Assembly (NCBI GenBank): GCA_021651055.1
Contig: JAJHOH010000001.1
Coordinates: forward strand, 3,348,001-3,412,000
Source of the DNA: Candidatus Manganitrophus morganii
Lineage (GTDB): Bacteria > Nitrospirota > Nitrospiria > SBBL01 > Manganitrophaceae
Direction: 5' to 3'
DNA: 64,000 nt
The notes below the pieces were generated by a model. The model was given only the letters and a program-made list of their open reading frames with translations, was not told the DNA's origin and ran no database searches. The translations under genes were made by a program, and so were the position numbers. This document shows, piece by piece, positions 1 to 64,000 of this stretch; positions within the stretch are counted from its first letter, which is position 1, and each line of letters begins with the position of its first letter.

Positions 1-75
1 GCAGAAGGCCTTGACGTGGAGCTCATAGAGCACCGCGTCTTTATACCAGAGCGGATCATCTTCCGTTCGGATCAC
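1..75 (-). CDS. treS: trehalose synthase, N-terminal fragment (runs off window)
   Basis: Only the first 25 codons are inside the window, read from a GTG at 75. The peptide contains DPLWYKDAVLYELHVKAF, the typical opening of TreS (maltose alpha-D-glucosyltransferase, GH13), which interconverts maltose and trehalose. It begins 14 bases after the glgE stop codon with AGGA about 11 bases upstream, so it is the next gene of the same transcript. TreS next to GlgE is the known arrangement of the trehalose to maltose-1-phosphate to alpha-glucan pathway. No ATG is available in frame nearby, which supports the GTG start. The rest of the protein cannot be seen. Confidence 0.8.
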   Translation of the reverse strand, partial: MIRTEDDPLWYKDAVLYELHVKAFC

Positions 76-89
76 GGTCGCGTTTTTCC

Positions 90-2123
90 TCAGATAAAAG
101 GATCGAAGTCACGCTCGGAGTGGATCTTCCGCCGCACCCGGAAAATGTGGACGGGAGAGAGCATCGGGTCGAGGCGGATGTAATTCCACGCGTCGTGCCA
201 GAGATAACGGTCGCCGCCGATTAAGTCGTGGAGCTGGTACGGCTCGCCCGGCGCGATCCCCAGTTCATCGATCGGCACCTCCACCCACCCGTGCTGAAGA
301 TGATGCGGGTCGAGGTTCACCGCGACGAGAATCATGTTGGAGAGGTCTTCGGTCGTCTTGGCATAACAGATCAACTGATCGTTGTCGGTCGTATAGAACC
401 GGAGCCGGTCGTTCGCGTGGAGCGCCGGGTTCTCCCGCCGGATTTGGTTGACCCGGGCGACCAGCGCTTTGATATTCCCGGGCCGGTCCCAATCCCAGGC
501 ACGGACCTGGTATTTTTCCGAATCGAGGTACTCCTCCGTTCCGCGGACCGCCCGGTTCTCGCACAACTCGAACCCGCTGTAGATCCCGTAATTTGCCGCG
601 AGGGTCGCGGCGAGGACCAGCCGGACCTGGAAGGCCGGACGCCCCCCGGTCTGAAGGTATTCGTGCAAGATATCGGGGGTGTTCGCGAAGAAGTTGGGGC
701 GGAAAAAATCGCGCGCTTCCGTTTGCGTCAGCTCGGTCAAATATTCGGTCAATTCCTCTTTGGTGTTCCGCCAGGTGAAATAGGTGTACGACTGTGTGAA
801 GCCCCCTTTCGCCAGCCCGTACATGACTTTCGGCCGGGTGAACGCCTCGGCGAGGAAGATCGTCTCGGGGTGTTTCTTCTGAATCTCACCGATCAGCCAC
901 TCCCAGAATCGGAACGGTTTGGTGTGGGGGTTATCGACCCGGAAGATCTTCACCCCCTGCTCGATCCAGAATTCGACGACGCTCTTGAGCTCCGTCCAGA
1001 GCCCTTTCCAATCGTCCGACTCGAAGTTGAGCGGGTAGATATCCTGATATTTTTTCGGCGGATTCTCGGCGTATTTGATCGTCCCATCCGGCCGGTGGCG
1101 GAACCACTCGGGGTGTTCTTTCACGTAGGGGTGATCGGGAGAGCCCTGGAAGGCGATATCGAGCGCGACCTCCAACCCGTGTCGATCGGCCGCTTCGACG
1201 AAATGTCTGAAATCGGCGAGCGTCCCGAGATTCGGATCGACCGCTTTGTGGCCCCCCGCCTCCGAACCGATCGCCCAGGGGCTTCCCGGGTCGTTCGGTC
1301 TGGCTGTGAGCGCGTTGTTCGGTCCCTTCCGGAAGCTTTTCCCGATCGGGTGGATCGGGGGAAGGTAGAGGATGTCGAATCCCATCGCCGCGATCTCCGG
1401 AAGGCGCGATTCGGCCTCCGGAAAGGTGGCGCTCCGGTTCGGATCGGGTCCGGCCGACCGGGGGAACATTTCATACCAGGCGCCGTAACGGGCCCGGTCC
1501 CGATCGACGGTGACCGCCAGGATGCGATCGTACCGGGTGGCCCGGCTCCGGTCGGGGTAGCGGGAGACCCGCTCGAACAGTTTCTCATCGAGCGCGATCG
1601 CAATGCGTTCCTTCTGTGGCCGTTCGCTCGACAACGCATCGGCCGCCGCATGCAGCGCTTTTTGATCCGCGCCGCTGGCTCGACGGCCGGCCTCCGACAC
1701 CAGCGCCGCTCCTTCCAATAGCTCGCCGGCGACATCCTGCCCGGCCTCGACCCGCTTGACCAGATCGGCCCGCCAGGAGCCGAACCGGTCGATCCAGGCC
1801 TCGACCGTGTACTCATACGTCTGTTGAACGGCCGGTGTGAAGGCGCTCTCCCAGACGTCGTTGCCGAGCGGCTCCATCGCCGTTTCCGTCCAGGTCTCCT
1901 CCTTTTTTGCTCTATGCAGAAGGTGCGCGGTGATCCGGTCGTGGCCGTCGGTGAAGACATGTGCGGTGACAACCACCTTCTCGCCGACGGTCCGCTTGAT
2001 CGGGTATCGCCCGGCGTCGATCTCCGGCCGGACCCGCTCGACCACGACGCGCTTCCGCGCATCCTCCGGAAAATTCTCTTTGGCTGTTTTCATCGTCTTC
2101 GTCGTCTTTGGGGTCTTTTTCAT
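90..2123 (-). CDS. glgE: alpha-1,4-glucan:maltose-1-phosphate maltosyltransferase
   Basis: GlgE transfers maltosyl units from maltose-1-phosphate onto the non-reducing end of alpha-1,4-glucans in the cytoplasm. The 677-residue length fits the family. An N-terminal beta-sandwich region (about 20-125) and a helical insert precede the GH13 barrel, with GAWYEMFPRS near 214 and DILYLPPIHPIGKSFRKG near 250. The nucleophile should be Asp397 in FRVDNPHTKP and the general acid Glu426 in FLAEAFTRPK. The protein starts at the upstream ATG; a second Met at residue 11 is a possible alternative, since the first ten residues are Lys/Thr rich. treS follows directly. A large open frame on the opposite strand inside this gene is a codon-usage shadow. 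Confidence 0.95.
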   Translation of the reverse strand: MKKTPKTTKTMKTAKENFPEDARKRVVVERVRPEIDAGRYPIKRTVGEKVVVTAHVFTDGHDRITAHLLHRAKKEETWTETAMEPLGNDVWESAFTPAVQQTYEYTVEAWIDRFGSWRADLVKRVEAGQDVAGELLEGAALVSEAGRRASGADQKALHAAADALSSERPQKERIAIALDEKLFERVSRYPDRSRATRYDRILAVTVDRDRARYGAWYEMFPRSAGPDPNRSATFPEAESRLPEIAAMGFDILYLPPIHPIGKSFRKGPNNALTARPNDPGSPWAIGSEAGGHKAVDPNLGTLADFRHFVEAADRHGLEVALDIAFQGSPDHPYVKEHPEWFRHRPDGTIKYAENPPKKYQDIYPLNFESDDWKGLWTELKSVVEFWIEQGVKIFRVDNPHTKPFRFWEWLIGEIQKKHPETIFLAEAFTRPKVMYGLAKGGFTQSYTYFTWRNTKEELTEYLTELTQTEARDFFRPNFFANTPDILHEYLQTGGRPAFQVRLVLAATLAANYGIYSGFELCENRAVRGTEEYLDSEKYQVRAWDWDRPGNIKALVARVNQIRRENPALHANDRLRFYTTDNDQLICYAKTTEDLSNMILVAVNLDPHHLQHGWVEVPIDELGIAPGEPYQLHDLIGGDRYLWHDAWNYIRLDPMLSPVHIFRVRRKIHSERDFDPFI

Positions 2124-2253
2124 GGTTCATCGCTCCCTGGGTGCTGCGATGGAAGAGGGTCGAAATCGTTTCCCTTCCATCCTGGGATTCTCAATCGGTA
2201 GGTTGTCCGCTGTTCTGAGATATTGACGGCTCCTTTCGTGTTGTGACGGGCGG

Positions 2254-2910
2254 TTACTCTTTGATCAGCGCGGAGAGGCTCTTTTTGATTTGGATCTCGA
2301 CGTCGGCCCGCCGGCGTTTGGAGACCCTGTTTTTCCCGAAGAGCAGGTGATGGGTCAGCAGGCCCGACGTCACGGCCGAAAGGGCCATTCCGAACTCGCG
2401 TGGGAAACCGGTCCGGCTTCCCTTGCCGGTCAGCGCCGGCTGCACGAGCCGGCCCAATTCGTTGAGGTAGCGGCCGTAGACCTCTCTCAGCTCTTTGACC
2501 GAACCGGTTTGCAGCTGGAGCAGACCGCAGACCTGGTGGAACAGCAGAAGGTATTCGGGATGATCCTGATAGAAATCGAGTTGAGATCGGATAATCGCGC
2601 CGATTCGACCCGGACCCGGCTTGGCCGTTTCGGCCGCTTCCGTCGCTTGGACAAGCAAGCGGCGAAGCCCCTCTTCCAGAACGGCCTGGAGAAGCGACTC
2701 TTTGGTATCAAAGTAAAGGTAGAAAGTGCCCTTCCCAATGTCGGCCCGGGCCGTAACATCTTCGATTTTCGTCAGATAAATTCCCTTTTCATAGAAAAGG
2801 GAGAGCGCCACTTCCATCAGCGTCCGACGGGTTTTCTCTTTTCTTCTTTCCACCCGCGTTTGTAGAAGCGGGGAGGATTCTTTTGACTTAAGAACACTAT
2901 GGTCGATCAT
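2254..2910 (-). CDS. TetR/AcrR-family transcriptional regulator
   Basis: A 218-residue one-component repressor candidate. Residues 25-75 form the TetR helix-turn-helix, with the family pattern IEDVTARADIGKGTFYLYF followed by the KESLLQAVLEEG helix. The remaining all-helical C-terminus is the ligand and dimerisation domain, whose inducer cannot be told from sequence. The gene lies between ytxH-like (65 bp upstream) and glgE (130 bp downstream), all on the minus strand. A 20-bp palindrome covering the promoter of this run is a plausible autoregulatory operator. Whether it also controls glgE/treS depends on read-through across the 130-bp gap. Confidence 0.88.
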   Translation of the reverse strand: MIDHSVLKSKESSPLLQTRVERRKEKTRRTLMEVALSLFYEKGIYLTKIEDVTARADIGKGTFYLYFDTKESLLQAVLEEGLRRLLVQATEAAETAKPGPGRIGAIIRSQLDFYQDHPEYLLLFHQVCGLLQLQTGSVKELREVYGRYLNELGRLVQPALTGKGSRTGFPREFGMALSAVTSGLLTHHLLFGKNRVSKRRRADVEIQIKKSLSALIKE

Positions 2911-2975
2911 GATCTCTGTCGGTATCCGATCCGGGCGCTTTGAAGCAGCGGTGCGCCCGGCGCGGACGCGGCCTT

Positions 2976-3296
2976 TCAGGCCGAATCCCGCATGAGTCCT
3001 TTTCCGTGCGCGGCGATCTTGTCCGCGGTCTGTTTCGCTTCCTGCGTGATATTGTCCAAATGGCCGCCGGTCTCTTTTGCCATCTCTTTTCCGTGCTTCA
3101 CTACGCCGGAGAAGACCTGTTTGGTTTCATCCGCGATCCGGCCGAGATGGGTTCCGGTCTCATCGGCGAGTCCTTTGATTTGTCTGCGCGTGTCGCGTCC
3201 CGAGCGCGGCGCCAGAAGAAAGCCGGCGCCGATCCCGATCGTGAGGCCCAACATAAACATCATTCCCCCAAAGAAATAGTGTCGTTCTTCGCTCAT
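2976..3296 (-). CDS. YtxH-domain small membrane-associated protein
   Basis: 106 residues. The N-terminus has one hydrophobic segment (about residues 8-27, FFGGMMFMLGLTIGIGAGF) directly followed by LLAPRSGRDTRRQIK, the signature junction of YtxH/gas-vesicle-like envelope stress proteins. The rest is a charged amphipathic helix with heptad-like repeats (about 40-100). Such proteins are usually small, abundant and stress- or stationary-phase-induced; the biochemical role is unknown. A good AGGA-type ribosome site (aaaggaggaaatc on the coding strand) precedes the ATG. It is the first gene behind the promoter/operator at 3386-3430 and probably shares a transcript with the tetR-like gene. Confidence 0.8.
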   Translation of the reverse strand: MSEERHYFFGGMMFMLGLTIGIGAGFLLAPRSGRDTRRQIKGLADETGTHLGRIADETKQVFSGVVKHGKEMAKETGGHLDNITQEAKQTADKIAAHGKGLMRDSA

Positions 3297-3385
3297 GATT
3301 TCCTCCTTTATATTTTAAGGCGGCGATGAGAAAAGCCGGTGCTTTCCCGCCGCAGGTGGGATGGATGAGATGAATAGATAGTCGT

Positions 3386-3430
3386 AAATGACCTATGGGT
3401 CATTTTATTCGGATGCGCCGCGCAAGTCAA
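3386..3430 (-). promoter_or_regulatory. sigma70 promoter with overlapping palindromic operator
   Basis: Read on the minus strand, TTGACT (3430-3425) and TAAAAT (3407-3402) are separated by exactly 17 bases. A perfect 20-bp inverted repeat, AAATGACC-TATG-GGTCATTT (3386-3405), starts inside the -10 element and runs over the expected start point. This is the geometry of a steric repressor site. The nearest regulator is the TetR-family gene two cistrons downstream. Promoter elements and palindrome are seen directly; the link to the regulator is inference. Confidence 0.65.
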
Positions 3431-3573
3431 TAATAATTTATTCCGGTGAGGGGAAACAAGGGGGTAATAAAGAGGCGGGTTCGGGCGAACACGAATAAAT
3501 AAACGGGGGGAGGGGAGACGGATTAGAAGGGGGGTGTACGAATCGGTCGCTTTCAAGCCGAATCCGTCCTCAT
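3431..3573. other. intergenic, nothing else recognised
   Basis: Between the promoter and the response-regulator/kinase stop codon I see no RNA gene, repeat or convincing small gene. An 82-codon open frame on the minus strand (3308-3556) overlaps the promoter and operator and has no family resemblance, so it was not called. Confidence 0.5.
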
Positions 3574-4773
3574 CTAATCCCCGCTTTTCTCTCTCCGTTC
3601 CGATTTTCGGCGCTCATGCTGGGTGGGATCGACCGGGATTTGAACCGTCATCGTCGTCCCTTTTCCCAATTTCGATTGGACGTCGATATTTCCGCGGTGT
3701 TGGTCGACAATGTGATGGCAGATCATCAGCCCCAGGCCGGTCCCTTGTGCATCTTTGGTGGTGAAGAAGGGGTTGAACAATTTCTCCAAATTCTCTTCCG
3801 AGATTCCGGCGCCCGTATCGGCCACCGCGACTTGAAGGTAGCCTTGTCCCTGCGCATCTTGATGAAAAGAAGAGGTCGCCGTGATCTTGCCTGAGCGGGT
3901 CGCATGGATGGCGTTTAGAATCAAATTCAAAAAGACCTGCCGGATCTTTTCCGAATCGATTTTCGCGAGGGGGATGTCCGAAGCCAGTTGAAGGTCGAGG
4001 GTGGTTTCCTTTTTATTCGCTTCATGCTTCAGGAGAGAGACCACCTCCTGCAGGATCAGATTGATTTGGCTCTCTTTGAGGATGAGCTCATCCTGATCCC
4101 CGTTCTTGGAAAAGTCGAGCAATTTACGGATCAGCGTCTGGATCCGCTCCGCTTCCCGGATGGAGAGGCTGTAGAATTTCTCCAGATATTCTTTGTCCAA
4201 TTGAGGCTCTTTGAGCTTCTGGGGGAGCATCTGAAGAAAAGTATAGATCGCGACCATCGGGTTGTTGATCTCATGCGCCATGCCGGCCGCCAAGGTGCCG
4301 ATGGCGGTCAGCCGGTTGGTCCGGGCGACCCGCTTGAGGGTTTCGATCTTCTCGGCATAGAGCCGGTCCCGCTCTCTGATCAGGTAGTAGTGCTCGATCC
4401 CCTGGAGCATCGCGCAGCGAAGATCGGCGACATCATAAGGCTTGGTGATGTATCGGTAGATATTTCCCCTGTTGATCGCCTCGATGACCATTTCCATTTC
4501 GGTATAGGCGGTCAGCAACATCCGGACCGCTTCCGGAACGACCTTTTTTGCTTGAGCAAGAAATTCAACGCCACTCATCCCCGGCATCCGCTGATCGCTG
4601 ATGATGAGGGCGATCTCCGGATGAGCCTGCAAGGTCTCGATCGCCTCTTTCCCGTTCTTTGCAGTATAGATCGTGAATTCCCGCTCGTATTGCTCCTCCA
4701 GGCTGATCAAGGCCATCTCTTCATCATCGACGAAAAGGACGGGGTAATCTTTGGGAGTGATTCCTTGCTGCAT
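3574..4773 (-). CDS. response regulator with C-terminal histidine kinase (PhcR-like architecture)
   Basis: 399 soluble residues. Residues 10-130 are a receiver with phospho-acceptor Asp60 (IISDQRMPG), Thr88 and Lys111 (TKPYD). A short linker leads to a HisKA domain with His167 in AAGMAHEINNP, then a HATPase_c domain with the N, G1 (ADTGAGI) and G2 (GTGLGL) boxes. This receiver-then-kinase order, without membrane segments, matches PhcR of the Ralstonia 3-hydroxy fatty-acid methyl ester quorum-sensing system. It is the third gene after a methyltransferase and a membrane kinase, the same B-S-R order. AAGGAG lies 5 bases before the ATG. It could equally be an orphan hybrid kinase; the context is what argues for a Phc role. 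Confidence 0.85.
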   Translation of the reverse strand: MQQGITPKDYPVLFVDDEEMALISLEEQYEREFTIYTAKNGKEAIETLQAHPEIALIISDQRMPGMSGVEFLAQAKKVVPEAVRMLLTAYTEMEMVIEAINRGNIYRYITKPYDVADLRCAMLQGIEHYYLIRERDRLYAEKIETLKRVARTNRLTAIGTLAAGMAHEINNPMVAIYTFLQMLPQKLKEPQLDKEYLEKFYSLSIREAERIQTLIRKLLDFSKNGDQDELILKESQINLILQEVVSLLKHEANKKETTLDLQLASDIPLAKIDSEKIRQVFLNLILNAIHATRSGKITATSSFHQDAQGQGYLQVAVADTGAGISEENLEKLFNPFFTTKDAQGTGLGLMICHHIVDQHRGNIDVQSKLGKGTTMTVQIPVDPTQHERRKSERREKSGD

Positions 4774-4801
4774 GAAGTCTCCTTATAAATATAAGTGACG
4801 G

Positions 4802-4829
4802 GAGGCGCGCTTCGCCCCTTCCGCGCCTC
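4802..4829 (-). other. intercistronic hairpin
   Basis: Perfect 8-bp arms GAGGCGCG and CGCGCCTC with a 12-base loop lie in the 67-bp gap between the membrane kinase and the receiver-kinase genes. No U-run follows, so it is more likely an mRNA-processing or stability element than an intrinsic terminator. The downstream gene has its own strong ribosome site. Confidence 0.4.
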
Positions 4830-4840
4830 ATGCTTCACGC

Positions 4841-7438
4841 CTAACGTGTCTGATGTGCGGCGTCGATCGTTTGCCTCACCGGCAAGGTTATCACGAACTC
4901 CGTTCCTTGTCCCGGCCGGCTGACGACGGTGATATCTCCCCGGTGGCTCTGGAGAATGCGGTAGCTGACGGAGAGCCCCAGCCCGGTCCCTTTTCCGGCC
5001 TCTTTGGTGGTGAAGAAAGGTTCGAAGATCCGCTTTTGATGCTCCGGCGAGATCCCGGTGCCGCTGTCCTTTACGGAAATCTTCACCCGATCGTCTTCTT
5101 TCCAGGTCTTGATCCGTATTTCTCCTTCATCCGGAATGGCGTGGATGGCGTTTTGCAGCAGGTTCATGAAGACTTGGTTGAGCTGCCCAGGGACCGCGTC
5201 GACCGGATCGATCTTGCCGTACTCTTTGACAATCGTGATTCGATCCTTCAATTCGGTTCTCATCAGGTTGAGGGTGGAGTCGAGGCCTTCATGGAGATCG
5301 GTCGGTCTGAATTGGGCCTCGTCTTTTCTGACGAACGCTTTCAGATCGGAAACGATCGCCTCGGTCCGATCAAGTCCCGTCTTGATAATCGAAAAGGCCC
5401 GGTCGATCTTGGCATTGAGCCGCTTCATCTCGGCGCTGTCCGGGGCCGCTCCCTCTTTGATGAGCCGGTCCTGCTCTGCGAGGGTGTTGTGAAGATTTTC
5501 CAAGCTGACCTTCGCAAAGCTGATCGGGTTGTTGATTTCATGGGCCATCCCCGCCACCAAAAGGCCGAGGGCCGCCATCTTCTCCGAATGAATCAGCTGG
5601 GTCTCCAGGCCGCGCTGGTTGAGGAGTGATTTGATGCGCGCCCGCAGCTCTTCGCAGCTGAACGGTTTCGTGAGGTAGTCGTCGGCGCCATACTCCAACC
5701 CTTCGATTTTCATCGAGAGATCGGCTTTGGCGGAGATCAAGACGATGGGGATATGTTTCGTCAAGGCGTTTTCTTTGACCTCCCGGCAGAGCTGATACCC
5801 GTCTTTGATCGGCATCATGACGTCGGAGAGGATCAGATTCGGAAGATCGGTCTGGGCTCGCTGCACCCCGTCCACTCCATTCTGGGCGGTGACGACGTGA
5901 TAGTCGTCTTGAAGTTGCGTCACCAGAAAGTGGAGCATGTCGGGATTGTCTTCGACCACGAGGATTTTAGGGGCTCCTGCCGGCGCGCCGTTTGAGGAAG
6001 CGCTTTTCATCGGTTGCGCTTCTTGAACGATGCCTGCTGTCGTGTATTCCGCCGCCTTGTGAAGCGAGCGGGTCCAATCCACCTCTCCTCCTTCTTTCTG
6101 TTCGGGGATGCAGATCGGCTCGGTCAGAAAGGGGAGGGTAAAACTGATCACGGTTCCTTTACCCAATTCGCTTTCGGCCCAGATCTCTCCTTTATGGAGC
6201 TCGATCAACTCTTTCGACAGAGCGAGACCAATACCGGTTCCTTCGAAACGGCGGTTAGAGGAGGCATCGACCTGAGAAAAGCGGCTGAAGAGTTTGTGGA
6301 TGTTCTCCTGTGCAATGCCGATCCCGGTGTCAGAAATTCGGACGAGGATCTGATCTTCTCTCTGTTCACAGGAGACGGAGACCTTCCCTCCCGGATTCGT
6401 GAATTTGAGGGCATTGAAGATGAGATTTAAAAGCACCTTCTCGATTTTATCCCGATCGAAGTAAAACTCGTTGAGCTGATCCGGGCAGGTAAATGAGAGG
6501 GAGGTCTCTTTCTTCTCCGCCAGGGGCGCCACGGAGGCAATGATTCCTTTGGTGAATTTTGTAAAGTCGGTCTTTAAATGAGAAAGCTGCATTTTCCCGG
6601 CGTCGATCTTCGCCAGATCGAGGAGGTTATTGATTAATTTGAGAAGGCGAAGGCCGTTCTGGTACATGCCGCTTAAATCTTCTCTTCGTTCACCTTGGAC
6701 CGAATCCCGATGTAGAATCGATTCCAGCGGGGCCAGGATCAGCGTGAGGGGAGTGCGAAGCTCATGGGAGATGTTGGCGAAGAATTGGGTTTTAAGTTGG
6801 TCCATCTCTTGGAGCCTATAATAGGACTGTTCCAATTCTTTTTTGGCATTTTCTAGTTTTAACTTGGATTCGCTAAGTTCGAAACGAGATTTGAATTCCT
6901 TAAAGCGGAGACGATTTCCGACGAAGTTTGCCGTCACTGCAATAATTATTGTCGAAAGTAAAAAGTAATTGTTATTTACGAATATAGGAAATTTATCTAT
7001 TTCATCGAACATAAGTGCAGGTATGATATAAGTTCCATAAACAGTTGAAACCGTGCCGATAGCCATCTTTATACTCCAAGGCATGACGACTACCGTAAGT
7101 GTAAGAAGACTTAAACCTGCGTAGTAGATGCTTGCATACCCCCCCGTATGCCTCGTCATGAGGGATATCATGGCTCCTACTGAAACATAGAAACAGAACG
7201 CTAAAATAGCATGGTAGTTTTTTTCTGTTTTCATATATGCTAAAAACAACAGAACTGCTATAAAGGAACTCGTTATTAATCTTAAAACCATGAAATAAGC
7301 GAATTGGTCGGGGAATACAATGAAGTCAAGAAATCCAAATACGGGGACTAATGTCATACCGAGCCACAAGGGGACTTTGACTCTCTCTTTATATAGATGT
7401 TCAATTTCTTGGTTGTATTGAAGCTTCAATGAATCCAT
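4841..7438 (-). CDS. membrane hybrid sensor kinase (PhcS/CqsS-like), with receiver and second kinase module
   Basis: 865 residues. About six hydrophobic segments fill residues 22-175, including the loop motif HTGGYASIYYAG (97-108) typical of PhcS/CqsS-type autoinducer sensors. A coiled linker leads to HisKA with His225 (FFANISHELRTP) and a HATPase_c domain (about 325-437). A receiver with Asp539 (ILSDVMMP) and Lys591 follows, then a second HisKA with His633 (AGMAHEINNP) and a second HATPase_c with ATP boxes DSGTGI and GTGLGLSV. The doubled kinase is unusual. It begins five bases after the methyltransferase stop, so the two are translated from one message. By family analogy it senses a diffusible methyl ester or ketone and signals to the downstream receiver-kinase; the ligand is inference. 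Confidence 0.87.
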   Translation of the reverse strand: MDSLKLQYNQEIEHLYKERVKVPLWLGMTLVPVFGFLDFIVFPDQFAYFMVLRLITSSFIAVLLFLAYMKTEKNYHAILAFCFYVSVGAMISLMTRHTGGYASIYYAGLSLLTLTVVVMPWSIKMAIGTVSTVYGTYIIPALMFDEIDKFPIFVNNNYFLLSTIIIAVTANFVGNRLRFKEFKSRFELSESKLKLENAKKELEQSYYRLQEMDQLKTQFFANISHELRTPLTLILAPLESILHRDSVQGERREDLSGMYQNGLRLLKLINNLLDLAKIDAGKMQLSHLKTDFTKFTKGIIASVAPLAEKKETSLSFTCPDQLNEFYFDRDKIEKVLLNLIFNALKFTNPGGKVSVSCEQREDQILVRISDTGIGIAQENIHKLFSRFSQVDASSNRRFEGTGIGLALSKELIELHKGEIWAESELGKGTVISFTLPFLTEPICIPEQKEGGEVDWTRSLHKAAEYTTAGIVQEAQPMKSASSNGAPAGAPKILVVEDNPDMLHFLVTQLQDDYHVVTAQNGVDGVQRAQTDLPNLILSDVMMPIKDGYQLCREVKENALTKHIPIVLISAKADLSMKIEGLEYGADDYLTKPFSCEELRARIKSLLNQRGLETQLIHSEKMAALGLLVAGMAHEINNPISFAKVSLENLHNTLAEQDRLIKEGAAPDSAEMKRLNAKIDRAFSIIKTGLDRTEAIVSDLKAFVRKDEAQFRPTDLHEGLDSTLNLMRTELKDRITIVKEYGKIDPVDAVPGQLNQVFMNLLQNAIHAIPDEGEIRIKTWKEDDRVKISVKDSGTGISPEHQKRIFEPFFTTKEAGKGTGLGLSVSYRILQSHRGDITVVSRPGQGTEFVITLPVRQTIDAAHQTR

Positions 7439-7444
7439 TCGGAT

Positions 7445-9847
7445 TTATCCATCCTTCTTTAGGACTAAAAAATTATTTACTCTCTCAGGCTCTTTCTCGA
7501 CATTTGCTTCCTTTATATTATTTAATAGATCCGCTAATTCGAGCATTTGAGAATTGTTTCTATAGATTAAATGCCATTCCATAGTATACTCCAAATAGTT
7601 TTTTGTGGGACACGAGGGATCGAAATCTCCCACGATCAAAACTCCATTGGAGTTCAAATTTTCAAAGAGCACACGAATAAGTTGTTTTGAGAAATCAGTA
7701 TTTAAATAGTCGAACAATCCAATACTGTAGATTAGATCCTGCCTTTCTGGAAAAATATCCTCTTTTCCCCTAGCAATCTCTATTACTGACTTATGAATAA
7801 ATCTAGCTTTTGTTCTTACCTTTCTGGAGAGATCTATTCGTAATATTTTTTCTTGGCAATGCTGTAATGCGCTTTTATCGGAATCGATTAAGCTGAATTT
7901 ACATTGATCACGTTTATCAGAGCGACTCAGGAAGTCTTGTATTTCCTTGGCAGGACCGCAGCCGATGCTGGCTACTGATATGTAATTTGTATTTGATTTT
8001 AAAGGTAAAGAATTCCTGACGACCATTTCTATCTTATCTGTCAAAAAAGGAACGCGGTTACGAACTGCCTTAGCAGCTGGAGATTGATAAATATGATTAT
8101 TTAGAAACTTCCCGAAGAGTGTTTCCCCTTCATATGAATCGCGGTAAAGCATATTCATCATTTCGTAATCACCCGCATAACCTAAAGGTTTTCTATAGGC
8201 TCTATTAATAAAAGGAGCTTCAAGGAACAATGCATGCAGGTGCTGTCTAAAAAACTCCTTGTGAATGAGATCCGAATGTTGATCGAAATTCTCAACGATA
8301 GAAGCGATATGACTCATTGAAGTGTCTATAATCGGATAATAGTGTTTCACGGCCGAATCCAAGATGACACGCTCTATGTTATCCTTATATTCAGCTTCTT
8401 CATTTTGGGTTTCTAAGTCATATTTATCAAATTCTTTCTTGAGCTTTTCAAGGAAACAGCGAAGATCTACTATTGCAGATTTAAAAGCAGGGTTGATCTC
8501 AACCGAAGCGGGGAAGGACGTCTTTTTTGTTATTTCATGTTTTATCCTGGTTTTCTTGTCTAATAAAAATATTTTAGTAGGGTCAAGAGTATCCGATTCA
8601 AATGAGACACCTATTATTAGTTTGTTTCCGTTTTCACTTATATGAGCGATTATTGCATTTCCTATAGGAAGGATTTCATTTCCAATGATAAATGCAAAGT
8701 CGTGCAATTTCTGGCCGATATGGAGAGGGGGAGTAATCTTCTCCGTTAATGAGAACTTCGTTCCAAATATTGAAAAATCTATTAAGGCTCCTGTATGTTC
8801 TTCTGTAGTCTCTGTATTAAAATTAATAAATTTAGTGAGATTTGTAATTTGATCCGAAGAGTAGCGGGGCAATCTCACGAATGGGAAAAGTGATGTTCTT
8901 TTGAATCCCAGAGTTCCTTTTTGATCACCTTTGAGCCTCACTCCAATACGAAAGAATTGATTTCCACCCTCTTCAAAGGGAGTGACATCGATGACCTCTC
9001 CAGAAGTTTTATAAGTTTTTTTCCTACTTCTTAGCAGAATACTATCCAAGGGCATACCAACATTTAAAAAACCCTCTTCAGAAGCCATCTTAAAAGACAA
9101 TCCTGATTCTGTAATATCTAACACCTCTTTAACAATTTTTTCTCCCTTAGGATATGAGAGAAATACTTCTAAAATAGGCCTCGCGGTATTGCTTGTGTAT
9201 TCAGATCTTCCATTTGAAATGGCCTTGTTAGATGATGAATTTTTGATTGTAGTAAGTTCCAATTGTTGAGAGGTATTGGACCCTTTCCCGAATGAGTCCA
9301 ATGTTTCTCTTTGAATGGCTGTTGTTTCCTGAGAAAGGCTATCATTCGTGACAATGATAGTAAGCAATGACTTCTCTTGCGATGAAATATTCTGCTTAAG
9401 TATATGAATTACTGAATTCAATATTTTTGACTCAAGATCTCGAATAGCGTTAAATTTGATTCCAATAGCATAGTATGCAATTTCACCGTTTTCTATAAAG
9501 CGGCAGGAAACGACCTGTCCGATTATATTGGTATAACAAACACTCTCCCCAAAGGAGAATTGGAGCCTTATCGCTGTGCCAGCCTCCAATACAGTATTGC
9601 TGTAGATGAGAATGCCTTCTAAGCTTATATTTTCTGTATAGCCTGATATTTCTACCCCATTTGCCTGTACGCGAACCGGAATTTTAATATGCTCTCGTTC
9701 ATACCGACGTACTTGTGAACTCAGGCGCCGTCGCTCTGGAGAAATCAATGTAAGATCTACTCGTCGCTCTGTTACCCGTCGGTCGTTAAAGCCAATTTGA
9801 ATAACACTCTTCCTTCTTTCATAGTATGTTGAAACTTTTGTTATCAT
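7445..9847 (-). CDS. PilZ-domain / SAM-dependent methyltransferase fusion (PhcB-like)
   Basis: About 800 residues from the ATG at 9847, preceded by GGAGAGATCA; a longer frame opens at 9913 but lacks a ribosome site. In the 9913 numbering, residues 69-170 are a PilZ domain with RRYER (RxxxR) and NISLEG (NxSxxG), the two c-di-GMP contact motifs. Two further PilZ-like segments carry DITESG (about 260) and DFSIFG (about 375) without an obvious RxxxR. The C-terminus has GYAGDYE (578) and motif I ASIGCGPAKE (648), shared with the PhcB family that makes 3-hydroxy fatty-acid methyl esters in Ralstonia. It is the first gene of the three-gene unit. The fusion would tie methyl-ester synthesis to c-di-GMP. 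The methyltransferase family call is good; the product is inference. Confidence 0.75.
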   Translation of the reverse strand: MITKVSTYYERRKSVIQIGFNDRRVTERRVDLTLISPERRRLSSQVRRYEREHIKIPVRVQANGVEISGYTENISLEGILIYSNTVLEAGTAIRLQFSFGESVCYTNIIGQVVSCRFIENGEIAYYAIGIKFNAIRDLESKILNSVIHILKQNISSQEKSLLTIIVTNDSLSQETTAIQRETLDSFGKGSNTSQQLELTTIKNSSSNKAISNGRSEYTSNTARPILEVFLSYPKGEKIVKEVLDITESGLSFKMASEEGFLNVGMPLDSILLRSRKKTYKTSGEVIDVTPFEEGGNQFFRIGVRLKGDQKGTLGFKRTSLFPFVRLPRYSSDQITNLTKFINFNTETTEEHTGALIDFSIFGTKFSLTEKITPPLHIGQKLHDFAFIIGNEILPIGNAIIAHISENGNKLIIGVSFESDTLDPTKIFLLDKKTRIKHEITKKTSFPASVEINPAFKSAIVDLRCFLEKLKKEFDKYDLETQNEEAEYKDNIERVILDSAVKHYYPIIDTSMSHIASIVENFDQHSDLIHKEFFRQHLHALFLEAPFINRAYRKPLGYAGDYEMMNMLYRDSYEGETLFGKFLNNHIYQSPAAKAVRNRVPFLTDKIEMVVRNSLPLKSNTNYISVASIGCGPAKEIQDFLSRSDKRDQCKFSLIDSDKSALQHCQEKILRIDLSRKVRTKARFIHKSVIEIARGKEDIFPERQDLIYSIGLFDYLNTDFSKQLIRVLFENLNSNGVLIVGDFDPSCPTKNYLEYTMEWHLIYRNNSQMLELADLLNNIKEANVEKEPERVNNFLVLKKDG

Positions 9848-10065
9848 TGATCTCTCCATTATAATTTCGGAAAGGTTGAAAATTAATCCGTCAAGATGTT
9901 GAAACTTGGTCAAACGGTTTTTCTTAGAACAGTGATGCCGGACGGCTTAAAAGTGCTGACGTTGTAGGATTGACGGCATCTTATGTAATGATGGTCTGCA
10001 TTCTCTCTTAAGGCCACGGATGAGCAATTCCCCCAAAGGGGGTGTTTTAAAAGCCACTTACCCTT
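9848..10065. other. intergenic between the two kinase loci
   Basis: No gene. A 13-base hairpin CCCCC-AAA-GGGGG sits at 10030-10042, downstream of the larger kinase gene on the minus strand. No U-run follows on that strand, so I do not call a terminator. The promoter of the three-gene methyltransferase unit should lie here, but I could not pick a convincing -35/-10 pair. Confidence 0.4.
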
Positions 10066-13000
10066 TCATACTACTTTCCAGCCTCGCGTTAAATTGCGTC
10101 CTAAGATCGACTTCGCCAAGCGTTGAAGCTCTTTGAGGTCGAACGGTTTCTTCAGGACGGCGGCGTGGGTCCGGTCGAGGAACGTCGAGGTCACTGAATT
10201 GGCTGCATCCCCGGTGATGATGATCGTCCGCTCTAAGATCTCCGGATAGACACGGCCCACTTGGTCAAAAAACTGAATCCCATCCATCCCCGGCATGCGA
10301 ACATCACTGACGAGAAGGTCATAGGAGGTTTTGGTCAATTGTTCCAAGGCGGCTTCCCCGCTGTGCACCGCATCGACAACAAATCCGATCTGCTCCAATG
10401 CCGTCTTGCAGACCTCCAGAACCATCGGCTCATCATCCACCACCAGCGCCCGTCTGTCCTGATGGAGTACACTTGTCTCAGAGGGGAGAGTGGGAGCGGT
10501 GAATGCAGCGGTACGGATTGGCAGCTCAAACCAGAAGCGTGTTACGATCCCTTCCTCAGAGATAAATCCGATCTTCCCGCCATGAGATGCGATGATCCCA
10601 TGCGAGATCGCCAATCCCAACCCCGTTCCTTCTCCTTCCGGCTTCGTCGTGAAAAAAGGCTCGAAGAGCCGGGACTGAACTTCCTTTGGAATTCCCGGAC
10701 CATTGTCCCCAATTGTGATTCGTAGGAGCCCTGCAGTTTGTTCCGAAACAATTCGGATTCTCCGATCTTCCTCATTTATCAAAACGGCTTGATGAGCATT
10801 GTTGATGAGATTTAACAGAACCTGCTTGATCTGGTTGCCATCCACAAGCGTTTTGGGAAGACGTGGATCGAGATTCAATTCGAGTGCGATATTGTCGGTG
10901 CGAAGGTAAGAGGCTTTCAACTCCAAAACAGAATGAATCAAGCTGTTCAAATCGTTCCCTTGCCAGAGCGGGGGCGATTTTCGCGCGAAATCGGATAGGC
11001 TTCGTACAACGGCCGCACACCGGCGCGCTTCCCTGGAGATGGTGTCTGCACACTGATGCGCCTCTTTAGGAAGAGGCATGCCTAAGAGAAGCTCAGCAAA
11101 ACCGATCACCGGGGTCAGCGGATTGTTCATCTCGTGAGAGAGGCCGGCCACCAGGGTTCCCATGGCGGCCATTTTGGCCGAGTGAATCAGTTGCGCCTGG
11201 GTTTGCCGCAGTTCGGCGAGGGTTCTCTCCAAAGCTTGATTCCGGATTTGAATTTCTTTTTCCAAGGTGCGTAGGTTGAGAAGCGATTTCACACGCGCCC
11301 TCAGCTCCTCAGAACTGAAAGGCTTGGTCAGGTAATCGTCGGCGCCTTGGTTTAATCCCTCGATCTTCATCGACAGATCGGCCTTGGCGGTCACCAAGAC
11401 CACCGGGATGTGCCGTATTGCGAGATTTTCTTTTACCTCTCGGCAGAGCTGATAGCCGTCTTTGATCGGCATCATCACGTCGGCGAGGATCAGGTCGGGG
11501 AGGTCCGCTTTGGCGCGCTCGAGCCCTTCAGCCCCATTTCGAGCGGGGATGATTTGATATTCCCCCTGAAGTTGCGTGGCAATGAAGTGGAGCATGTCGG
11601 GGTTGTCTTCGACGACGAGGATCTTCGATCTGCTCTGTCCGCAGGTTGTAGCTTGCTGCGGAAGTGCGGGTGGCTCTTGGAGGATTCCTCCGTCGGCATA
11701 TTCTGCCTCTTTGTGAAGAGAGCGGACCCAATCTTCCTCGAGATTGTCCTGTGGGATTGCATTGGTGGAACGTTCTGCGGTGGGGAGTTCTGTGAGATGG
11801 GGAAGGGTGAAGAAGATCATTGTTCCCCTCCCTACTTCGCTCTCGGCCCAAATCTTCCCTTGATGGAGCTCGATTAACTCTTTGCAGAGTGCCAGGCCGA
11901 TTCCGGTTCCTTCATATCGGCGGGTTGCAGTCGCATCAATCTGAGAGAAACGGTTGAAGAGCTTGGGAAGATCCGCCGGGGCGATACCGATCCCGCTATC
12001 TGAGATTCTTACGAAGACCTCTCCATCTTTTAGTTCGTAGAGAATATTAATTTTCCCTTCTGACTCGGTGAACTTGATTGCATTAAAGATTAGGTTTAAG
12101 AGCACCTTCTCCATTTTGTCGTGGTCGAAGTAAAACTTGGTTCTCTCCCCCTGATCTGAAATCGACAATTGAATGTTTTTCTTTTCCGCAAGTGGTGCCA
12201 GGGAGGAAACGATCCCTTTGATGAAAGTCGAGAGATTTCCTTTGGAATAGCATAAATGCATCTTCTGATCGTCCAGCTTGGCAAAGTCGAGGAGATTGTT
12301 AATTAACTTGAGGAGACGCAGGCCGTTCTGGAACATCATTTCAATTTGTCTTTGTTCCAGCCTGACTTCAACTTTAGATTTTTCCCTGAGCGGTGTTTCA
12401 AGCGGAGCGAGGATTAAAGTTAATGGAGTTCTTAATTCATGCGAGATGTTTGCAAAAAAGTGAGATTTGGCTGTATCAAGCTCTTTGAGTTTTTTATAAG
12501 CTTTCCCCAATTTTTTATTTGCTTCTTCCAGGTTCAATCTAGAAGAAAATTCTTGGAACCGTAATCGATATCCGAGATGGTTCCCTGTTGCGGAAATGAT
12601 GGTCGTCCACAAAATGAATACGTTATTGCTAAAAAAATATGCAAAATGAGTGATTGGTTCGGTGGCGATGATAGGGATAAGATAAGTGAGATAAATTATT
12701 ATGTAGAGCGGTAAGAGTTGTTTTAAGCTCATCGGCATTAACAAACCGACTGCCAGAATAATAATGTTCAGGCCGGCGTAGTAAGGGCTATTATGACCAC
12801 CGGTGTACATGACCATTATTTGTATTAAGCTGATTAGACAAAGGAAAAAGAAATAAACGAATATATATGTGTACTGCTTGAACTGATCGCTTTTAAGCGC
12901 AAAGAATATCGCAAGGTCAACAAAGGTGTTGATGGTTCTCAGCGCCATGAAAAACAAAAAATACTGGGGAGCAATTGCATAATCTACCATGCCATAGAGG

Positions 13001-13107
13001 GGAAAAAGGACGATACCTAATATGCAGGCGACCTTCAACCTTGAGACCGTAAGGTTGAAGACTTCTTTCTCAAAGAGGGGCGTTACCTCTCTCATCCAAT
13101 GCTCCAT
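10066..13107 (-). CDS. membrane hybrid sensor kinase with two receivers (paralogue of the 4841-7438 kinase)
   Basis: 1013 residues. About six hydrophobic segments (25-180) contain YTGGHNSPYYAG (101-112), the same sensor motif as the neighbouring kinase. Modules then run: HisKA with His223 (NISHELRTP), HATPase_c, receiver (ILADVMMP), second HisKA (AGLSHEMNNP), second HATPase_c (GTGLGLAI), and a C-terminal receiver (LLVSDVRMPG) ending in KKPFDLKELQRLAKSIL. Compared with its paralogue it gains a last receiver. The ATG at 13107 has no ribosome site; the Met codon at 13095 has GGAG six bases upstream and is the likelier start. No methyltransferase follows it directly, so it may read the same signal as the three-gene unit or a related one (inference). 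Confidence 0.85.
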   Translation of the reverse strand: MEHWMREVTPLFEKEVFNLTVSRLKVACILGIVLFPLYGMVDYAIAPQYFLFFMALRTINTFVDLAIFFALKSDQFKQYTYIFVYFFFLCLISLIQIMVMYTGGHNSPYYAGLNIIILAVGLLMPMSLKQLLPLYIIIYLTYLIPIIATEPITHFAYFFSNNVFILWTTIISATGNHLGYRLRFQEFSSRLNLEEANKKLGKAYKKLKELDTAKSHFFANISHELRTPLTLILAPLETPLREKSKVEVRLEQRQIEMMFQNGLRLLKLINNLLDFAKLDDQKMHLCYSKGNLSTFIKGIVSSLAPLAEKKNIQLSISDQGERTKFYFDHDKMEKVLLNLIFNAIKFTESEGKINILYELKDGEVFVRISDSGIGIAPADLPKLFNRFSQIDATATRRYEGTGIGLALCKELIELHQGKIWAESEVGRGTMIFFTLPHLTELPTAERSTNAIPQDNLEEDWVRSLHKEAEYADGGILQEPPALPQQATTCGQSRSKILVVEDNPDMLHFIATQLQGEYQIIPARNGAEGLERAKADLPDLILADVMMPIKDGYQLCREVKENLAIRHIPVVLVTAKADLSMKIEGLNQGADDYLTKPFSSEELRARVKSLLNLRTLEKEIQIRNQALERTLAELRQTQAQLIHSAKMAAMGTLVAGLSHEMNNPLTPVIGFAELLLGMPLPKEAHQCADTISREARRCAAVVRSLSDFARKSPPLWQGNDLNSLIHSVLELKASYLRTDNIALELNLDPRLPKTLVDGNQIKQVLLNLINNAHQAVLINEEDRRIRIVSEQTAGLLRITIGDNGPGIPKEVQSRLFEPFFTTKPEGEGTGLGLAISHGIIASHGGKIGFISEEGIVTRFWFELPIRTAAFTAPTLPSETSVLHQDRRALVVDDEPMVLEVCKTALEQIGFVVDAVHSGEAALEQLTKTSYDLLVSDVRMPGMDGIQFFDQVGRVYPEILERTIIITGDAANSVTSTFLDRTHAAVLKKPFDLKELQRLAKSILGRNLTRGWKVV

Positions 13108-13359
13108 CGCTAGGTTGAATTGTGTTTAAAGACAACTTCGCTAGCCGCTGAACTCTGCGAGATCGAACGGTTTTTCCAGAACGATAGCTCGGGTCCGTTC
13201 GAGAAATGCCGATGTGAATCGGCTGCATCCCTGATCTAAAAATCCAAATATGGGAACCAATGTCATTCCCAGCCATAACGGAATTTTTACCCTCTGGCCG
13301 TAAATTTGTCTAATTTCCTGAGCAAATTCTAATTGCAATGCATCTATATCTATAACCAT
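13108..13359 (-). pseudogene. collapsed remnant of a third membrane hybrid kinase
   Basis: From an ATG at 13359 the first 42 residues match the start of the 4841-7438 kinase, including RVKIPLWLGMTLVPIFGFLD. The frame then jumps directly to TSAFLERTRAIVLEKPFDLAE, which matches the extreme C-terminal receiver of the 10066-13107 kinase. A +1-type frameshift near 13145 separates this from QRLAKLSLN, the continuation of that receiver helix. About 900 internal codons are missing compared with the paralogue. This is a deletion scar joining the two ends of a former kinase gene. Confidence 0.75.
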
Positions 13360-13523
13360 ATTGATAGGCTAAGTGTGGCTAGAAAAAAAGAGAGATTATT
13401 AATACCTCTACGGTTCTTGGATAGAGCGAGGGAACCGATGCCTAGCATGAAAACACCGGCTAAGACTACTGGGATGGCGTGTGGATTAAAATAGTAATTT
13501 CCCGAATCTAAAATGGTTTGCAT
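13350..13523 (-). pseudogene. 57-residue stub of a 7TM-type histidine kinase N-terminus
   Basis: The ATG at 13523 opens a frame ending in TAG at 13350. The peptide has SGNYYFNPHAIPVVLAG, then a hydrophobic helix, ALSKNRRGINNLSFFLA and a second helix ending SLSIWL. This is the usual start of sensor kinases with an N-terminal 7TM region (YFNPHAIP... NRRSPVNxSFF). Only two of the membrane helices remain. Its stop overlaps the start of the next kinase remnant, so a gene-scale deletion has fused unrelated kinase ends. It could still be translated as a tiny membrane peptide. Confidence 0.6.
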
Positions 13524-14287
13524 TTCACTCGATTCAACTAATTGATGTGTTGCGTTCTATACTAGGATACTTAACCGTATTAGTGAGCGAATCAATATGC
13601 AAATGTCATTCAAAATTTCATTTGTTCCAATTATTGAATAAAAGTAAAGGTGAACTATCCCATAAGAAAATTAATCTCCTGCCTATGGTAATGTTTGACT
13701 TTGGGATTGACGGAAGAGAATCGGGGCAGAAAAAATGGGCAAAAGGAGAAGTAATTTTGAAGGCAATAAGCCGGATACTCGACGCATCCGTTGTCGGCAT
13801 GACAGTCCTCCCCATAGCACCTCCCTGTGCGGGTTTTGAATCGGTGTGGAGAGGGCGGAAGTTCACCCCCGTTGCGCCAACTTACAAGACCAGATGATAA
13901 TCCAAAAGCAGAATTTGACAATATACCTATTTACAACAATGTCAATGAAATTCTTCTTATCTATACCCGGAGCGGTATTTTTAGACGGTCTTTCAGCTAT
14001 AGTCCTCAGGGGTGCTCCCTGGCTTTTTGACAGAGGATTCCGTCCTCCTTAACGGAGTCCAAAAAAAGACTTAGCTATCGTGTCTTAAGACAGGTCTCAG
14101 TTTAGGCTGAAAAATAGAAAGTCTTTCAGGAAAATAGACATCTTTCAGCTTTATGGCATACTGAATAAGCATCAATCAACATTTTAAATTCCTCGGCGGG
14201 GGCATCCCGGTTCTGAAGTCGAGTTCATTCCGAAAGGGTCATTTTTGAAAGCGCAAGCCATGGCCGACCGAAATGGGAGAAGAGAAG
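13524..14287. other. long intergenic stretch, no confident gene
   Basis: About 760 bases. Open frames of 60-116 codons occur on both strands (for example 13547-13897 plus), but none has a ribosome site plus family resemblance, and the two strands mirror each other. The right end holds a small tandem repeat (14109-14148) and probably the leader of the GGDEF-EAL gene. No RNA gene was recognised. Confidence 0.5.
14106..14149 (+). repeat. tandem repeat able to form alternative hairpins
   Basis: GAAAAATAGAAAGTCTTTCAG is truncated here to units of 21 and 19 bases (14109-14129 and 14130-14148) that share GAAAATAGA and CTTTCAG. The upstream GCTGAAA (14106-14112) can pair with either TTTCAG (14124-14129) or TTTCAGC (14143-14149). 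It lies about 140 bases before the GGDEF-EAL start, in its likely leader. It does not match the c-di-GMP riboswitch classes I know. Confidence 0.35.
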
Positions 14288-16075
14288 GTGAGTGATATCT
14301 CGGAAGACAGCGTCGCCGAAGCGTCGATCCGCCTCCTGGCGGATAAGGAAGCGCTGGAAAAAGAGATCGCGGAGCGGAAAAGGATCGAGGCGGAATTAAA
14401 GCGCAGCCTCTCATTGCTGAATGCCACACTCGAGGCCACCGCCGACGGGATTCTTGTCGTGAATCAGAAGGGCACGGTCACCTTATTCAATTCAAAATTC
14501 ATAGAAATGTGGGAGATTCCTCATCCTGTCTTAACTTTGGGAGATCCGGAGAAAGCAATAGCCGCTCTCCTGAAACCGCTCAAGGACCCTGAAAGCTTTT
14601 CGGCAAGGCTCAACGCGCTCAACCAATCGGATTCGGAAAATCAAGGCACGTTGGAATTGATCGACGGGAGAGTCCTGGCGTGGTACGCGAAGCCGCAGCA
14701 GATCGGCGGGGAGCGGATCGGCCGGGTTTGGTGCTTCCATGACATCACGGAGCGGAAGCAGGCGGAGGAGCGTCTCAACCACTTGACCAACTTTGACCTC
14801 CTTACCAACCTTCCGAATCGTCTTCTCTTTCGGGACCGTCTGGGGCTGGCGATTTCACGGGCCCCCTGGCATAAACGATCGGTCGGCGTTCTCCTGTTTG
14901 ATCTCGACCGGTTTAAAGTGGTGAACGAGACGCTCGGGCAAGCGATGGGAGATTTCCTGCTGAAGGCCGTGTCCGAGCGGTTGTCCGCCACGGTGAGGGA
15001 GGGAGATACCGTCGCGCGGCTGGGAGACGACATGTTCGGTCTGATTCTGGATGATCTGGCGCAACCGGCCGACAGCTTTCGCGTTTCTCAAAAAATTCTC
15101 GACTCATTGGGGAAACCGTTTCAGTTAAAGGGACAGGAGATCTTCGTTTCAGCCAGCATCGGGATTGCGATTTTTCCCAATGACGGAGACGAGATCGATC
15201 TGCTGATGAAACATGCCGACACGGCGATGTATCGCGCCAAAGAGCAGGGCGGGAACAATTACCAGCTCTATGCGCCGGCGATGAATCAACATGCCACCAA
15301 ACGTCTCGCTTTGGAAAACAATCTCCGCCATGCCTTGGAGCGGGGGGAGTTCCTGCTCTATTACCAACCCAAGGTCGATCTCACGACGGGACAGATCGTG
15401 GGGATGGAGGCCCTGATTCGATGGAAATCCCCGGAGGCCGGAATGGTCTCTCCGGCCGAATTCATTCCGCTTGCGGAAGAGACCGGCCTGATCGTTCCGA
15501 TGGGGGAGTGGATCTTGCGCACCGCCTGCGCGCAGAACAAGGCGTGGCAGAAGCAGGGGCTTCCCTTTGTCCGCATGGGGGTCAACATATCGGTTCGCCA
15601 GCTTCAAAGGCAAAATCTCATCGCCATTATTGCGCATGTGCTCAATGAGACCGGCCTGGATCCCAACTATTTGGAATTGGAGTTGACTGAAAGCATCATC
15701 ATGAAGAGCAATGAAAGCACCATGGCCGAACTGCGCGAGTTGAACCTGGGAGGAATTGAAATCTCGATCGACGATTTCGGAACGGGATATTCCTCGCTCA
15801 GTTATTTAAAGCGGCTTCCGATCGATACGCTGAAAATAGATAAGTCCTTCGTGCAGGAGGTGACGACCGATCCGGATGATGCGGCCATTGTGGCCGCGAT
15901 CATCACGATGGCCCACACATTGAAGCTGAAAGTGGTGGCCGAGGCGGTGGAAACGGTCGAACAGTTGGAATTTTTACGCGGGTTGAAATGCGATCAGATG
16001 CAGGGCTATCTTTTCAGCAAGCCTTTGCCGGCGGAAGAGATCACCCGGCTTTTGGCCGAAGGAAAACATTTGTAA
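14288..16075 (+). CDS. PAS-GGDEF-EAL protein, probable c-di-GMP phosphodiesterase
   Basis: 595 residues from the GTG at 14288, which has GGGAGAAGAGAAG just upstream; an ATG at 14273 in the same frame lacks a ribosome site. After a short coiled segment comes a PAS domain (about 35-150), then GGDEF (about 160-320) and EAL (about 335-590). The GGDEF signature reads RLGDDMF in place of RLGGDEF, so cyclase activity is doubtful and the domain may be regulatory. The EAL side keeps MEALIRW, ELTESIIM and the DDFGTGYSSLSYL loop with KIDKSF, consistent with active hydrolysis. The protein is cytosolic, with no membrane segment. It lies 5 kb from a PilZ-methyltransferase fusion, a possible user of the same second messenger. 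Confidence 0.9.
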   Translation: MSDISEDSVAEASIRLLADKEALEKEIAERKRIEAELKRSLSLLNATLEATADGILVVNQKGTVTLFNSKFIEMWEIPHPVLTLGDPEKAIAALLKPLKDPESFSARLNALNQSDSENQGTLELIDGRVLAWYAKPQQIGGERIGRVWCFHDITERKQAEERLNHLTNFDLLTNLPNRLLFRDRLGLAISRAPWHKRSVGVLLFDLDRFKVVNETLGQAMGDFLLKAVSERLSATVREGDTVARLGDDMFGLILDDLAQPADSFRVSQKILDSLGKPFQLKGQEIFVSASIGIAIFPNDGDEIDLLMKHADTAMYRAKEQGGNNYQLYAPAMNQHATKRLALENNLRHALERGEFLLYYQPKVDLTTGQIVGMEALIRWKSPEAGMVSPAEFIPLAEETGLIVPMGEWILRTACAQNKAWQKQGLPFVRMGVNISVRQLQRQNLIAIIAHVLNETGLDPNYLELELTESIIMKSNESTMAELRELNLGGIEISIDDFGTGYSSLSYLKRLPIDTLKIDKSFVQEVTTDPDDAAIVAAIITMAHTLKLKVVAEAVETVEQLEFLRGLKCDQMQGYLFSKPLPAEEITRLLAEGKHL

Positions 16076-16181
16076 GTTGTCGTTCCTCTTTCCGGTGGAT
16101 TCCTCTTCCATCCTGGCGGGCCATCCTACAAGCAACCATTTCTATCCGAGGGTATTCGAGGCGAAAGATTTCCAGCAGGCG

Positions 16182-16589
16182 CTAGCCCGGGTTGAAGATC
16201 TGCTTGAGTTTTTGCATTTTATTCTTTCTGTCGAGTGTTTTGGAAATATTCATGACGACTTCGGTAATAGTGAAGGGCTTCAACTCATATCCGCTGGCCC
16301 CCTTTCGGATGAGCTCAATCGCATTTTTCAGCGTTCCGTGACCGGTGATAATCAACACCTCGACCTCCGGATGCGCTTCCTTGATCCGACTGAGGACTTC
16401 TTCCCCCTGCATCCCCGGCATCTTTAAATCGAGCGTGACCAGATCGATCTTCTTTTTTTGTATGATTTCCAACGCCTGCGGACCGTCTTCGGCGATTTCA
16501 ATGTTGTAGAACGGCTTCAAGATGAGCTTCAGCGACTCGCGCGGTCCGCTCTCATCGTCGACAATGAGGATGGTGTTTTGGGTTTCCAT
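16182..16589 (-). CDS. single-domain response regulator (CheY-like)
   Basis: 135 residues, one receiver. Asp11/Asp12 (IVDDE), phospho-acceptor Asp54 (VTLDLKMPG), Thr83 (ITGHG) and Lys104 (ELKPF) are all present. A short charged tail (KNKMQKLKQIF) follows. There is no output domain, so it must act by protein contact or as a phosphorelay intermediate for one of the hybrid kinases nearby. AGGAGATCGCT precedes the ATG. It is convergent with the GGDEF-EAL gene, 106 bp apart. Confidence 0.9.
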   Translation of the reverse strand: METQNTILIVDDESGPRESLKLILKPFYNIEIAEDGPQALEIIQKKKIDLVTLDLKMPGMQGEEVLSRIKEAHPEVEVLIITGHGTLKNAIELIRKGASGYELKPFTITEVVMNISKTLDRKNKMQKLKQIFNPG

Positions 16590-16980
16590 AGCGATCTCCT
16601 AATTTTCACATCGGTATTGAGAGCAAGAGACATGCCTGAAAGGTATGAAGAGGAGCTTTCCCGGAATGGATCAATTTCGTTGATGAAAAGAGGAAGATAC
16701 ATGAAATATGGGTGAGTATTTCATGTAGGTTAGGACCGGTTCTTCTTGTACAAGAATGTACGCTTGTTGTGCCGAGGGACGGCTCAGGTTTTTAGAATTA
16801 TGTGGCGGGTGATGATATTTGGTGGAGCTGCGGGGGAATCTCACGCGCTCGACGAGCTCGCTTCCCCAGGGGGCCTGCCCCCTAGGGCGTCCCAAATAAC
16901 GGGACGGTGACCCCCGAAGCGTGGAGGAGCATCTCCCCCACACCCCCTCGTTCGATCCCCCTATGGAGAAGAATTAAATT
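16590..16980. other. island left flank, hairpin-rich, no gene
   Basis: About 390 bases lacking a credible gene. Strong local hairpins occur, such as AGGGGGC-CT-GCCCCCT near 16857-16872 and CGTCCC/GGGACG just after. It contains the first copy of the tRNA-end repeat. It probably represents debris of earlier integration events at the tRNA site. Confidence 0.45.
16817..16837. repeat. 21-bp direct repeat of the tRNA 3' end (copy 1)
   Basis: This copy is identical over 21 bases to 16978-16998, 161 bp away, and corresponds to the acceptor and CCA end of a tRNA on the minus strand (complement of TGGTGGAGCTGCGGGGGA). The sequence beyond it does not continue as a tRNA. Two tRNA ends in tandem are what repeated or nested site-specific integrations leave behind. 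Confidence 0.55.
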
Positions 16981-17025
16981 TGGTGGAGCTGCGGGGGATC
17001 GAACCCCGGACCTCCTGATTGCGAA
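16978..17025 (-). tRNA. 3' fragment of tRNA-Ala(CGC), island attachment site
   Basis: Read on the minus strand from 17025: anticodon loop TTCGCAA (anticodon CGC), 3' anticodon-stem strand TCAGG, a 5-base variable loop, a perfect T-arm CGGGG-TTCGATC-CCCCG, acceptor strand CAGCTCC, discriminator A and CCA at 16983-16981. Upstream of the loop no CCTGA partner, D-arm or 5' acceptor strand is present, so this is a 45-base 3' part only. An integrase gene begins 224 bp away and points into the island. That is the usual layout of an element end formed by integration into a tRNA anticodon loop. The intact gene should be at the other end of the element, and I do not find it in the window. Confidence 0.65.
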
Positions 17026-17248
17026 CCTGAATCTGCCTTTACCGCCACCTACTATCACCCACCATAAGCCACTGAAATAACTCAGTTGAGGTTTTGTCGT
17101 TGACTGCCACCCCAACATGATTTACCATATCCCGTGGTCACCGTATGGTCACCGTTGGGACCTCCTGGGTGATGGCAGAGAAGGTTAGGAGGTCAAGCCC
17201 CAAGCTGGTCACCGTGCTGGTCACCGTTTAATCACCGGGGGGAGACCA

Positions 17249-18460
17249 ATGAAGTTGACAAAGAGGATCATCGATCAATCCCGCTATGAGGGGACCAAAA
17301 AAGATGAATGGGATGTTCGTTGGGACGATACTCTACAGGGATTCGGCGTCCGGATCTACCCGAGTGGCCGAAAGGCGTTCATGATCTCCTATCGTATCGA
17401 GGGGCGAAAGCGGAGGATGCAGATCGGGGATTACGGCGTCCTCACCTTGGACCAGGCGCGCGATATGGCGCGGGTGAAGCTGACCAGCGTGATACAGGGG
17501 GACGATCCCCTTAAGATGAAAGCAGAGGCGCGGCGGGGGGATACGGTCGGGGATCTGTGTGAGGAATACCTGGAGCGACACGCGAAGGAGAAAAAGCGAA
17601 GCTGGAAGGATGACGAATACCGGATCAATGCTCACATTCTGCCACGGTGGAAGAATCTTAAGGCGAGATCCATCACGGTATCGGATGCGGCGGCGCTGCA
17701 TAGCAGAATCGGCAAGGAATCGGGGAAGTATGAGGCGAATAGGACGTTGGAGTTGATTTCCAAGATGTTCGAGCGGGCTGCGGCGTGGGGGATCGTCCCG
17801 GCGGGGCACCCCAACCCGGCGAGGAAAGTTGAGAAATTCAAGGAAGAGAAACGCGATCGATGGGTAAGGCCGGAGGAGCTGCCGAAGCTGGCCGAGCAGA
17901 TCAACGCAGAATCCAACGTCTACGTGAAGGCATTTTTCTGGATGGCGCTTTTGACCGGATGCAGGCGGAGTGAATTGTTGAACGCCACGTGGGACAACGT
18001 GGACTTTTCACGGCGCGAGTTGCGAATCCCACGGACGAAGGCGGGGCGGGTTCACCACGTCCCGTTGAGCGATCCGGCGATGAGATTCCTGGACGCGCTC
18101 CCTCGGCAGAAGGACAATCCTTTCATTTTTTGCGGCAGGCGGGCGGGGCAACGGCTGGTCGAGATCAGAAAGGCGTGGGTCCGGATTCGCACTGCGGCGG
18201 GGCTGCCTGATGTTCGATTGCACGATCTGAGGAGAAGCGTCGGCTCATGGATGGTGACTCACGGGGAGAACTTGCCTCTGGTGGGGCGCGTTCTCAATCA
18301 TAGCAATCCGTCTACGACGGCGCGCTACGCTCATCTTGCGGAAGATCGGGTTCGGCTGGCCCTGGAGAACCACGGCAGGAGGTTGACTGCGGCGGCGGAG
18401 CCGAGAGAAGATCCAGCGGAACGGATGGTCCGGGAGCTGTGGAGAGGAGAGCTATCCTGA
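17249..18460 (+). CDS. P4-type tyrosine integrase
   Basis: 403 residues. The N-terminal DUF4102-like arm-binding domain (VRWDDTLQGFGVRIYPSG, YRIEGRKRRMQIGDYGVLTLDQAR) is followed by a SAM-like core-binding domain (about 85-180) and the catalytic domain. The catalytic set is visible: Arg in TGCRRSE, Lys in RTKAGRVHHVPL, His and Arg in RLHDLRRSVGSW, His in NHSNPSTTARYAHL and its Tyr. Such integrases recombine elements into tRNA 3' ends. The adjacent tRNA-Ala fragment is its likely att site. The ATG follows GGGGGGAG. It appears intact. Confidence 0.93.
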   Translation: MKLTKRIIDQSRYEGTKKDEWDVRWDDTLQGFGVRIYPSGRKAFMISYRIEGRKRRMQIGDYGVLTLDQARDMARVKLTSVIQGDDPLKMKAEARRGDTVGDLCEEYLERHAKEKKRSWKDDEYRINAHILPRWKNLKARSITVSDAAALHSRIGKESGKYEANRTLELISKMFERAAAWGIVPAGHPNPARKVEKFKEEKRDRWVRPEELPKLAEQINAESNVYVKAFFWMALLTGCRRSELLNATWDNVDFSRRELRIPRTKAGRVHHVPLSDPAMRFLDALPRQKDNPFIFCGRRAGQRLVEIRKAWVRIRTAAGLPDVRLHDLRRSVGSWMVTHGENLPLVGRVLNHSNPSTTARYAHLAEDRVRLALENHGRRLTAAAEPREDPAERMVRELWRGELS

Positions 18461-18648
18461 TGTCGAGGCCACCCAAGAAAACAAAGATCAAATTGACACC
18501 TATCGCGATGCAAAACGCCAATATGTTGGCTTCTTTCGTCTGGAGCTCCGATTACCCGATACAAAATCACTTCAGAACCCGCGATATCCCATTAAGCCAA
18601 CCTGTGATCAAAATCCTGTCCACTCTTCTCAGCATTGAGGGCAATTAG
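18460..18648 (+). CDS. small protein overlapping the integrase stop (hypothetical)
   Basis: The ATG overlaps the integrase stop as TGATG, a common translational coupling. The 62-residue product begins MSRPPKKTKIKLTPIAMQNA and resembles no family I know. It is rich in polar residues with no membrane segment. The position suggests an accessory factor such as a small excisionase, but there is no clear helix-turn-helix, and it may be a chance frame. Confidence 0.3.
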   Translation: MSRPPKKTKIKLTPIAMQNANMLASFVWSSDYPIQNHFRTRDIPLSQPVIKILSTLLSIEGN

Positions 18649-18932
18649 TACATCCTGCCTGGAATAGTTGAGGGCCGGCACCTGGTCTTGATTCGTAGGA
18701 ATGTGACATCCGATTATGCGCTGAATTCCTGTAGTCGTCCTCCGTTATTAATCGAAGTCAGCGTATACCGTAGCTAAATGTTTTCCGTACCTCGATATTG
18801 TAGGTTTCAGATGGGAATTGATGCCGATACTAAATAGGAATGTCAGTGCCGGCGTAACTGCGGGAAAGAAGCCTTCCACGCAATAAAATGTATTGACCTA
18901 TAGGGCACTCTGGTATATCGTAGCCCGGAGAT
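18649..18932. other. gap before the second recombinase, with one copy of a 15-bp repeat
   Basis: About 280 bases, no gene. CTGGTATATCGTAGC at 18910-18924 recurs at 46415-46429 in the same orientation. A related GTATACCGTAGC lies upstream at about 18771. TTGACC and the TATATC inside the repeat could also act as a promoter for the recombinase gene. Confidence 0.45.
18910..18924. repeat. candidate att repeat, left copy
   Basis: CTGGTATATCGTAGC, nine bases before the recombinase start, is exactly repeated at 46415-46429. A 15-bp match can arise by chance in 64 kb. Its interest comes from flanking a recombinase on one side and the right border of the defence cargo on the other. Confidence 0.35.
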
Positions 18933-20018
18933 TTGAGCTCTCTCCGGGGGTCAGAAACCTTGAAAGAGGATCAAAAGAACACCAACGGGAGCCTTGCGAC
19001 GGCCGATCGGCCCGAATCTGAGTCAGAAAACTTATCCTCCGGCCGGCGCCTTCCTCTCAAGGGACAGGATTTAAGCTCCTATATTGATGTGTGGCTCATC
19101 GAAAAAGAGGGGCAGTTCTTCAAATCGACCCTCAACACCTACCGAAACGCCATCTCCGACTTTCTCTCCTATTGGAACCAACAAAAACGACCCGGATTAG
19201 ATGCCCTCTTTATTCGGCAGTATGAACGGGAACTGACCCGCTTTCGCAAACTCGCACCGGCCACCGTTCAGAGAAACCTCTCGGCACTTCGATCGTTCTG
19301 CTCCTGGGCGGTGGAAGGGGGGATGCTTCTTGCCAACCCCGCTCTCCAGGTGAAGCTGCCGAAACTCTCCAGACAGTATAGAAGAGATACGCTGAGCAAT
19401 GAGGAGACGGATCGGCTGCTCGAGACGGTTGGGGTGGTGGAGAATCTCAGAGGCCTTCGGGATCTTCTCTTGGTGTCGCTGGCGGTCCGGGTGGGGGTGC
19501 GGGAAATTGAGATGCATCGGGCAGACGTCGGAGATTATTCCAGAGGGGGGAAGATCGGTCTTCTCTATCTTCAGCGTAAGGGGCGAAAGGCGAAAGATCG
19601 GACGGTGGTGCTGGTGGAGGACGTGGCGGATACGATGGATCTCTATCTTAAACTTTCCGGGAAAAAGAAGGCGACTGATCCTCTCTTTTTCTCTGAACGG
19701 CCGGATCGGAAGGGAAGTCGGCTTTCCGTACGAGGGATCCAATCGATTCTTACCTCATATATGAGGAAGGCGGGGATCAATCGGTCCCGGGTCAGCCCTC
19801 ATTCCATGAGGCATTTTGCGGCGACAAATGCTTTACAAAACGGGGCACATCTGAAGGACGTTCAGGACATGATGGGGCATGCGACGATCGCCACCACGGA
19901 GAATTATATCCATCTCAGCCGCCGACTCAATGACGGAGCGGAGCATCGAGTGCAGGTGAAGAGTAACGTCGATTTATCTGCATTTTTGAATAGAGTCGGC
20001 GAAAAGAATACCAATTAA
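18933..20018 (+). CDS. XerC/D-type tyrosine recombinase
   Basis: 361 residues from a TTG at 18933 (a second TTG at 18960 is possible). A disordered 45-residue leader precedes a SAM-like core-binding domain (LSSYIDVWLIEKEGQFFKSTLNTYRNAISDF region) and a catalytic domain. Catalytic residues are seen: Arg in VGVREIEMH, Lys in LQRKGRKAKDR, His and Arg in SPHSMRHFAA, His in MMGHATIATTENYIHLS with its Tyr. It lacks the extra patch-III helix of integron integrases, so it is not IntI. It could mobilise the cargo that follows or an inner element. The next gene starts 65 bp on. Confidence 0.88.
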   Translation: MSSLRGSETLKEDQKNTNGSLATADRPESESENLSSGRRLPLKGQDLSSYIDVWLIEKEGQFFKSTLNTYRNAISDFLSYWNQQKRPGLDALFIRQYERELTRFRKLAPATVQRNLSALRSFCSWAVEGGMLLANPALQVKLPKLSRQYRRDTLSNEETDRLLETVGVVENLRGLRDLLLVSLAVRVGVREIEMHRADVGDYSRGGKIGLLYLQRKGRKAKDRTVVLVEDVADTMDLYLKLSGKKKATDPLFFSERPDRKGSRLSVRGIQSILTSYMRKAGINRSRVSPHSMRHFAATNALQNGAHLKDVQDMMGHATIATTENYIHLSRRLNDGAEHRVQVKSNVDLSAFLNRVGEKNTN

Positions 20019-20083
20019 CACTCATAATCGGCGATTTCGATTATCCCTCCAAATAGTCTTCCGTATGTTGAGGAAGTTCTTTC

Positions 20084-21193
20084 ATGGCAGAGCGTGAGGA
20101 ATTTGAAGAGATAGGCCACTCGGGGGGCCAGGTTACCTTCAATATTAGGACCGGCCCTAATGGACAACGAATCTATAATGTCGGCTGGAAGCATCAACGT
20201 CCGGTTCCGGTTGCACTCTTCGGTGTCTATGCGCTTCCGCAAGGTGTTGCCATCGGCAAAATTGATTTGGGAGGGATAGGGCAACCGTGGAACCCGGCGC
20301 CGGTGCCCGGCTGTTACCCAGTGTTAATTGGCTCAGATAGCGAGGGTATGTTCGGTCATCAATGCCAACGCTGCGGGGGCTATTGGCGCACCCCGATTCC
20401 CGCTCAGATTTGTCCATACTGCGGGACTCGCGGAGAGCGCCATGAGTTTTTGACGGATGCGCAACGCCGATATGTATCTCAATATTGCGAGGTGTTGAGC
20501 GAAGGACTTATTGCGAAGGAAGACGGCGAATACGTCATCGACATGGACGCAGTTGCCGATGCGGTAGGAAGGGACGTGCAGAAGCCGAAGTTCTATTATG
20601 CTGAAGAAGGCCAACAGAACCAGTTCAAGTGCAATGAATGTGGTACCTTAAACGACATTCTTGGTATCTATGGCTATTGCAGCACGTGCGGCACCCGCAA
20701 TGATTTCTACCATTTTGAGAACAAGACCATCCGGGAAATCCGTGCACGAATTAATGCCGTTGGACCTTTCGAGGCGTGTGTAAAGGATGCTGTTGCAGCA
20801 TTCGACTCTTTAGCGGGCCACTACATGCGAGAGCTGGTGTTACGGATCCCGATGACTCCTAGGCGGAAGGTTCGACTGGAGAAGATGCGGTTCCATAACC
20901 TTAAGGTTGTGTCACAGGAATTTAAAAATGTGTTTGACATTGATCTGCTTACAGGCATGACACCCGATGAAGTCGCGTTCGCAGAACGCATGTTCCATCG
21001 GCGGCATGTGTACGAACACAATGGCGGCGAGGCAGACGAAAAATATATCTCTGATAGCGGCGATACGAACGTACGCCCGAAGCAGGCCTTGCACGAAACC
21101 CAAGATTCGGCACATCGACTGGCGTCGCTTGTAAGCAAAATGGCGAGCAGCCTTCACCGTGGTTTTCACGATATCTTCCCCCCTGAGAAATAA
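20084..21193 (+). CDS. zinc-ribbon protein with HEPN-like C-terminal motif (unknown function)
   Basis: 369 residues. Two treble Cys pairs form zinc ribbons: C94/C97 with C110/C113 (CQRCGGYW... CPYCG) and C183/C186 with C199/C202 (CNECGTLN... CSTCG). The C-terminal 150 residues are helical and contain RHVYEHNGGEADEKY, an R-x4-H motif (Arg307, His312) like the catalytic RNase motif of HEPN domains. HEPN proteins are frequent in anti-phage and toxin systems. The island context favours a defence or regulatory RNase, but no known family name can be assigned. It might share a transcript with the recombinase. Confidence 0.65.
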   Translation: MAEREEFEEIGHSGGQVTFNIRTGPNGQRIYNVGWKHQRPVPVALFGVYALPQGVAIGKIDLGGIGQPWNPAPVPGCYPVLIGSDSEGMFGHQCQRCGGYWRTPIPAQICPYCGTRGERHEFLTDAQRRYVSQYCEVLSEGLIAKEDGEYVIDMDAVADAVGRDVQKPKFYYAEEGQQNQFKCNECGTLNDILGIYGYCSTCGTRNDFYHFENKTIREIRARINAVGPFEACVKDAVAAFDSLAGHYMRELVLRIPMTPRRKVRLEKMRFHNLKVVSQEFKNVFDIDLLTGMTPDEVAFAERMFHRRHVYEHNGGEADEKYISDSGDTNVRPKQALHETQDSAHRLASLVSKMASSLHRGFHDIFPPEK

Positions 21194-21801
21194 AGAGCGT
21201 TCTAATTTTTTCTTCGGGGCCAATTTGGTGTTATGACCCTTGAAGGAGAGAACAAGTGATCCGAGAAAAAAAGCAAGCCGTTGCTTCTACAAGATATTGG
21301 AAATTCCTCTTTACACAGTTCGCATAAATAGGGAAACAGAAACATAGTGATTTATGGGGATAATTCGGAGCAGAGACTTCTGAACCCGCATAAACATTGG
21401 GTCTTGCTACCGGGATTTTTGCACTGAAAATGACATGAAGCCAGAGTGGCGCGATCTCTCCGACGCCCACAGGTCTTCAGGAATAAAGAGCCGCTGGCGG
21501 TCGAGGAACGTAAAGCTAATCACGGAATCAATGTGGGCAGAGAAACTCACTTATTAAAACGAAATTTCTGTAGCTATAAATTACTGATATTAACTGCTAA
21601 TCAACCCTTAGCGTGCGGTTTTTCCATTTAGGTGTAATGAAGCCTTCTTGCCCAATTTTCCGAAAAAGTATAGTATGAAAATCTTTGGCTAGGAACTTGC
21701 CTTAAGGTCATGCTGAGACAGACTTCTCCGAAGAAGAGGATATTCCGTTGTTTTGTTGCGCTGGCATAAGCCTGAGGGATGTCTGGGAATTTTGGTAGAG
21801 A
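21194..21801. other. 600-bp gap upstream of the SPARTA operon, no gene seen
   Basis: Short frames on both strands lack ribosome sites and recognisable motifs. It probably holds the SPARTA promoter near its right end, and possibly decayed cargo. No repeats or RNA genes recognised. Confidence 0.45.
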
Positions 21802-23229
21802 GTGGAAAAGAACGGAATAGAGACTAATAAGAATAAAATCTTTTTGAGCCATGCGACTCCGGAGGATAATGAGTTCACCCGGTGGTTGGGGGCCAAACTG
21901 ACCCTCACTGGATATGACGTTTGGTACGATCTACAGCGTCTAAAGGGCGGCGATATAACCTGGGAGAAAATAGAGCGGGCAATTCGAGAAGAAGCGATTC
22001 GTTTGGTCGCGATTATATCGAAGATCTCTCATGGGAAGGATGGGGTTCGAAAGGAATGGACGCTTGGTTCCAATCTCGAGAAGAAGCGTCCGGGATTTGT
22101 GATCCCGATAAGGATAGATGAATTCAACTTTGATGATGTTACTATTCTTTTTTCAGGAAAAAACATCCTCGACTTTAATCGAGATTGGTTCGGAGGCCTC
22201 ACCCAGTTAATCGAGTCCTTAGAAGATTCAAGCATTCCCCGCGTATCCGAGCCGGACGCGGCTCAAGCATCTTTGTGGTGGAAGGCCAGTCTGCGTGCTC
22301 CAATTGAACTCAAGCTTCAAGAAGAACGCATTGAATCGAGCTGGATACCCATTTTATCTCTACCGTCGGCGATGGAAACCGCAACGAAACCTCCTGCGGC
22401 TGATCCTATACCGGTAACCGAAAAGAATCGAAGCATCCCCTGGTTCGAGCTCGGGACGCATGTGGTAAGTTTTGCGCCGCGCAAGATGCTAATTGAACTC
22501 TTCAAAGACCAGATTTCGTTAGAAGACGGTGGCGCCGTTTCCACTGAACACCTGCTCACCGGGAATGTTGTTTTCGACCGTAAAGTGACTCCTAACGAGG
22601 CGCACGATCGAATATTATACCTGATTCGACAGGCCTGGGACCTTGCAATGGAGCAGGCAAAATTGAGACGCACAGAACTCGCAAACCGAAAGACCGTCTG
22701 GTTTATCCCAAAGGGTCTGATGCCAAACGATTTCTTCTGGTTTTTCGATGAGAAGAAAAAAAAGCGACGGAGGCAACTGGTTGGGCATAGCGACAAATTC
22801 AAGGTAAATTGGCATTATGGTGTCAGTGTGAAACCGATTCTTGGTAAGCTGAGGCGGATGGAACTTCAAGCCCATGTCTTATTTTCCGAAGATTCAGGTA
22901 CACTGGTGGATTCGGAGGCCCGGATGCACCGGTTGCGGCGCGGCTTCTGCAAAAACTGGTGGAATCCTCGCTGGAGGGATTTCCAAAGGGCGCTGCTTGC
23001 ATACCTCTCTCAAGGAAATGACGCTATTCGTCTAGACGTCGGTGGTGGCCGCTATATTGAGCTAGGAGCTGCGCCTTTCGTATTCAATTCTCCCGTTGCG
23101 TTAACTGACACGTCGATTCAGGCCGACGAGGAGGAAATCATTGTCGATCAAGAGGTCGATGACCTTACCGATATTAATGACGAGGAGGAGTTGGACGAAA
23201 GCGAGGTTTCTTCGGAGGAGGAATCGTGA
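21802..23229 (+). CDS. TIR-APAZ effector subunit of a SPARTA system
   Basis: 475 residues from GTG at 21802 (GGTAGAGA upstream). Residues 11-140 are a TIR domain (KIFLSHATPEDNEFTRWL, YDVWYDLQRLKGGD), with Glu85 in RKEW a candidate catalytic glutamate for NAD+ cleavage. Residues about 205-435 are the APAZ domain, ending in the family hallmark MHRLRRGFCKNWWNPRWRD. The tail is very acidic (DEEELDESEVSSEEES). In SPARTA the TIR-APAZ protein pairs with a short Argonaute, and guide-directed recognition of invader DNA triggers TIR oligomerisation and NAD(P)+ depletion. Its stop overlaps the Argonaute start, as in known operons. The family call is secure; activity is inferred. Confidence 0.93.
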   Translation: MEKNGIETNKNKIFLSHATPEDNEFTRWLGAKLTLTGYDVWYDLQRLKGGDITWEKIERAIREEAIRLVAIISKISHGKDGVRKEWTLGSNLEKKRPGFVIPIRIDEFNFDDVTILFSGKNILDFNRDWFGGLTQLIESLEDSSIPRVSEPDAAQASLWWKASLRAPIELKLQEERIESSWIPILSLPSAMETATKPPAADPIPVTEKNRSIPWFELGTHVVSFAPRKMLIELFKDQISLEDGGAVSTEHLLTGNVVFDRKVTPNEAHDRILYLIRQAWDLAMEQAKLRRTELANRKTVWFIPKGLMPNDFFWFFDEKKKKRRRQLVGHSDKFKVNWHYGVSVKPILGKLRRMELQAHVLFSEDSGTLVDSEARMHRLRRGFCKNWWNPRWRDFQRALLAYLSQGNDAIRLDVGGGRYIELGAAPFVFNSPVALTDTSIQADEEEIIVDQEVDDLTDINDEEELDESEVSSEEES

Positions 23230-24758
23230 CCAAAATCGACCCGCTCCTCTTTTTGGACGAGCCAGAGCTGCTCTTTGGGATGGGACAATGTGCGACTTAT
23301 CCCAAAGATGGGCTGCTCCTTTTCGGACCGTACTTTAATCCATTAAGAGGCGGCGCATTGCGGATTGGATTGATCGCCACGGATAAGGGCTCTAGCCATT
23401 ATGACAAATGGGTCAAAAAGATTTCGAGAAGAATTTTTCCTGAAAAGGCCGGTGATCCGAAACATACAATCTTTCCAGGCTTCGAGGCAGTCTTCGAAAC
23501 GCGTTGGCCTGCTCAGCCACTTGCAAACATACAAGTTAATGAGACGGACCTTCTCCGCACTATAAAACAGAGCGACCGCCATCAAGCAATCTACCAGGCG
23601 GTCTCACTTTATGCGGATCCGATTGTACGTTATAATCGCGAGCAAAGCGAGACCCCCGTCGATCTATGGATGGTCGTCATTCCGGAAGAGGTCTATCGTC
23701 TTGGCCGGCCGCAATCAAGATTAGCCCCCGAAGAGAAGGTTAAATCGTCGATATCGATGACGACCAGGGAAGCCCATCGGTTTTTTCAGGCGCCTTCCCT
23801 TTTTCAGGAGGTAAATGAAACTGCCGAAGTTTATCGCTTTGAGAAAAACTTCCATAATCAGCTAAAGGCGCGGCTATTAGAACACCGTGCGGCCGTACAG
23901 ATTCTTAGAGAAACGACGATCGCGCCAGAGGAGTTCACCAAGAGCGACGGTCAACCTTTGCGGCAGTTAGAGGACCCCGCACGAGTTGCCTGGAATCTTG
24001 CTACATCGACATTTTACAAAGCAGGTGGGCAGCCATGGAGATTAGGATCACCAAGACCGGGTGTCTGCTACGTTGGCATCGTTTTCAAACGCGATGAGAC
24101 AGGCCTGACCCCGTCGCACGCCTGTGTTGGCGCACAAATGTTCCTTGATTCTGGAGATGGTGTGGTTTTCCGTGGAGCCGCAGGGCCATGGTACTCTCGG
24201 GATACCAAAACTTTCAACTTACCACGTGAAGAAGCGAAAAATCTTCTTGCACTGGTGCTTTCGTCATATCAATCGTCACATGGCGGTAAGGCGCCCAAGG
24301 AAGTTTTCATTCATGGGAAGACCAGCTTTTCACAGGAAGAATGGGAAGGATTTAGCGCTGCTTTACCAAACGATTCAAAAGTCGTGTGCATTCGGATCCG
24401 ACATGATTCGAGACTGAAGCTTTACAGGATGGGAGATACCACTGTCCCGCGAGGCCTGGCCAGGAAACTGGGTGATCGCAATGGCTTCCTATGGTCCAAA
24501 GGTTTTGTTCCCCGTCTGCAGACATATTCCGGCCGAGAAATCCCGAATCCGCTCTCAATTCAAATCATGCGAGGAGAAGCCGACCTTGACGTCGTGCTCC
24601 GAGACATTCTGATGTTAACCAAACTAAATTTTAACGCCTGCATTTACGGCGATGGGGAGCCGGTTACCCTTAGGTTTGCTGACTCGGTAGGTGAGATTCT
24701 TACAGCAGCTCCGATCCGAAAGGACCTGCCTCCTCTTCCTTTTCGGTTTTACATATAG
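23226..24758 (+). CDS. short prokaryotic Argonaute (MID-PIWI), SPARTA partner
   Basis: 510 residues, the length of short pAgos that lack N and PAZ domains. The GTG start overlaps the upstream stop in GTGA with GGAGGAG six bases before, so translation is coupled. The MID region (about 165-270) and PIWI region (about 285-510) are present. The position of the first catalytic Asp reads CYVGIVFKRDE, with Val in place of Asp, and the later site reads FIHGKTSF without the acidic residue. The PIWI domain is therefore catalytically dead, as expected for SPARTA. It should bind a small guide and target and activate the TIR partner. Confidence 0.93.
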   Translation: MTKIDPLLFLDEPELLFGMGQCATYPKDGLLLFGPYFNPLRGGALRIGLIATDKGSSHYDKWVKKISRRIFPEKAGDPKHTIFPGFEAVFETRWPAQPLANIQVNETDLLRTIKQSDRHQAIYQAVSLYADPIVRYNREQSETPVDLWMVVIPEEVYRLGRPQSRLAPEEKVKSSISMTTREAHRFFQAPSLFQEVNETAEVYRFEKNFHNQLKARLLEHRAAVQILRETTIAPEEFTKSDGQPLRQLEDPARVAWNLATSTFYKAGGQPWRLGSPRPGVCYVGIVFKRDETGLTPSHACVGAQMFLDSGDGVVFRGAAGPWYSRDTKTFNLPREEAKNLLALVLSSYQSSHGGKAPKEVFIHGKTSFSQEEWEGFSAALPNDSKVVCIRIRHDSRLKLYRMGDTTVPRGLARKLGDRNGFLWSKGFVPRLQTYSGREIPNPLSIQIMRGEADLDVVLRDILMLTKLNFNACIYGDGEPVTLRFADSVGEILTAAPIRKDLPPLPFRFYI

Positions 24759-24826
24759 AGTCTGGACTGCTCTAACAAGGCTTGAACCTCCTTCCTTAGG
24801 GGAGTATACTTTTCCTCATTTCTTGA

Positions 24827-25280
24827 GAGAGCCAAATTAACAACCCTTCGTATGACCCAGCAGAGAGTCCCCCGGCAATCTTCCAAGAAAATATTAAACA
24901 ATCATGGTCGAAAACTTTTGAACAGCGAAAAATCAGATCACGCCCCAACACCGCCCATTCCAGAGCAAAAGACCTCATTGTTGCATTGATTACCGATTTA
25001 GGATCTCGACGCTCGCAAACCAGTGGTACTGAGAGAAGAACACTGATCTTTTGTATCGGAACCCGGAAATACAATAGAGTCGCCGGAGCTTGAATCGGGT
25101 ATTAAAGAACATGAGGATTTGAGCCGTGAAGCCGGGCCCGTTTCGGTTGAGAAGTTTAATGCTAGGAAAGAGCAGGTGACACTGCAGGAGAGCCGTCTTG
25201 AGGAGATTTATAGCGATGTTCGTATCCTTGGAATTATTTCTACTACCAATTATAGTATGGTCCTTTTAGTGACTCAGTAA
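24827..25280 (+). pseudogene. decayed coding fragments between two defence genes
   Basis: Two open frames without start codons overlap here. One (24827-25093) reads YDPAESPPAIFQENIKQSW and later AKDLIVALITDLGSRRSQ; the other (25047-25280) reads EHEDLSREAGPVSVEKFNAR and ends ISTTNYSMVLLVTQ. Composition and lack of stops suggest real former coding sequence joined by a frameshift or deletion. I cannot name the parent family. The remaining bases (24759-24826 and 25281-25323) show no features. Confidence 0.35.
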
Positions 25281-25323
25281 AAATAAATAATCTGGATCGC
25301 CTGTAACAAATTCAGAGTCAAAA

Positions 25324-28300
25324 ATGGATAAAGTCGTTGGGACTACACCAGGTTCAGAGAGGCAGGAAATTAATGAACTTGCCTCACAGCAGATTGATCT
25401 GTATCGCCGGCAAGGGTTTGAGTTAATTAGTCATTACAACCGCGAAAATAGCGCCCTCGACGGGTACAGAGGGCGGCAGATTCTGGAAATCCTGCAGAAT
25501 GCAGATGATTCTGGGGTAGAAGCGGAAGGGACTTGTACGCTCCTACTCGACTCATCGCGCGAGCGGCTGATTGTCGCGAATACTGGGAAACCCTTTAATA
25601 AGAAGGGTCTTACCTCATTAGTTATTAGTGACTGTAGTCCCAAGCAACTCGGGCGGAACCGCTTCATTGGATCCAAAGGACTTGGATTCCGCTCTGTACT
25701 AACTTGGACGGATTGCCCACTCATTTCGAGCGGTCAATATGAAGTCATGTTTGATCGCGCTTATGCTATTGAGGAGGTTCAAAGATTAGCAGCAGAGAGC
25801 GCTGAACTCAAAGATATCGTTGGGCCGTTTAGGGAAAACATGGGGCGTGTCCCAGCGCCAATTATGCGATTCCCTGCTGTTCCATCCAAGGATCATGTTT
25901 GGCTCAAAACGGCTCGTAATTACCGCGCCCAGGGATATGACACCGTCGTTGTCCTTCCATTGCCGGAAGGTATCCGAGGAGATACTGTTCACAAAGAAAT
26001 TATAGAGCAGCTCTCTGGACTACCGACAAGTTCCCTACTATTCTGTCGACACCTGACATCGATCAAGATTACTGGTGATATCGAACAAAAGTGGGAGCTT
26101 TTCCGAGAAAATAATAAAGACGATGAGGCCACAATTATCCTGCGTCGGAATGGTACCGCAGAACGCTGGAATGTTTATTGGCATACCGGCCAGGTCTCGG
26201 CCGAAATCGCCGATACCAGCTCAGGTGGACGAAGGGACTTTGAAGTGGCGGTTGCCGTTCCGGAGCAACCGAAGATCGATCCCGCGGGAACCCTGTGTGT
26301 GTTCTTTCCAACCCACGAACAGTTGCCTTGCAGCATGGTTCTACATGCTACGCTCGAAACATCAGACGATCGCAACCGCGTGGTGAAGCAGGCATCGAAT
26401 CAGGAAGTATTGCGTCAGTTGGCGATTCAGGTTGGCAAGGTAGCTGAGATCCAAGCGTCATCATCCGATCCGCGTCGGGTTTTGAATCTCCTCCGAGGAA
26501 TCGAAAATTCAGATCCAGAACTCAAGATCCTCGGCTTTCTCGACGAATTAATCAAAGAGTGCACGAAGCGAGCTATTTTCCCAAGACTTGATGGTGAGTT
26601 GAGCCCACCTACAGATGTCCGGAAGCCGCCCCACGTAATCTGGCTGGAGCTCCTGAGTCCTAATCTTTTCCCAGAGGTACTATCGATTGAGCCTCAAAGT
26701 GATTTAAGAGATCTGCTGGGACTCTTTACTTTTAGCTGGTTCGATGCTGCAACACTCAAGAATCGCCTCCAAAACCAACTTCTCTCGGTAGAACGCTCCC
26801 AGGCCGGAGAGATGATCGGAAGACTACTTGCTGTTGGTCAGCTGTATGAAATCGGAGTAAACGACCTGCTCATTGGAAGTAATGGGCGCCTAATCGGCGG
26901 GAAGGCGTGCTTCTTTACTCCAAACGAAGCACTGCCAACACTGCCACCCTGGGTATCCGAGATCCACTTCTTAGACAGGGAGTTCCAGGAAGGTCTATTA
27001 TCTGGTTCGAATGTGACCACACCTCGATTTCTTGAGGGAAGACTGTACGGCGTTAATGGAAAAGTGGATGAATACCGGTTTGACACGGTAGCTCGTGCTT
27101 TAATCGAACAGGTGGAAAGGAATTTGAGCGATGATCCTTCATATGTTGCAGATGTCGCGCAGCGATGGCGGGACCTTCTGAGATGGCTCTATGAGGCATC
27201 TCAAGAAGAACGCCAGGTTCTCTCTGGATTAAGTATTAAGGTAATCACTAAGCGGGGTTCCCTGCGCCGAGCAACTGACTGTTATCTGGGAGATGATTAT
27301 CCACGAGGACAAATCCTTTGGAAATTATATGAAAAGTTCAACAAAGACGAGTTTGTCGGCGCTCCCTCCACTAATGGGTTGGAAGAAGACCTACCTGTGG
27401 AGGATGCTCAAAGGTTCATGTTGACGTTGGGCGTAAACGATCACCCCCGCTTTGAACTATTCAGTTCTGGAAGTGATTACGACAGATTCTGCAATGCTAC
27501 AATTGATCGTCTAGATTATCCCAGAAAGGTACGAGGGCATCTTTGTAAGACGCCCAGAGATTTGCGGCGGCTCTGCCGGAGTTATAATATTAGCGGAATT
27601 GAGATACCAGATCGTTGGGTTCAACTATTGAAGGAGGGCGACCCGGTCGCGATTGGCGCGTATCTTCTATCAACCGGAGCAAGGCTGATTGCGGAGGAGA
27701 TCGATACTAGGGGGATGTTTTATTGCAAAGTCGAAGGTGACCGCCGATTTTGGTCAGAGCACTCAATCCCGATCCCGAATGCAACCCTCTTTCTCCTGCG
27801 CGAAACGCCCTGGGTGCCTGTGGGTGGAAATCAGAGACAAAAACCATCTGAGGTGATGCTAAGTCATCACGGTGTCCGAGTATTACGTGGGGTTTACTTA
27901 ACTCACGGTTTAGACCTGAAAGACAGGTTAATTGTCTTACATGGCGGACGAGTGGCGCTGGAGTCACTGCTAACCCGGCTAGGAGCGGTGTCGTCACTGG
28001 AAACGCTCAGCGACCAGTCACTCTATGAACTCTTATTCATGCTTCCGAATCGGGATCCCAATGGCGCAGTTGCCTCGGGCGTTTACCGCACTCTAATGGA
28101 ATTTGGTGTTACGCCTGAGGATTCAGATCACAGGAATAGATTTCTGAGATCCGGGCGCATGTGGGGTAAATTCAAAGGATCGAGTTCCTACCTTCCAATT
28201 GATCAGTTAAGGTACAATGCAAACCTCACGATCACCGAGGCAATCGAAGCTAACATCCCATTGGTCGACATCCCCCGGAGAAAAAGCGCGGCAGTGGTAA

Positions 28301-29541
28301 AACAACTCTTTGGAATTTCACCGCTTACATCCGAAGAGATTCAACTTGAGCTAATTTCGGAAGAAACGAATTATGATCCTGGAAGTGAAGATGCTAATCG
28401 ACATCTCCAGATTGCAATCCCTTATATATATGCTCTCCGTCTCGACCGCACCATTGATGAGCGGGGACGTGAACAGAGTCTGCTCCGCGAGGCCACTCTT
28501 CGCGTATGTTCGCAAATAAAGATAACAGCTCGGCTGCCTGGAGGAGTGGTCGAATCTCATGTGCTGAGCCAAGAAGGGGAGCGAATTGTAATCGATAAAC
28601 TACTCCTTGTCGTAGGAGAGTACTCGGAGGACCGATCAGGAAGACTAACCTTCTGGTTAATCGTGGCGGAACTGGTCGCTGAACTTCTGGGTATTGATAT
28701 TGCCCGTGAGGTCGGAAATATTCTTACATGTCGCACTTCCGCAGAAATGCTGGAGGTACTGCGTGTTTGGCTTGGCTCCGACGCTGGCCAGAAGTTAGCG
28801 GAAGCAAAATCCCGATTTGGCGAATCCTTCAAAGAGAATGAGGATGATGCGCAGCCAATCCCGTCGCCGAAATCTACGGAGACGATTGTACCGGCACGGA
28901 AGAACTCATCGACCTTGCCGGGAAATTCAGGAGATTTAGAAAGTGGGACCGCTCAGGATCCCAATTCAATCACAAAACAGGATTCAACATTCTATCCTAT
29001 TTCGGGACCACTCCCTAGACAAACCAAACGAAAACTAGTTATCACCGGCGCCGTCAACTATGGCAGTGGCGGAAGGGGTCCGCTTGCTTCGGAGGAAGAT
29101 ACATTCAAAATCGTAGAAGCCTTCGAGACCAGTTATGACAGATTTGCAATTCGGGTAAGCCATTTGCATGGAGATGAGGGTTTTGGATGCGACTTAATTA
29201 GTGTAGGATCGGCGGAAATTCGCGACGAAGCCTTGAAAAACAAATCCATATACGATGCCGATGTATTGCGGTACATAGAAGTTAAGGGAAGAAGTAGCCG
29301 AATAGGCGATATTGAGCTCACCGAAAATGAGGTCAGGGAAGCGCGGAATCCGAAAAAGGCCGATCGCTATTTCATTTACCGGGTTTATGTTGACCCGAAG
29401 CGAAAAGGGAGATTCGAGTTAGCAGTTCTTAATAATCCCCTAAACTCAAAGGCAGTTCGGTTTTTTCCCCGCTTCGATCTTGGACAGGGCTCTGGAGCTG
29501 ATTGGTTCAAATGTGAAGATGTGTCAGAGCTAGAAGAATAA
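25324..29541 (+). CDS. giant sacsin/Hsp90-like ATPase with C-terminal DUF3883 nuclease-like domain
   Basis: 1405 residues. The N-terminus is a GHKL ATPase of the sacsin type: YRGRQILEILQNADDSG (Glu55, Asn59, Asp61), then LIVANTGKPF and GSKGLGFRSVLTW (116-129), the N and glycine boxes. A long helical middle (about 250-1170) has no clear domain. A proline/serine-rich linker (about 1180-1240) leads to a DUF3883 domain with GFGCDLISVGS and RYIEVKGRSSRIGDIELTE, in which Asp and Glu-Val-Lys resemble a PD-(D/E)XK site. Such proteins are recurrent in defence islands, but the mechanism is poorly known. It is a single-gene unit between SPARTA and the type I system. An ATP-gated nuclease is inference. 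Confidence 0.8.
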   Translation: MDKVVGTTPGSERQEINELASQQIDLYRRQGFELISHYNRENSALDGYRGRQILEILQNADDSGVEAEGTCTLLLDSSRERLIVANTGKPFNKKGLTSLVISDCSPKQLGRNRFIGSKGLGFRSVLTWTDCPLISSGQYEVMFDRAYAIEEVQRLAAESAELKDIVGPFRENMGRVPAPIMRFPAVPSKDHVWLKTARNYRAQGYDTVVVLPLPEGIRGDTVHKEIIEQLSGLPTSSLLFCRHLTSIKITGDIEQKWELFRENNKDDEATIILRRNGTAERWNVYWHTGQVSAEIADTSSGGRRDFEVAVAVPEQPKIDPAGTLCVFFPTHEQLPCSMVLHATLETSDDRNRVVKQASNQEVLRQLAIQVGKVAEIQASSSDPRRVLNLLRGIENSDPELKILGFLDELIKECTKRAIFPRLDGELSPPTDVRKPPHVIWLELLSPNLFPEVLSIEPQSDLRDLLGLFTFSWFDAATLKNRLQNQLLSVERSQAGEMIGRLLAVGQLYEIGVNDLLIGSNGRLIGGKACFFTPNEALPTLPPWVSEIHFLDREFQEGLLSGSNVTTPRFLEGRLYGVNGKVDEYRFDTVARALIEQVERNLSDDPSYVADVAQRWRDLLRWLYEASQEERQVLSGLSIKVITKRGSLRRATDCYLGDDYPRGQILWKLYEKFNKDEFVGAPSTNGLEEDLPVEDAQRFMLTLGVNDHPRFELFSSGSDYDRFCNATIDRLDYPRKVRGHLCKTPRDLRRLCRSYNISGIEIPDRWVQLLKEGDPVAIGAYLLSTGARLIAEEIDTRGMFYCKVEGDRRFWSEHSIPIPNATLFLLRETPWVPVGGNQRQKPSEVMLSHHGVRVLRGVYLTHGLDLKDRLIVLHGGRVALESLLTRLGAVSSLETLSDQSLYELLFMLPNRDPNGAVASGVYRTLMEFGVTPEDSDHRNRFLRSGRMWGKFKGSSSYLPIDQLRYNANLTITEAIEANIPLVDIPRRKSAAVVKQLFGISPLTSEEIQLELISEETNYDPGSEDANRHLQIAIPYIYALRLDRTIDERGREQSLLREATLRVCSQIKITARLPGGVVESHVLSQEGERIVIDKLLLVVGEYSEDRSGRLTFWLIVAELVAELLGIDIAREVGNILTCRTSAEMLEVLRVWLGSDAGQKLAEAKSRFGESFKENEDDAQPIPSPKSTETIVPARKNSSTLPGNSGDLESGTAQDPNSITKQDSTFYPISGPLPRQTKRKLVITGAVNYGSGGRGPLASEEDTFKIVEAFETSYDRFAIRVSHLHGDEGFGCDLISVGSAEIRDEALKNKSIYDADVLRYIEVKGRSSRIGDIELTENEVREARNPKKADRYFIYRVYVDPKRKGRFELAVLNNPLNSKAVRFFPRFDLGQGSGADWFKCEDVSELEE

Positions 29542-29786
29542 ATTCATTTTTGAATAAAAGCCAGTGGTGTTCTGCAAAGATTGGTGTATCCAAATGATGG
29601 CAGACGGCCCCGAGGCTCGTGGGCTCAAGAAGTAGCTAATGCAATTCCGACGGCCCTGTTTACCTTGACATCCTTGACCCTGGTTCGATCATTATCCAAT
29701 TGCGTCAGTTAAGCAACGCCGGGCGCTAAAGGTGCGCCTAGAAAGTTTCCTTTCCGAAAGGGGATTGATGGGAACTTTATTTTTCC

Positions 29787-32717
29787 TTAAACCGAAACGG
29801 TTAGATGGGTCTGGATAACCGTTACTGCCATGATGTCGAAAATCCCACCGGTGTCCGTGTATTTGGTATCGGAGAGTTCCTCGTACCGCCCGAGATTGTT
29901 GTATGACGTTTGTATCTCACCATTCACCTGGCCACGATAAGCGCCTTCAAGATAGGTACGGTCTTCGCGATGCGCATGGACGGTAGTGCGGATAACGGGA
30001 TCGGCGACTTTCTCATCGGTGACCTGCTTAATATAGAGAGCCTCCTCGTCGCTGATGGAAAACTTTTCCCGAATCTCGTCGATCATGTCTTGCACAGAGA
30101 TTCTTTTTAGAGGCGGTCCTACGCCCTTTTTGCCCCCGCCAGGCCTGAGTTTTACTGCACCGCCGGTGTTTCGCACCTCGCCTTGGTACTCAACTGCCGC
30201 CTTGATTACCTCGGTCTGGCGGATCTGCTTCATCAATTCAGATACACTACCCTGCTTGATAAGCTGCGGTCCGATGTACTCCGCGAACGTGACGAACTCC
30301 TTGATTTCATCTGGGTAGCTGAAAAAGCACGTCAGGAAGTGGTAGCTCTTCACGAGCCGGGCGAGTAGGTAGACAAAGACCTTGCGGTCTTCCGGGGATG
30401 TGAGCTTTGCTTGAAATCTTACCCGAAGTCCATTGACAGCGAACTGCACTTGGGCGTCGGTCCCGGTGGCTGCCAGGCTCACGAAGTCGCGAGCATCAGT
30501 TTGCGTGAAGACGCCCACCGCGAGAATATCGGCGTGTAGCCTCATGCAAAGCTCCAGATCTGGTTCGTCGGGCTCGAACGGCGTGCCCTTTCGATACTTG
30601 GCAAACGCCTTCAGAATGGCCGAAGCGTTATTCGTGAAGTCCACTACCACGACATCCCTCTTGCCTTCGTGGCTGCGGTTCAAGCGTGACACAGTCTGCA
30701 CTGCGTTGCGACCAACCACCGGCTTGTCGAGAAACATCCCGGCGAGGAGCGGCTGGTCAAAGCCGGTTTGGAATTTGTTGGCCACAATCATCAGTCGATA
30801 GTCCTCACCTTCGAAGCGATCTTCGATCAGCTCGCCTTCCTTGAGTTCGTTGGCTGCATGCTCGCTGATGGTCTCGTTCGTTTCTGGATGCACGAAGTCC
30901 GAGAAAGCGTAAAGCACCTTGTAGTCCGCGCCGCGCTCCCTGAGTTTCTCCTTGATAATGTGGAAGTAACGCAGGCCCGCCACACGCGAGGTGGCGACGA
31001 TCATCGCCTTGGCACGGCCGCCAATGAGCGGCTTTACATCCTTTCCAAAAATGCGGAGCATCACTTCGGCCTTGTATTGGATCAGCCCGTCATCCTGGAA
31101 GGCGACGTTCTTGAGCGCCTTGGACACTACTCCCTTGGGATAGAGCTTCTCCTCGTCCGGCTTGGGGACGATAGGACAATGGAGATTGTAGAGCGTCTTG
31201 AAGGAGATGATGCTCGCCGCCACATCCACGATGTATCCCTCTGCGATGGCCTCGGACTCGGAGTAGGTGTCGAATGGCGCGCCGAATAGGGTGACCGTGG
31301 CCGGAGCGGGCGTAGCGGTGAACGCGACAAAAAGTTGATTGCGGTCATGCTCGCGGATGATCTTGGCGATCTTCTCTTCCTCGTCCTTGCCATCGTCCGC
31401 TGCATCTTCTGCGTCGGCATCGTCAGACTTCCGGAACGGAACGCGGATGGCTACCCCCATCTGGCCTTCCTGCGAACGGTGGGCTTCGTCAATCAGGAAT
31501 GCCACACGTAGGTTCTTTAACTCGGGGTTCCTTTCGATCTCCTCCAGCACCCAGGCGAACTTCTGTTGGGTTGTGACGATGATCGATCTGTGCTCCTTCA
31601 GGAAACGCGGCAGGTCTTCTGCCTTCCTTGCCAGACCCACCACAGCTTTCAGATGCGTGAACTTCTCGATGTCCTCCCGGATGTTCGTATCGAGGGACTT
31701 GCGATCCGTCAGGATGAAGACGACATCCACCAACTTGTCGCTGGTGCCCGGCCTGAATGAGCTGTGCAACCGGTCAGCCAGCCAGCAGATCGACAATGTC
31801 TTGCCGCTTCCAGCCGAGTGATCAATGAGGTACTTCCGCCCGATCTCGCCCGTTTTCACGAAATGGGCTAGCGCATCGTCCACCACTTTCCGGACCATGC
31901 GGCTCTGGTGGTAGCGGGGCATAATCGTGAACGCAGAACTCGCCGACCTGTCAGCTTCTGCTTCGCGTTTCGGTACCCGGACTAAGAAGAACGACAGCGC
32001 CTCAAGCAATTGCTCCTTCGATAAGACCTCTCGGTACAGGAACTCCACCGGATATTCGCCTTCCGTCTGTGGTGTGTTGGTCAGTCCCGTATTGTGCCAG
32101 CGGAAATTTTCTGCACGACGCGGATCGGTGGCCGCCATTACGTCGCTGGTATCAGCGGCGAGGTAGAGGAATGGATGGAGAAAGCACTTTCTAGCATGGT
32201 CGCGCGCAGTGAACTGCGCGACCGCGTCATGCACGTTCTGGTTCCTCTCGTGCTTGACCTCGATCGCCACTATAGGTAGACCGTTGAGGAAGAAGACGAA
32301 GTCGATCTCTTTATTCGTTTCACCAAAGTAGAAGTGTGGGCGAAAGGTGATACGGTTTTCCCGGTGTTTCTTCGCCGCGGCGCTTTCGTTCGAGCGGGGT
32401 TTCGGATAGTAGAGGCGGAATTCCAGTCCGCGCACCTTAAGGCCATAGCGCAGAATCATCCAGAGGGGTGTTTGTTCCAACTCCTTACGCAGTGCTCGGA
32501 ACACCTCCCCCCGCGCGTCGGTGCCATAGTCGTCCGCAAGCTTCTTGAGCGTGTCGGCTTGGGTGGCTTTAAGAAAGGCCCAAAGCTGATCTTCAGCAAT
32601 GCAGTGCTCGGTGTCCGTTATTTCGGTCTGTTCAAGCACGCCGTAGCCATGCACACGGACAAGAAAGTCTGCGATGTGCTGCTGAAAGGTCAGCTCCGGG
32701 CCTTTCTCCTTAGCCAT
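29787..32717 (-). CDS. hsdR: type I restriction enzyme, R subunit
   Basis: 976 residues. The N-terminal nuclease has Asp139 and Glu153-x-Lys155 (EIDFVFFLNGLPIVAIEVKHE), the PD-(D/E)XK site. The translocase follows with Walker A HSAGSGKT, VVTTQQKF, Walker B LIDEAH, TATP motif VAFTATP and motifs near QTGFDQP and QTVSRLNR. The C-terminal helical region (about 770-970) contacts the MTase core. It is the motor and cleavage subunit, cutting unmodified DNA after ATP-driven translocation. Its ATG overlaps the hsdS end by 8 bp, so the whole operon is translationally linked. All motifs look intact. Confidence 0.96.
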   Translation of the reverse strand: MAKEKGPELTFQQHIADFLVRVHGYGVLEQTEITDTEHCIAEDQLWAFLKATQADTLKKLADDYGTDARGEVFRALRKELEQTPLWMILRYGLKVRGLEFRLYYPKPRSNESAAAKKHRENRITFRPHFYFGETNKEIDFVFFLNGLPIVAIEVKHERNQNVHDAVAQFTARDHARKCFLHPFLYLAADTSDVMAATDPRRAENFRWHNTGLTNTPQTEGEYPVEFLYREVLSKEQLLEALSFFLVRVPKREAEADRSASSAFTIMPRYHQSRMVRKVVDDALAHFVKTGEIGRKYLIDHSAGSGKTLSICWLADRLHSSFRPGTSDKLVDVVFILTDRKSLDTNIREDIEKFTHLKAVVGLARKAEDLPRFLKEHRSIIVTTQQKFAWVLEEIERNPELKNLRVAFLIDEAHRSQEGQMGVAIRVPFRKSDDADAEDAADDGKDEEEKIAKIIREHDRNQLFVAFTATPAPATVTLFGAPFDTYSESEAIAEGYIVDVAASIISFKTLYNLHCPIVPKPDEEKLYPKGVVSKALKNVAFQDDGLIQYKAEVMLRIFGKDVKPLIGGRAKAMIVATSRVAGLRYFHIIKEKLRERGADYKVLYAFSDFVHPETNETISEHAANELKEGELIEDRFEGEDYRLMIVANKFQTGFDQPLLAGMFLDKPVVGRNAVQTVSRLNRSHEGKRDVVVVDFTNNASAILKAFAKYRKGTPFEPDEPDLELCMRLHADILAVGVFTQTDARDFVSLAATGTDAQVQFAVNGLRVRFQAKLTSPEDRKVFVYLLARLVKSYHFLTCFFSYPDEIKEFVTFAEYIGPQLIKQGSVSELMKQIRQTEVIKAAVEYQGEVRNTGGAVKLRPGGGKKGVGPPLKRISVQDMIDEIREKFSISDEEALYIKQVTDEKVADPVIRTTVHAHREDRTYLEGAYRGQVNGEIQTSYNNLGRYEELSDTKYTDTGGIFDIMAVTVIQTHLTVSV

Positions 32718-34017
32718 GCGCTTGCACCCGGTTGAGATCAGCCTCGGTTACTCGCCGCTGCCCGGTAACGCATTCGTGGATCAGCGACTTGCGGTAGGAA
32801 ATGAGAGTTTTAATCTGGGCCTCGATGCCGCTCGTGATCTGAGCGACCTGCGCAAGGCTTTCATCGAGAAACTGGCAGATCGCCCGCTGCTCCTGAATTG
32901 ACGGCAGTGGGATTGGGAACAACCCGACTTTTGTAGAGTTCGTACTTGCTAAGTTTGTTGTCCGTTTGCCTGTCGCCTCAAAGTAGTCTCGTCCGTATTG
33001 GGATGCTGTAAGATAGGCCAAGAATGCAGAAAGCAGCTTGTGTCCAAGACAGCGGACTGCGAAGATGTGATTCTGGTGCAGACAGCCTGAGATTTCCCCG
33101 CTCCAAACCGTTCCCCGACCGAGCTTGTCCAAATCGCCACCTTCAGTCATGAGTACATCACCAGGACGCAACTCAACTCGGCGAGCGACATGGAGCGGCA
33201 CCTCAATCAGCGTCACGTCGTCCAAGCTCAAGTGCCCGTCCTGGACATTGGCAACTCGAAGATAAGGACGTTTGATGGTCGGCCCTTCATATTCCTTTCC
33301 GAGGGTCAACCCAGTCTGAATCTGGGACACCCTCTTCAGACTTACCAACTCCCAGTGAGTTGGCACTTCCTTCATCCAAGTATTTCCAGTTTGACGCAGA
33401 TCGGTGTGTGTCTGAAGGCCTCGAGTTACAACACGCGTTATCGTCGCATTACGCAAGGCGTCTAGTGGTTCAAGCTGGCGGCGTTTGGCAGTCACTGCCG
33501 CATCAATTGCAGCACAACTCGCATCCAGAAACGTCACAATCCGCTCTTGCTCCGGCAACGGCGGGAGCGGGACATTAAACTGAGCTAGCTGCGTCGGCCA
33601 ACTGACGCGGGGCATCTTCGCTCCATATGCGAGCGCGTTGCAGCGCTCAATGAACCATCGTGACGCTAGACAGTAGAAAAGGAAGCGACTGGCAATTCTC
33701 TCCGGCTTGAATGCCAGAATCTCGCCTGTGCACTTCCCGTCGAAGTCCGCTGTGTAGTACTTCTCGAGATATGGTCTGAGCTTGCCAAAGAGAACGTCGC
33801 CCTTTCTAAAAATGGTGACGGCGCTTTCGACTTCCAGCGTACAGCGCCGACCCAATATCCTACCCGTGCCCGATTCAATGTCTTCGAGTTCGAGGTAGTC
33901 CTCTTCCCGGCTCTCCTCAGCGGTCTTTTCGTTTCGCAGCGCAACAACGTCTTTGAGGCGGTCGAAAGTCCAACCATTGGGAAGCTGATCCAGAAAGCTG
34001 TCGTGTTGGCCGATCAC
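32710..34017 (-). CDS. hsdS: type I restriction-modification specificity subunit
   Basis: 435 residues from a GTG that overlaps the hsdM stop (GTGA). Two target-recognition domains are separated by conserved helices: the first repeat ends PLPPLPEQERIVTFLDASCAAID and the second IPLPSIQEQRAICQFLDESLAQV. Each TRD would read half of a bipartite DNA site; the site itself cannot be predicted. It starts NGWTFDRLKDVVALRN, typical of the family. Full length, so both half-sites should be recognised. Confidence 0.95.
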   Translation of the reverse strand: MIGQHDSFLDQLPNGWTFDRLKDVVALRNEKTAEESREEDYLELEDIESGTGRILGRRCTLEVESAVTIFRKGDVLFGKLRPYLEKYYTADFDGKCTGEILAFKPERIASRFLFYCLASRWFIERCNALAYGAKMPRVSWPTQLAQFNVPLPPLPEQERIVTFLDASCAAIDAAVTAKRRQLEPLDALRNATITRVVTRGLQTHTDLRQTGNTWMKEVPTHWELVSLKRVSQIQTGLTLGKEYEGPTIKRPYLRVANVQDGHLSLDDVTLIEVPLHVARRVELRPGDVLMTEGGDLDKLGRGTVWSGEISGCLHQNHIFAVRCLGHKLLSAFLAYLTASQYGRDYFEATGKRTTNLASTNSTKVGLFPIPLPSIQEQRAICQFLDESLAQVAQITSGIEAQIKTLISYRKSLIHECVTGQRRVTEADLNRVQAHG

Positions 34018-35990
34018 CCTGCCAATCCCTCCAGCATTTTCTCCGCCTCCTTCTCCAGCTTCCAGAACTCTGCAAGCAGGTCCTTCGTAGGCCTGGGCGG
34101 CTGGTAGCGGTAGAAGTACTTATTCGGTAGAATCTCGTATCCAAGCTGTGGGCTGTCTTCCCAACGGATGATCGGTTTGGCGATTTCGCGCTTGAGAAAT
34201 GTCTCAATATCCTCCCCGTGAGGGATGTACTCGTCGTCCTTCACGTAGTTGCGGTGCGTCCATTCGACTGAGACGATTTTCGGTCCATCTTTTATCAGCG
34301 TCTTAAACTTCTCGGCCGCGTTGTCCTTCGGGCCGAGGGTGAAGGCCTCCATCTTCTCGGCATTGCCGACTTTTAGCCGCATGTGGAAGGTCAGGTCGCA
34401 GTCGTAGAACTCCTGCTCCTTCTTCAAGTTTGCGGCGGTGAATGCCTTTTCGTAAGGCTCCGTAATTGTCGCCGGCTTGTCGTGCTCGTCGAATTGCCAG
34501 AAGACGACGTTGACCTTGTGGTAGGCAAAGTCCTCACGCCGGAATATCTTTACCCGCTCATCGGCGTAGCCCTTGTTCCAGCCCTCCCGGTATCGTTCTT
34601 CGATCCATGCGCGATGCACGTCTGTGATGCGGTTACGCTTGTTGCCAAAGGACTTGGGTTCCTTTTCATACTGCTGGCGGCCGTCAATCAGCATCACCAG
34701 GCCCTTGTGCAAGGCCGGTTTTTCGTTCCGGAGCAGCCAGATGTAAGTGAAGATGCCCGTGTTGTAGAAGAGCTGGTCGGGAAGCATGACAATGGCGTCG
34801 AGCCAGTCGTTTTCCAGGATCCAGCGGCGGATCTCACTTTCGCCAGACCCGCAGTCGCCATTACTAAGGGGTGAACCGTTGAAGATGATGGCGATTCGGC
34901 TCGTACCCTTCTCCGGTGCTTTCATCTTGGCGAGCATGGTTTGTAGAAAGAGCAGCGCGCCGTCGTTCACCCGCGGCATGCCGGCCTGATAGCGGGTCTT
35001 CTCCAACTTGCGCGCCTCGGTTTCATAACCGTCTTTACCACCCCAGGTCACGCCGAATGGAGGATTCGAGAGCATGAAGTCGAAGCGGAATTTGGACTCG
35101 GGCAACTGATCGCCGGGTTCGTTACTGCCGCGTTCATGGGGAATCAGGGAGTTGCCGAGATACACCTTGGCTTGCTGATCGTTCTTGATCAACAAGTCTG
35201 CCTGGCAAATGGCATAATTCGTGGGTGAAAGCTCCTGGCCGTGAACGGTGACGTATTTCTCGACGTTCGCTTTCTTTTCCGTCGTGGTGGCGCGGTCGAG
35301 CAGGTGTTCCTTAGCTACCGACAGCATACCGCCTGTCCCGCAGGCGGGATCGTAGATGGACATATGCCGATCGGGTATAGGCATATCGAGCAATTCGACC
35401 ATTAACCGAATCACCTCGCGCGGAGTGAAGTGTTCTCCGGCCTCCTCTCCGCTCTGCTCTGAAAATCGCCGCAGCAATTCTTCATAGATATAACCCATCT
35501 CCAGCGGCGACAGCATGTCCGGCCCAAGTTCCAGTTCCTTGTACTGGTTTAAAATCGGTGCGAGGCGATTATTCTTAACCATTAACCCGATAGTGGCCCG
35601 GTAATTGAAGTGTTCGATGATGTCGTCGACGTTCTTCGAGAATCCATTAATATACGCTCGAAAATTCTCTTCGAGCAGCGCGTGGTCTTCCTCATAGACC
35701 TTCCTAAGCGTCCAGCCGGTTTTGTTTGAGAACGGCGCCGTACTGATTTCCAGGCCCTTCACCAGCTTCGTGAGTTCCTTCTCGGTCAGTTTTGGTCGTT
35801 TCGCGAGCACTTCGGCCACCTTGCTCGCGCGCCATTTAACGAGCACGCACTCCAAGCGGCGAATCACGATGATCGGCAGGATGACGTTCTGGTACTCATA
35901 GGCCTTGAACTTGCCACGCAGACGCTCGGCGGATTTCCAGATCTCGTCAGCGAGGTTGTCGAGCTTAGGCTTATTGAGTGAAAGAGACAT
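34014..35990 (-). CDS. hsdM: type I restriction-modification methyltransferase subunit
   Basis: 658 residues, an N6-adenine methyltransferase. The N-terminal helical domain (LADEIWKSAERLRGKFKAYE) is followed by EHFTPREVIRLM and SAM motif I DPACGTG (214-220), then catalytic motif IV NPPF (309-312). It is longer than the E. coli protein and ends in a coiled tail (LLAEFWKLEKEAEKMLEGL). First gene of the operon hsdM-hsdS-hsdR, with 4- and 8-bp overlaps. The 625 bp upstream are free for a promoter. Confidence 0.95.
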   Translation of the reverse strand: MSLSLNKPKLDNLADEIWKSAERLRGKFKAYEYQNVILPIIVIRRLECVLVKWRASKVAEVLAKRPKLTEKELTKLVKGLEISTAPFSNKTGWTLRKVYEEDHALLEENFRAYINGFSKNVDDIIEHFNYRATIGLMVKNNRLAPILNQYKELELGPDMLSPLEMGYIYEELLRRFSEQSGEEAGEHFTPREVIRLMVELLDMPIPDRHMSIYDPACGTGGMLSVAKEHLLDRATTTEKKANVEKYVTVHGQELSPTNYAICQADLLIKNDQQAKVYLGNSLIPHERGSNEPGDQLPESKFRFDFMLSNPPFGVTWGGKDGYETEARKLEKTRYQAGMPRVNDGALLFLQTMLAKMKAPEKGTSRIAIIFNGSPLSNGDCGSGESEIRRWILENDWLDAIVMLPDQLFYNTGIFTYIWLLRNEKPALHKGLVMLIDGRQQYEKEPKSFGNKRNRITDVHRAWIEERYREGWNKGYADERVKIFRREDFAYHKVNVVFWQFDEHDKPATITEPYEKAFTAANLKKEQEFYDCDLTFHMRLKVGNAEKMEAFTLGPKDNAAEKFKTLIKDGPKIVSVEWTHRNYVKDDEYIPHGEDIETFLKREIAKPIIRWEDSPQLGYEILPNKYFYRYQPPRPTKDLLAEFWKLEKEAEKMLEGLAG

Positions 35991-36615
35991 AAATCAGATC
36001 CTTTACAGCGAGCCACAACGGGGCTTGGGCCTGGTCTTGCATTAACAAATTATTGAGTTCTAACTTACAAGCCTTCGATTACTTTTTCTGGATAGAAGGG
36101 CTCTCGCGGCATCTCATCGGAAGTTATCTTATTTGCGGAATTATACTGAAAAGGAAAAAGGATCGCAAGGACGTATCTAACTCATAGGCAACGAAGGAAT
36201 AGCAGGTATACTCAATTTCGACCTGCTTAATTTGCTGGAGGCGATTACTGCGTGCAGCCAAATTTCTGCGCAATTACAGTTATATAAATCCGGAGTAGTC
36301 TCTCCTTGTATCGTGTGAAAATCATACCTTCACTTTTTCAGACATAGTAAGGCCAAACTGTTCTTCCTGTAACAAATGAAAAAGAGCTTGTCCCAACTCC
36401 AGTAGACTTCACTTGTTAATCGTTATCGATTGAAGGTAATGATATGATTTTTTCTGGGTGGTTGTTACGTATAGCGTTTGGAAATCGATTCTGACTGAGG
36501 ACCTTACCTCCAATTACGAGGCAAGTGGACTTCGCAAATGCACGATTAAAACTTGAACTCAGGGGGTCAATGACAAAACATTATTAATTGCAATATACCC
36601 TCTCCCCTGTAAGAG
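35991..36615. other. AT-rich gap upstream of hsdM, no gene
   Basis: About 625 bases with stops in all frames. It should contain the hsdM promoter, which I cannot place with confidence. No hairpin terminator or RNA gene stood out. Confidence 0.5.
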
Positions 36616-38013
36616 TTAGGGTTCACCAATGCCAGGAATCAATTGTGCTGCCTCCCGAAATATACCGTCAGGGTCGGGAGGGAGAATAACTCTAGCGAAT
36701 AAATTTTCTAAATTTTCTTTGCATACCACGGCTATACTATTTTTGCCCGCCTCTTCAAAATGAACCTGAACTTCTTCTTTAGGCAAAGAAGAAATAATTA
36801 CCGGTTGGACCAATAAATGACCATATCCAGCAGTTACGATCCTCTCTTTTATAAGCTTTGCCCTCTGCACTAACTTGGCGAGTTTATCATTCTGATTCAA
36901 TAAGCCAGTTGTACATTCGATTACAGCTATATGGCCAGCAGGAGTGAATGCTATAATATCAGGTCCTTTTTGAATTTTTGGAATTTTCCCATGATGCGAT
37001 ACAGAGAACCCTAAAACATTAAAGAGCAATGCAACACCGTCTTCAAAGATACGTGATTTATCATCCGCGGGCTTGAATAGACGTTCTTTAATTACTTCTA
37101 ATTCTGGGTCGAAGACTTGATGAATGGCGTGACGCGGATTCATACGTTTTTGAGGATCAAACACCCACCATTGGTGGAGGGCAACATTATTATAGTTTAG
37201 AAAAGCTTGCAGTAACGTGGCTTCTCCAATTTGAAGCTTAATAGAGCCGATCTGGAAATCTCCCTCAATCTTCCATTCAAATGAACTTCCCGCTACTGCG
37301 GAACGCTCAGTCAAATTTTTTCGGAGGATCTTAAGTCCAAAGTTTATTTTTTGAATATCGAGGCCACCAGCCACCTTACATTTTATTGATGCCTCTCTAT
37401 TAGTGATCTCAGAGGTATCCATTATCGATGCCGGAGGTCTCGCCGCAATTTCTAATGTAACAGAGTCACCCATCTGCGATGAGTTTGGCAGTCCTAAATG
37501 AATTAGCAGTTCATCCAGAGTGTCGAATGGCTGACTCGCGCATTTCAGCTCCCAATCAAACATGTCGGGTGTTTTGAAATCTGGCATAGACAGCAACTCA
37601 TGTTTTGAACCTCCACGAATTATAATGGCTGGGAATCTTGGGCCAGCGTTTATTAATGGATGGTAGATCGGAAAGAACCCCAGATGGAATGGATTCCCCT
37701 GATTTGGCGGCAATTGGCAAGTGAAATCCGATATCGTCATTTCACCTTTTTTTGCTTGATCTAGAGCAGTTTGAATATCTCCTGGAGAAATAGCTTTTAT
37801 CTCACGACCTGCTATAACATGTTCGGACTCAAATTTAAATTGCAGCTTGGAGTCAGGTACATTGCTGGGTTCTAATAGAATGCGGCCGAACAAAAGCTTT
37901 GGACCATCCGGAGTCTTAATAGTAAGGTAGGAACAGTCCAGGAGACCATAGGCTTCTTCCCAGGAAGACAGAAGTTTTGCGAAAGCATCAATCTGATTAT
38001 GTTGTGTACTCAT
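36616..38013 (-). CDS. PD-(D/E)XK-like nuclease protein of unknown family
   Basis: 465 residues. The N-terminal 310 residues are predominantly beta-rich with no domain I recognise. The C-terminus has FEDGVALLFNVLGF, GPDIIAFTPAGHIAVIECTTG and NDKLAKLVQRAKLIKER. Asp in GPDII and Glu in IECTTG sit where a PD-(D/E)XK site would, but the lysine of E-x-K is Thr; a lysine seven to ten residues later (NDKLAK) may substitute, as in variant restriction folds. It stands alone on the minus strand with AT-rich codons. Island context suggests a defence nuclease; this is inference. Confidence 0.6.
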   Translation of the reverse strand: MSTQHNQIDAFAKLLSSWEEAYGLLDCSYLTIKTPDGPKLLFGRILLEPSNVPDSKLQFKFESEHVIAGREIKAISPGDIQTALDQAKKGEMTISDFTCQLPPNQGNPFHLGFFPIYHPLINAGPRFPAIIIRGGSKHELLSMPDFKTPDMFDWELKCASQPFDTLDELLIHLGLPNSSQMGDSVTLEIAARPPASIMDTSEITNREASIKCKVAGGLDIQKINFGLKILRKNLTERSAVAGSSFEWKIEGDFQIGSIKLQIGEATLLQAFLNYNNVALHQWWVFDPQKRMNPRHAIHQVFDPELEVIKERLFKPADDKSRIFEDGVALLFNVLGFSVSHHGKIPKIQKGPDIIAFTPAGHIAVIECTTGLLNQNDKLAKLVQRAKLIKERIVTAGYGHLLVQPVIISSLPKEEVQVHFEEAGKNSIAVVCKENLENLFARVILPPDPDGIFREAAQLIPGIGEP

Positions 38014-38567
38014 ATAAATATCGTGGCGTTATCACAATGTTGAGAACGTCCGTATCTTCAGCTCTGTTGTTTCTTCCAACCCGCTGGGAAGTTTGGTCCC
38101 TCGGGTAGTTGAAAGTTGATTAATTGAGTCTTGCCGCGTGTCGAGGGGTGCATCCACCACCGTTTGAAGACCCTCACTAGCGAAGATATATAATTTAGCG
38201 GAATATTTCATGGATGAAGATTTTACTCGAAAATCAGCAACTTTTCAAATCACAGAGGTTGTTTAGTAGTAGGCGACAATTTTCCCGAAGACTGCTTCCT
38301 GAAACGAACAGTTGGCGAGATTTATTCTACATTGTATATTTCGATCGGAATTCCGTTCTGACCAAATTCCCGACCCTCCCCTCGATATGCCTTTTGCCTA
38401 GAATAATGGCAAACGACACCCATCAATGTCCTTCCAGGATTATTGCGTTCGGAGCTCTCAAGTTTCTGGATATCCTTACAAATGCGAGGATATGATATAT
38501 AGAAGGATTTAGAAAGGCTCTTAGGGAATTCCTACTGAAGATCAACAACTGAGTTGCTTTTCATGAC
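38014..38567. other. AT-rich gap, no confident gene
   Basis: A 93-codon plus-strand frame (38214-38495) is open but has no ribosome site or recognisable motif. I see no attC-like structure here, so the cassette array may begin to the right of it. Confidence 0.4.
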
Positions 38568-38972
38568 GTGAATCGATATTATCCAGAAACTAGATATTCC
38601 TCGTTAAGCGACAGTCATCTTCAGGAAGGACGCATAAGAGTCGTGCCGGGTTCATGCACAGTGTGCGGAGAAAGTGAAGGCGTCGACTTCGATGCACACG
38701 GGATGTGCTTCAACTGCCGAATTCGGTCGACCGCCGGGCCGGATCTGACGTGTGCCATCCTCGGGCGGGGCGACCAGGGAAATGAGGCCGTTCGTGGCTG
38801 CGACCGACAGTCTCGCATCGTCGGTTGCTGCCAACACTGCCACACGAGCTATCAAGTCGGCGAGGTTCTACTCGAGGATGGTCGTTGGGCTGAGGTCTGC
38901 TGTACAGTCGAGCGCGCCCTTAGCTCTGCGGATCGCTTAAGCTGGACTCCTTTCAGCAAGCCCGACCACTAG
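38568..38972 (+). CDS. cysteine-rich small protein (hypothetical cassette gene)
   Basis: 134 residues from a GTG. Cys pairs CTVCGES, CFNC and CCQHC could bind one or two zinc ions; a VDFDAHGMCFNC segment is the best-conserved-looking part. No known family. It ends 25 bases before an attC-like site, the position expected of an integron cassette gene. The start is uncertain and there is no clear ribosome site, so it may also be a degraded gene. Confidence 0.4.
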   Translation: MNRYYPETRYSSLSDSHLQEGRIRVVPGSCTVCGESEGVDFDAHGMCFNCRIRSTAGPDLTCAILGRGDQGNEAVRGCDRQSRIVGCCQHCHTSYQVGEVLLEDGRWAEVCCTVERALSSADRLSWTPFSKPDH

Positions 38973-38997
38973 GCGCATGAATCTAATGCAACGGATC

Positions 38998-39055
38998 GCT
39001 TAACTTCATGATCCGGCGGACGGGCTTCGCCCGCCGCTGATCGCGAGCGGTAGGC
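38998..39055 (+). other. attC-like recombination site 1
   Basis: 58 bp. The left core GCTTAAC fits RYYYAAC and the right core GGTAGGC fits GTTRRRY with one change. Between them GATCCGGCGGACGGGC and GCCCGCCGCTGATC form the long imperfect stem-loop expected of attC, with TTC at the tip. Orientation agrees with the plus-strand cassettes. Cleavage would be within the right core at about 39049. Confidence 0.6.
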
Positions 39056-39097
39056 GGCCCTACTCTCGTTTTGACCACTCGTTGAGGTACGCATAGG

Positions 39098-40663
39098 ATG
39101 ACGGTCTCCCCAGAACTCACGAAGATCTACTTTTCAGATTTCTTCGGCGTTCCGCCCGAAGTACTGGAGGATTACGGCGCGTTCAACGTCTCGTTAATCA
39201 ACGATTTGCCCCTGTTCGTCGATCCGTTCCTCATTTTTAATAGCGATGACCTCACGTACCGCCAACTCCACAAAGAGATTGTCCGTTACGTCGTATTCCT
39301 GCGTAACAAGTCCCTCGCGGGGCGCATCCCGGACGGATTGCTAAAGGCTTGGTTCACGTTTTCCGAGGTGAAGGAGAACTGGCTGGGTTATTCATTGAGC
39401 GGCAACAAGGGAACGGGGTTGGGGATGGACTTTGCCCGCGCCCTGAACGCAAGTCTGGCGACGCGGATCTCCGACTTTGGGTCCGAAGAGATCACCAAGA
39501 GCAGCCACATTGAGAAAGTGTGTCTAGTCAGCAACGGCGTTGGGAAAGACAATATCAGTGACTTCGTTACAAATCTAATTAAAGGCTATTTGCTCGAATA
39601 CACGCAGACGTTCGCTGGTAAGTTCCTGAGCGTGGCCCAGCGCAAGACCCTATCAGTTGAAAAGGCAGTTTTCAACTACGATACAGAGACCTGGGAGACC
39701 CGCCAGTACGACCTTCCCTTTGTGGACAATGAGTTCATTCTCCTCACTCCGACTGATCTACTGACCAAAGATGAAGTTTGGATCAACCGTACTGATATGG
39801 TTGAGCAGTATACCACCATTGCAAGTGCGGTCGACGACGATCAGCTCCGAGCTCAGGTCAACAACTACTTCTGGCGCGTCCTCAACGGCATTCAGGAACG
39901 GGACGAGGAGAAGCGGCGACGGAAGCGAGAGGCTGCAGGCAAGAGGCGCAAGAAGCCGCCCAATAAGGAGCCCAATGAGAAGCAGGTCGCTGAGGCCGCC
40001 GTCTCCACTTATCGCGAATTTCCGACTCTCATTGATTACTTCATCAGGTGGAAAGAGGAGCACGGTGACGAGGCGGAAGCTCAAGCGGATGAGAAAGTGC
40101 GATCTTCCGAACGCCTCTATATCGGCCAAGTGCGCGCTTTCGCTTCGTATCTTCTCGAAAATACACCGTTCTACGGCTCTGCTGGAGCAACCCTGGAAGA
40201 GGCCCGAGCGCGCGTCGAGTTCTTAAAGGACGTCATCGAGAACAAAGGCGGATGGAGGTTGTTCTACTCCGAAGGAGAGCCGATCAGACGGGAATCTGAC
40301 TTGCAGATTCTCTTTCGACTCACATGGTGCAATACCCCGTCAGATGTGAACCGCGAAGTTAACAACGGGCGCGGACCCTCAGACTTCGAAATATCGCGCG
40401 GAAGCTTCGACAAGTCACTGGTTGAGTTTAAGCTCGCAAAGAATACCGCACTCGCGAGAAACCTAGAACACCAAGTTGAAATCTATAAAGCTGCTAGTGA
40501 CGCTCAGCATGCCTTGAAGGTCATCGTGTTCTTCACGCAGCAGGAAAGGGAACGAGCTGTGGCAATAATTCGCGGCCTTGGCTTTGAGAATGATCCGCAC
40601 ATTATTCTTATTGACGCGAGGAGTGACAACAAGCCGAGCGCGTCCAAGGCCGACTTCCACTGA
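39098..40663 (+). CDS. PD-(D/E)XK nuclease-like protein, cassette gene
   Basis: 521 residues. An alpha/beta N-terminus (IYFSDFFGVPPEVLEDYGAF) is followed by a basic, Lys/Arg-rich coil (about 275-305, EEKRRRKREAAGKRRKKPP). The C-terminus carries GPSDFEIS (Asp429) and LVEFKLAK (Glu443, Lys445), the spacing of a PD-(D/E)XK catalytic core. It ends LEHQVEIYKAASDAQHALKV and then a beta strand, as in such folds. It is bounded by attC-like sites at 38998-39055 and 40692-40801, making a one-gene cassette with a 42-bp leader. Function is not established; a defence nuclease is likely from context. Confidence 0.65.
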   Translation: MTVSPELTKIYFSDFFGVPPEVLEDYGAFNVSLINDLPLFVDPFLIFNSDDLTYRQLHKEIVRYVVFLRNKSLAGRIPDGLLKAWFTFSEVKENWLGYSLSGNKGTGLGMDFARALNASLATRISDFGSEEITKSSHIEKVCLVSNGVGKDNISDFVTNLIKGYLLEYTQTFAGKFLSVAQRKTLSVEKAVFNYDTETWETRQYDLPFVDNEFILLTPTDLLTKDEVWINRTDMVEQYTTIASAVDDDQLRAQVNNYFWRVLNGIQERDEEKRRRKREAAGKRRKKPPNKEPNEKQVAEAAVSTYREFPTLIDYFIRWKEEHGDEAEAQADEKVRSSERLYIGQVRAFASYLLENTPFYGSAGATLEEARARVEFLKDVIENKGGWRLFYSEGEPIRRESDLQILFRLTWCNTPSDVNREVNNGRGPSDFEISRGSFDKSLVEFKLAKNTALARNLEHQVEIYKAASDAQHALKVIVFFTQQERERAVAIIRGLGFENDPHIILIDARSDNKPSASKADFH

Positions 40664-40691
40664 CCAGTCCTATCAGACGGTACGGTCGGCC

Positions 40692-40801
40692 GCCTAACGA
40701 GCAGGTCGGTTGATCCGTCGCAGCTGCTCGCAAATGGTTGTATCGCACTTCCGTTGTCGCTGGTACTGGATGGGCTCGCAGCTTACCTTCATGCGTTAGG
40801 C
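40692..40801 (+). other. attC-like recombination site 2
   Basis: 110 bp. GCCTAAC (40692-40698) and GTTAGGC (40795-40801) are perfect complements of each other and fit RYYYAAC and GTTRRRY exactly. The interior is longer than in the other sites and holds a CGAGCAG/CTGCTCG stem. The site begins 28 bp after the preceding gene. Confidence 0.7.
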
Positions 40802-41031
40802 GTCCGAATGAAATCAGGAATCCAATTCGAAGAAATCTGGTTTGACGATTACATCGTCGAACTGAAAATTAAGTCATAAGGGCTTTCAATATTTTTAACT
40901 AAGGTATATGTCGCGCATTCAGATTGACGATCTAATACAATGCTTCGAGTTGGACTCCTTACGTCGGTGCTCCGCGCCGCCTCCGTTCACCGCTCAAGCT
41001 TGTCATTGGGCAATAAGGGTGGACTAGCGAG
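40802..41031. other. cassette leader
   Basis: About 230 bases between attC site 2 and the next gene. A short frame opens at 40809 (MKSGIQFEEIWFDDYIVELKIKS, then stop) and may be a remnant of a small gene. The rest is probably promoter sequence for the cassette. Confidence 0.35.
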
Positions 41032-42048
41032 ATGGATGAGCATGCGTTGATAGAGCGAGTCTACGACCATGTCGAGTCCAGCGCTGTCGACAAGGCGGCT
41101 GTGGCTTGTTTGCGGCTCGCGAGAAAGATCGGAGACTCATTCAACGTTGTAGTTTTCTTGCGAGAACTCTACCCTGATCACCACCAACTGAAAGTAGCGT
41201 TCTTCGAGGAGACCCAGCAACTGAAGAAGGAAGCGCAAGATTTTTTATGGAAAAGTACGCAGCGCAGTTGGCTGGAAGAGAGGAGCCTTGACTACTCGCT
41301 AGCCGAAGACGAAGACAAGAAGGTACTAGCGATGGGTGTTGGCGATTTGATCCGAGAAGTCGAGCAGATGGAGAAGTCGATCGAGGATCTGAGGCTCCCG
41401 CCAGGGATGGGAGAGTTCGACACTGCAGCGTTTACCGATCGGCACTCCCAGCTGAAGAGCCGGATGCGACTGAAGATTCAAGCGTGCCACACGATTCTGG
41501 AGCGCATCAGAACGAGATGCCTAAACTACGCAACCCGAATCGAACAGCAGCTACAGGCAGCTGGCCGAGCTTCGGATTTTATGGCATCAGTACAGAACGA
41601 TGTGCATAACTACTATGCAGAGCGCTCTAGAACAACGTACGAAAAGCTGCGCAAGGCAGCCAGTCTCATAGGCTCGAAAGAACCTGAAGATCATGCACTG
41701 CTACTTACAGCAATTCGGCGCGCGGTAAAGGCGGTCGCTGACTACCACTTTCCGCCGCAGCCGCGTCCGGTCGAGTGCCGGGACGGGGTAACCCGTGAAT
41801 TGGGCGAAGAGCAGTATCTAAATCGTTTGCAGGAGTTCTGCGTCTCGCTGACTCCATCGAGCAGTTCTAGCAAGCTACTTCAGGCAGAGATGGCTTACTT
41901 AAGCACTTTTGTTCGGAGACTTAACGATGTAGCTTCAAAAGGCGTTCACGCGGAAGTCACCAGCCTGGAAGCTAAACAGGGTCTTCTTGGCTTGTATCTG
42001 TTTGTCTCTAATCTAATCGCGAAGATAGAGCAGAAGCAAGAGGCCTGA
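41032..42048 (+). CDS. helical protein with AbiTii-like N-terminus (hypothetical), cassette gene
   Basis: 338 residues, almost all helical. The N-terminus (DKAAVACLRLARKIGDSFNV then VVFLRELYPD) has the pattern of AbiTii abortive-infection domains; this is a weak resemblance. Long heptad-like helices follow. A C-terminal block CRDGVTRELGEEQYLNRLQEF recurs in uncharacterised defence-island proteins. It sits alone between attC sites 2 and 3, starting with an ATG at 41032 and ending 38 bp before the next site. Function unknown. Confidence 0.55.
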   Translation: MDEHALIERVYDHVESSAVDKAAVACLRLARKIGDSFNVVVFLRELYPDHHQLKVAFFEETQQLKKEAQDFLWKSTQRSWLEERSLDYSLAEDEDKKVLAMGVGDLIREVEQMEKSIEDLRLPPGMGEFDTAAFTDRHSQLKSRMRLKIQACHTILERIRTRCLNYATRIEQQLQAAGRASDFMASVQNDVHNYYAERSRTTYEKLRKAASLIGSKEPEDHALLLTAIRRAVKAVADYHFPPQPRPVECRDGVTRELGEEQYLNRLQEFCVSLTPSSSSSKLLQAEMAYLSTFVRRLNDVASKGVHAEVTSLEAKQGLLGLYLFVSNLIAKIEQKQEA

Positions 42049-42085
42049 TCATCTCTTGGCAGTTGACCTCAAGCACAGGGAGTAT

Positions 42086-42146
42086 GCCTAACAACTCTTT
42101 GCAACGGGCGGCCCTGATGGGCTGCCGCTGAACTTGAACGTTCGGC
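42086..42146 (+). other. attC-like recombination site 3
   Basis: 61 bp, the classical length. Left core GCCTAAC and right core GTTCGGC (one mismatch to its complement) enclose CAACGGGCGGCCC and GGGCTGCCGCTGAAC, a near-complementary stem with TGAT in the loop. It begins 38 bp after the stop codon of the preceding gene. Confidence 0.7.
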
Positions 42147-42492
42147 ACCCTTCCTCTCCGTAATCGTCAGTTCTCAGTCGTATTCAATATATTGAATAGT
42201 AGGTGGAGACATCCCGTAGAGAAATTCTTCCTGAAAGTGTGACTTTCTATCACGTCTATCAGGACAGCATTTCCTCTAGGAATAAATAAAATACTTTCTA
42301 ATAGTCTATATTTCAATTCTCGAGCTTCCAGATAAGGCCAGTACCGACAAGATTGCTTTTAATTCTCTTATGTGGTATTTGTCCATAGGGGGAGGAAAAA
42401 GTATTCAATCTAACTCAATTTATGATCTTTGACCTCGAAACTCCGTTATTAAATCAGTTTCGGCCAGAACACGGCAGGCCAGCAGTTTTACG
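42147..42492. other. cassette leader with repeat shared with 46154-46217
   Basis: CTCTCCGTAATCGTCAGTT at 42154-42172 recurs with one change at 46161-46179, again directly after an attC-like site. Similarity continues loosely through GTAGGTG (42201 region). The remaining AT-rich 280 bases hold no gene. Confidence 0.45.
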
Positions 42493-43506
42493 ATGCATAT
42501 ATTTGTAGATGAAGCAGGGCCGTTTATAATCCCACCGGCACGGAAGTATTCCGTTTCATGCGTCGGGGCATTGGTCATCAGGGATCTTGATCTCGACAGG
42601 ATCTTCACCGAATTTGAAAAGATCAAGAAGCTCTGGGGCATTTCAGAAGGAGAAATTAAAGGTAGTAAACTCAACGAAGAGCAGATTGCTACCGTGATCT
42701 ATCTCTTGAGCGGATATGACGTGATTTTCGAGATCACTGCAATTGATATGGCAATGCAGACGCCATCAGGTTTGACAAAACACAGGCTTGGGCAAGCCGA
42801 AAAAATGATTGAGCGCGTTACCGATGGCTTCCATGAGAATGTGAAGCGTGCTTTTCACGATCTACGGGAGCAACTCAAAGGAACGTCAAATCAGCTGTAT
42901 GTGCAGGCAGTTTGTAGTTTTGAGTTACTCTATAAAACCGTGCAACACGCAACTCTGTATTACGCACAGAGGTGCCCAAAAGAGCTCGATGAGTTTTATT
43001 GGAAAATTGACGCCAAGAACAATAACCTAACACCGTATGAAGACATGTGGCAGAAAATTATTTTGCCAATCCTTCAGTCAAAATCCTTCTTAAGGCCATT
43101 TATCCAGTTAATTGAGGCAGATTATAGTTATTTTGAAAAGTACTTTAAGGAATCCCCTGAACCACCTAGACACCTTGCAGAGGCAGTAAGTGATGCGAGA
43201 CCATTCCAGTATGTCCAGATCAATAAAATCTACAAAAAGCATTTAGCCTTCGAACAATCACATAAGAGTTTGGGATTACAAATGGTCGACATCCTTACTA
43301 CCAGTGTTCGGCGCGCTATGAACGGTAATCTTCAACCCCCAGGATGGTCACGGATCGGACAGCTCATGGTCCAGGCTAGTAAAAACTCACAGGTTGTTCA
43401 GATTCTCGATCTATCAGGAAGCAGACCTCCAAAATACAAAGCTAAACCTCCCTATTGGAAAGTTGTCCCACTAATAGAAAAGACATGTAAGCAGATATTG
43501 GTTTAA
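42493..43506 (+). CDS. DUF3800 family protein
   Basis: 337 residues. The N-terminal MHIFVDEAG carries the Asp-Glu pair typical of DUF3800, a predicted RNase H-like metal-dependent fold, and KSLGLQMVDILTTSVRRA near the C-terminus supplies the conserved Asp. The EIKGSKLNEEQI segment is also typical. DUF3800 proteins are common in mobile elements and defence islands; no reaction is established. It leads a four-gene plus-strand run inside one cassette interval. An alternative start is not apparent. Confidence 0.75.
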   Translation: MHIFVDEAGPFIIPPARKYSVSCVGALVIRDLDLDRIFTEFEKIKKLWGISEGEIKGSKLNEEQIATVIYLLSGYDVIFEITAIDMAMQTPSGLTKHRLGQAEKMIERVTDGFHENVKRAFHDLREQLKGTSNQLYVQAVCSFELLYKTVQHATLYYAQRCPKELDEFYWKIDAKNNNLTPYEDMWQKIILPILQSKSFLRPFIQLIEADYSYFEKYFKESPEPPRHLAEAVSDARPFQYVQINKIYKKHLAFEQSHKSLGLQMVDILTTSVRRAMNGNLQPPGWSRIGQLMVQASKNSQVVQILDLSGSRPPKYKAKPPYWKVVPLIEKTCKQILV

Positions 43507-43588
43507 GAAGCTGAAAAAACTATAGTGTAGATTTTTCCTTACTATACATTAGTAAAAGGCACTCTCTATCTATTTCGGAATATGCTCT

Positions 43589-44260
43589 ATGAGTAAAACT
43601 CAATCAAAAACTATACATATTGGAAATATGGGGGAGCATTTAATAGGATCTTTGTTGTCTCAGTTTTGCATCGTCAGAAGTGTTGCACAAGGTAGGGATA
43701 CTGGAATCGACCTGTACTGTGAGATCTTAAAGGAAGAGAGCTTAAAACTGTCGCTTCATTTTTTTTGCCAAGTCAAAACAACCAGGAGAGATATAAATTT
43801 CTCAGCTATTAAAAAATATTTTGATTATTGGCGTAATCAACCAGCACCTGTTTTCTTATTTCATGTGAAATATAAAGACATTAAGAACCTTAGCAAAGCA
43901 CACGAAGTGTGGGTCTACGACATTCCTTATGCACTTGCTATCGACGATGCAGAAAAAATAAATCAACTGGTAACTAGAGATGTCGATGTAAAAATTCAAC
44001 TATGTGGAGAAGACAACAATAAAAATAAAATGACATTAAAAACGTTCTTATATGGCCATGTACCGTGGTCCTATGGTCTTTGGCAAATGAGGCACTATGG
44101 TCTTGTTTATCCTAATCCAGAAATCATAAAACCAGTGGACAATATATTTGTTGGCGGATTCTCGAAAATATATAAGGATAAAATAGAACAATCGATTGAA
44201 TACGCAAATTGGCTACTGGAATTAGAGGGTAAGGAGAATCATACTTTGAAGGAAGGCTAA
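43589..44260 (+). CDS. DUF4365 domain protein (nuclease-like)
   Basis: 223 residues. GNMGEHLIGSLLSQF, RDTGIDLYCEI and FFCQVKTTRRDI are the DUF4365 pattern: Glu, Asp and Gln-x-Lys of a PD-(D/E)XK-type site. The C-terminal third is unassigned. AT-rich codon use matches the neighbouring genes of this cassette. Usually a defence-associated gene; activity inferred. Confidence 0.7.
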   Translation: MSKTQSKTIHIGNMGEHLIGSLLSQFCIVRSVAQGRDTGIDLYCEILKEESLKLSLHFFCQVKTTRRDINFSAIKKYFDYWRNQPAPVFLFHVKYKDIKNLSKAHEVWVYDIPYALAIDDAEKINQLVTRDVDVKIQLCGEDNNKNKMTLKTFLYGHVPWSYGLWQMRHYGLVYPNPEIIKPVDNIFVGGFSKIYKDKIEQSIEYANWLLELEGKENHTLKEG

Positions 44261-44328
44261 CAAAATGGTGGAGCTGCCCAGATACTGCCAAGAACGTTAT
44301 CAGTTCTAGATGATCCTGATGATTTGGA

Positions 44329-44883
44329 ATGAAAATGATTTTTACCTTAACATATGACGGAGAGTTGAAGGCTAATGGGGAGGCGAAGCATAAGCAAAAA
44401 ATTCGCCGACTATTTCACGGTCAATTACGTGAATTATGGAAGGCGACACCCTACGAGCAGTTAAAATCTCCCCCAGAAAGCGTAACTCAGACAAGAGGAA
44501 AATTTCGGTTCTTTCCGCTCGTGACAGCTGCTCGTAATGAAATAGCAGAACTGAAAATAACGATGTTACGTCCGGGCCAAGGCCCAGGCTACATCATTGG
44601 CCAAGGAGGTGATATAGACAATCGACTTAAAACCTTGTTTGATTCACTAAAAATTCCTGATAGCAATCAGATTCCTCCCGAAGACCAGCCGGTAGATGAT
44701 GAAAATCCATTCTTCTGTTTGCTTGAAGACGACATACTCATCACGGATTTATTAATAAGTACTGATCGTCTGTTAGAACCCTGTAAATCGAATTCTCACG
44801 TTAAATTAATTGTTCGCGTTGAAATTAAGAACATGCCAAGGATAGGTGCGGCCATGATTTCTACCCTCGGGTGGTCACGGTGA
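44329..44883 (+). CDS. RusA-like protein (candidate Holliday-junction resolvase fold)
   Basis: 184 residues. GGDIDNRLKTLFDSLKIP followed 27 residues later by LLEDDILITDLLIS reproduces the RusA pattern of Asp-x-Asp-Asn and a second acidic Asp-Asp strand. These would bind the catalytic metal. The N-terminus is divergent, so annotation as resolvase is tentative. It lies between DUF4365 and a restriction-nuclease-like gene, perhaps as a four-gene module. Confidence 0.55.
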   Translation: MKMIFTLTYDGELKANGEAKHKQKIRRLFHGQLRELWKATPYEQLKSPPESVTQTRGKFRFFPLVTAARNEIAELKITMLRPGQGPGYIIGQGGDIDNRLKTLFDSLKIPDSNQIPPEDQPVDDENPFFCLLEDDILITDLLISTDRLLEPCKSNSHVKLIVRVEIKNMPRIGAAMISTLGWSR

Positions 44884-45187
44884 GCTTTCAGGTGATACAT
44901 GTTTCCCTTGTTAATCCTAGATTGATTTAACTTCACAAGTTCTTTCTTTGTAGGTGAACATTCCGGCAAGACATCCTTCCTGTAATCAACGGTTGAAGGA
45001 AATCGATAGATGGGGTAAAGTACAAATACAAATCAGCAATGTTACTCTGAATATCTTGGATGCGATGACGCAGGGCATTGGCGGACGCAAACTGTATTCA
45101 CAATGGAAGAAAAAGAAGGTCGGGTGTTGCATCCTGGTCTTCCCAGGTTATCAAGATTCAAGACGCGACCCCAAGAACGCTAGAACT

Positions 45188-46096
45188 ATGCCGAAAAGAA
45201 AAAATGACTTTCAGGAGCTTATAAAATCTGTTTACGATCAGATTGTTCCTGATGGTGGAAAAGTGACAGAGTCAGAAATGGTTTATGATAAGGATGCTGA
45301 CGCACTTAGAGAGGTGGATATCGTTGTCGAATATAGATATGCACATCACGATTTTAAAATTGCTATTGAATGTCGTGATCGTTCAAGAAAGGATAGTGTG
45401 GAATGGATAGACAGTCTAATTGGAAAAGCTAAATCATTGTCTGTAAATAAAGTGGTGGCAGTCTCTAAAGAGGGATTTACAGACACTGCAATAAAAAAAG
45501 CAAAAGCAAATGACATTGACACATTAACACTTGAAGAAGCCATAGACACTGATTGGTCTAATTTCCCATTTAAACCAGGAATCGCAATCATTACTGGTGA
45601 GAACTTTAGGCTTCATGACGTATTGTATAAAAAAGATGAGAAATATCACTCCTTGAAAGAACTTGATTTACGATCTTCTGTAGTGATAAATGGTAACGAT
45701 TGTGGATCAATCAAAGAAAAATTCGAATATTTTTTTCTTAATCATTTGCTTCCTTTTATACAGACCAAGAAAAGAAAGGAATTAATGGAGCTTTTTAAAA
45801 CACGGGCCGATCTCGACAAAGAAATATATATAGAAAGCAATCATACATTTCCAGGCATCTGCGCCCGTCTACCCACCGGAGAAGAAATCGATATTTCTGT
45901 ATTGAAGTTTATTGTTTTCGGTACACGTAGCACTGAAGAAGTTGATCAAAAGCATTATAAACTTAAGGAACTAATGGTGTCGACGGGAGAGCATTTGGAT
46001 AGTGATGGTTCAACAATTAAATTCAATATTGTTCAAGATCCAGAATCAAAAAAGATTCACGGTAGATGGCAAAAAGTACCACCAGATGATGCCTAA
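45188..46096 (+). CDS. restriction-endonuclease-like protein
   Basis: 302 residues from the ATG at 45188; the frame is open back to a GTG at 44954, but that 78-residue extension is not family-like. The N-terminus KNDFQELIKSVYDQIV, LREVDIVVEYR and IAIECRDRSRKDSVEWID gives Asp and Glu-x-Arg at the positions of a PD-(D/E)XK site, with Arg replacing Lys. AKSLSVNKVVAVSKEGFTD continues the fold, as in Mrr-like enzymes. The C-terminal half is unassigned. The stop codon TAA lies inside the left core of the next attC-like site, as often in integron cassettes. Confidence 0.6.
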   Translation: MPKRKNDFQELIKSVYDQIVPDGGKVTESEMVYDKDADALREVDIVVEYRYAHHDFKIAIECRDRSRKDSVEWIDSLIGKAKSLSVNKVVAVSKEGFTDTAIKKAKANDIDTLTLEEAIDTDWSNFPFKPGIAIITGENFRLHDVLYKKDEKYHSLKELDLRSSVVINGNDCGSIKEKFEYFFLNHLLPFIQTKKRKELMELFKTRADLDKEIYIESNHTFPGICARLPTGEEIDISVLKFIVFGTRSTEEVDQKHYKLKELMVSTGEHLDSDGSTIKFNIVQDPESKKIHGRWQKVPPDDA

Positions 46097-46153
46097 CACG
46101 GCGGCTCAACCAGGATGCTCCTGTCGTCGCACCTGTTAGCCGCAACGTTAGCC
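46091..46153 (+). other. attC-like recombination site 4
   Basis: 63 bp. Left core GCCTAAC includes the stop of the preceding gene; the right core is GTTAGCC (one mismatch). GCGGCTCAACCAGG and CCTGTTAGCCGC pair with two single-base bulges, like the extrahelical bases that orient attC folding. It marks the right end of a 4-kb, four-gene cassette interval. Confidence 0.7.
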
Positions 46154-46505
46154 TCCCTTTCTCTCCTTAATCGTCAGTTTTTTCAGTCTTTTGCAACGTA
46201 TTAATTTGTAGGTGAACCAAATGGCGATCTGATCCGCCATTTTTATTGCGTGGAAGCCGACTTTCGCGTAATAGGTCTCTTAGGATCTTTTGTAAGAAAA
46301 TCTGAATAAGGTGCGTTAAAACCTGTTTTGGGAGCAGTCTGGTTTTATCAAATTAAAACCTTGTCATATCAGTCGCTCAAAATCCTTGCGCCCCGGCTTG
46401 ATCTCTTGCCATAACTGGTATATCGTAGCGCAACTATTGCAGGTTGTTTCCCAGTCACCTTCAAGAAAAATGAAACGATCCCATAAAGAATCCAAAGCCC
46501 CGTAA
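46154..46505. other. end of cassette region, second copy of leader repeat and 15-bp repeat
   Basis: The post-attC leader repeat (46161-46179 core) and CTGGTATATCGTAGC (46415-46429) lie here. No gene is visible in the 350 bases. The right border of the mobile DNA may be in this interval. Confidence 0.45.
46415..46429. repeat. candidate att repeat, right copy
   Basis: This 15-bp sequence is identical to and in the same orientation as 18910-18924, next to the XerC/D-type recombinase. Together they would bound a 27.5-kb segment containing all the defence genes. Confidence 0.35.
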
Positions 46506-46862
46506 GCGCTTTATGGCAGAATCCGGCAGATTTTGGAGTCGGCCCGCGCTGGCGCTGCCCGATCGGTCAATACCGCCCAGGTGATGTCGAACTGGCTCAT
46601 CGGACGGCAGATTGTCGAAGAAGAACAGCGGGGGAAAAAGCGGGCCGGTTATGGAAAGCCTCTCTTGAAAGGGCTTTCTGAAAAGCTTCAAGCCGATTTC
46701 GGAAAAGGGTATTCGGTCGATAATCTGGAGCTCTTCCGGTGTTTTTATAGGATATCCCGACCTGATTTCCGAGGCGGTGCGCCGGAAATTAAAAGAGGCA
46801 TCCACCTCCATCGAATCAATCACACTTTTGTCGCAGGTGAATGGGGTGAACCCATTTGTTGA
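46506..46862 (+). pseudogene. truncated yhcG / DUF1016 nuclease N-terminus
   Basis: The frame is open from 46506 without a start codon and reads ALYGRIRQILESARAG, then WLIGRQIVEEEQ, AGYGKPLLKGLSEKLQADFG and GYSVDNLELFRCFYRIS. This is the DUF1016 N-terminal domain of YhcG-type proteins. After about 85 residues the similarity stops and the nuclease domain is missing. A deletion fragment at the island edge. Confidence 0.7.
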
Positions 46863-47074
46863 TCTTGACCTTTTTTCATTCTTTTCTGCCAACCTTTTGC
46901 CACCGTAGTCTAGGCGGGAAGAGAGTTATAAAGATACTGCTATCTCCAGTCCATAAGTCCTTTCCGATCTCATGAGTCATAGAGGGATGAAACATTATCG
47001 TCACCTAGACGCTGGATTGGTCGATCCCGGATCCTCATGCCGTCTTCTTTTTTTTTGTTCGACCGCTGATGGTA
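46863..47074. other. short gap, nothing recognised
   Basis: A run of nine T residues lies near 47048-47056 without a convincing stem. No gene. Confidence 0.4.
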
Positions 47075-47317
47075 TCAACGGGCCCAGCGCTCCGCCGGTT
47101 TTCTAAATTGAGGTGTCCGAAGGGTGGCGCCAACCATTGATACACCCTTTTCCATCTCTTGAAACGTCTGATCAATTCGCGCTGGGATTAGCTTGTCTTC
47201 TATGTCTCCGAGGGTGTCGGCCGACACCAAGGCACAGGCAATATTCTTTATGAGAAGTATAAAACCGATGACATAAGCCAAGACGATCAACCCAAAAACA
47301 AAGTATAGGTTCAACAT
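47075..47317 (-). CDS. small single-pass membrane protein, sigma54-controlled
   Basis: 80 residues with one strong N-terminal membrane helix (about 4-26, YFVFGLIVLAYVIGFILLI) and a short soluble tail containing IDQTFQEMEKGV. No family recognised. AAGGAG lies 7 bases before the ATG. A sigma54 promoter (47411-47427) is about 95 bp upstream, and two palindromes resembling activator sites lie a further 100 bp away. It is probably a target of the adjacent NtrC-type regulator, perhaps in an envelope response; that role is inference. Confidence 0.7.
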   Translation of the reverse strand: MLNLYFVFGLIVLAYVIGFILLIKNIACALVSADTLGDIEDKLIPARIDQTFQEMEKGVSMVGATLRTPQFRKPAERWAR

Positions 47318-47410
47318 GGGATTCTCCTTCTTAGTGAATCGTTCAGGTTTTTAGATCAGCGCCAGGATTGTTCCGATGAGATGGCACTCTACAAACACAT
47401 GACAGGGATG

Positions 47411-47427
47411 CAGCAAGTACGATGCCA
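47411..47427 (-). promoter_or_regulatory. sigma54 promoter for the small membrane protein
   Basis: On the minus strand TGGCATCGTACTTGCTG matches the consensus TGGCAC-N5-TTGCW, with GG and GC exactly 10 bases apart. The start point would be near 47400, giving a leader of about 80 bases. Confidence 0.75.
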
Positions 47428-47524
47428 GAATTGGAATAAATCAAGACAAGAATCGATCCGATTGAAATCGAGTAAGAAATATGGACTTTCTTTTCTTAGA
47501 TCCTGATGGGATTGAACAACCAAT

Positions 47525-47557
47525 GGGGGAAATCCCAAAAAACGGGGCGATTGCCCC
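47525..47557. promoter_or_regulatory. two enhancer-type palindromes
   Basis: GGGGGAAATCCCAA (47525-47538, right half degenerate) and GGGGCGATTGCCCC (47544-47557) have centres 19 bp apart and lie about 110 bp upstream of the sigma54 promoter. The same pattern occurs three times at 51232-51286. Confidence 0.65.
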
Positions 47558-47758
47558 ATCGGAAGATACGCGCGATCTATAAACACCGCCTAAAATTCAT
47601 CTCCCATTGTGGAATTCCTGGCATCCACATTCTAAAAAGGAACGACGTTCACGCCGCAAGGATGGAAGAGCCCGATTATCTACTTTGTCGGATGCGATGG
47701 GTAGCCGGAAAAGAGGACCAGATTAACAATAATTCGTATCGGTTCCTTGGGGGTCGCT
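47558..47758. other. gap downstream of the NtrC-type gene
   Basis: About 200 bases, no gene. A plus-strand frame through here (47506-47823) overlaps the binding sites and the regulator's 3' end and is not coding-like. Confidence 0.4.
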
Positions 47759-49171
47759 CTATGAAGAGGAAGAAGGTTCAATCTTGTATTTATCCATTCG
47801 GTATCGAAGGGTATCACGGGTAAGTCCGAGTAATTTCGCCGCATGGGTGACGTTCCAAGAGGTCTGTTCCAGCGCTTGGAGGACGAGGTCGCGCTCGACA
47901 TCTTCAAGCGAAACACCCTCGCGTGGAAGGAGAAGACGTCTTCCCCCTTCCTTATCTTGGTCCCTGTTTATTTTGACGAGACCGGGGAGAAGTGCAAGTT
48001 GGTCCGGTTCAATGGTCTCTTGTCGGGAGAGAAGGACGGTCTGCTCGATCATATTCCGAAGCTCGCGGACATTCCCAGGCCATGAATAGTTGAGAAGCGC
48101 TTTTTCGGCCTCCGGGCTGAAGGCCATTTCTTGTTTTCCGTAGCGCCGGGATTGGATTTTTAAAAAATGCTTTGCGAGAAGGAGGATATCGCTTCCGCGG
48201 CTGCGCAGCGGCGGCAGTTCCAGATGGATGATCCGAAGCCGGAAGAAAAGGTCCCGCCGGAACCGTCCTTGACGGACCGCTTCTTCCAGAGATTGGTTCG
48301 TGGCTGTGATGATCCGGACGTCCACTTTCTGTTCTCGAAGATTTCCAAGACGGCGGATTACTTTATCCTCAAGTGCTTTGAGCAGCTTGGCCTGAAGGGA
48401 GATGTCGATTTCCGCGATCTCGTCTAAAAAGAGAGTCCCGCCGTCTGCGGCCTGAAACAGGCCGATCTTCCGCTCTTTTGCGTCGGTGAAGGCCCCCCGC
48501 TCATATCCGAAGAGCTCGGCTTCCAGGAGCTGGGTCGGAATCGAGGCGCAATTAACCTCGATGAAAGGAGCATTCTTTCTCGGACCGTTGTAATGAAGGG
48601 CCCGGGCCACCAGCTCTTTCCCGGCGCCGGTCTCTCCGGTAATCAGGGCGGCGGGCGGCTCTCCCTCTGTTAATTTCCGCTCCGATTCGATGATCTGCTC
48701 GATCTGATTTTTCAATGAGCGCATCGGCGGTGATTCCCCCAGAAGGGCGGAAAAAGTGCTTTCAACGGCCTCTTTTTCCCGGTAATAGGAGAGGGTCCCC
48801 TCCAATCGATTTTGTCCTACCGCTTTGTCGAGCAGGACTTTAAGTTTGGCCAGGACCAACGGCTTGTTCACAAAGTCATAAGCGCCGGATTTCATTGCGT
48901 CGACGGCCGTTTCGATGTTTCCATGTGCCGTAATGATGACCACCTTCACCTGCGGGTCACAATCCCTTATGCGAGAGAGGGCTTCGAGGCCGTTCATTCC
49001 CGGAAGCTGCAGATCGAGTAAAATGACGTCTGGCTTAAATGTTTCAAGCTGCTGGAATCCCTCCTCTGCGCTCTCGGCGATCCGGACTTCGTACTCGTGT
49101 CGTTCGAGATACGTCTTCATGTTTTTCGCCAGCGTTGTTTCATCTTCGATGATGAGAATGGCATAAGACAT
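47759..49171 (-). CDS. NtrC-family sigma54-dependent response regulator (I)
   Basis: 470 residues from the ATG at 49171; the open frame extends another 98 codons upstream through unrelated debris. The receiver (1-120) has Asp53 (VILLDLQLPG). The AAA+ domain has Walker A GETGAGKE, the sigma54-contact loop written GAFTDA in place of GAFTGA, and Walker B GGTLFLDEIAEI. The C-terminus ends in a Fis-type helix-turn-helix (WNVTHAAKLLGLTRDTLRYRMDKY). It lies downstream of a histidine kinase on the same strand, its likely partner. The five palindromes in this region are candidate targets, though the second NtrC-type protein is a rival. Confidence 0.92.
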   Translation of the reverse strand: MSYAILIIEDETTLAKNMKTYLERHEYEVRIAESAEEGFQQLETFKPDVILLDLQLPGMNGLEALSRIRDCDPQVKVVIITAHGNIETAVDAMKSGAYDFVNKPLVLAKLKVLLDKAVGQNRLEGTLSYYREKEAVESTFSALLGESPPMRSLKNQIEQIIESERKLTEGEPPAALITGETGAGKELVARALHYNGPRKNAPFIEVNCASIPTQLLEAELFGYERGAFTDAKERKIGLFQAADGGTLFLDEIAEIDISLQAKLLKALEDKVIRRLGNLREQKVDVRIITATNQSLEEAVRQGRFRRDLFFRLRIIHLELPPLRSRGSDILLLAKHFLKIQSRRYGKQEMAFSPEAEKALLNYSWPGNVRELRNMIEQTVLLSRQETIEPDQLALLPGLVKINRDQDKEGGRRLLLPREGVSLEDVERDLVLQALEQTSWNVTHAAKLLGLTRDTLRYRMDKYKIEPSSSS

Positions 49172-49253
49172 CGATTTGCCCCGTCCTGTGTAGAGAAATA
49201 GTTCTTCCGACCCCTTCTTTGCCTCCAGGTCGAGGTATCCACCCGTGCTGCGA

Positions 49254-49640
49254 TTATTGCTTGGCAAGCACGGGTCCGACCCACACACCCTTCGGCTTTG
49301 TAGTATAGAAAGGTTTAAAAACTTTGTCCATTTGTTCTTTGGGTTGAATGCAGCCGCCAACTGAAGATCCTTCCACTTCAACCCCCGGTCGAACCAGTGC
49401 CCTGCTGTTGGGCGAAGATTCCAGTGATACGACAGCTTCTCCTTTTTGACCGTCCTGAATAACAATCCAGTTGTGTCCTAAGACGACAAAAAGAAGACCC
49501 ATTCCCTTGGCGATATCAATGTGTATAATCCGGTTGTTCAACTGTTCTCCAAACTCTGATCTGTTGCTGCGATGTGAGATCTTATTCAGGGAGTGTGCAC
49601 TGACTTTCTCATCCTCTATGATAAAGACGGTATAAAACAG
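49254..49640 (-). pseudogene. mosaic of gene scraps between kinase and regulator
   Basis: One continuous minus-strand frame strings together three unrelated pieces. VFIIEDEKVSA looks like the start of a receiver. NNRIIHIDIAKGMGLLFVVLG (49540-49470 region) looks like the start of an acyltransferase-3 membrane enzyme. PKEQMDKVFKPFYTTKPKG (about 49345-49285) repeats a piece of the neighbouring kinase (PKEQIDKVLKPFYTTKPKG). None is a complete domain. It reads as duplication and deletion debris. Confidence 0.6.
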
Positions 49641-49643
49641 GAT

Positions 49644-50990
49644 CTACCCGGTCACTGGAAGTTGGAGAAAAACGGTTGTTCCGACCCCTAATTTGCTTTC
49701 CAGTCGAAGCGTCCCTCCATGCCGTTCGATGATCCGTTTCGCCAGTGAGAGTCCAACCCCCATTCCCTTCGGCTTCGTCGTGTAGAACGGTTTGAGGACT
49801 TTGTCTATCTGCTCTTTGGGGATGCCACCCCCGGTATCTTTGATCAAGATCTCCATCCGATCGGCACTTTTCTCGTATCGGCTGATCACTGTCAATTCTC
49901 CCCCCTGGGGCATGGCGTCGAGCGCGTTGGCAATCAGACTGATGAAGACATGGCGCATCAGAGCCTCGTCCGTGTGGACCAGGGGAGAGGATGGTTCCAA
50001 AGTCAGCGTCGATTTCACGTTCCGCTTTGCCATCTCGCGATCAAGAGAGTCGAGGGTCGCTTGGATTAAATCGTTGATCCGGATGGAGGCGGGAATCCCG
50101 TTCGGTGGTTTGGAATAGACGAGCAGTTCCCGGATCCAGTCCTCGATCCGGTCTGTCTCATGAATGATCTCCTCCGCGGTAACCCGAAAAGGGGGATTTT
50201 CTTCCAAAGCGATCTCCGCGGAGGAGCGGATCGAGGCCAGCGGGTTCCTGATGCCGTGGGCGACGGCCGAGGCCATCTCGCCTATCGCGGCCATTGTTTC
50301 CGACTCAACGAGTTGTTCCTGTTGTCGGCGGATGACCCGGGCCGCCCGGCGGACGATCCAATAAAGAGAGCCGTAGAGAAAGATGCCTCCTAAGCTGGCG
50401 CTCAACCAGACTAGCTGATTTCCACGTTGAATGGCATGGAACAGAGTTAGCGGAACCTTATAGACTTCCACCACGCCGACGACCTTGTTCTCGGTAAGGT
50501 TCCAAATCGGGATATAGATTTCAACGAAAAAAGGAACCTCCTGATCGAAAACATGCTCCGGCTTGGATGATTTCCCGGAAGTCCCGCTTGTGACGGCCAG
50601 TCTCCCCGAGAGCGCCGTCTCCAATTGGGGGTTGGGGTTGAAGCGATGGCCGATGAAGCGATCGTCGTCCGACCAGAGGATCGATCCGTTGCTGTTGTAG
50701 ACGTTGGCGCGGACCACCTCCGGCATCGTTGCAATCTGCTTGAAGAAGGCCTCGAAAACGGTTCTCGTCTTCCCGGGATCATCCGTCTCGAAATAGCTGC
50801 GTGTATTCTCCGCTTGCGCGATCGTCTGGACAAACTCCATCGTCACGACGGCGTCGCGCTGGAGCATGTTGCGCGTGAGAAAGCTCGAGAGAAGCAAAGA
50901 AGAGACGGCTGTGATCAGGCCGACGGAGAGGAAACTCAGAAGAGCAAACCAACGAAGGAGGTTAAATGGTCGTTTCTCTTCAATCGGCAT
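49644..50990 (-). CDS. membrane sensor histidine kinase (I)
   Basis: 448 residues. One membrane helix at about 14-38, a periplasmic sensor of about 150 residues, a second helix at about 191-214, then HisKA with His245 (AVAHGIRNPLASI) and HATPase_c with KDTGGGI and GMGVGLSLAKRI. There is no HAMP or PAS. It is the likely partner of NtrC-type regulator I, which follows on the same strand after 470 bp of debris. A sigma54 promoter about 115 bp upstream and three shared palindromes suggest positive autoregulation. Confidence 0.9.
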   Translation of the reverse strand: MPIEEKRPFNLLRWFALLSFLSVGLITAVSSLLLSSFLTRNMLQRDAVVTMEFVQTIAQAENTRSYFETDDPGKTRTVFEAFFKQIATMPEVVRANVYNSNGSILWSDDDRFIGHRFNPNPQLETALSGRLAVTSGTSGKSSKPEHVFDQEVPFFVEIYIPIWNLTENKVVGVVEVYKVPLTLFHAIQRGNQLVWLSASLGGIFLYGSLYWIVRRAARVIRRQQEQLVESETMAAIGEMASAVAHGIRNPLASIRSSAEIALEENPPFRVTAEEIIHETDRIEDWIRELLVYSKPPNGIPASIRINDLIQATLDSLDREMAKRNVKSTLTLEPSSPLVHTDEALMRHVFISLIANALDAMPQGGELTVISRYEKSADRMEILIKDTGGGIPKEQIDKVLKPFYTTKPKGMGVGLSLAKRIIERHGGTLRLESKLGVGTTVFLQLPVTG

Positions 50991-51115
50991 GAGGCTTAAA
51001 TCGAAGAATGGGTGAATTCATTTCATATCAATCCAAAATATCAAATCAATCTAACCGATTATTTTCGGTGAGTCAATGCATGCCTCGGTTGCCGGCGATC
51101 ATCTGATGATGCGGT

Positions 51116-51132
51116 AGCAATTCATATTCCAA
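51116..51132 (-). promoter_or_regulatory. sigma54 promoter facing the kinase gene
   Basis: On the minus strand TTGGAATATGAATTGCT has GG and GC 10 bases apart and a TTGCT -12 box. The -24 box lacks the usual C after GG. The predicted start point near 51104 gives a leader of about 115 bases to the kinase ATG at 50990. Confidence 0.55.
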
Positions 51133-51231
51133 ATACGATTTTGCCTTCCGGAAGTCCCTCATTGGTCGAAACTCCATCGGTTTATATCCGACCGCAGTAA
51201 AAAAAACTTCTCTCCGGTGTCGATCCACGAT

Positions 51232-51286
51232 GGGGGATTTCCCCCCTGGTGCTGGGGCAAATCCCCCACGACGGGGGAATTGCCCC
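51232..51286. promoter_or_regulatory. three enhancer-type palindromes between divergent promoters
   Basis: GGGGGATTTCCCCC (51232-51245), GGGGCAAATCCCCC (51254-51267) and GGGGGAATTGCCCC (51273-51286) have centres 22 and 19 bp apart, about two helical turns. They are about 100 bp upstream of a sigma54 promoter on each side. With the pair near 47.5 kb they give a consensus GGGGSAWWTSCCCC. This is what NtrC-type upstream activator sites look like. Confidence 0.7.
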
Positions 51287-51371
51287 TGTCCGCCTTCTCT
51301 CCATGACTAAAGCGGCGCTCTATTTACGTTATGTTTTCAAACGAATAGAACTTTTCCCGCCTCTCCATGTC

Positions 51372-51389
51372 GCGGCATCATATTTGCGT
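51372..51389 (+). promoter_or_regulatory. sigma54 promoter for the receiver/kinase/NtrC operon
   Basis: GCGGCATCATATTTGCGT has GG (51374-51375) and GC (51386-51387) exactly 10 bases apart, with GGCAT and TTTGC boxes. The start point near 51398 gives a leader of about 57 bases to the first start codon. Confidence 0.65.
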
Positions 51390-51454
51390 TTCGCAATGGC
51401 GCCCGGATAGGGATTGTAGGTCGGGATAATTTCAGTGCGCGTGAGAAAACGATC

Positions 51455-51826
51455 TTGAGAAATCGGATTTTGGTCATCGAGGATGAATTGATCCTTCAGA
51501 AGAACATCGCGATTAGTCTGCGCCGCGAGGGATATGAGGTCATGGAAGCGGGGAGCGGGGCGGATGCTTGGAAAATATTGAATGTTGCTTCAGTCGATCT
51601 TCTTATCCTGGATGTCGGTCTTCCCGATTATGACGGCCTCAACCTGCTCAGGGAGATTCGAGCGGTTCACCCTCGACTCCCGGCCATCGTTATGACCGCT
51701 CGTGATACTCCGGAAGTGAAAAACAGGGCATTCGAATCGGGCGCGGCGGCCTTTCTCGCAAAGCCCATTATTCTCCGGGCATTAAAAGCCAAGATCCGCA
51801 ACCTTGAAGAAAAAAGCTCTTGCTGA
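51455..51826 (+). CDS. single-domain response regulator
   Basis: 123 residues from a TTG at 51455; no other start is available. A complete receiver with IEDE (9-11 region), phospho-acceptor Asp53 (LILDVGLPD), Thr in MTARD and Lys in LAKPI. No output domain. It is the first gene of a plus-strand operon with a histidine kinase and NtrC-type regulator II. Its stop lies just ahead of the kinase start. It is likely a phosphate sink or relay for that kinase. Confidence 0.85.
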   Translation: MRNRILVIEDELILQKNIAISLRREGYEVMEAGSGADAWKILNVASVDLLILDVGLPDYDGLNLLREIRAVHPRLPAIVMTARDTPEVKNRAFESGAAAFLAKPIILRALKAKIRNLEEKSSC

Positions 51827-51858
51827 CAACCAGGAAGCAAACAATAAATGAGAATCGC

Positions 51859-53838
51859 ATGACCCCTCCGGTCCAACAGTCTTCCCGATTCGGTTCGATC
51901 AACCAGCCGACTTTCCGCAGTCGCCTTTTTTTTAAGTTCATCATTCCCTATATTTTTTTAATCGTGACCGTGTTTTCATTCAGCGGATGGCTTTTCTTTT
52001 CCTCTGCAAGCGAGGCGCTCGATGCGGAATTGTCCCGCCGGTTGGTGGGGGTGGCCGATTTGATTGCTCGGACGGTGAATCCCGCCTTTCTGGTGAGAAT
52101 TCAGCCGGGGGATGAAGAGACCTCTCTTTATCGGCTTATCCTGGAGGAACTGGAAAAGATTCGAGAGGCCACCCAGGTCAAAGACATCCATCTCTTTGAT
52201 CGACAAAACAGGGTGATCGTCGATTTAGACGGAACGCAGACGATCGGAGAAGAGGATCTTCTTCTCCAGATCGACGCTTATGAACTTGACCAAGTATGGC
52301 GCGGACGTGCGGTCTCATCCGTTCTTTACCGGGGACGAGACAGCCGATTCTATAAGGCCGGGTATGCCCCTTTGAGGGATGAACAAGGACGGATCATTGC
52401 GGGGGTCGGGGTTGAGGTAGGGGTAGATTTCATGCAGATCATGGATCGGATTCGCCGCCAGTTCATCGGAATCACTCTGGCCAGCGGGGGATTGATTATC
52501 CTAATCAGCTTTTTTCTCTCCCGCTCGATGATCCGTCCGATCCAAATCCTGACCTCCGCCACCGAGCAGATCGGAAATGAGAGAGGCTACCCGCAAGTCA
52601 ATTTGAAGCGAAACGATGAGCTGGGCGACCTCGGAAGACATTTTAACCGGATGATTGGGCAGATCCAAACGAAGGATGCGCTGCTTCGCCGGATGTACGA
52701 TGAAGAGCGCGCCAGGGCGGAGATTCTCGAAGGATACAGTCAGACGCTTCTGAAAAGCATCCCGAGCGGAGTTTTGGGGGTGAATCTCAAAGGTGAGATC
52801 ACCTCGTGCAACCCGGCGGCGGAGAACATCCTGGGTCTCTTTTCATCGGTCCTTCTGGATCAGCCGGTTCAGGGGCGGCTGGGTGTCTGCTCCCCCTTGG
52901 AAAAAATCATCATGATCGCAGTGACGACCGGGAGCGAGGCGGCCTGGGAAGAGTTCCCGGTCGAAGATCCCTCCAAGGGAAAACGATGGATCGGTGCGAT
53001 GGCTTCCCCGATTAAAGACCAGGGCGGAAGAGAGATCGGCGCGACAGCCGTTTTTGCTGATCTCACCGAGGTGAAAAATCTTCAGGAGGAGGTCACGATG
53101 AAGCGGCAGATGGCGCTTCTCGGTGAGCTCTCCGCCGGGATGGCGCATGAAATTCGAAATCCGCTCGCCGCAATTCAGGCCTTGGGCGAACTGCTCAGCC
53201 GCAGGGTCAAGGGGAGAAGATCCCACCCGGACGGGACGGGCGCGTCCGATTCCGATGAGAGAGAGCTTGAAGAACTGAGTCGAGACCTGGTCGCGGAAAT
53301 CAGGCATCTAAATCGGTTTGTCACGGAATTTCTGATTTATGCGCGAATGCCGCTCCTCCATTTTGAGAAAACGGATCTCCGGGAGATTGTCGACGCGGCC
53401 CTTTCATTGGCCGCTCCCTCGGGAAAACCGGAGGAGATCGTCGTTCGGAATAAAATCCCGGAGTCGTTCCCCAAGGTGTCTGTCGACCCGATTGAATTTC
53501 GGCGGGTCCTCCTCAACCTCATTCAGAATGCGTTTCAGGCAATGGGAAAAGAAGGAGAACTGCGGATCGAAGCCGAGATCGTCGACCCTTATTTCTTCCT
53601 TCGTATCTCCGATACAGGCCCGGGGATTCCCTCTGCACACCGGGAGAAGATCTTTCGCCCCTTTTTTACGACGAAGCAGGGAGGGACGGGACTGGGCCTT
53701 GCGATTTCCGAGCGGATTGTCCGTGGACATGGAGGAAGTCTGACTTTTGAAACAAGCGAAGGGAAGGGAACGGTTTTCTCCATCCAGATGCGTCTGGAGA
53801 AATCTACAGCGGAAGTTCACAATTCCATTATGGGGTAA
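51859..53838 (+). CDS. membrane sensor histidine kinase (II) with HAMP and PAS
   Basis: 659 residues from the ATG at 51859; a TTG at 51820 would add 13 residues and overlap the previous gene. The first membrane helix is at about 22-48, a periplasmic CACHE-like sensor at about 50-205 and the second helix at about 210-232. HAMP, PAS (GVLGVNLKGEITSCNPAAENILGLF), HisKA (GELSAGMAHEIRNPLAAI) and HATPase_c (SDTGPGI, GTGLGLAI) follow. The partner is the NtrC-type regulator starting 3 bp after its stop. Layout resembles ZraS/AtoS-type kinases of envelope or polysaccharide control. Confidence 0.92.
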   Translation: MTPPVQQSSRFGSINQPTFRSRLFFKFIIPYIFLIVTVFSFSGWLFFSSASEALDAELSRRLVGVADLIARTVNPAFLVRIQPGDEETSLYRLILEELEKIREATQVKDIHLFDRQNRVIVDLDGTQTIGEEDLLLQIDAYELDQVWRGRAVSSVLYRGRDSRFYKAGYAPLRDEQGRIIAGVGVEVGVDFMQIMDRIRRQFIGITLASGGLIILISFFLSRSMIRPIQILTSATEQIGNERGYPQVNLKRNDELGDLGRHFNRMIGQIQTKDALLRRMYDEERARAEILEGYSQTLLKSIPSGVLGVNLKGEITSCNPAAENILGLFSSVLLDQPVQGRLGVCSPLEKIIMIAVTTGSEAAWEEFPVEDPSKGKRWIGAMASPIKDQGGREIGATAVFADLTEVKNLQEEVTMKRQMALLGELSAGMAHEIRNPLAAIQALGELLSRRVKGRRSHPDGTGASDSDERELEELSRDLVAEIRHLNRFVTEFLIYARMPLLHFEKTDLREIVDAALSLAAPSGKPEEIVVRNKIPESFPKVSVDPIEFRRVLLNLIQNAFQAMGKEGELRIEAEIVDPYFFLRISDTGPGIPSAHREKIFRPFFTTKQGGTGLGLAISERIVRGHGGSLTFETSEGKGTVFSIQMRLEKSTAEVHNSIMG

Positions 53839-53841
53839 ACA

Positions 53842-55206
53842 ATGATCCGAATGTTGATTGCGGAAGACAAAGAGGCGATGCGGCGATCCCTGGTCCGTCT
53901 TTTCTCTGAAAAAGGGCATGACGTCATCGAGGCGGGAAGCGGCGCGGAGGCGCTGGAGCGCTTTAACGAGATGGAGATCGATCTGGTGATTACCGATCTT
54001 CAGATGGGGGTGATCGACGGGCTCCAGGTTCTTCGCGAGGTTAAAAAAAGGGCACCGCAGACCCCGGTCTTGATGGTCACGGCGTTCGGAACGGTGGAGA
54101 GCGCCGTGGAGGCGATGCGGCAAGGGGCGTTTGATTATCTTCTCAAACCGTTTTCCCTGACCGAGATCGAAGCGCGGGTGGAGAAGGCCATAGAGCAACG
54201 AAGGCTCCTGACGGAAAACAGCTACCTGCGAGAAACACTCAATCGCGCCGTCGGCCGGATGATCGGCCGTTCGGACCGGATGCAGCAGATCTATCGACTC
54301 ATAGAGAAGGTGGCCCCTCATCCCTCACCGGTTTTGATTCTCGGAGAGACCGGAACGGGAAAAGAGATGGTGGCGAGGGGGATCCACGAAATGGGCCCGC
54401 GCAAAGCCGGTCCGTTTATTGCGGTCAACTGCGGGGCGATCCCTGAGAATTTGCTGGAGAGCGAACTCTTTGGATATGAGAAAGGGGCCTTCACGGGGGC
54501 CGCGGCCCAAAAGAAAGGCCGGTTGGAGCTGGCCGAAGGGGGGACTCTTTTTCTGGATGAGGTCGGAGAGCTTCCCCTTCCCCTTCAGGTGAAACTCCTC
54601 CGATTTTTACAGGAGAGGGAAATTCAGCGGGTCGGCGGAACAAAAACCATCCGGGTCGACGTCCGGTTGATCGCTGCAACAAACCGCGATTTAAAAAGGG
54701 AAATCCAGGAGCATCGCTTCAGAGAAGACCTTTATTACCGAATTCGGGTGATTGAAATCAATCTCCCCCCCTTGAGAGAACGGCATGGAGATATACCGGA
54801 ATTGACGGCGTACTTCTTGCAAAAGTTCAGTCGTGAGCTTCATAAGAGCCTCGAAATGCTCCCGGAGGCGCTCGACCTGCTGACCCTCTACGCCTGGCCC
54901 GGGAACGTGCGGGAGTTGGAGAATGTCATCGAACGGGCTGGCGTTCTTGCAGAGGGGGAGATCATTAAGGCGGGCGATCTTCCTCCGGAGCTCCAACTGG
55001 TTTCAACCCCTGCGGGATCGAATGGGGAGTCGACCGAGTTAGGCCTGACCGAGCGCTTGGAGATGTTAGAGCGTGACATTATCAAAAAGACCCTGGATGA
55101 GACGGCGGGAAATCAGACACAAGCGGCCAGGATGCTCCGGCTGCATCGCAGCTCGCTTCAGTATAAAATGCGCAAGTATGGGCTGTTGGATGAGGGGAGG
55201 GTTTAA
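53842..55206 (+). CDS. NtrC-family sigma54-dependent response regulator (II)
   Basis: 454 residues. The receiver has Asp52 (VITDLQMG). AAA+ motifs are GETGTGKE, an intact GAFTGA loop, and GGTLFLDEVGEL. The C-terminal Fis-type helix-turn-helix is NQTQAARMLRLHRSSLQYKMRKYG. Unlike regulator I, the sigma54-contact loop is canonical. It starts 3 bp after the kinase stop and overlaps the next gene by 17 bp, so the operon includes the coiled-coil and TPR genes. Either regulator could own the palindromes at 51232-51286; this one would then autoregulate its own operon. Confidence 0.93.
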   Translation: MIRMLIAEDKEAMRRSLVRLFSEKGHDVIEAGSGAEALERFNEMEIDLVITDLQMGVIDGLQVLREVKKRAPQTPVLMVTAFGTVESAVEAMRQGAFDYLLKPFSLTEIEARVEKAIEQRRLLTENSYLRETLNRAVGRMIGRSDRMQQIYRLIEKVAPHPSPVLILGETGTGKEMVARGIHEMGPRKAGPFIAVNCGAIPENLLESELFGYEKGAFTGAAAQKKGRLELAEGGTLFLDEVGELPLPLQVKLLRFLQEREIQRVGGTKTIRVDVRLIAATNRDLKREIQEHRFREDLYYRIRVIEINLPPLRERHGDIPELTAYFLQKFSRELHKSLEMLPEALDLLTLYAWPGNVRELENVIERAGVLAEGEIIKAGDLPPELQLVSTPAGSNGESTELGLTERLEMLERDIIKKTLDETAGNQTQAARMLRLHRSSLQYKMRKYGLLDEGRV

Positions 55207-56071
55207 AAGATTTTCGCGTTACGGTGTCATTTTAGCTATTTTGTGGTTCGCCATCGGGATCTCCTCCGGAATTTCTCACGCAGTGGATCGGTCTGATCCG
55301 CTTCTTGCAGAGATCCACGCCCTGGAGACGACGTTCCAGCAGGTATTGAATCAACTCGATCGGTCGGCGCGCCAATCCGAGGAGGTCTCGCGCGAGGTCC
55401 AAGCCCTCAAGTCGCAAAAAACGGCCGGCGTCCTTCATCAGATCCGGCTCGAAGGGCTTCTCTCCCGCTTGAGGGAAATCCTCCTCGATCGGCGGGAGTT
55501 GAAGAAACTGGAGCAGACGCTCCAATCCGAGCGTGAGAAAAAGGTCGAGCTTCTCTATGATTTGATGGGAGAGGAGATCAATTCTCTCCTTCGCGAGGCG
55601 GAGGGATCGATGCAACGGGGCGAGGGGCAGCGGGCCGACCAAATTCATCGCTCGGTGCTGGCCAAGATGCAGGCGCGCGAGGCGCTGCGGCGGCCCCGTT
55701 CGCTTCATATCGCCGCGCTTCCCGAGATTGAGGTGCCCGATCTGGAGGGGGCCTCCCCGGTCGAGATGAGGGAGATGGCGGTGTTGCTTAGAAACGACGC
55801 GGAAACACTCGACAAAAAACGGAAAGAAATAGAGGAAGAGAGACGGCTTCTTCTGGAAGAACTCAAGATCAAACGGACCCTGGCCCGAGTTCAGGGATTC
55901 CCCAGGGGGATCGAAAAAAAGCCGATCGACCGCCAGATCCAACTCCTGGAAGAGAGACTGGCCGTCCTCGATCAGGCGGTTGAGCGTTATGCAGAGCGGG
56001 TCGGGGCTCTATTTACCCTGTCGGACGTGATGCTGGCAAGATCGAAACGGGAAGAAGATCGTTTAAAGTAA
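55190..56071 (+). CDS. exported coiled-coil protein
   Basis: 293 residues from the ATG at 55190, inside the end of the regulator gene. A signal peptide (VILAILWFAIGISSGISHA) is followed by almost continuous charged heptads (about 30-160 and 205-290) interrupted by a segment rich in Pro (RRPRSLHIAALPEIEVPDLEGASP). It is likely a periplasmic, rod-like structural protein. The frame is open 39 codons further upstream, but that would read through the regulator's 3' end. No enzyme motif. It is co-transcribed with a TPR lipoprotein, which suggests an envelope complex. Confidence 0.75.
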   Translation: MRGGFKRFSRYGVILAILWFAIGISSGISHAVDRSDPLLAEIHALETTFQQVLNQLDRSARQSEEVSREVQALKSQKTAGVLHQIRLEGLLSRLREILLDRRELKKLEQTLQSEREKKVELLYDLMGEEINSLLREAEGSMQRGEGQRADQIHRSVLAKMQAREALRRPRSLHIAALPEIEVPDLEGASPVEMREMAVLLRNDAETLDKKRKEIEEERRLLLEELKIKRTLARVQGFPRGIEKKPIDRQIQLLEERLAVLDQAVERYAERVGALFTLSDVMLARSKREEDRLK

Positions 56072-56082
56072 GGGCGGCGGAG

Positions 56083-56748
56083 ATGTTGCAGCGGGTGTTT
56101 CCATCAGAATTACCACTCGAACGCTTTTCCTGGGGACGCAAGGTTGCCACCTTGTTCTGTTCCTGGCTTGTCCTCGCCTCATGTGCCTCCAGTTTACACC
56201 TGCGGGGGCTGGAAGCAACCGCTCGGGAAGAGCATGGTGAGGCGGTTCGGTTTTATCTGGAACATCTGAAAAACCGTCCGGACGATCTCCGCGCCAGAAA
56301 CGATCTGGGCGTCTCCTATTTGCGGAGCGGAGAGTATGATCTCGCCTTTCTCGAATTTCAGAAGGTCCTCGCCGCCGATCCGCGATATGTCCGGGCTTAT
56401 TACAACATCGGATTGGTCTACAACTTCAAAAATCTTCCCGACGAGGAATTCAACGCCTATCTGCAGGCCTTGGAGATCGATCCGGGACATCTCCCCACCC
56501 GGTTAAACCTCGCCCATCTTTATATCGAACGGGGAGAGATCGCAAAGGCCAAAGAGATTTATGAAGAGGTGCTTCGTAATCATCCAAACCAGCCACGCGC
56601 CCTCTATAACCTCGCCCTGCTCTACGATCAGGATGGGAAAGGAAAGGATGCCTTCGCACTGCTTGAGCGGTTTTTACAGCAGGAACCCGATCCGGAATGG
56701 CGGCAAGAGGCTGAGGAACATTTAAAGCGGTTGAGAAAAGCGCACTAA
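56083..56748 (+). CDS. TPR-repeat lipoprotein
   Basis: 221 residues. The lipobox LASC has Cys34 as lipidation site after a hydrophobic stretch (ATLFCSWLVLA). About four TPR units follow (for example ARNDLGVSYLRSGEYDLAFLEF, AYYNIGLVYNFKN, TRLNLAHLYIERGEIAKAKEI, ALYNLALLYDQDGKGKDAFALL). It probably serves as a scaffold on the inner face of the outer membrane, or in secretion of a polysaccharide. It starts 11 bp after the coiled-coil gene with GGCGGAG upstream. Confidence 0.85.
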   Translation: MLQRVFPSELPLERFSWGRKVATLFCSWLVLASCASSLHLRGLEATAREEHGEAVRFYLEHLKNRPDDLRARNDLGVSYLRSGEYDLAFLEFQKVLAADPRYVRAYYNIGLVYNFKNLPDEEFNAYLQALEIDPGHLPTRLNLAHLYIERGEIAKAKEIYEEVLRNHPNQPRALYNLALLYDQDGKGKDAFALLERFLQQEPDPEWRQEAEEHLKRLRKAH

Positions 56749-56819
56749 GGAATTGAAGCTCCCAGCCGCAAGCAGCGTGGAATCTTCGACCCGAAAGGAG
56801 AAAACATCTATTTGTATTC

Positions 56820-56879
56820 GCGCGTCTAACCCGCGCCCCAAGGGGCGAGGAATGCGACGCGCGTGCGTGTTCATTTTTT
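56820..56879 (+). terminator. terminator after the TPR gene
   Basis: Nested stems GCGCGTC/GACGCGC and CGCCCC-AA-GGGGCG are followed ten bases later by six T residues. It separates the operon from the convergent UPF0016 gene and touches its stop codon. Confidence 0.5.
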
Positions 56880-57150
56880 ACCTGATCGTTTGGAACAACA
56901 TCCAAAATCCGATTAAAACGAATCCTGATCCGGAGATTGCCTTCAACACGATGGGCGAGACGATCGAGGAGATTTTTCCTCCGAAAATGACGGCAACGGC
57001 CGTGCTGAGAACCAGCGCCCCTGCGGAAGCGAAGAAAATCCCGGTCTTACCGACATTCTGATCTGTCGCATAGAAAAGCGTCGCAAGCTGCGTTTTGTCC
57101 CCCAGTTCGGCCAGAAAGACAGTTATGAAAATAATGACGAGTTTCTGCAT
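56878..57150 (-). CDS. UPF0016 / GDT1-family cation transporter, half-size
   Basis: 90 residues with three hydrophobic segments and one ELGDKTQL motif (residues 15-22). The family, which includes Mn2+ or Ca2+ exporters, normally has two such motifs in about 190 residues. This protein is one repeat, so it should work as a homodimer or with a second half elsewhere. Manganese export is a reasonable guess from family knowledge. It stands alone and convergent with the envelope operon. Confidence 0.75.
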   Translation of the reverse strand: MQKLVIIFITVFLAELGDKTQLATLFYATDQNVGKTGIFFASAGALVLSTAVAVIFGGKISSIVSPIVLKAISGSGFVLIGFWMLFQTIR

Positions 57151-57220
57151 TCCCGGCTCCTTCGTTAATAATCATGCCGCAATGTGGCCTCATGACGTCT
57201 TGGTTTTGTTCCGTATCCAA

Positions 57221-57550
57221 TCACCGATGACGTTTTCGAGCGCGATCATCATAGCGATAATCTTCGTCCCGGGTCAAGATTCCCTGATCGTCACGCCCCC
57301 GGCTTCGAAGAGAACTTTTTCGATCTCCTTTGTAAGCCCGATGCTCTGAGGCTTCATCACGCGAACCCTCCTCAGGGCTTTTAATTCCAGATGGGGTGCT
57401 GTCTGATTGACTGTCATTGACAGAGATCTCTCCCCGCAATTTCACCCCTGCCTGAGCATCGTCCCGTCCGGCCGAAAAACAAGAAACCGATCCTAAGAGT
57501 GCGATGAAAAATCCTCCTGCCAAGATGACTGAATAATTAAATCGATTCAT
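57221..57550 (-). CDS. small exported Arg/Asp-rich protein (hypothetical)
   Basis: 109 residues. A signal peptide (VILAGGFFIALLGSVSCFSAG) precedes a very polar, probably disordered tail ending DEDYRYDDRARKRHR. The Cys at the end of the signal might be lipidated, though the lipobox is poor. GGGAGAA lies 8 bases before the ATG, which supports a real gene. No family. Confidence 0.6.
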   Translation of the reverse strand: MNRFNYSVILAGGFFIALLGSVSCFSAGRDDAQAGVKLRGEISVNDSQSDSTPSGIKSPEEGSRDEASEHRAYKGDRKSSLRSRGRDDQGILTRDEDYRYDDRARKRHR

Positions 57551-58056
57551 TATCTTTTCTCCCGAATGATTTTACCAGTGTTAACACACAGGAACGATGC
57601 AACTGAGATGCCGCTATCAATTCATAAAAACGAGAATGATTGCGGTTATCGACGAAATTTTTTCTTAGGTTCGGTGGGAGTTTTCACCCAATGTTGGGTT
57701 AAATCCCCCAAAAGGATTGCTGCCGCTGTTGGCTCCGGCAATGATGAACCAATCTATCGCCGGTTCTTTAAGGGGGAAAACCGGCGACCACTGCCGGAAT
57801 CCCATCACCCCGCCGCCGGCATCCCCTTCACCGGGAATGTACCGCAGGGCGAGGAGATCGGTGTTGTAGAGCCGGGTCATCAATTTTTCTCTCTTTTTAG
57901 TTATCAATCGGTTCACCGCCCATTTTGAAGGAGGAAGCGCCGCTCCTGACGTCGATATTTTATCCCGGTTTGGAGATCGGCATACTGTTTGCTTTAGGGA
58001 TCTGTTCATCGACAATCACGGCGGATCTAATCTTACTTAAAATAAGGAGTGCAAAT
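57551..58056. other. gap, no confident gene
   Basis: A 72-codon minus-strand frame (57880-57665, MTRLYNTDLLALRYIPGEGD) has Gly-rich content but only a weak ribosome site. A 120-codon plus-strand frame opposite it is probably a shadow. Neither was called. Confidence 0.4.
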
Positions 58057-59169
58057 ATGAAAACACTTTTGAGGTTCTGGATGATGATCGTGATCGGACT
58101 GACCATCGCTGCCTGCGGCGGAGGGGGGGGCGAGGGGGGATCGGACGGAGGAGGAGCCGGAAACCCGACGTTGGGAATCTTATCGATTCAAAAATTGGGG
58201 GCGACGGCGATCCCCAATGAGAATGCGTCTTCAAAACCGGTTTTTGCGTCGAATCTTTTTGGAAAGGGATGGCGCTTGGGTCCGCGCCAGGCCTTCGCGC
58301 AGGCGGCGCCCTGCGTCTCCGATGCGCCGACCTCTTTTGCGGTTTCCGGCGGCAAGGTGTGGATCAACCAGGCCTATGCCATTGTCGATGAAGTCGAGTT
58401 CAACCGGGAACCGTCGAGCGCGACGAGCCCCGAGTTTGGCCCCTTCGCGCTCGACCTGACCAACACCGACGCCAACGTCGGAGAGGCGATCACGGTCGAT
58501 GTGCCGGAGGGGAATTACAGCAGCGTGAAGTATCGGATCAAACGGATCGAAGATGAGGCGATGCCGATCCTCAATGTAAGCGATGCCGCCCTTTTTCGGT
58601 CGAAGGTTCTCGATAACAATACGAAGCGGCGGCCGAGCGTCTGGGTCGAGGGGGTGATCGGTATCGGATCGGAGGCCGCGGGGTTCTCTTCTTGCACAAG
58701 TTTCATATTCGTCACCGATCATCGCTGGGAGGTGATCATTCCTTTCAGCGGGGGTGCCTCCAGTCAGCCGACGCCGGTCGATGCCGTTCTCCTTTTTGAT
58801 CTGTCGGGGGCGTTCAACGCAGCGCTGGCCGGATCGAGCGCGGAGGCCCTGTCGGCAGAGGTGGGACAGTGCTCTGCTGAAGTTGTCGATCGGGGCGAAT
58901 GCATGGGATCGGTCTATCTCGACGGCCGGACCAAGGATGAGCGTCACGGAACGCCTCTCGCAAAAATCATCACCGGCGAGTTTCCCAAGCATACGGAGGT
59001 CTTCGCTCAGTCCGCCACCGCCACGAGGGGATTTGACGACAATCCATCTGTCTCCGACATGGTGGAGAGCACCGCACAGGCGGGCACGACCGTCATCGAC
59101 GACAGCGCCGTGCGGGTGAGCGGCGACGACAACCCGTCCGTTTCGGACCTTGCCGAGACGCCTGGATAA
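58057..59169 (+). CDS. lipoprotein of unknown function
   Basis: 370 residues from the ATG at 58057, which has AAGGAG eight bases upstream; the frame extends 44 codons further without one. The lipobox is TIAAC with Cys20, followed by a Gly-rich tether (GGGGGEGG). The body is beta-rich (EFGPFALDLTNTDANVGEAI, VPEGNYSSVKYRIKRI) and resembles DUF4382-like surface proteins loosely. The motif DDNPSVSD occurs twice near the C-terminus. It is probably anchored in the outer membrane. Confidence 0.7.
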   Translation: MKTLLRFWMMIVIGLTIAACGGGGGEGGSDGGGAGNPTLGILSIQKLGATAIPNENASSKPVFASNLFGKGWRLGPRQAFAQAAPCVSDAPTSFAVSGGKVWINQAYAIVDEVEFNREPSSATSPEFGPFALDLTNTDANVGEAITVDVPEGNYSSVKYRIKRIEDEAMPILNVSDAALFRSKVLDNNTKRRPSVWVEGVIGIGSEAAGFSSCTSFIFVTDHRWEVIIPFSGGASSQPTPVDAVLLFDLSGAFNAALAGSSAEALSAEVGQCSAEVVDRGECMGSVYLDGRTKDERHGTPLAKIITGEFPKHTEVFAQSATATRGFDDNPSVSDMVESTAQAGTTVIDDSAVRVSGDDNPSVSDLAETPG

Positions 59170-59184
59170 ATCAACCTGTCACAG

Positions 59185-59215
59185 CCGGGCGGCGGGGAAT
59201 TCCCCCGCCGCCCGG
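59185..59215. terminator. very stable hairpin after the lipoprotein gene
   Basis: 13-bp perfect arms CCGGGCGGCGGGG and CCCCGCCGCCCGG with a 5-base loop. It starts 15 bp after the stop codon. No U-run follows directly (six T residues occur 28 bases on), so it may be a U-less terminator or an mRNA-protecting stem. Confidence 0.5.
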
Positions 59216-59340
59216 AGCGGCGGACAAATCGCCTTTAAGATTTTTTCGTTCAGAGGCTCGCGCTTTCCTCTCTCAACAGCCCAAGCCCAAGGAAATATTC
59301 TTTCAACAACAGTGCGGCTCGTCATCCATGTGAGAAGAGA

Positions 59341-60621
59341 ATGAAAAAACTGATGGTTTACTCGCACGACACCTTCGGCTTGGGGAACATCCGCCGGATG
59401 CTCTCGATCTGCAAATATTTGATCGACTCCATCCCCGATCTCTCGATCCTGATCGTTTCCGGCTCTCCGATGGTCCACACCTTCCGGATTCCGCAGCGGA
59501 TCGACTACATCAAGCTCCCCTGTCTCCGTCGAACGGAACAAGAGGGGTACTCGGTAAAGTATCTCGGCACCGACATCGGGGAGACGATGCGGCTTCGCTC
59601 CGAATTGATTCTCTCCGCGGCCTCTCACTTCAAGCCCGATCTTTTCCTGGTCGACAAGAAGCCGTACGGCGTGAAAAAAGAATTAAAGGGAGTGCTCAAC
59701 TATCTGAAGATCCATCTTCCCGAAACCAAACAGGTCCTCTTGCTCCGGGATATTCTCGACAGTCCGGAAGCGACGATCAAAGTCTGGAAGCAGAATCGAT
59801 ATCAAGAGGCGATCCGCCTCTTCTACGATCTGGTCCTGGTGGTCGGCTCGTCCGAGGTCTTCGATCCCAGGAAAGAGTATCGGATGCCCCCCTCCGTGTC
59901 CGGGAAGGTGCAGCTTTGCGGCTATATCCGCCGGGAGGCCGGCCTCATGGGACGCGATGCGGTCCGAAATGAGCTTCAGCTAACCGATGAGAAATTGGTC
60001 CTGGTCACACCGGGAGGAGGTGAAGACGGATATCGCCTCGTGAAGAGCTACCTCTCCGGCCTGGAGCACCTCCCGAAGGCTCTGAACATCCGCAGCCTGA
60101 TCATCTGCGGACCGGAGATGCCCGAGGCGCAGAGAAAACAGTTGTTCCAAACGGCGGCCGGCAGACCGTCGGTGCAAATCACAGAATTTACCAATGACCT
60201 GATGAGCTATATGGACGCGTCCGACGTCGTCATTTCCATGGCCGGATACAATACGATCTGCGAAATCCTTTCGCTCAATAAGCGGGCCATTGTGGTTCCC
60301 CGGGTTCACCCGGTGAAGGAGCAGCTCCTTCGGGCGGAACGGATGGACCGGTTGGGACTTCTTCGTACGATTCATCCGGATCATCTTACGCCGCAAGCGC
60401 TGGCTCACGTCCTTCTGGAGGAACTCAGCGCGGAGGGAATTGGGCTCCCTCCCCCCCGATTCCCTCTCGAAATGAACGCGCTCCCTCAGATCCGGGATCG
60501 GATCTTACGGCTTCTATCCGATTCCGAGTCGATGGAAAATGACGACCAACCGGTCTATCGATTCGACCGTCCGGGCCCGGCTCAACCCGGAGATCATGTT
60601 CAACCTCTATCCGTTCAGTAG
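59341..60621 (+). CDS. MurG/GT28-like glycosyltransferase (COG4671 type)
   Basis: 426 residues. The N-terminal MVYSHDTFGLGNIRR and the C-terminal donor-site block ISMAGYNTICEILSLNKRAIVVPRVHPVKEQ are those of predicted GT-B glycosyltransferases in the MurG/GT28 group. VTPGGGEDGYRLV forms the hinge region. No membrane helix. The enzyme probably transfers a sugar during exopolysaccharide building. It begins the gene cluster with a GT4 enzyme six bp downstream. Donor and acceptor unknown. Confidence 0.8.
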   Translation: MKKLMVYSHDTFGLGNIRRMLSICKYLIDSIPDLSILIVSGSPMVHTFRIPQRIDYIKLPCLRRTEQEGYSVKYLGTDIGETMRLRSELILSAASHFKPDLFLVDKKPYGVKKELKGVLNYLKIHLPETKQVLLLRDILDSPEATIKVWKQNRYQEAIRLFYDLVLVVGSSEVFDPRKEYRMPPSVSGKVQLCGYIRREAGLMGRDAVRNELQLTDEKLVLVTPGGGEDGYRLVKSYLSGLEHLPKALNIRSLIICGPEMPEAQRKQLFQTAAGRPSVQITEFTNDLMSYMDASDVVISMAGYNTICEILSLNKRAIVVPRVHPVKEQLLRAERMDRLGLLRTIHPDHLTPQALAHVLLEELSAEGIGLPPPRFPLEMNALPQIRDRILRLLSDSESMENDDQPVYRFDRPGPAQPGDHVQPLSVQ

Positions 60622-60627
60622 GTCAGG

Positions 60628-61971
60628 ATGAAAAACATGCCGACAGAGCCAGCCGATCCATTTGAAATTGCCTATATCATGAAAGAATTTCCTCGTCTCT
60701 CCGAGACATTTATCTCGAACGAGATTTATCAGCTTGAAAAAGCGGGAACCAGATTGAGGGTTTTCTCAGTCAAAAAACCGGGGATACAGAAGCATCACGA
60801 GACGATCGATCAACTCAAGTCACCGGTCATTTATCTTCCGGAGGTCGGCTCCCTTTCGGAGACCCCCTTTCTCAAATGGCTTTGGGTTCATCTTCCCAAG
60901 TTTAGGAGAGATCACTTTCGCCTGTTCAGACTACGTCCGCGCGTTTACCTGAAGACGCTGAGAGAGGCGATGAAGATGAGCTTTCAGTATCGGTCGTCTT
61001 TCTTCGATCGACCGAAGAAGGTCTTCATTAAAGAATTTGTTCAGGCCGGATTGATTGCGCGGCAGGTGATCGAGGCAAGGAACATACGGCACCTGCACGC
61101 CCACTTTTGCCATGGCTCGACGACCATCGCGATGTTTGTCAGCCGGCTCACCGGCATCTCGTTCAGCTTTACGGCCCACGCCAAGGATATTTATCTGCGA
61201 AAGCTGAACCCAGGGGACCTGCTGAAGGAAAAAACCGAAAAAGCCGACTTTGTGGTGACCTGCACCGAGGCGAATCGCATTTATCTCAAAAGTCTCTGCC
61301 CGAAGGCCGAATCGATCTACACGGTTTACCACGGCCTGGACACCTCCTTTTTCATGCCTGATGAAGATCAGAAGACCTCCGAGCCGGTGCCGCTGATTCT
61401 GTCGGTAGGGCGCTTTGTCGAGAAGAAAGGCTTTGTTCATCTGGTCAGGGCGTGTGCGATTCTGAAAGAACGCGGCCATCCCTTCCGATGCAGGATCATC
61501 GGGGAGGCGGACGAGCAGAGCCCGCTGCTGAAAGAACTGATCGGGGATTTGGGGCTTGAAAAGATTGTTTCCTTGGAAGAGGCGGTGACCCACGAGGCGT
61601 TGAAGCGGATTTATGCGGAGTGCGCCGTCTTCGTTCTCCCCTGCCAGATCGTTGAGAACGGCGATCGCGACGGCATTCCGAATGTCCTGGTGGAAGCGAT
61701 GTCGATGCGGCGGCCGGTCGTCTCCACGATGATCTCGGGGATTCCGGAGCTGATCGAGCACCGACGCAACGGCTTATTGGTCCCTCAGAAAGACCCCACC
61801 GAATTGGCCCTGGCGCTTGAAACGATCCTCAAAGATCCAGACTTGAGAACGCTGTTGGGCACCGCCGCCCGCAGAAGGGTCTGCACGCACTTTGATTCCA
61901 CAAAGACCACGCAGGCGCTGAGAGCATTGTTTCTCTCGTCGATCAAAGAGGGGAGGCTTCGACCTTTATGA
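60628..61971 (+). CDS. GT4-family glycosyltransferase
   Basis: 447 residues, GT-B fold. The N-terminus has YIMKEFPRLSETFISNEIYQL, typical of WcaL/EpsF-type enzymes. SVGRFVEKKGFVHLVRA and the donor-site acidic motif GIPNVLVEAMSMRRPVVSTM follow, with SGIPELIEHRRNGLLVPQKD near the end. Likely an exopolysaccharide retaining glycosyltransferase at the cytoplasmic face of the membrane. Its stop overlaps the next start in ATGA, so the genes are translated together. Confidence 0.92.
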   Translation: MKNMPTEPADPFEIAYIMKEFPRLSETFISNEIYQLEKAGTRLRVFSVKKPGIQKHHETIDQLKSPVIYLPEVGSLSETPFLKWLWVHLPKFRRDHFRLFRLRPRVYLKTLREAMKMSFQYRSSFFDRPKKVFIKEFVQAGLIARQVIEARNIRHLHAHFCHGSTTIAMFVSRLTGISFSFTAHAKDIYLRKLNPGDLLKEKTEKADFVVTCTEANRIYLKSLCPKAESIYTVYHGLDTSFFMPDEDQKTSEPVPLILSVGRFVEKKGFVHLVRACAILKERGHPFRCRIIGEADEQSPLLKELIGDLGLEKIVSLEEAVTHEALKRIYAECAVFVLPCQIVENGDRDGIPNVLVEAMSMRRPVVSTMISGIPELIEHRRNGLLVPQKDPTELALALETILKDPDLRTLLGTAARRRVCTHFDSTKTTQALRALFLSSIKEGRLRPL

Positions 61972-64000
61972 CCCATCGGGGAAACCAGGCTCCGCCGAAA
62001 AAGGGGATCGGCCTTTTTCGCCGGTCTCAATGCTTCGAGACGGCCGAACAGGTTCTCACCTATTATCGAACACGGACGGAAATCGACTATTTTCCGGTCG
62101 TCGATGAGAATGAAACGGGGAGGGAAAAAATAGATGACATCCTGAGAAACCGGTTCGAGTTCAATCACGAGTCGCACCCATTGCCCGATCCGATCGACTG
62201 GAAAGCCAACCCCAGCCGGGATGTCGAATGGCTGATCCTCCTCCACAAATTTTATTACGCGGTCGGCCTTGGCATGGCTTACCGGGAAACCCAGGATCCT
62301 CGATACGCCGAGAAGTGGATGGCGCTAACCTCCTCCTGGATCGACTCCGTTCCCCTCGATTTCCTTCCGAGCGACGTCGCCGGCCGCCGGATCCAGAACT
62401 GGATCTTTGCGCATTATTATTTCGTGACGTCGGGTCCGACCCCCGCCGTCTCGCCCGATTTCTACGTAAAATTCCTCGAATCGATCTATCGTCAGGTAAA
62501 CCATCTCCGCGAGCATCTTACCCCGGCGCGGAATCACAGGACGCTCGAGCTCTACGCGATCTTTTTGGCCGCCGTTGTTTTTCCGGAGATGAAAGGGGCG
62601 GAGGAGTGGCTTGCGTTTTCTAAAAACGAGCTGCTGAAGAACATACAAACCGACCTCCTCCCCGACGGCGTTCACTGCGAGCTCTCGACCGACTACCATC
62701 ATCTTGTTTTGAAAAACTACCTCGGGATTCGAAGGCTGGCGGCCCTGAACGGGATCGGCATGCCGGGGGAGTTCGATTCGCTTATCCAAAAGGCGCTCAC
62801 ATTTTCCCTTTATGTCCACAAGCCGGATGGATTCATTCCTTCCCTGAGCGACGGGGATGTCCGGAGCTTTCTCGATCTTCTCGCCCAGGGGTATCGGCTT
62901 TACGGCTCGGAGGAGCTGCTTTATGCCGCCTCTAAGGGGAAGGGGGGACGGCCGCCGGCGCTTCGATCAAAAGGATTTCCCGCCGCCGGCTATTACATCC
63001 TCCGAAGCGGCCGGGGAAACGGGGCGGAGCCTTATGAAGACGAGCGATACCTTGTCTTCGATTGCGGCCCGTTGGGGGAGGGAAACCACGGGCATCTCGA
63101 TCTGCTGAGCATCGAGGTCGCGGGGTACGGCCGGTCGCTGATCGTCGATCCGGGACGCTACACCTATGATGAGTCGGGCGAGACGAACTGGCGGGCCCGC
63201 TTCCGAGGCACCGCTTATCACAACACGGTGATGGTCGATGGAAAAAACCAGACGGCGTATCGCTTCGACAAAAAGAAATTCAAAATCAAAGGACCCCCGC
63301 CGGATCGGGAGATGAAGCGTTTTATCTGCGGCCGCGGGTTCGATTATCTCCACGGGGTCGCTCGAAGCCATGAATATGAAGCGGTGCATGAGCGGAAGGT
63401 CTTTTTTGTCTGTCCGGAGTACTGGATCGTTTCCGATTTTCTCATCGCGCAACAGCCTCATGACTATGACCTTCTGTTCCATCTCTCGGACGAGGCGCAC
63501 CAAAAGGTCTCCGTTTCCTTAAAGAGCGACACGCTCCTGGTGAATTCACCCCATCTTGTCGTCGCGCAGGCGCTCGATCCCGAAGCCAAGCTGCACCTCG
63601 AACAGGGATATCTCTCCCGGACCTATGGGGTGAAACATCCGGCGCCGGTCCTCCGGTTTATCCGCCACGGAACGAATGTCTCCTATCACACGGTTCTCTA
63701 TCCTTATAAAGATCAAGCGCCGGGGATTTCCATGGAAGCGCTCTCTGTAACGGGCGGCTCCGGGGGGCATTGCTCGGAGGGAGCATCTGCGCTCTGCATC
63801 ATCGTGACCCGAAACGGCGAGCGGTTTTGCGATTACTACTTTACGGCTCGAAATGAGATCGGTTTGGAGTATTTCTTCAATGACCTGCAATATAACGGCA
63901 CATTCGCGTTTGTCAGAAAGGATTCGGAGGGAAGAATCGTCAGGGTTCATGCCGAACGGAGTCGAATATTATCAGTGTCGGGAAAAACGATCTTTCCTGA
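61968..64000 (+). CDS. heparinase II/III-like polysaccharide lyase (runs off window)
   Basis: At least 677 residues, open to the window end. An alpha-helical toroid (about 60-330) with NWIFAHYYF and ELSTDYHHLVLKNY leads to the heparinase II/III beta-sandwich, including GEGNHGHLDLLSIEV and FRGTAYHNTVMVDGKNQTAYRF. The ATG overlaps the previous stop, with GAGGGGAGG upstream. Such proteins in exopolysaccharide clusters trim or degrade the polymer being made. There is no signal peptide at the start, so cytosolic action or a non-classical route is possible. The C-terminus is not visible. Confidence 0.88.
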   Translation, partial: MTHRGNQAPPKKGIGLFRRSQCFETAEQVLTYYRTRTEIDYFPVVDENETGREKIDDILRNRFEFNHESHPLPDPIDWKANPSRDVEWLILLHKFYYAVGLGMAYRETQDPRYAEKWMALTSSWIDSVPLDFLPSDVAGRRIQNWIFAHYYFVTSGPTPAVSPDFYVKFLESIYRQVNHLREHLTPARNHRTLELYAIFLAAVVFPEMKGAEEWLAFSKNELLKNIQTDLLPDGVHCELSTDYHHLVLKNYLGIRRLAALNGIGMPGEFDSLIQKALTFSLYVHKPDGFIPSLSDGDVRSFLDLLAQGYRLYGSEELLYAASKGKGGRPPALRSKGFPAAGYYILRSGRGNGAEPYEDERYLVFDCGPLGEGNHGHLDLLSIEVAGYGRSLIVDPGRYTYDESGETNWRARFRGTAYHNTVMVDGKNQTAYRFDKKKFKIKGPPPDREMKRFICGRGFDYLHGVARSHEYEAVHERKVFFVCPEYWIVSDFLIAQQPHDYDLLFHLSDEAHQKVSVSLKSDTLLVNSPHLVVAQALDPEAKLHLEQGYLSRTYGVKHPAPVLRFIRHGTNVSYHTVLYPYKDQAPGISMEALSVTGGSGGHCSEGASALCIIVTRNGERFCDYYFTARNEIGLEYFFNDLQYNGTFAFVRKDSEGRIVRVHAERSRILSVSGKTIFP

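Follow-up and report, generated by a model that had tools for sequence, protein, structure and literature searches.

The array at positions 38998-46153 of the window, by which we mean the whole 64-kb stretch of DNA analysed here (G000:C1:3348001-3412000, part of a complete 4.29-Mb genome), is very probably a CALIN, in which integron cassettes were inserted in one orientation beside a genomic site and now stand without an integrase. As defined in IntegronFinder (PMC9024848), such an element has at least two attC sites in a row on one strand, with cassette genes between them and no integrase near, and the array shares these features: its attC sites are clustered in the same orientation, the genes between them are oriented alike, and no integrase adjoins them. 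It is a partly decayed CALIN with defence-like content, genuine though of an ordinary kind, and it departs from the typical form in having three firm attC sites, one of them decayed, a last interval of four genes in 4 kb, and two attC sites that lie flush with a dispersed 65-bp repeat. The first-pass annotation had proposed a CALIN with defence-like genes, and this reading is borne out by three attC sites recognized by covariance model, by the lack of IntI, by the absence of the array from congeners and by a homology edge at the fourth site.

Four attC-like sites, all on the plus strand, occur between 38998 and 46153, each located 3' of a plus-strand gene, as had been claimed. Simple core-plus-stem scans proved too noisy alone, and covariance models were used instead. 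The first of these, R1, was built from 10 attC sites, all from outside the genus, comprising 7 sites of plasmid class-1 integrons and 3 from genomes in the same phylum that carry IntI; the plasmid integrons were added to the training set because the stretches beside the relatives' IntI genes were poor in attC. The second, R2, was built from 19 attC sites, including sites of the same genus and none from the window, and was run unfiltered on both strands of the entire 64-kb window, with the E-values of both models to be taken as rough. The top three R2 matches in the window were site 3 (42086-42146; 41.8 bits, E 8.3e-8), which is the best supported of the four, site 1 (38998-39055; 27.1 bits, E 2.6e-4) and site 4 (46091-46153; 19.8 bits, E 0.014), followed by chance-level matches, with site 2 (40692-40801; 11.3 bits, E 1.5) ranking sixth. 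R1, run unfiltered on a 12-kb stretch, gave E 1.2e-6 for site 3, 17 bits (E 0.005) for site 1 and E 1 for site 4. The Gemmatirosa kalamazoonensis integron, not used in training R1, served as positive control: R1 retrieved its long attC array and gave unrelated stretches no more than about 14 bits. Rfam models searched over the window gave nothing at gathering scores. Covariance modelling, named beforehand as the check on the four sites, scored sites 1, 3 and 4 as attC with R2 and spoke neither way on site 2.

The sites are less canonical in sequence than had been described. While their place and orientation stand, strict RYYYAAC/GTTRRRY cores are found in only one of the four (site 2), since R' deviates in site 1 (GGTAGGC, decayed), site 3 (GTTCGGC) and site 4 (GTTAGCC). 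The imperfect internal stems were likewise confirmed in part: an L''/L' inner stem with an unpaired extrahelical base is present in sites 1, 3 and 4 by model and folding (inner stem scores of 8 in site 1 and 9.5 in site 4), and is absent from site 2, where the stem is almost nil. Site 2 thus combines fully complementary cores (GCCTAAC/GTTAGGC, 7/7) with the weakest inner stem of the set (score 4, versus 7.5-10 in plasmid class-1 sites); its E-value would be about 0.004 if scaled to the 369 nt between the neighbouring genes, with the outer cores alone carrying the score, and its identity as an attC is unproven. Sites 1, 2 and 3 begin 25, 28 and 37 nt behind the respective stop codons, and at site 4 the stop codon of the preceding Mrr-like gene (TAA, 46094-46096) sits within the R'' core, as had been noted for one of the sites.

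Terminator-like stems are common behind genes, and the failure of strict cores at three sites would fit chance hairpins or terminators in an island that grew by other routes. We regard this explanation as highly improbable, given that all significant model matches in the 64-kb window fall on one strand within a span of 7.1 kb, that the stop codon lies inside R'' of site 4, and that homology to a related genome breaks off at the very crossover base of that site.

This last point came from comparison with the five congeners, in which none of the cassette genes was found at the DNA level. In one of them, G399, colinearity with the window (87-90% identity) begins at 46147 and extends to about 54.6 kb; to the left of 46147 the two sequences differ, and homology resumes only at 36245-36376. 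The homology edge coincides with the base at which R' of site 4 begins (G^TTAGCC in the window, G^TTATCC in G399), the expected cutting point of an integron integrase, and an edge at the crossover base is the outcome predicted by site-specific insertion. As G399 has no attC at the boundary, it does not represent a clean empty site; a candidate attC on G399:C2 at the same boundary, where a short inverted repeat is visible, was rejected for want of model support. Rather than a gene order fixed at one locus, we thus find cassette genes that are missing in congeners and a G399 flank that stops at the site 4 crossover.

The absence of an integrase, which the first-pass annotation had read from the window, extends to the whole genome, where the IntI family model TIGR02249 found nothing over its cut-off. 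The two best matches in this genome resemble ordinary XerD-/XerC-type proteins, and the third, weaker match is a recombinase at 19.7 kb of the window. Nothing exceeded the cut-off in the five congeners either, three of which are incomplete or fragmented, making the absence less firm there. With no IntI over cut-off in the genome and the congeners, the array is a CALIN by definition, and a complete integron, with intI and attI beside the array, is not what we observe. By the same family cut-off, IntI was detected in 7 of 18 genomes from other families of the order.

Other attC sites without IntI occur in the window's own genome, where 1714128-1715078 holds three and 3067608-3068598 a further two, and additional clusters were found in the genus on G183:C20, G398:C481, G396:C3 and G399:C1, so that the genus holds several attC clusters lacking IntI. 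The two clusters in the window's own genome consist of textbook attC sites. Two congeners have, close to attC clusters, DNA that matches about 125 bp of the window (56748-56873) at 83-86% identity (L140, 5108-5231; L142, 12564-12690).

The array carries several nuclease-like genes and one of abortive-infection type, all on the plus strand, and the proposed gene calls held up on the whole. The first, a 134-aa ORF with CxxC pairs and no family match (38568-38972, its stop 25 nt before site 1), is probably the cassette gene belonging to that site. It is followed by a 521-aa PD-(D/E)XK-like protein (39098-40663), which matches the PADLOC profile PDC-M36A (E 7e-23) as well as a PHROG of unknown function, and whose D..ExK motif is shared without variation by four relatives. 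The PDC-M36A profile covers residues 12-276 of this protein, such that the C-terminal nuclease-like half lies beyond the match, and PDC families are candidates rather than proven systems. A 338-aa AbiTii-like protein (41032-42048) matches AbiTii in both Pfam (E 7e-5) and PADLOC (E 1e-6), the former just below the gathering score (23.6 vs 27.6 bits). Between sites 3 and 4 lie a DUF3800 protein (42493-43506; E 8e-9), a DUF4365 nuclease-like protein (43589-44260; E 3e-8), a RusA-like protein of 184 aa (44329-44883) and an Mrr-like restriction endonuclease (45188-46096; Mrr_cat E 2.6e-5), with the DUF3800, DUF4365 and Mrr_cat assignments all above the Pfam cut-offs. The RusA-like call was made by motif and fold: its GDIDNRLK and EDD motifs are invariant, and the best fold match of its AlphaFold model (pLDDT 85) is E. 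coli RusA (probability 0.95, though E is 0.017), in keeping with a RusA fold with conserved acidic residues.

The interval between sites 3 and 4 holds its four genes in 4.0 kb, the longest gap between sites (3945 nt), and the first-pass annotation had treated these genes as one set. Such a unit, a multi-gene nuclease defence system carried from DUF3800 to Mrr-like gene as a single 4-kb cassette, would account for the shared strand of the four genes, the lack of a recognisable attC between them and the nuclease-like domains in at least three of the four. We nevertheless consider it improbable. None of 16 loci with a RusA-like gene carries a detectable relative of the DUF3800 or DUF4365 gene, and in one of them (L158) the RusA-like gene has its own attC-like site; a dispersed repeat, repeat B, parts the RusA-like from the Mrr-like gene; the G+C content of the four genes is patchy (43, 35, 43 and 36%, in gene order); and, according to a review (PMC12409362), integron cassettes lack defence systems with more than two genes, a multi-gene interval like this one having no counterpart there. 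On the basis of the RusA-like loci, the patchy G+C, repeat B and the review, we favour a composite origin of the stretch, through several acquisitions, over a single four-gene cassette, and the earlier grouping probably does not stand.

Repeat B (44947-45178, plus strand) has copies in the window's own genome and in two others, G396 and G183 (L143, L144, L145, L072). It is a mosaic that ends in ATCAAGATTCAAGACGCGACCCCAAGA, and its modules (GTAGGTG..., CTTCCTGAA...) recombine with pieces resembling a second dispersed repeat, repeat A.

Repeat A, the 65-bp element, is present twice in the array on the plus strand, where copy 1 (42141-42208) begins right at the site 3 crossover point and copy 2 (46148-46217) at that of site 4 (71 bits, E 2.7e-19, and 67 bits, E 4e-18, respectively, in the sequence model R3). 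In the genus, represented by six genomes, this model yielded twelve copies at E < 1e-7 (loci bearing the repeat include L130, L131, L132, L133, L136 and L197); outside the genus it found no copy as good and none with confidence. A copy at G399:C1:3341677 is likewise flush with an attC (54 bits), and a copy in G398 (L197) follows an apparent decayed attC; the other copies tested had no attC by model. Three flush contacts between repeat A and attC sites are difficult to attribute to chance, and the repeat may serve as a favoured landing site, like attI or the attG sites described in PMC12444791, or a shared head of cassettes. A more specific proposal, which we put forward as speculative and rather unlikely, is that foreign or vanished integron integrases preferred the start of repeat A as an attI/attG-like landing site, and that a genus without integrases thereby gathers cassettes beside its copies. 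The position of repeat A directly at three attC crossover points offers a handle on how cassettes settle without an integrase.

The placement of the two copies also raises the possibility that the array arose from two independent insertions rather than as one. The nuclease and AbiTii-like cassettes, together with sites 1-3, would then have ended on copy 1 (42141), the Mrr-like cassette with site 4 on copy 2 (46148), and DUF3800, DUF4365 and perhaps the RusA-like gene would be resident or have been added between them. Repeat A starting at both crossover points would fit such a history, as would the longest inter-site gap and the drop in G+C at 42141, from 51-53% in the first two cassettes to 40% in the stretch between sites 3 and 4. 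The common strand and close spacing of the sites are, on the other hand, what is expected of one array, and the G399 homology edge shows the right end only. We therefore hold two insertions to be a tentative alternative, less probable than not, to a single array.

Homologues of two of the cassette genes, the RusA-like and the AbiTii-like, are found next to attC-like sites elsewhere. Relatives of the RusA-like gene were found on two plasmids and in 14 genomes, the latter by an alignment-based scan, a single-sequence scan having returned none. In a Verrucomicrobiia MAG (L158), the RusA-like gene is followed after 6 nt by an attC-like hairpin that contains GCCTAAC (16.2 bits). On a Nitrosococcus halophilus plasmid (L153) an attC-like site (11.9 bits) precedes the start of the gene by 12 nt, and a second such site (13.5 bits) comes after the fourth gene; on the Nitrosococcus plasmid, a gene annotated as restriction endonuclease lies two genes upstream of the RusA-like gene. 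The stop codon of an AbiTii-like relative in G136 (L222) falls inside an attC-like site (22.3 bits, E 0.0019). The scores of these sites are modest (12-22 bits), and their weight lies in their positions flush with genes. No convincing attC was found beside PD-(D/E)XK relatives in the phylum; an attC-like site on a Janthinobacterium plasmid, 1.6 kb from such a relative, was not counted.

For the array, read as a CALIN, we envisage that the cassettes were placed in one orientation by an integrase that was either supplied in trans or has since been lost, and that presumably folded the bottom strand of each attC and joined it at G^TTRRRY. Expression of the cassette genes would need promoters inside the cassettes or upstream, and the cassettes may have been kept because genes of nuclease and abortive-infection type are useful against phages or plasmids. 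A role in anti-phage or anti-plasmid defence, raised in the first-pass annotation with the suggestion of new defence units, is plausible from the domain content of the genes and their neighbourhood. Defence cassettes of sedentary and mobile integrons, as in Vibrio (PMC12409362, PMC12444791), similarly carry small nuclease or abortive-infection genes between attC sites, but the present array has no integrase and few cassettes, and its defence role is putative.

Records of integron elements in Nitrospirota, to which this genome probably belongs, are few: IntegronFinder 2.0 listed two CALIN there, both in one Nitrospira genome (PMC9024848). Yet of 396 genomes sampled from the phylum of the window, 91 have an IntI that exceeds the family cut-off. 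The array is a further instance of cassettes situated in a chromosomal defence island, and it supplies candidate genes. The island, to which the array contributes integron-type cassettes, includes a SPARTA-like pair of a TIR-type partner and a short class I Argonaute (21802-24758; PADLOC E 2e-130 and 6e-198) and, on the minus strand, the methyltransferase and specificity genes of type I restriction-modification (32710-35990), and it lies beside a tRNA-Ala and an integrase gene. An ORF of 976 aa (29787-32717) is located behind the type I restriction-modification genes. The tRNA-Ala adjoins the integrase-like gene (17249-18460) within the region 16981-18460, and the two possibly mark the left end of an integrated island. 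Just to the right of the array, at 46533-46862, lies a truncated DUF1016 N-terminal remnant of the PDC-S02 type.

Follow-up and report, generated by a model that had tools for sequence, protein, structure and literature searches.

A gene for a small predicted membrane protein in Candidatus Manganitrophus morganii as a probable sigma54-controlled output of an adjacent two-component system

The stretch of the Candidatus Manganitrophus morganii genome analysed here (64,000 nucleotides, hereafter the window) contains, at 47075..47317 on the minus strand, a gene for a protein of 80 residues, raising the question of whether its transcription depends on sigma54 and, if so, which of the activators encoded nearby would drive it. 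The reading frame is 80 codons long, starts with the ATG at 47317 preceded by AAGGAG, and encodes one strong hydrophobic stretch at the N-terminus, predicted to form a single transmembrane helix (Kyte-Doolittle over 19 residues, peak of 2.77 at residue 5), in agreement with the membrane protein of the preliminary description. The C-terminus bears the motif E-x-G-V-x4-A-T-L-R-x-P. Pfam and NCBIfam gave nothing above threshold for this protein family, and searches with it against profiles, families and solved structures did not reveal a function; identity with FixQ/CcoQ (PF05545), matched by 2 of 11 members with a non-significant best E value of 0.064, was rejected. As a guess, the protein might be a small accessory of the inner membrane or a partner in feedback. 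The gene had been called an orphan, a label that had to be dropped: it lies directly behind the genes of the histidine kinase HK1 and the response regulator RR1, and the three recur as a unit in the order HK1-RR1-small gene.

A strict sigma54 promoter element, TGGCATCGTACTTGCT, was located at 47427-47412 on the minus strand, 94 nt ahead of the small-gene ATG, confirming the promoter assigned to this gene before. It has GG at -24 and GC at -12 with 10 bp between them, follows the pattern TGGCAY-N5-TTGC, and is the single exact match to TGGCA-N6-TTGC on both strands of the window. Matches with one mismatch occurred 12 times in the window against 12.2 expected by chance, so that a loose sigma54 match carries little weight by itself. 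In the genome as a whole, strict TGGCAYN5TTGCT was present 25 times, compared with three occurrences of a reversed control pattern. A consensus scan of positions 47000-47800 gave no sigma70-like promoter.

Upstream of the promoter, two G5-N4-C5 palindromes are situated 19 bp apart from core to core: site 1 at 47544..47557 (GGGGCAATCGCCCC on the minus and GGGGCGATTGCCCC on the plus strand, matrix score 16.9) and site 2 at 47525..47538 (TTGGGATTTCCCCC and GGGGGAAATCCCAA, respectively, score 12.1). The promoter lies 114 bp below the midpoint of the two. The preliminary description had two copies of one palindrome with 19-bp spacing about 110 bp upstream; the spacing and the placing were borne out, while the equal quality of the copies was not, site 2 being the weaker with just three of five arm pairs complementary. 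A matrix built with 20 palindromes of promoters other than those of small genes ranked the two sites 5th and 9th among 63,987 window positions; since the training palindromes were drawn from this locus and its relatives and were picked after the pattern had been seen, these ranks are supportive and do not represent an independent probability. Loose GGGG/CCCC palindromes showed no clear excess in the window (35 vs 28 expected). No pair at 19-22 bp arose in 3.84 Mb simulated with a first-order Markov model, compared with three locations in the window, all of them 40-220 bp from a sigma54-like promoter. The significance thus comes from the joint arrangement of promoter and paired sites, not from loose counts of single elements. 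The strict form of the tandem palindrome was limited, in the own genome, to the region between the divergent regulator operons described below and the same place of a paralogous locus. The loose tandem pattern was detected in 31 of 295 genomes of the phylum sample, including the RR1-bearing OFTM211 (G011), mostly with G+C-rich cores, and is therefore by itself unspecific outside the genus. We know of no palindrome like G5-N4-C5 among NtrC-family sites. Inspection of the enhancer-promoter spacer by eye gave no good match to the IHF consensus in the window. An element TTTCAA(T), near 47460 in the window and approximately 40 nt above -24, is conserved in this spacer across the aligned small-gene copies and does not clearly represent an IHF site.

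RR1, encoded at 47759..49171 on the minus strand (the list of open reading frames starts it too early, at 49465), combines a receiver, a sigma54 AAA+ domain and a Fis HTH (Response_reg, Sigma54_activat and HTH_8), the domain set of an NtrC-family regulator. Its recognition helix is RDTLRYR, and it contains GAFTDA in place of GAFTGA, as do all eight RR1 sequences compared. HK1 (49644..50990, minus) is preceded by the sigma54-like promoter TGGAATATGAATTGCT at 51116..51131 on the same strand. The divergent RR / HK2 / RR2 operon has its own sigma54-like promoter, CGGCATCATATTTGCG (51373..51388, plus), and includes a second NtrC-type regulator, RR2 (53842..55206, plus), with GAFTGA and the helix RSSLQYK. 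Three strong palindromes (51232, 51254 and 51273) occupy 51232..51286 between these operons, with no strand assigned. A weaker pair, likewise without strand (57676 and 57696; 57676..57709), lies between a minus-strand secreted-protein gene and the gene of a lipoprotein-like secreted protein (58057..59169, plus), which is preceded by the sigma54-like promoter CGGCATACTGTTTGCT (57978..57993, plus); an element closely similar to it precedes the lipoprotein homologues in loci L012, L018 and L024. The lipoprotein-like protein is a likely further regulon member. RR1 and RR2 differ from the named members of the NtrC family, neither reaching the curated cut-off of any NCBIfam model among the best 25 shown; the PEP-CTERM/PrsR regulator (TIGR02915; 389.9 for RR1 and 434.4 for RR2, cut-off 502.6) and AtoC as a name for RR1 (395 vs a cut-off of 714) were rejected.

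Several other features of the window were recorded. About 470 bp (49172-49643) separate HK1 and RR1 and are missing from the paralogous locus; the ORF 49254-49541 within them has at its end a degenerate version of the C-terminus of HK1 (EQMDKVFKPFYTTKPKGVWVGP), indicating that a partial duplication or insertion split the two genes. Secreted proteins with acidic DDNPSVSD / RGDGSVDD motifs are encoded near sigma54-like promoters and palindromes in the window (57400-58060), in L024 (10461-13100) and in L012 (2500-3300), and are likely additional regulon members. Two tyrosine-recombinase-like genes and a type I restriction-modification-like cluster, judged from translations, at 17249-20018 and 29787-35990, hint at a genomic island.

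The two NtrC-type regulators were compared as possible activators with the help of RR1 homologues outside the genus, found in four of eight genomes of another family of the order at five loci. At two of these, L047 (Nitrospirota bacterium OFTM211) and L096, RR1 and a short receiver gene are followed by a clean pair spaced by exactly 19 bp and by a strict sigma54 promoter. The other three are without a clean pair: L099 has an altered GGG/CCC pair ahead of a TGGCATCGGATATGCT element (by eye), L098 a single palindrome and no visible promoter, and L097 no palindrome near the RR1 homologue. In L096 the pair is followed not by the small gene but by an ORF of 364 codons and, at a greater distance, a lipoprotein-like gene. 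Because the pair adjoins RR1 without the small gene outside the genus, the motif tracks RR1 and not the small gene. The helix RDTLRYR is present in every RR1 beside the motif and also in L098 and L099, with RHTLRYR in L097. From the tracking and the shared helix RR1 was concluded to be the likely activator of the small gene, via the paired sites. The promoter and sites could also be real and served by RR2 (53842-55206), whose operon, divergent from HK1-RR1, has the three strongest sites in front and which possesses the canonical GAFTGA; this is unlikely, since the pair adjoins RR1 without RR2 both in L096, where neither HK2 nor RR2 was among the ORFs to about 8 kb, and in L047 as far as the contig extends, since the small gene comes after RR1 in the copy units, and since an HK2 homologue is conserved at 78% in the motif-free genus genome G001 (72% complete).

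The assignment to RR1 is weakened by the poor palindrome at site 2, by the three of five outside loci without a clean pair, by GAFTDA in the place of GAFTGA, and by RR1 and RR2 sharing one locus. Judged on the sequence evidence together, the small gene is nevertheless quite probably the adjacent output of HK1-RR1, acting via two sites and a sigma54 promoter. In such a circuit HK1 would sense a signal and phosphorylate RR1, which would bind both G5-N4-C5 palindromes from the same face of the helix, approximately 114 bp upstream, and through DNA looping would bring the sigma54 polymerase at TGGCATCGTACTTGCT to the open complex. Using the three sites at 51232-51286, RR1 would further control the HK1-RR1 operon itself as well as the divergent RR-HK2-RR2 operon, and the lipoprotein gene near 58 kb is probably under RR1 too.

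The unit is not restricted to the window. The paralogous locus L012, at approximately 0.95 Mb on the same contig, encodes a 77-aa paralogue of the small protein (44% identity in the alignment) behind the promoter TGGCATCCGGTTTGCT with one strong and one weak palindrome site. Comparison of L012 1-12900 with window 47000-59200 indicated that most of the regulator locus is duplicated, including the lipoprotein, TPR and coiled-coil genes. The small gene was further found on four plasmid records of Candidatus Manganitrophus, from GAC1, GAC2 (two plasmids) and GAC4, with the taxonomy Nitrospirota; Candidatus Troglogloeales; Manganitrophaceae. The order HK1-RR1-small gene is the same in the window, in L012 and in the GAC2 plasmids unnamed2 and unnamed5; it is also kept in the GAC1 and GAC4 plasmids, but with the RR1 gene unannotated, and the GAC4 small gene is frameshifted. 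Two chromosomal copies together with the GAC plasmid copies suggest spread by plasmid and integration. Among six genomes of the genus, the close small gene was present in G000, G002 and G004 and absent from G001, G003 and G005 (72, 91 and 99% complete, respectively). The tandem palindromes were split in the same way, and so was HK1 at an identity of at least 85%, with a 47-48% homologue elsewhere in G000, G002 and G004 left out of the count.

Ten small-gene promoters were compared (window, L153, L154, L156, L012, L155, L020, L021, L019 and L022), which are not independent, L153/L154/L156 being near-identical to one another and L012/L155/L020 likewise. Strict TGGCAY-N5-TTGC was present in all ten, 58-112 bp ahead of the ATG. 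Two sites scoring at least 7 and spaced by approximately 19-20 bp were found in eight, and one good site with a very weak site 2 in the remaining two (L020 and L021). The distance from pair to promoter was 110-117 bp in the window, L012, L018, L019 and L022, and such conserved upstream sites at a steady distance agree with a sigma54-dependent promoter. The most telling case is L022 of G002, whose gene (for a protein of 76 aa, 18% identical) has sites scoring 22.1 and 16.8 and a strict promoter, on a contig with no HK1 match; L022 was found through its palindromes, whose presence there is a matter of selection, while the strict promoter and the family resemblance were not selected for. The preliminary description had named genomes keeping the gene without the sites as evidence against its proposal: no such case was seen among the close members, while the distant homologues treated below are without these palindromes. 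Its placing of the small gene in a local regulon is, apart from the orphan status, well supported by the promoter in ten of ten copies and the co-occurrence with HK1/RR1.

Conservation of this kind also bears on the idea that the promoter elements are relics, left from a duplication of the whole unit and its flanks, with the small gene as a decaying passenger. Some pairs are indeed low in synonymous relative to non-synonymous codon changes (2 vs 8 and 3 vs 4), and the GAC4 copy is frameshifted; however, the window and the GAC2 copy differ by 11 synonymous vs 7 non-synonymous changes, similarity over the 340 bp upstream is no lower than that of the coding sequence (68.5 vs 61.3% for L012, 65.8 vs 62.8% for L019), the remote L022 has retained both strong sites and the strict promoter on its contig without HK1, and the GAC1 and GAC4 units contain other broken genes, making sequencing error possible there, all of which renders decay improbable. 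Resemblance by chance, without sigma54 regulation, would agree with the near-chance window counts of one-mismatch sigma54 elements and loose palindromes, but is already very unlikely with the joint architecture missing from the simulated sequence and conserved ahead of paralogues just 43-46% identical in protein.

A profile of six small proteins was used to find further family members in the genus. Three of seven inspected distant members (in G000, G004 and G005) had TGGCATCTCYTTTGCT 55-61 bp ahead of the ATG and came immediately after the end of a gene for a Fis-type activator, with a whole PAS-like-AAA+-Fis arrangement in two (domains by eye); they look mutually orthologous and represent one case. 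In G005 the palindrome TGAAACATATATGTTTCA is located between the activator gene and the small-protein gene. No strict promoter was found in the other four inspected members, nor in four further matches. By eye, the G5-N4-C5 pair was present in none of the 11 distant matches, three of which combine a strict sigma54 promoter with a different enhancer. Of the 25 strict sigma54 promoters in the genome, six have as first gene a short ORF (<100 codons) with a hydrophobic stretch, namely those of the family members L122, L123 and L139 and those of L131, L138 and L141. In L145 (1794-4673), a further GAFTGA activator gene is followed at short distance by a strict sigma54 promoter and the gene of a small secreted protein.

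The motif E-x-G-[VI]-x4-A-x-L-x2-P unites most rows of the family alignment; the distant rows are 22-26% identical to the first row and, on this sequence basis, likely homologous to the 80-residue protein. The family was detected in 3 of 295 genomes of the phylum sample, one of them doubtful, and within this sampling seems limited to the genus; a match in G233 (L147, E 5e-4) was excluded, its context looking unrelated. Tentatively, this one-helix family (approximately 65-97 residues) may more than once have been taken up as the neighbouring sigma54 output of activators unrelated to each other, namely HK1-RR1 (G5-N4-C5 sites) and the PAS-AAA+-Fis activator (TGAAAC-N6-GTTTCA palindrome), its members acting as interchangeable small membrane effectors or feedback partners of separate sensory systems, spread in part by plasmids.

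The predicted circuit is of a known kind. NtrC-family activators (AtoC/ZraR/PrsR-like) resemble RR1 in having a receiver, AAA+ and Fis HTH, and their systems share the paired upstream palindromic sites, the apparent autoregulation and the target beside the regulator. In enterobacteria, ZraP is a periplasmic zinc-binding protein, and ZraSR-zraP is similar in that a sigma54 activator lies beside a small envelope protein and controls it; the window product differs in being a one-helix membrane protein, and no similarity to ZraP is claimed. Activator-target links were predicted, as here, from sites co-occurring with sigma54 promoters in the Desulfovibrio vulgaris regulome, in which the largest group of promoters was less than 100 nt from the closest site (PMC4641369). 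A term search of the main text of that paper gave no occurrence of the GGGG motif (PMC4641369), and a literature search for the genus name together with sigma54 found no paper.

Sigma54 control of the small gene is a genuine and sound prediction of a known circuit kind, with an undescribed small protein family as the target. It provides a testable regulon, with motif, activator and targets, for a genus with chemolithoautotrophic manganese oxidation, and brings to light a small-protein family overlooked by Pfam and NCBIfam. If its recurrence with different activators is real, it would raise the question of why a tiny membrane protein is the fixed output of several sensory systems.
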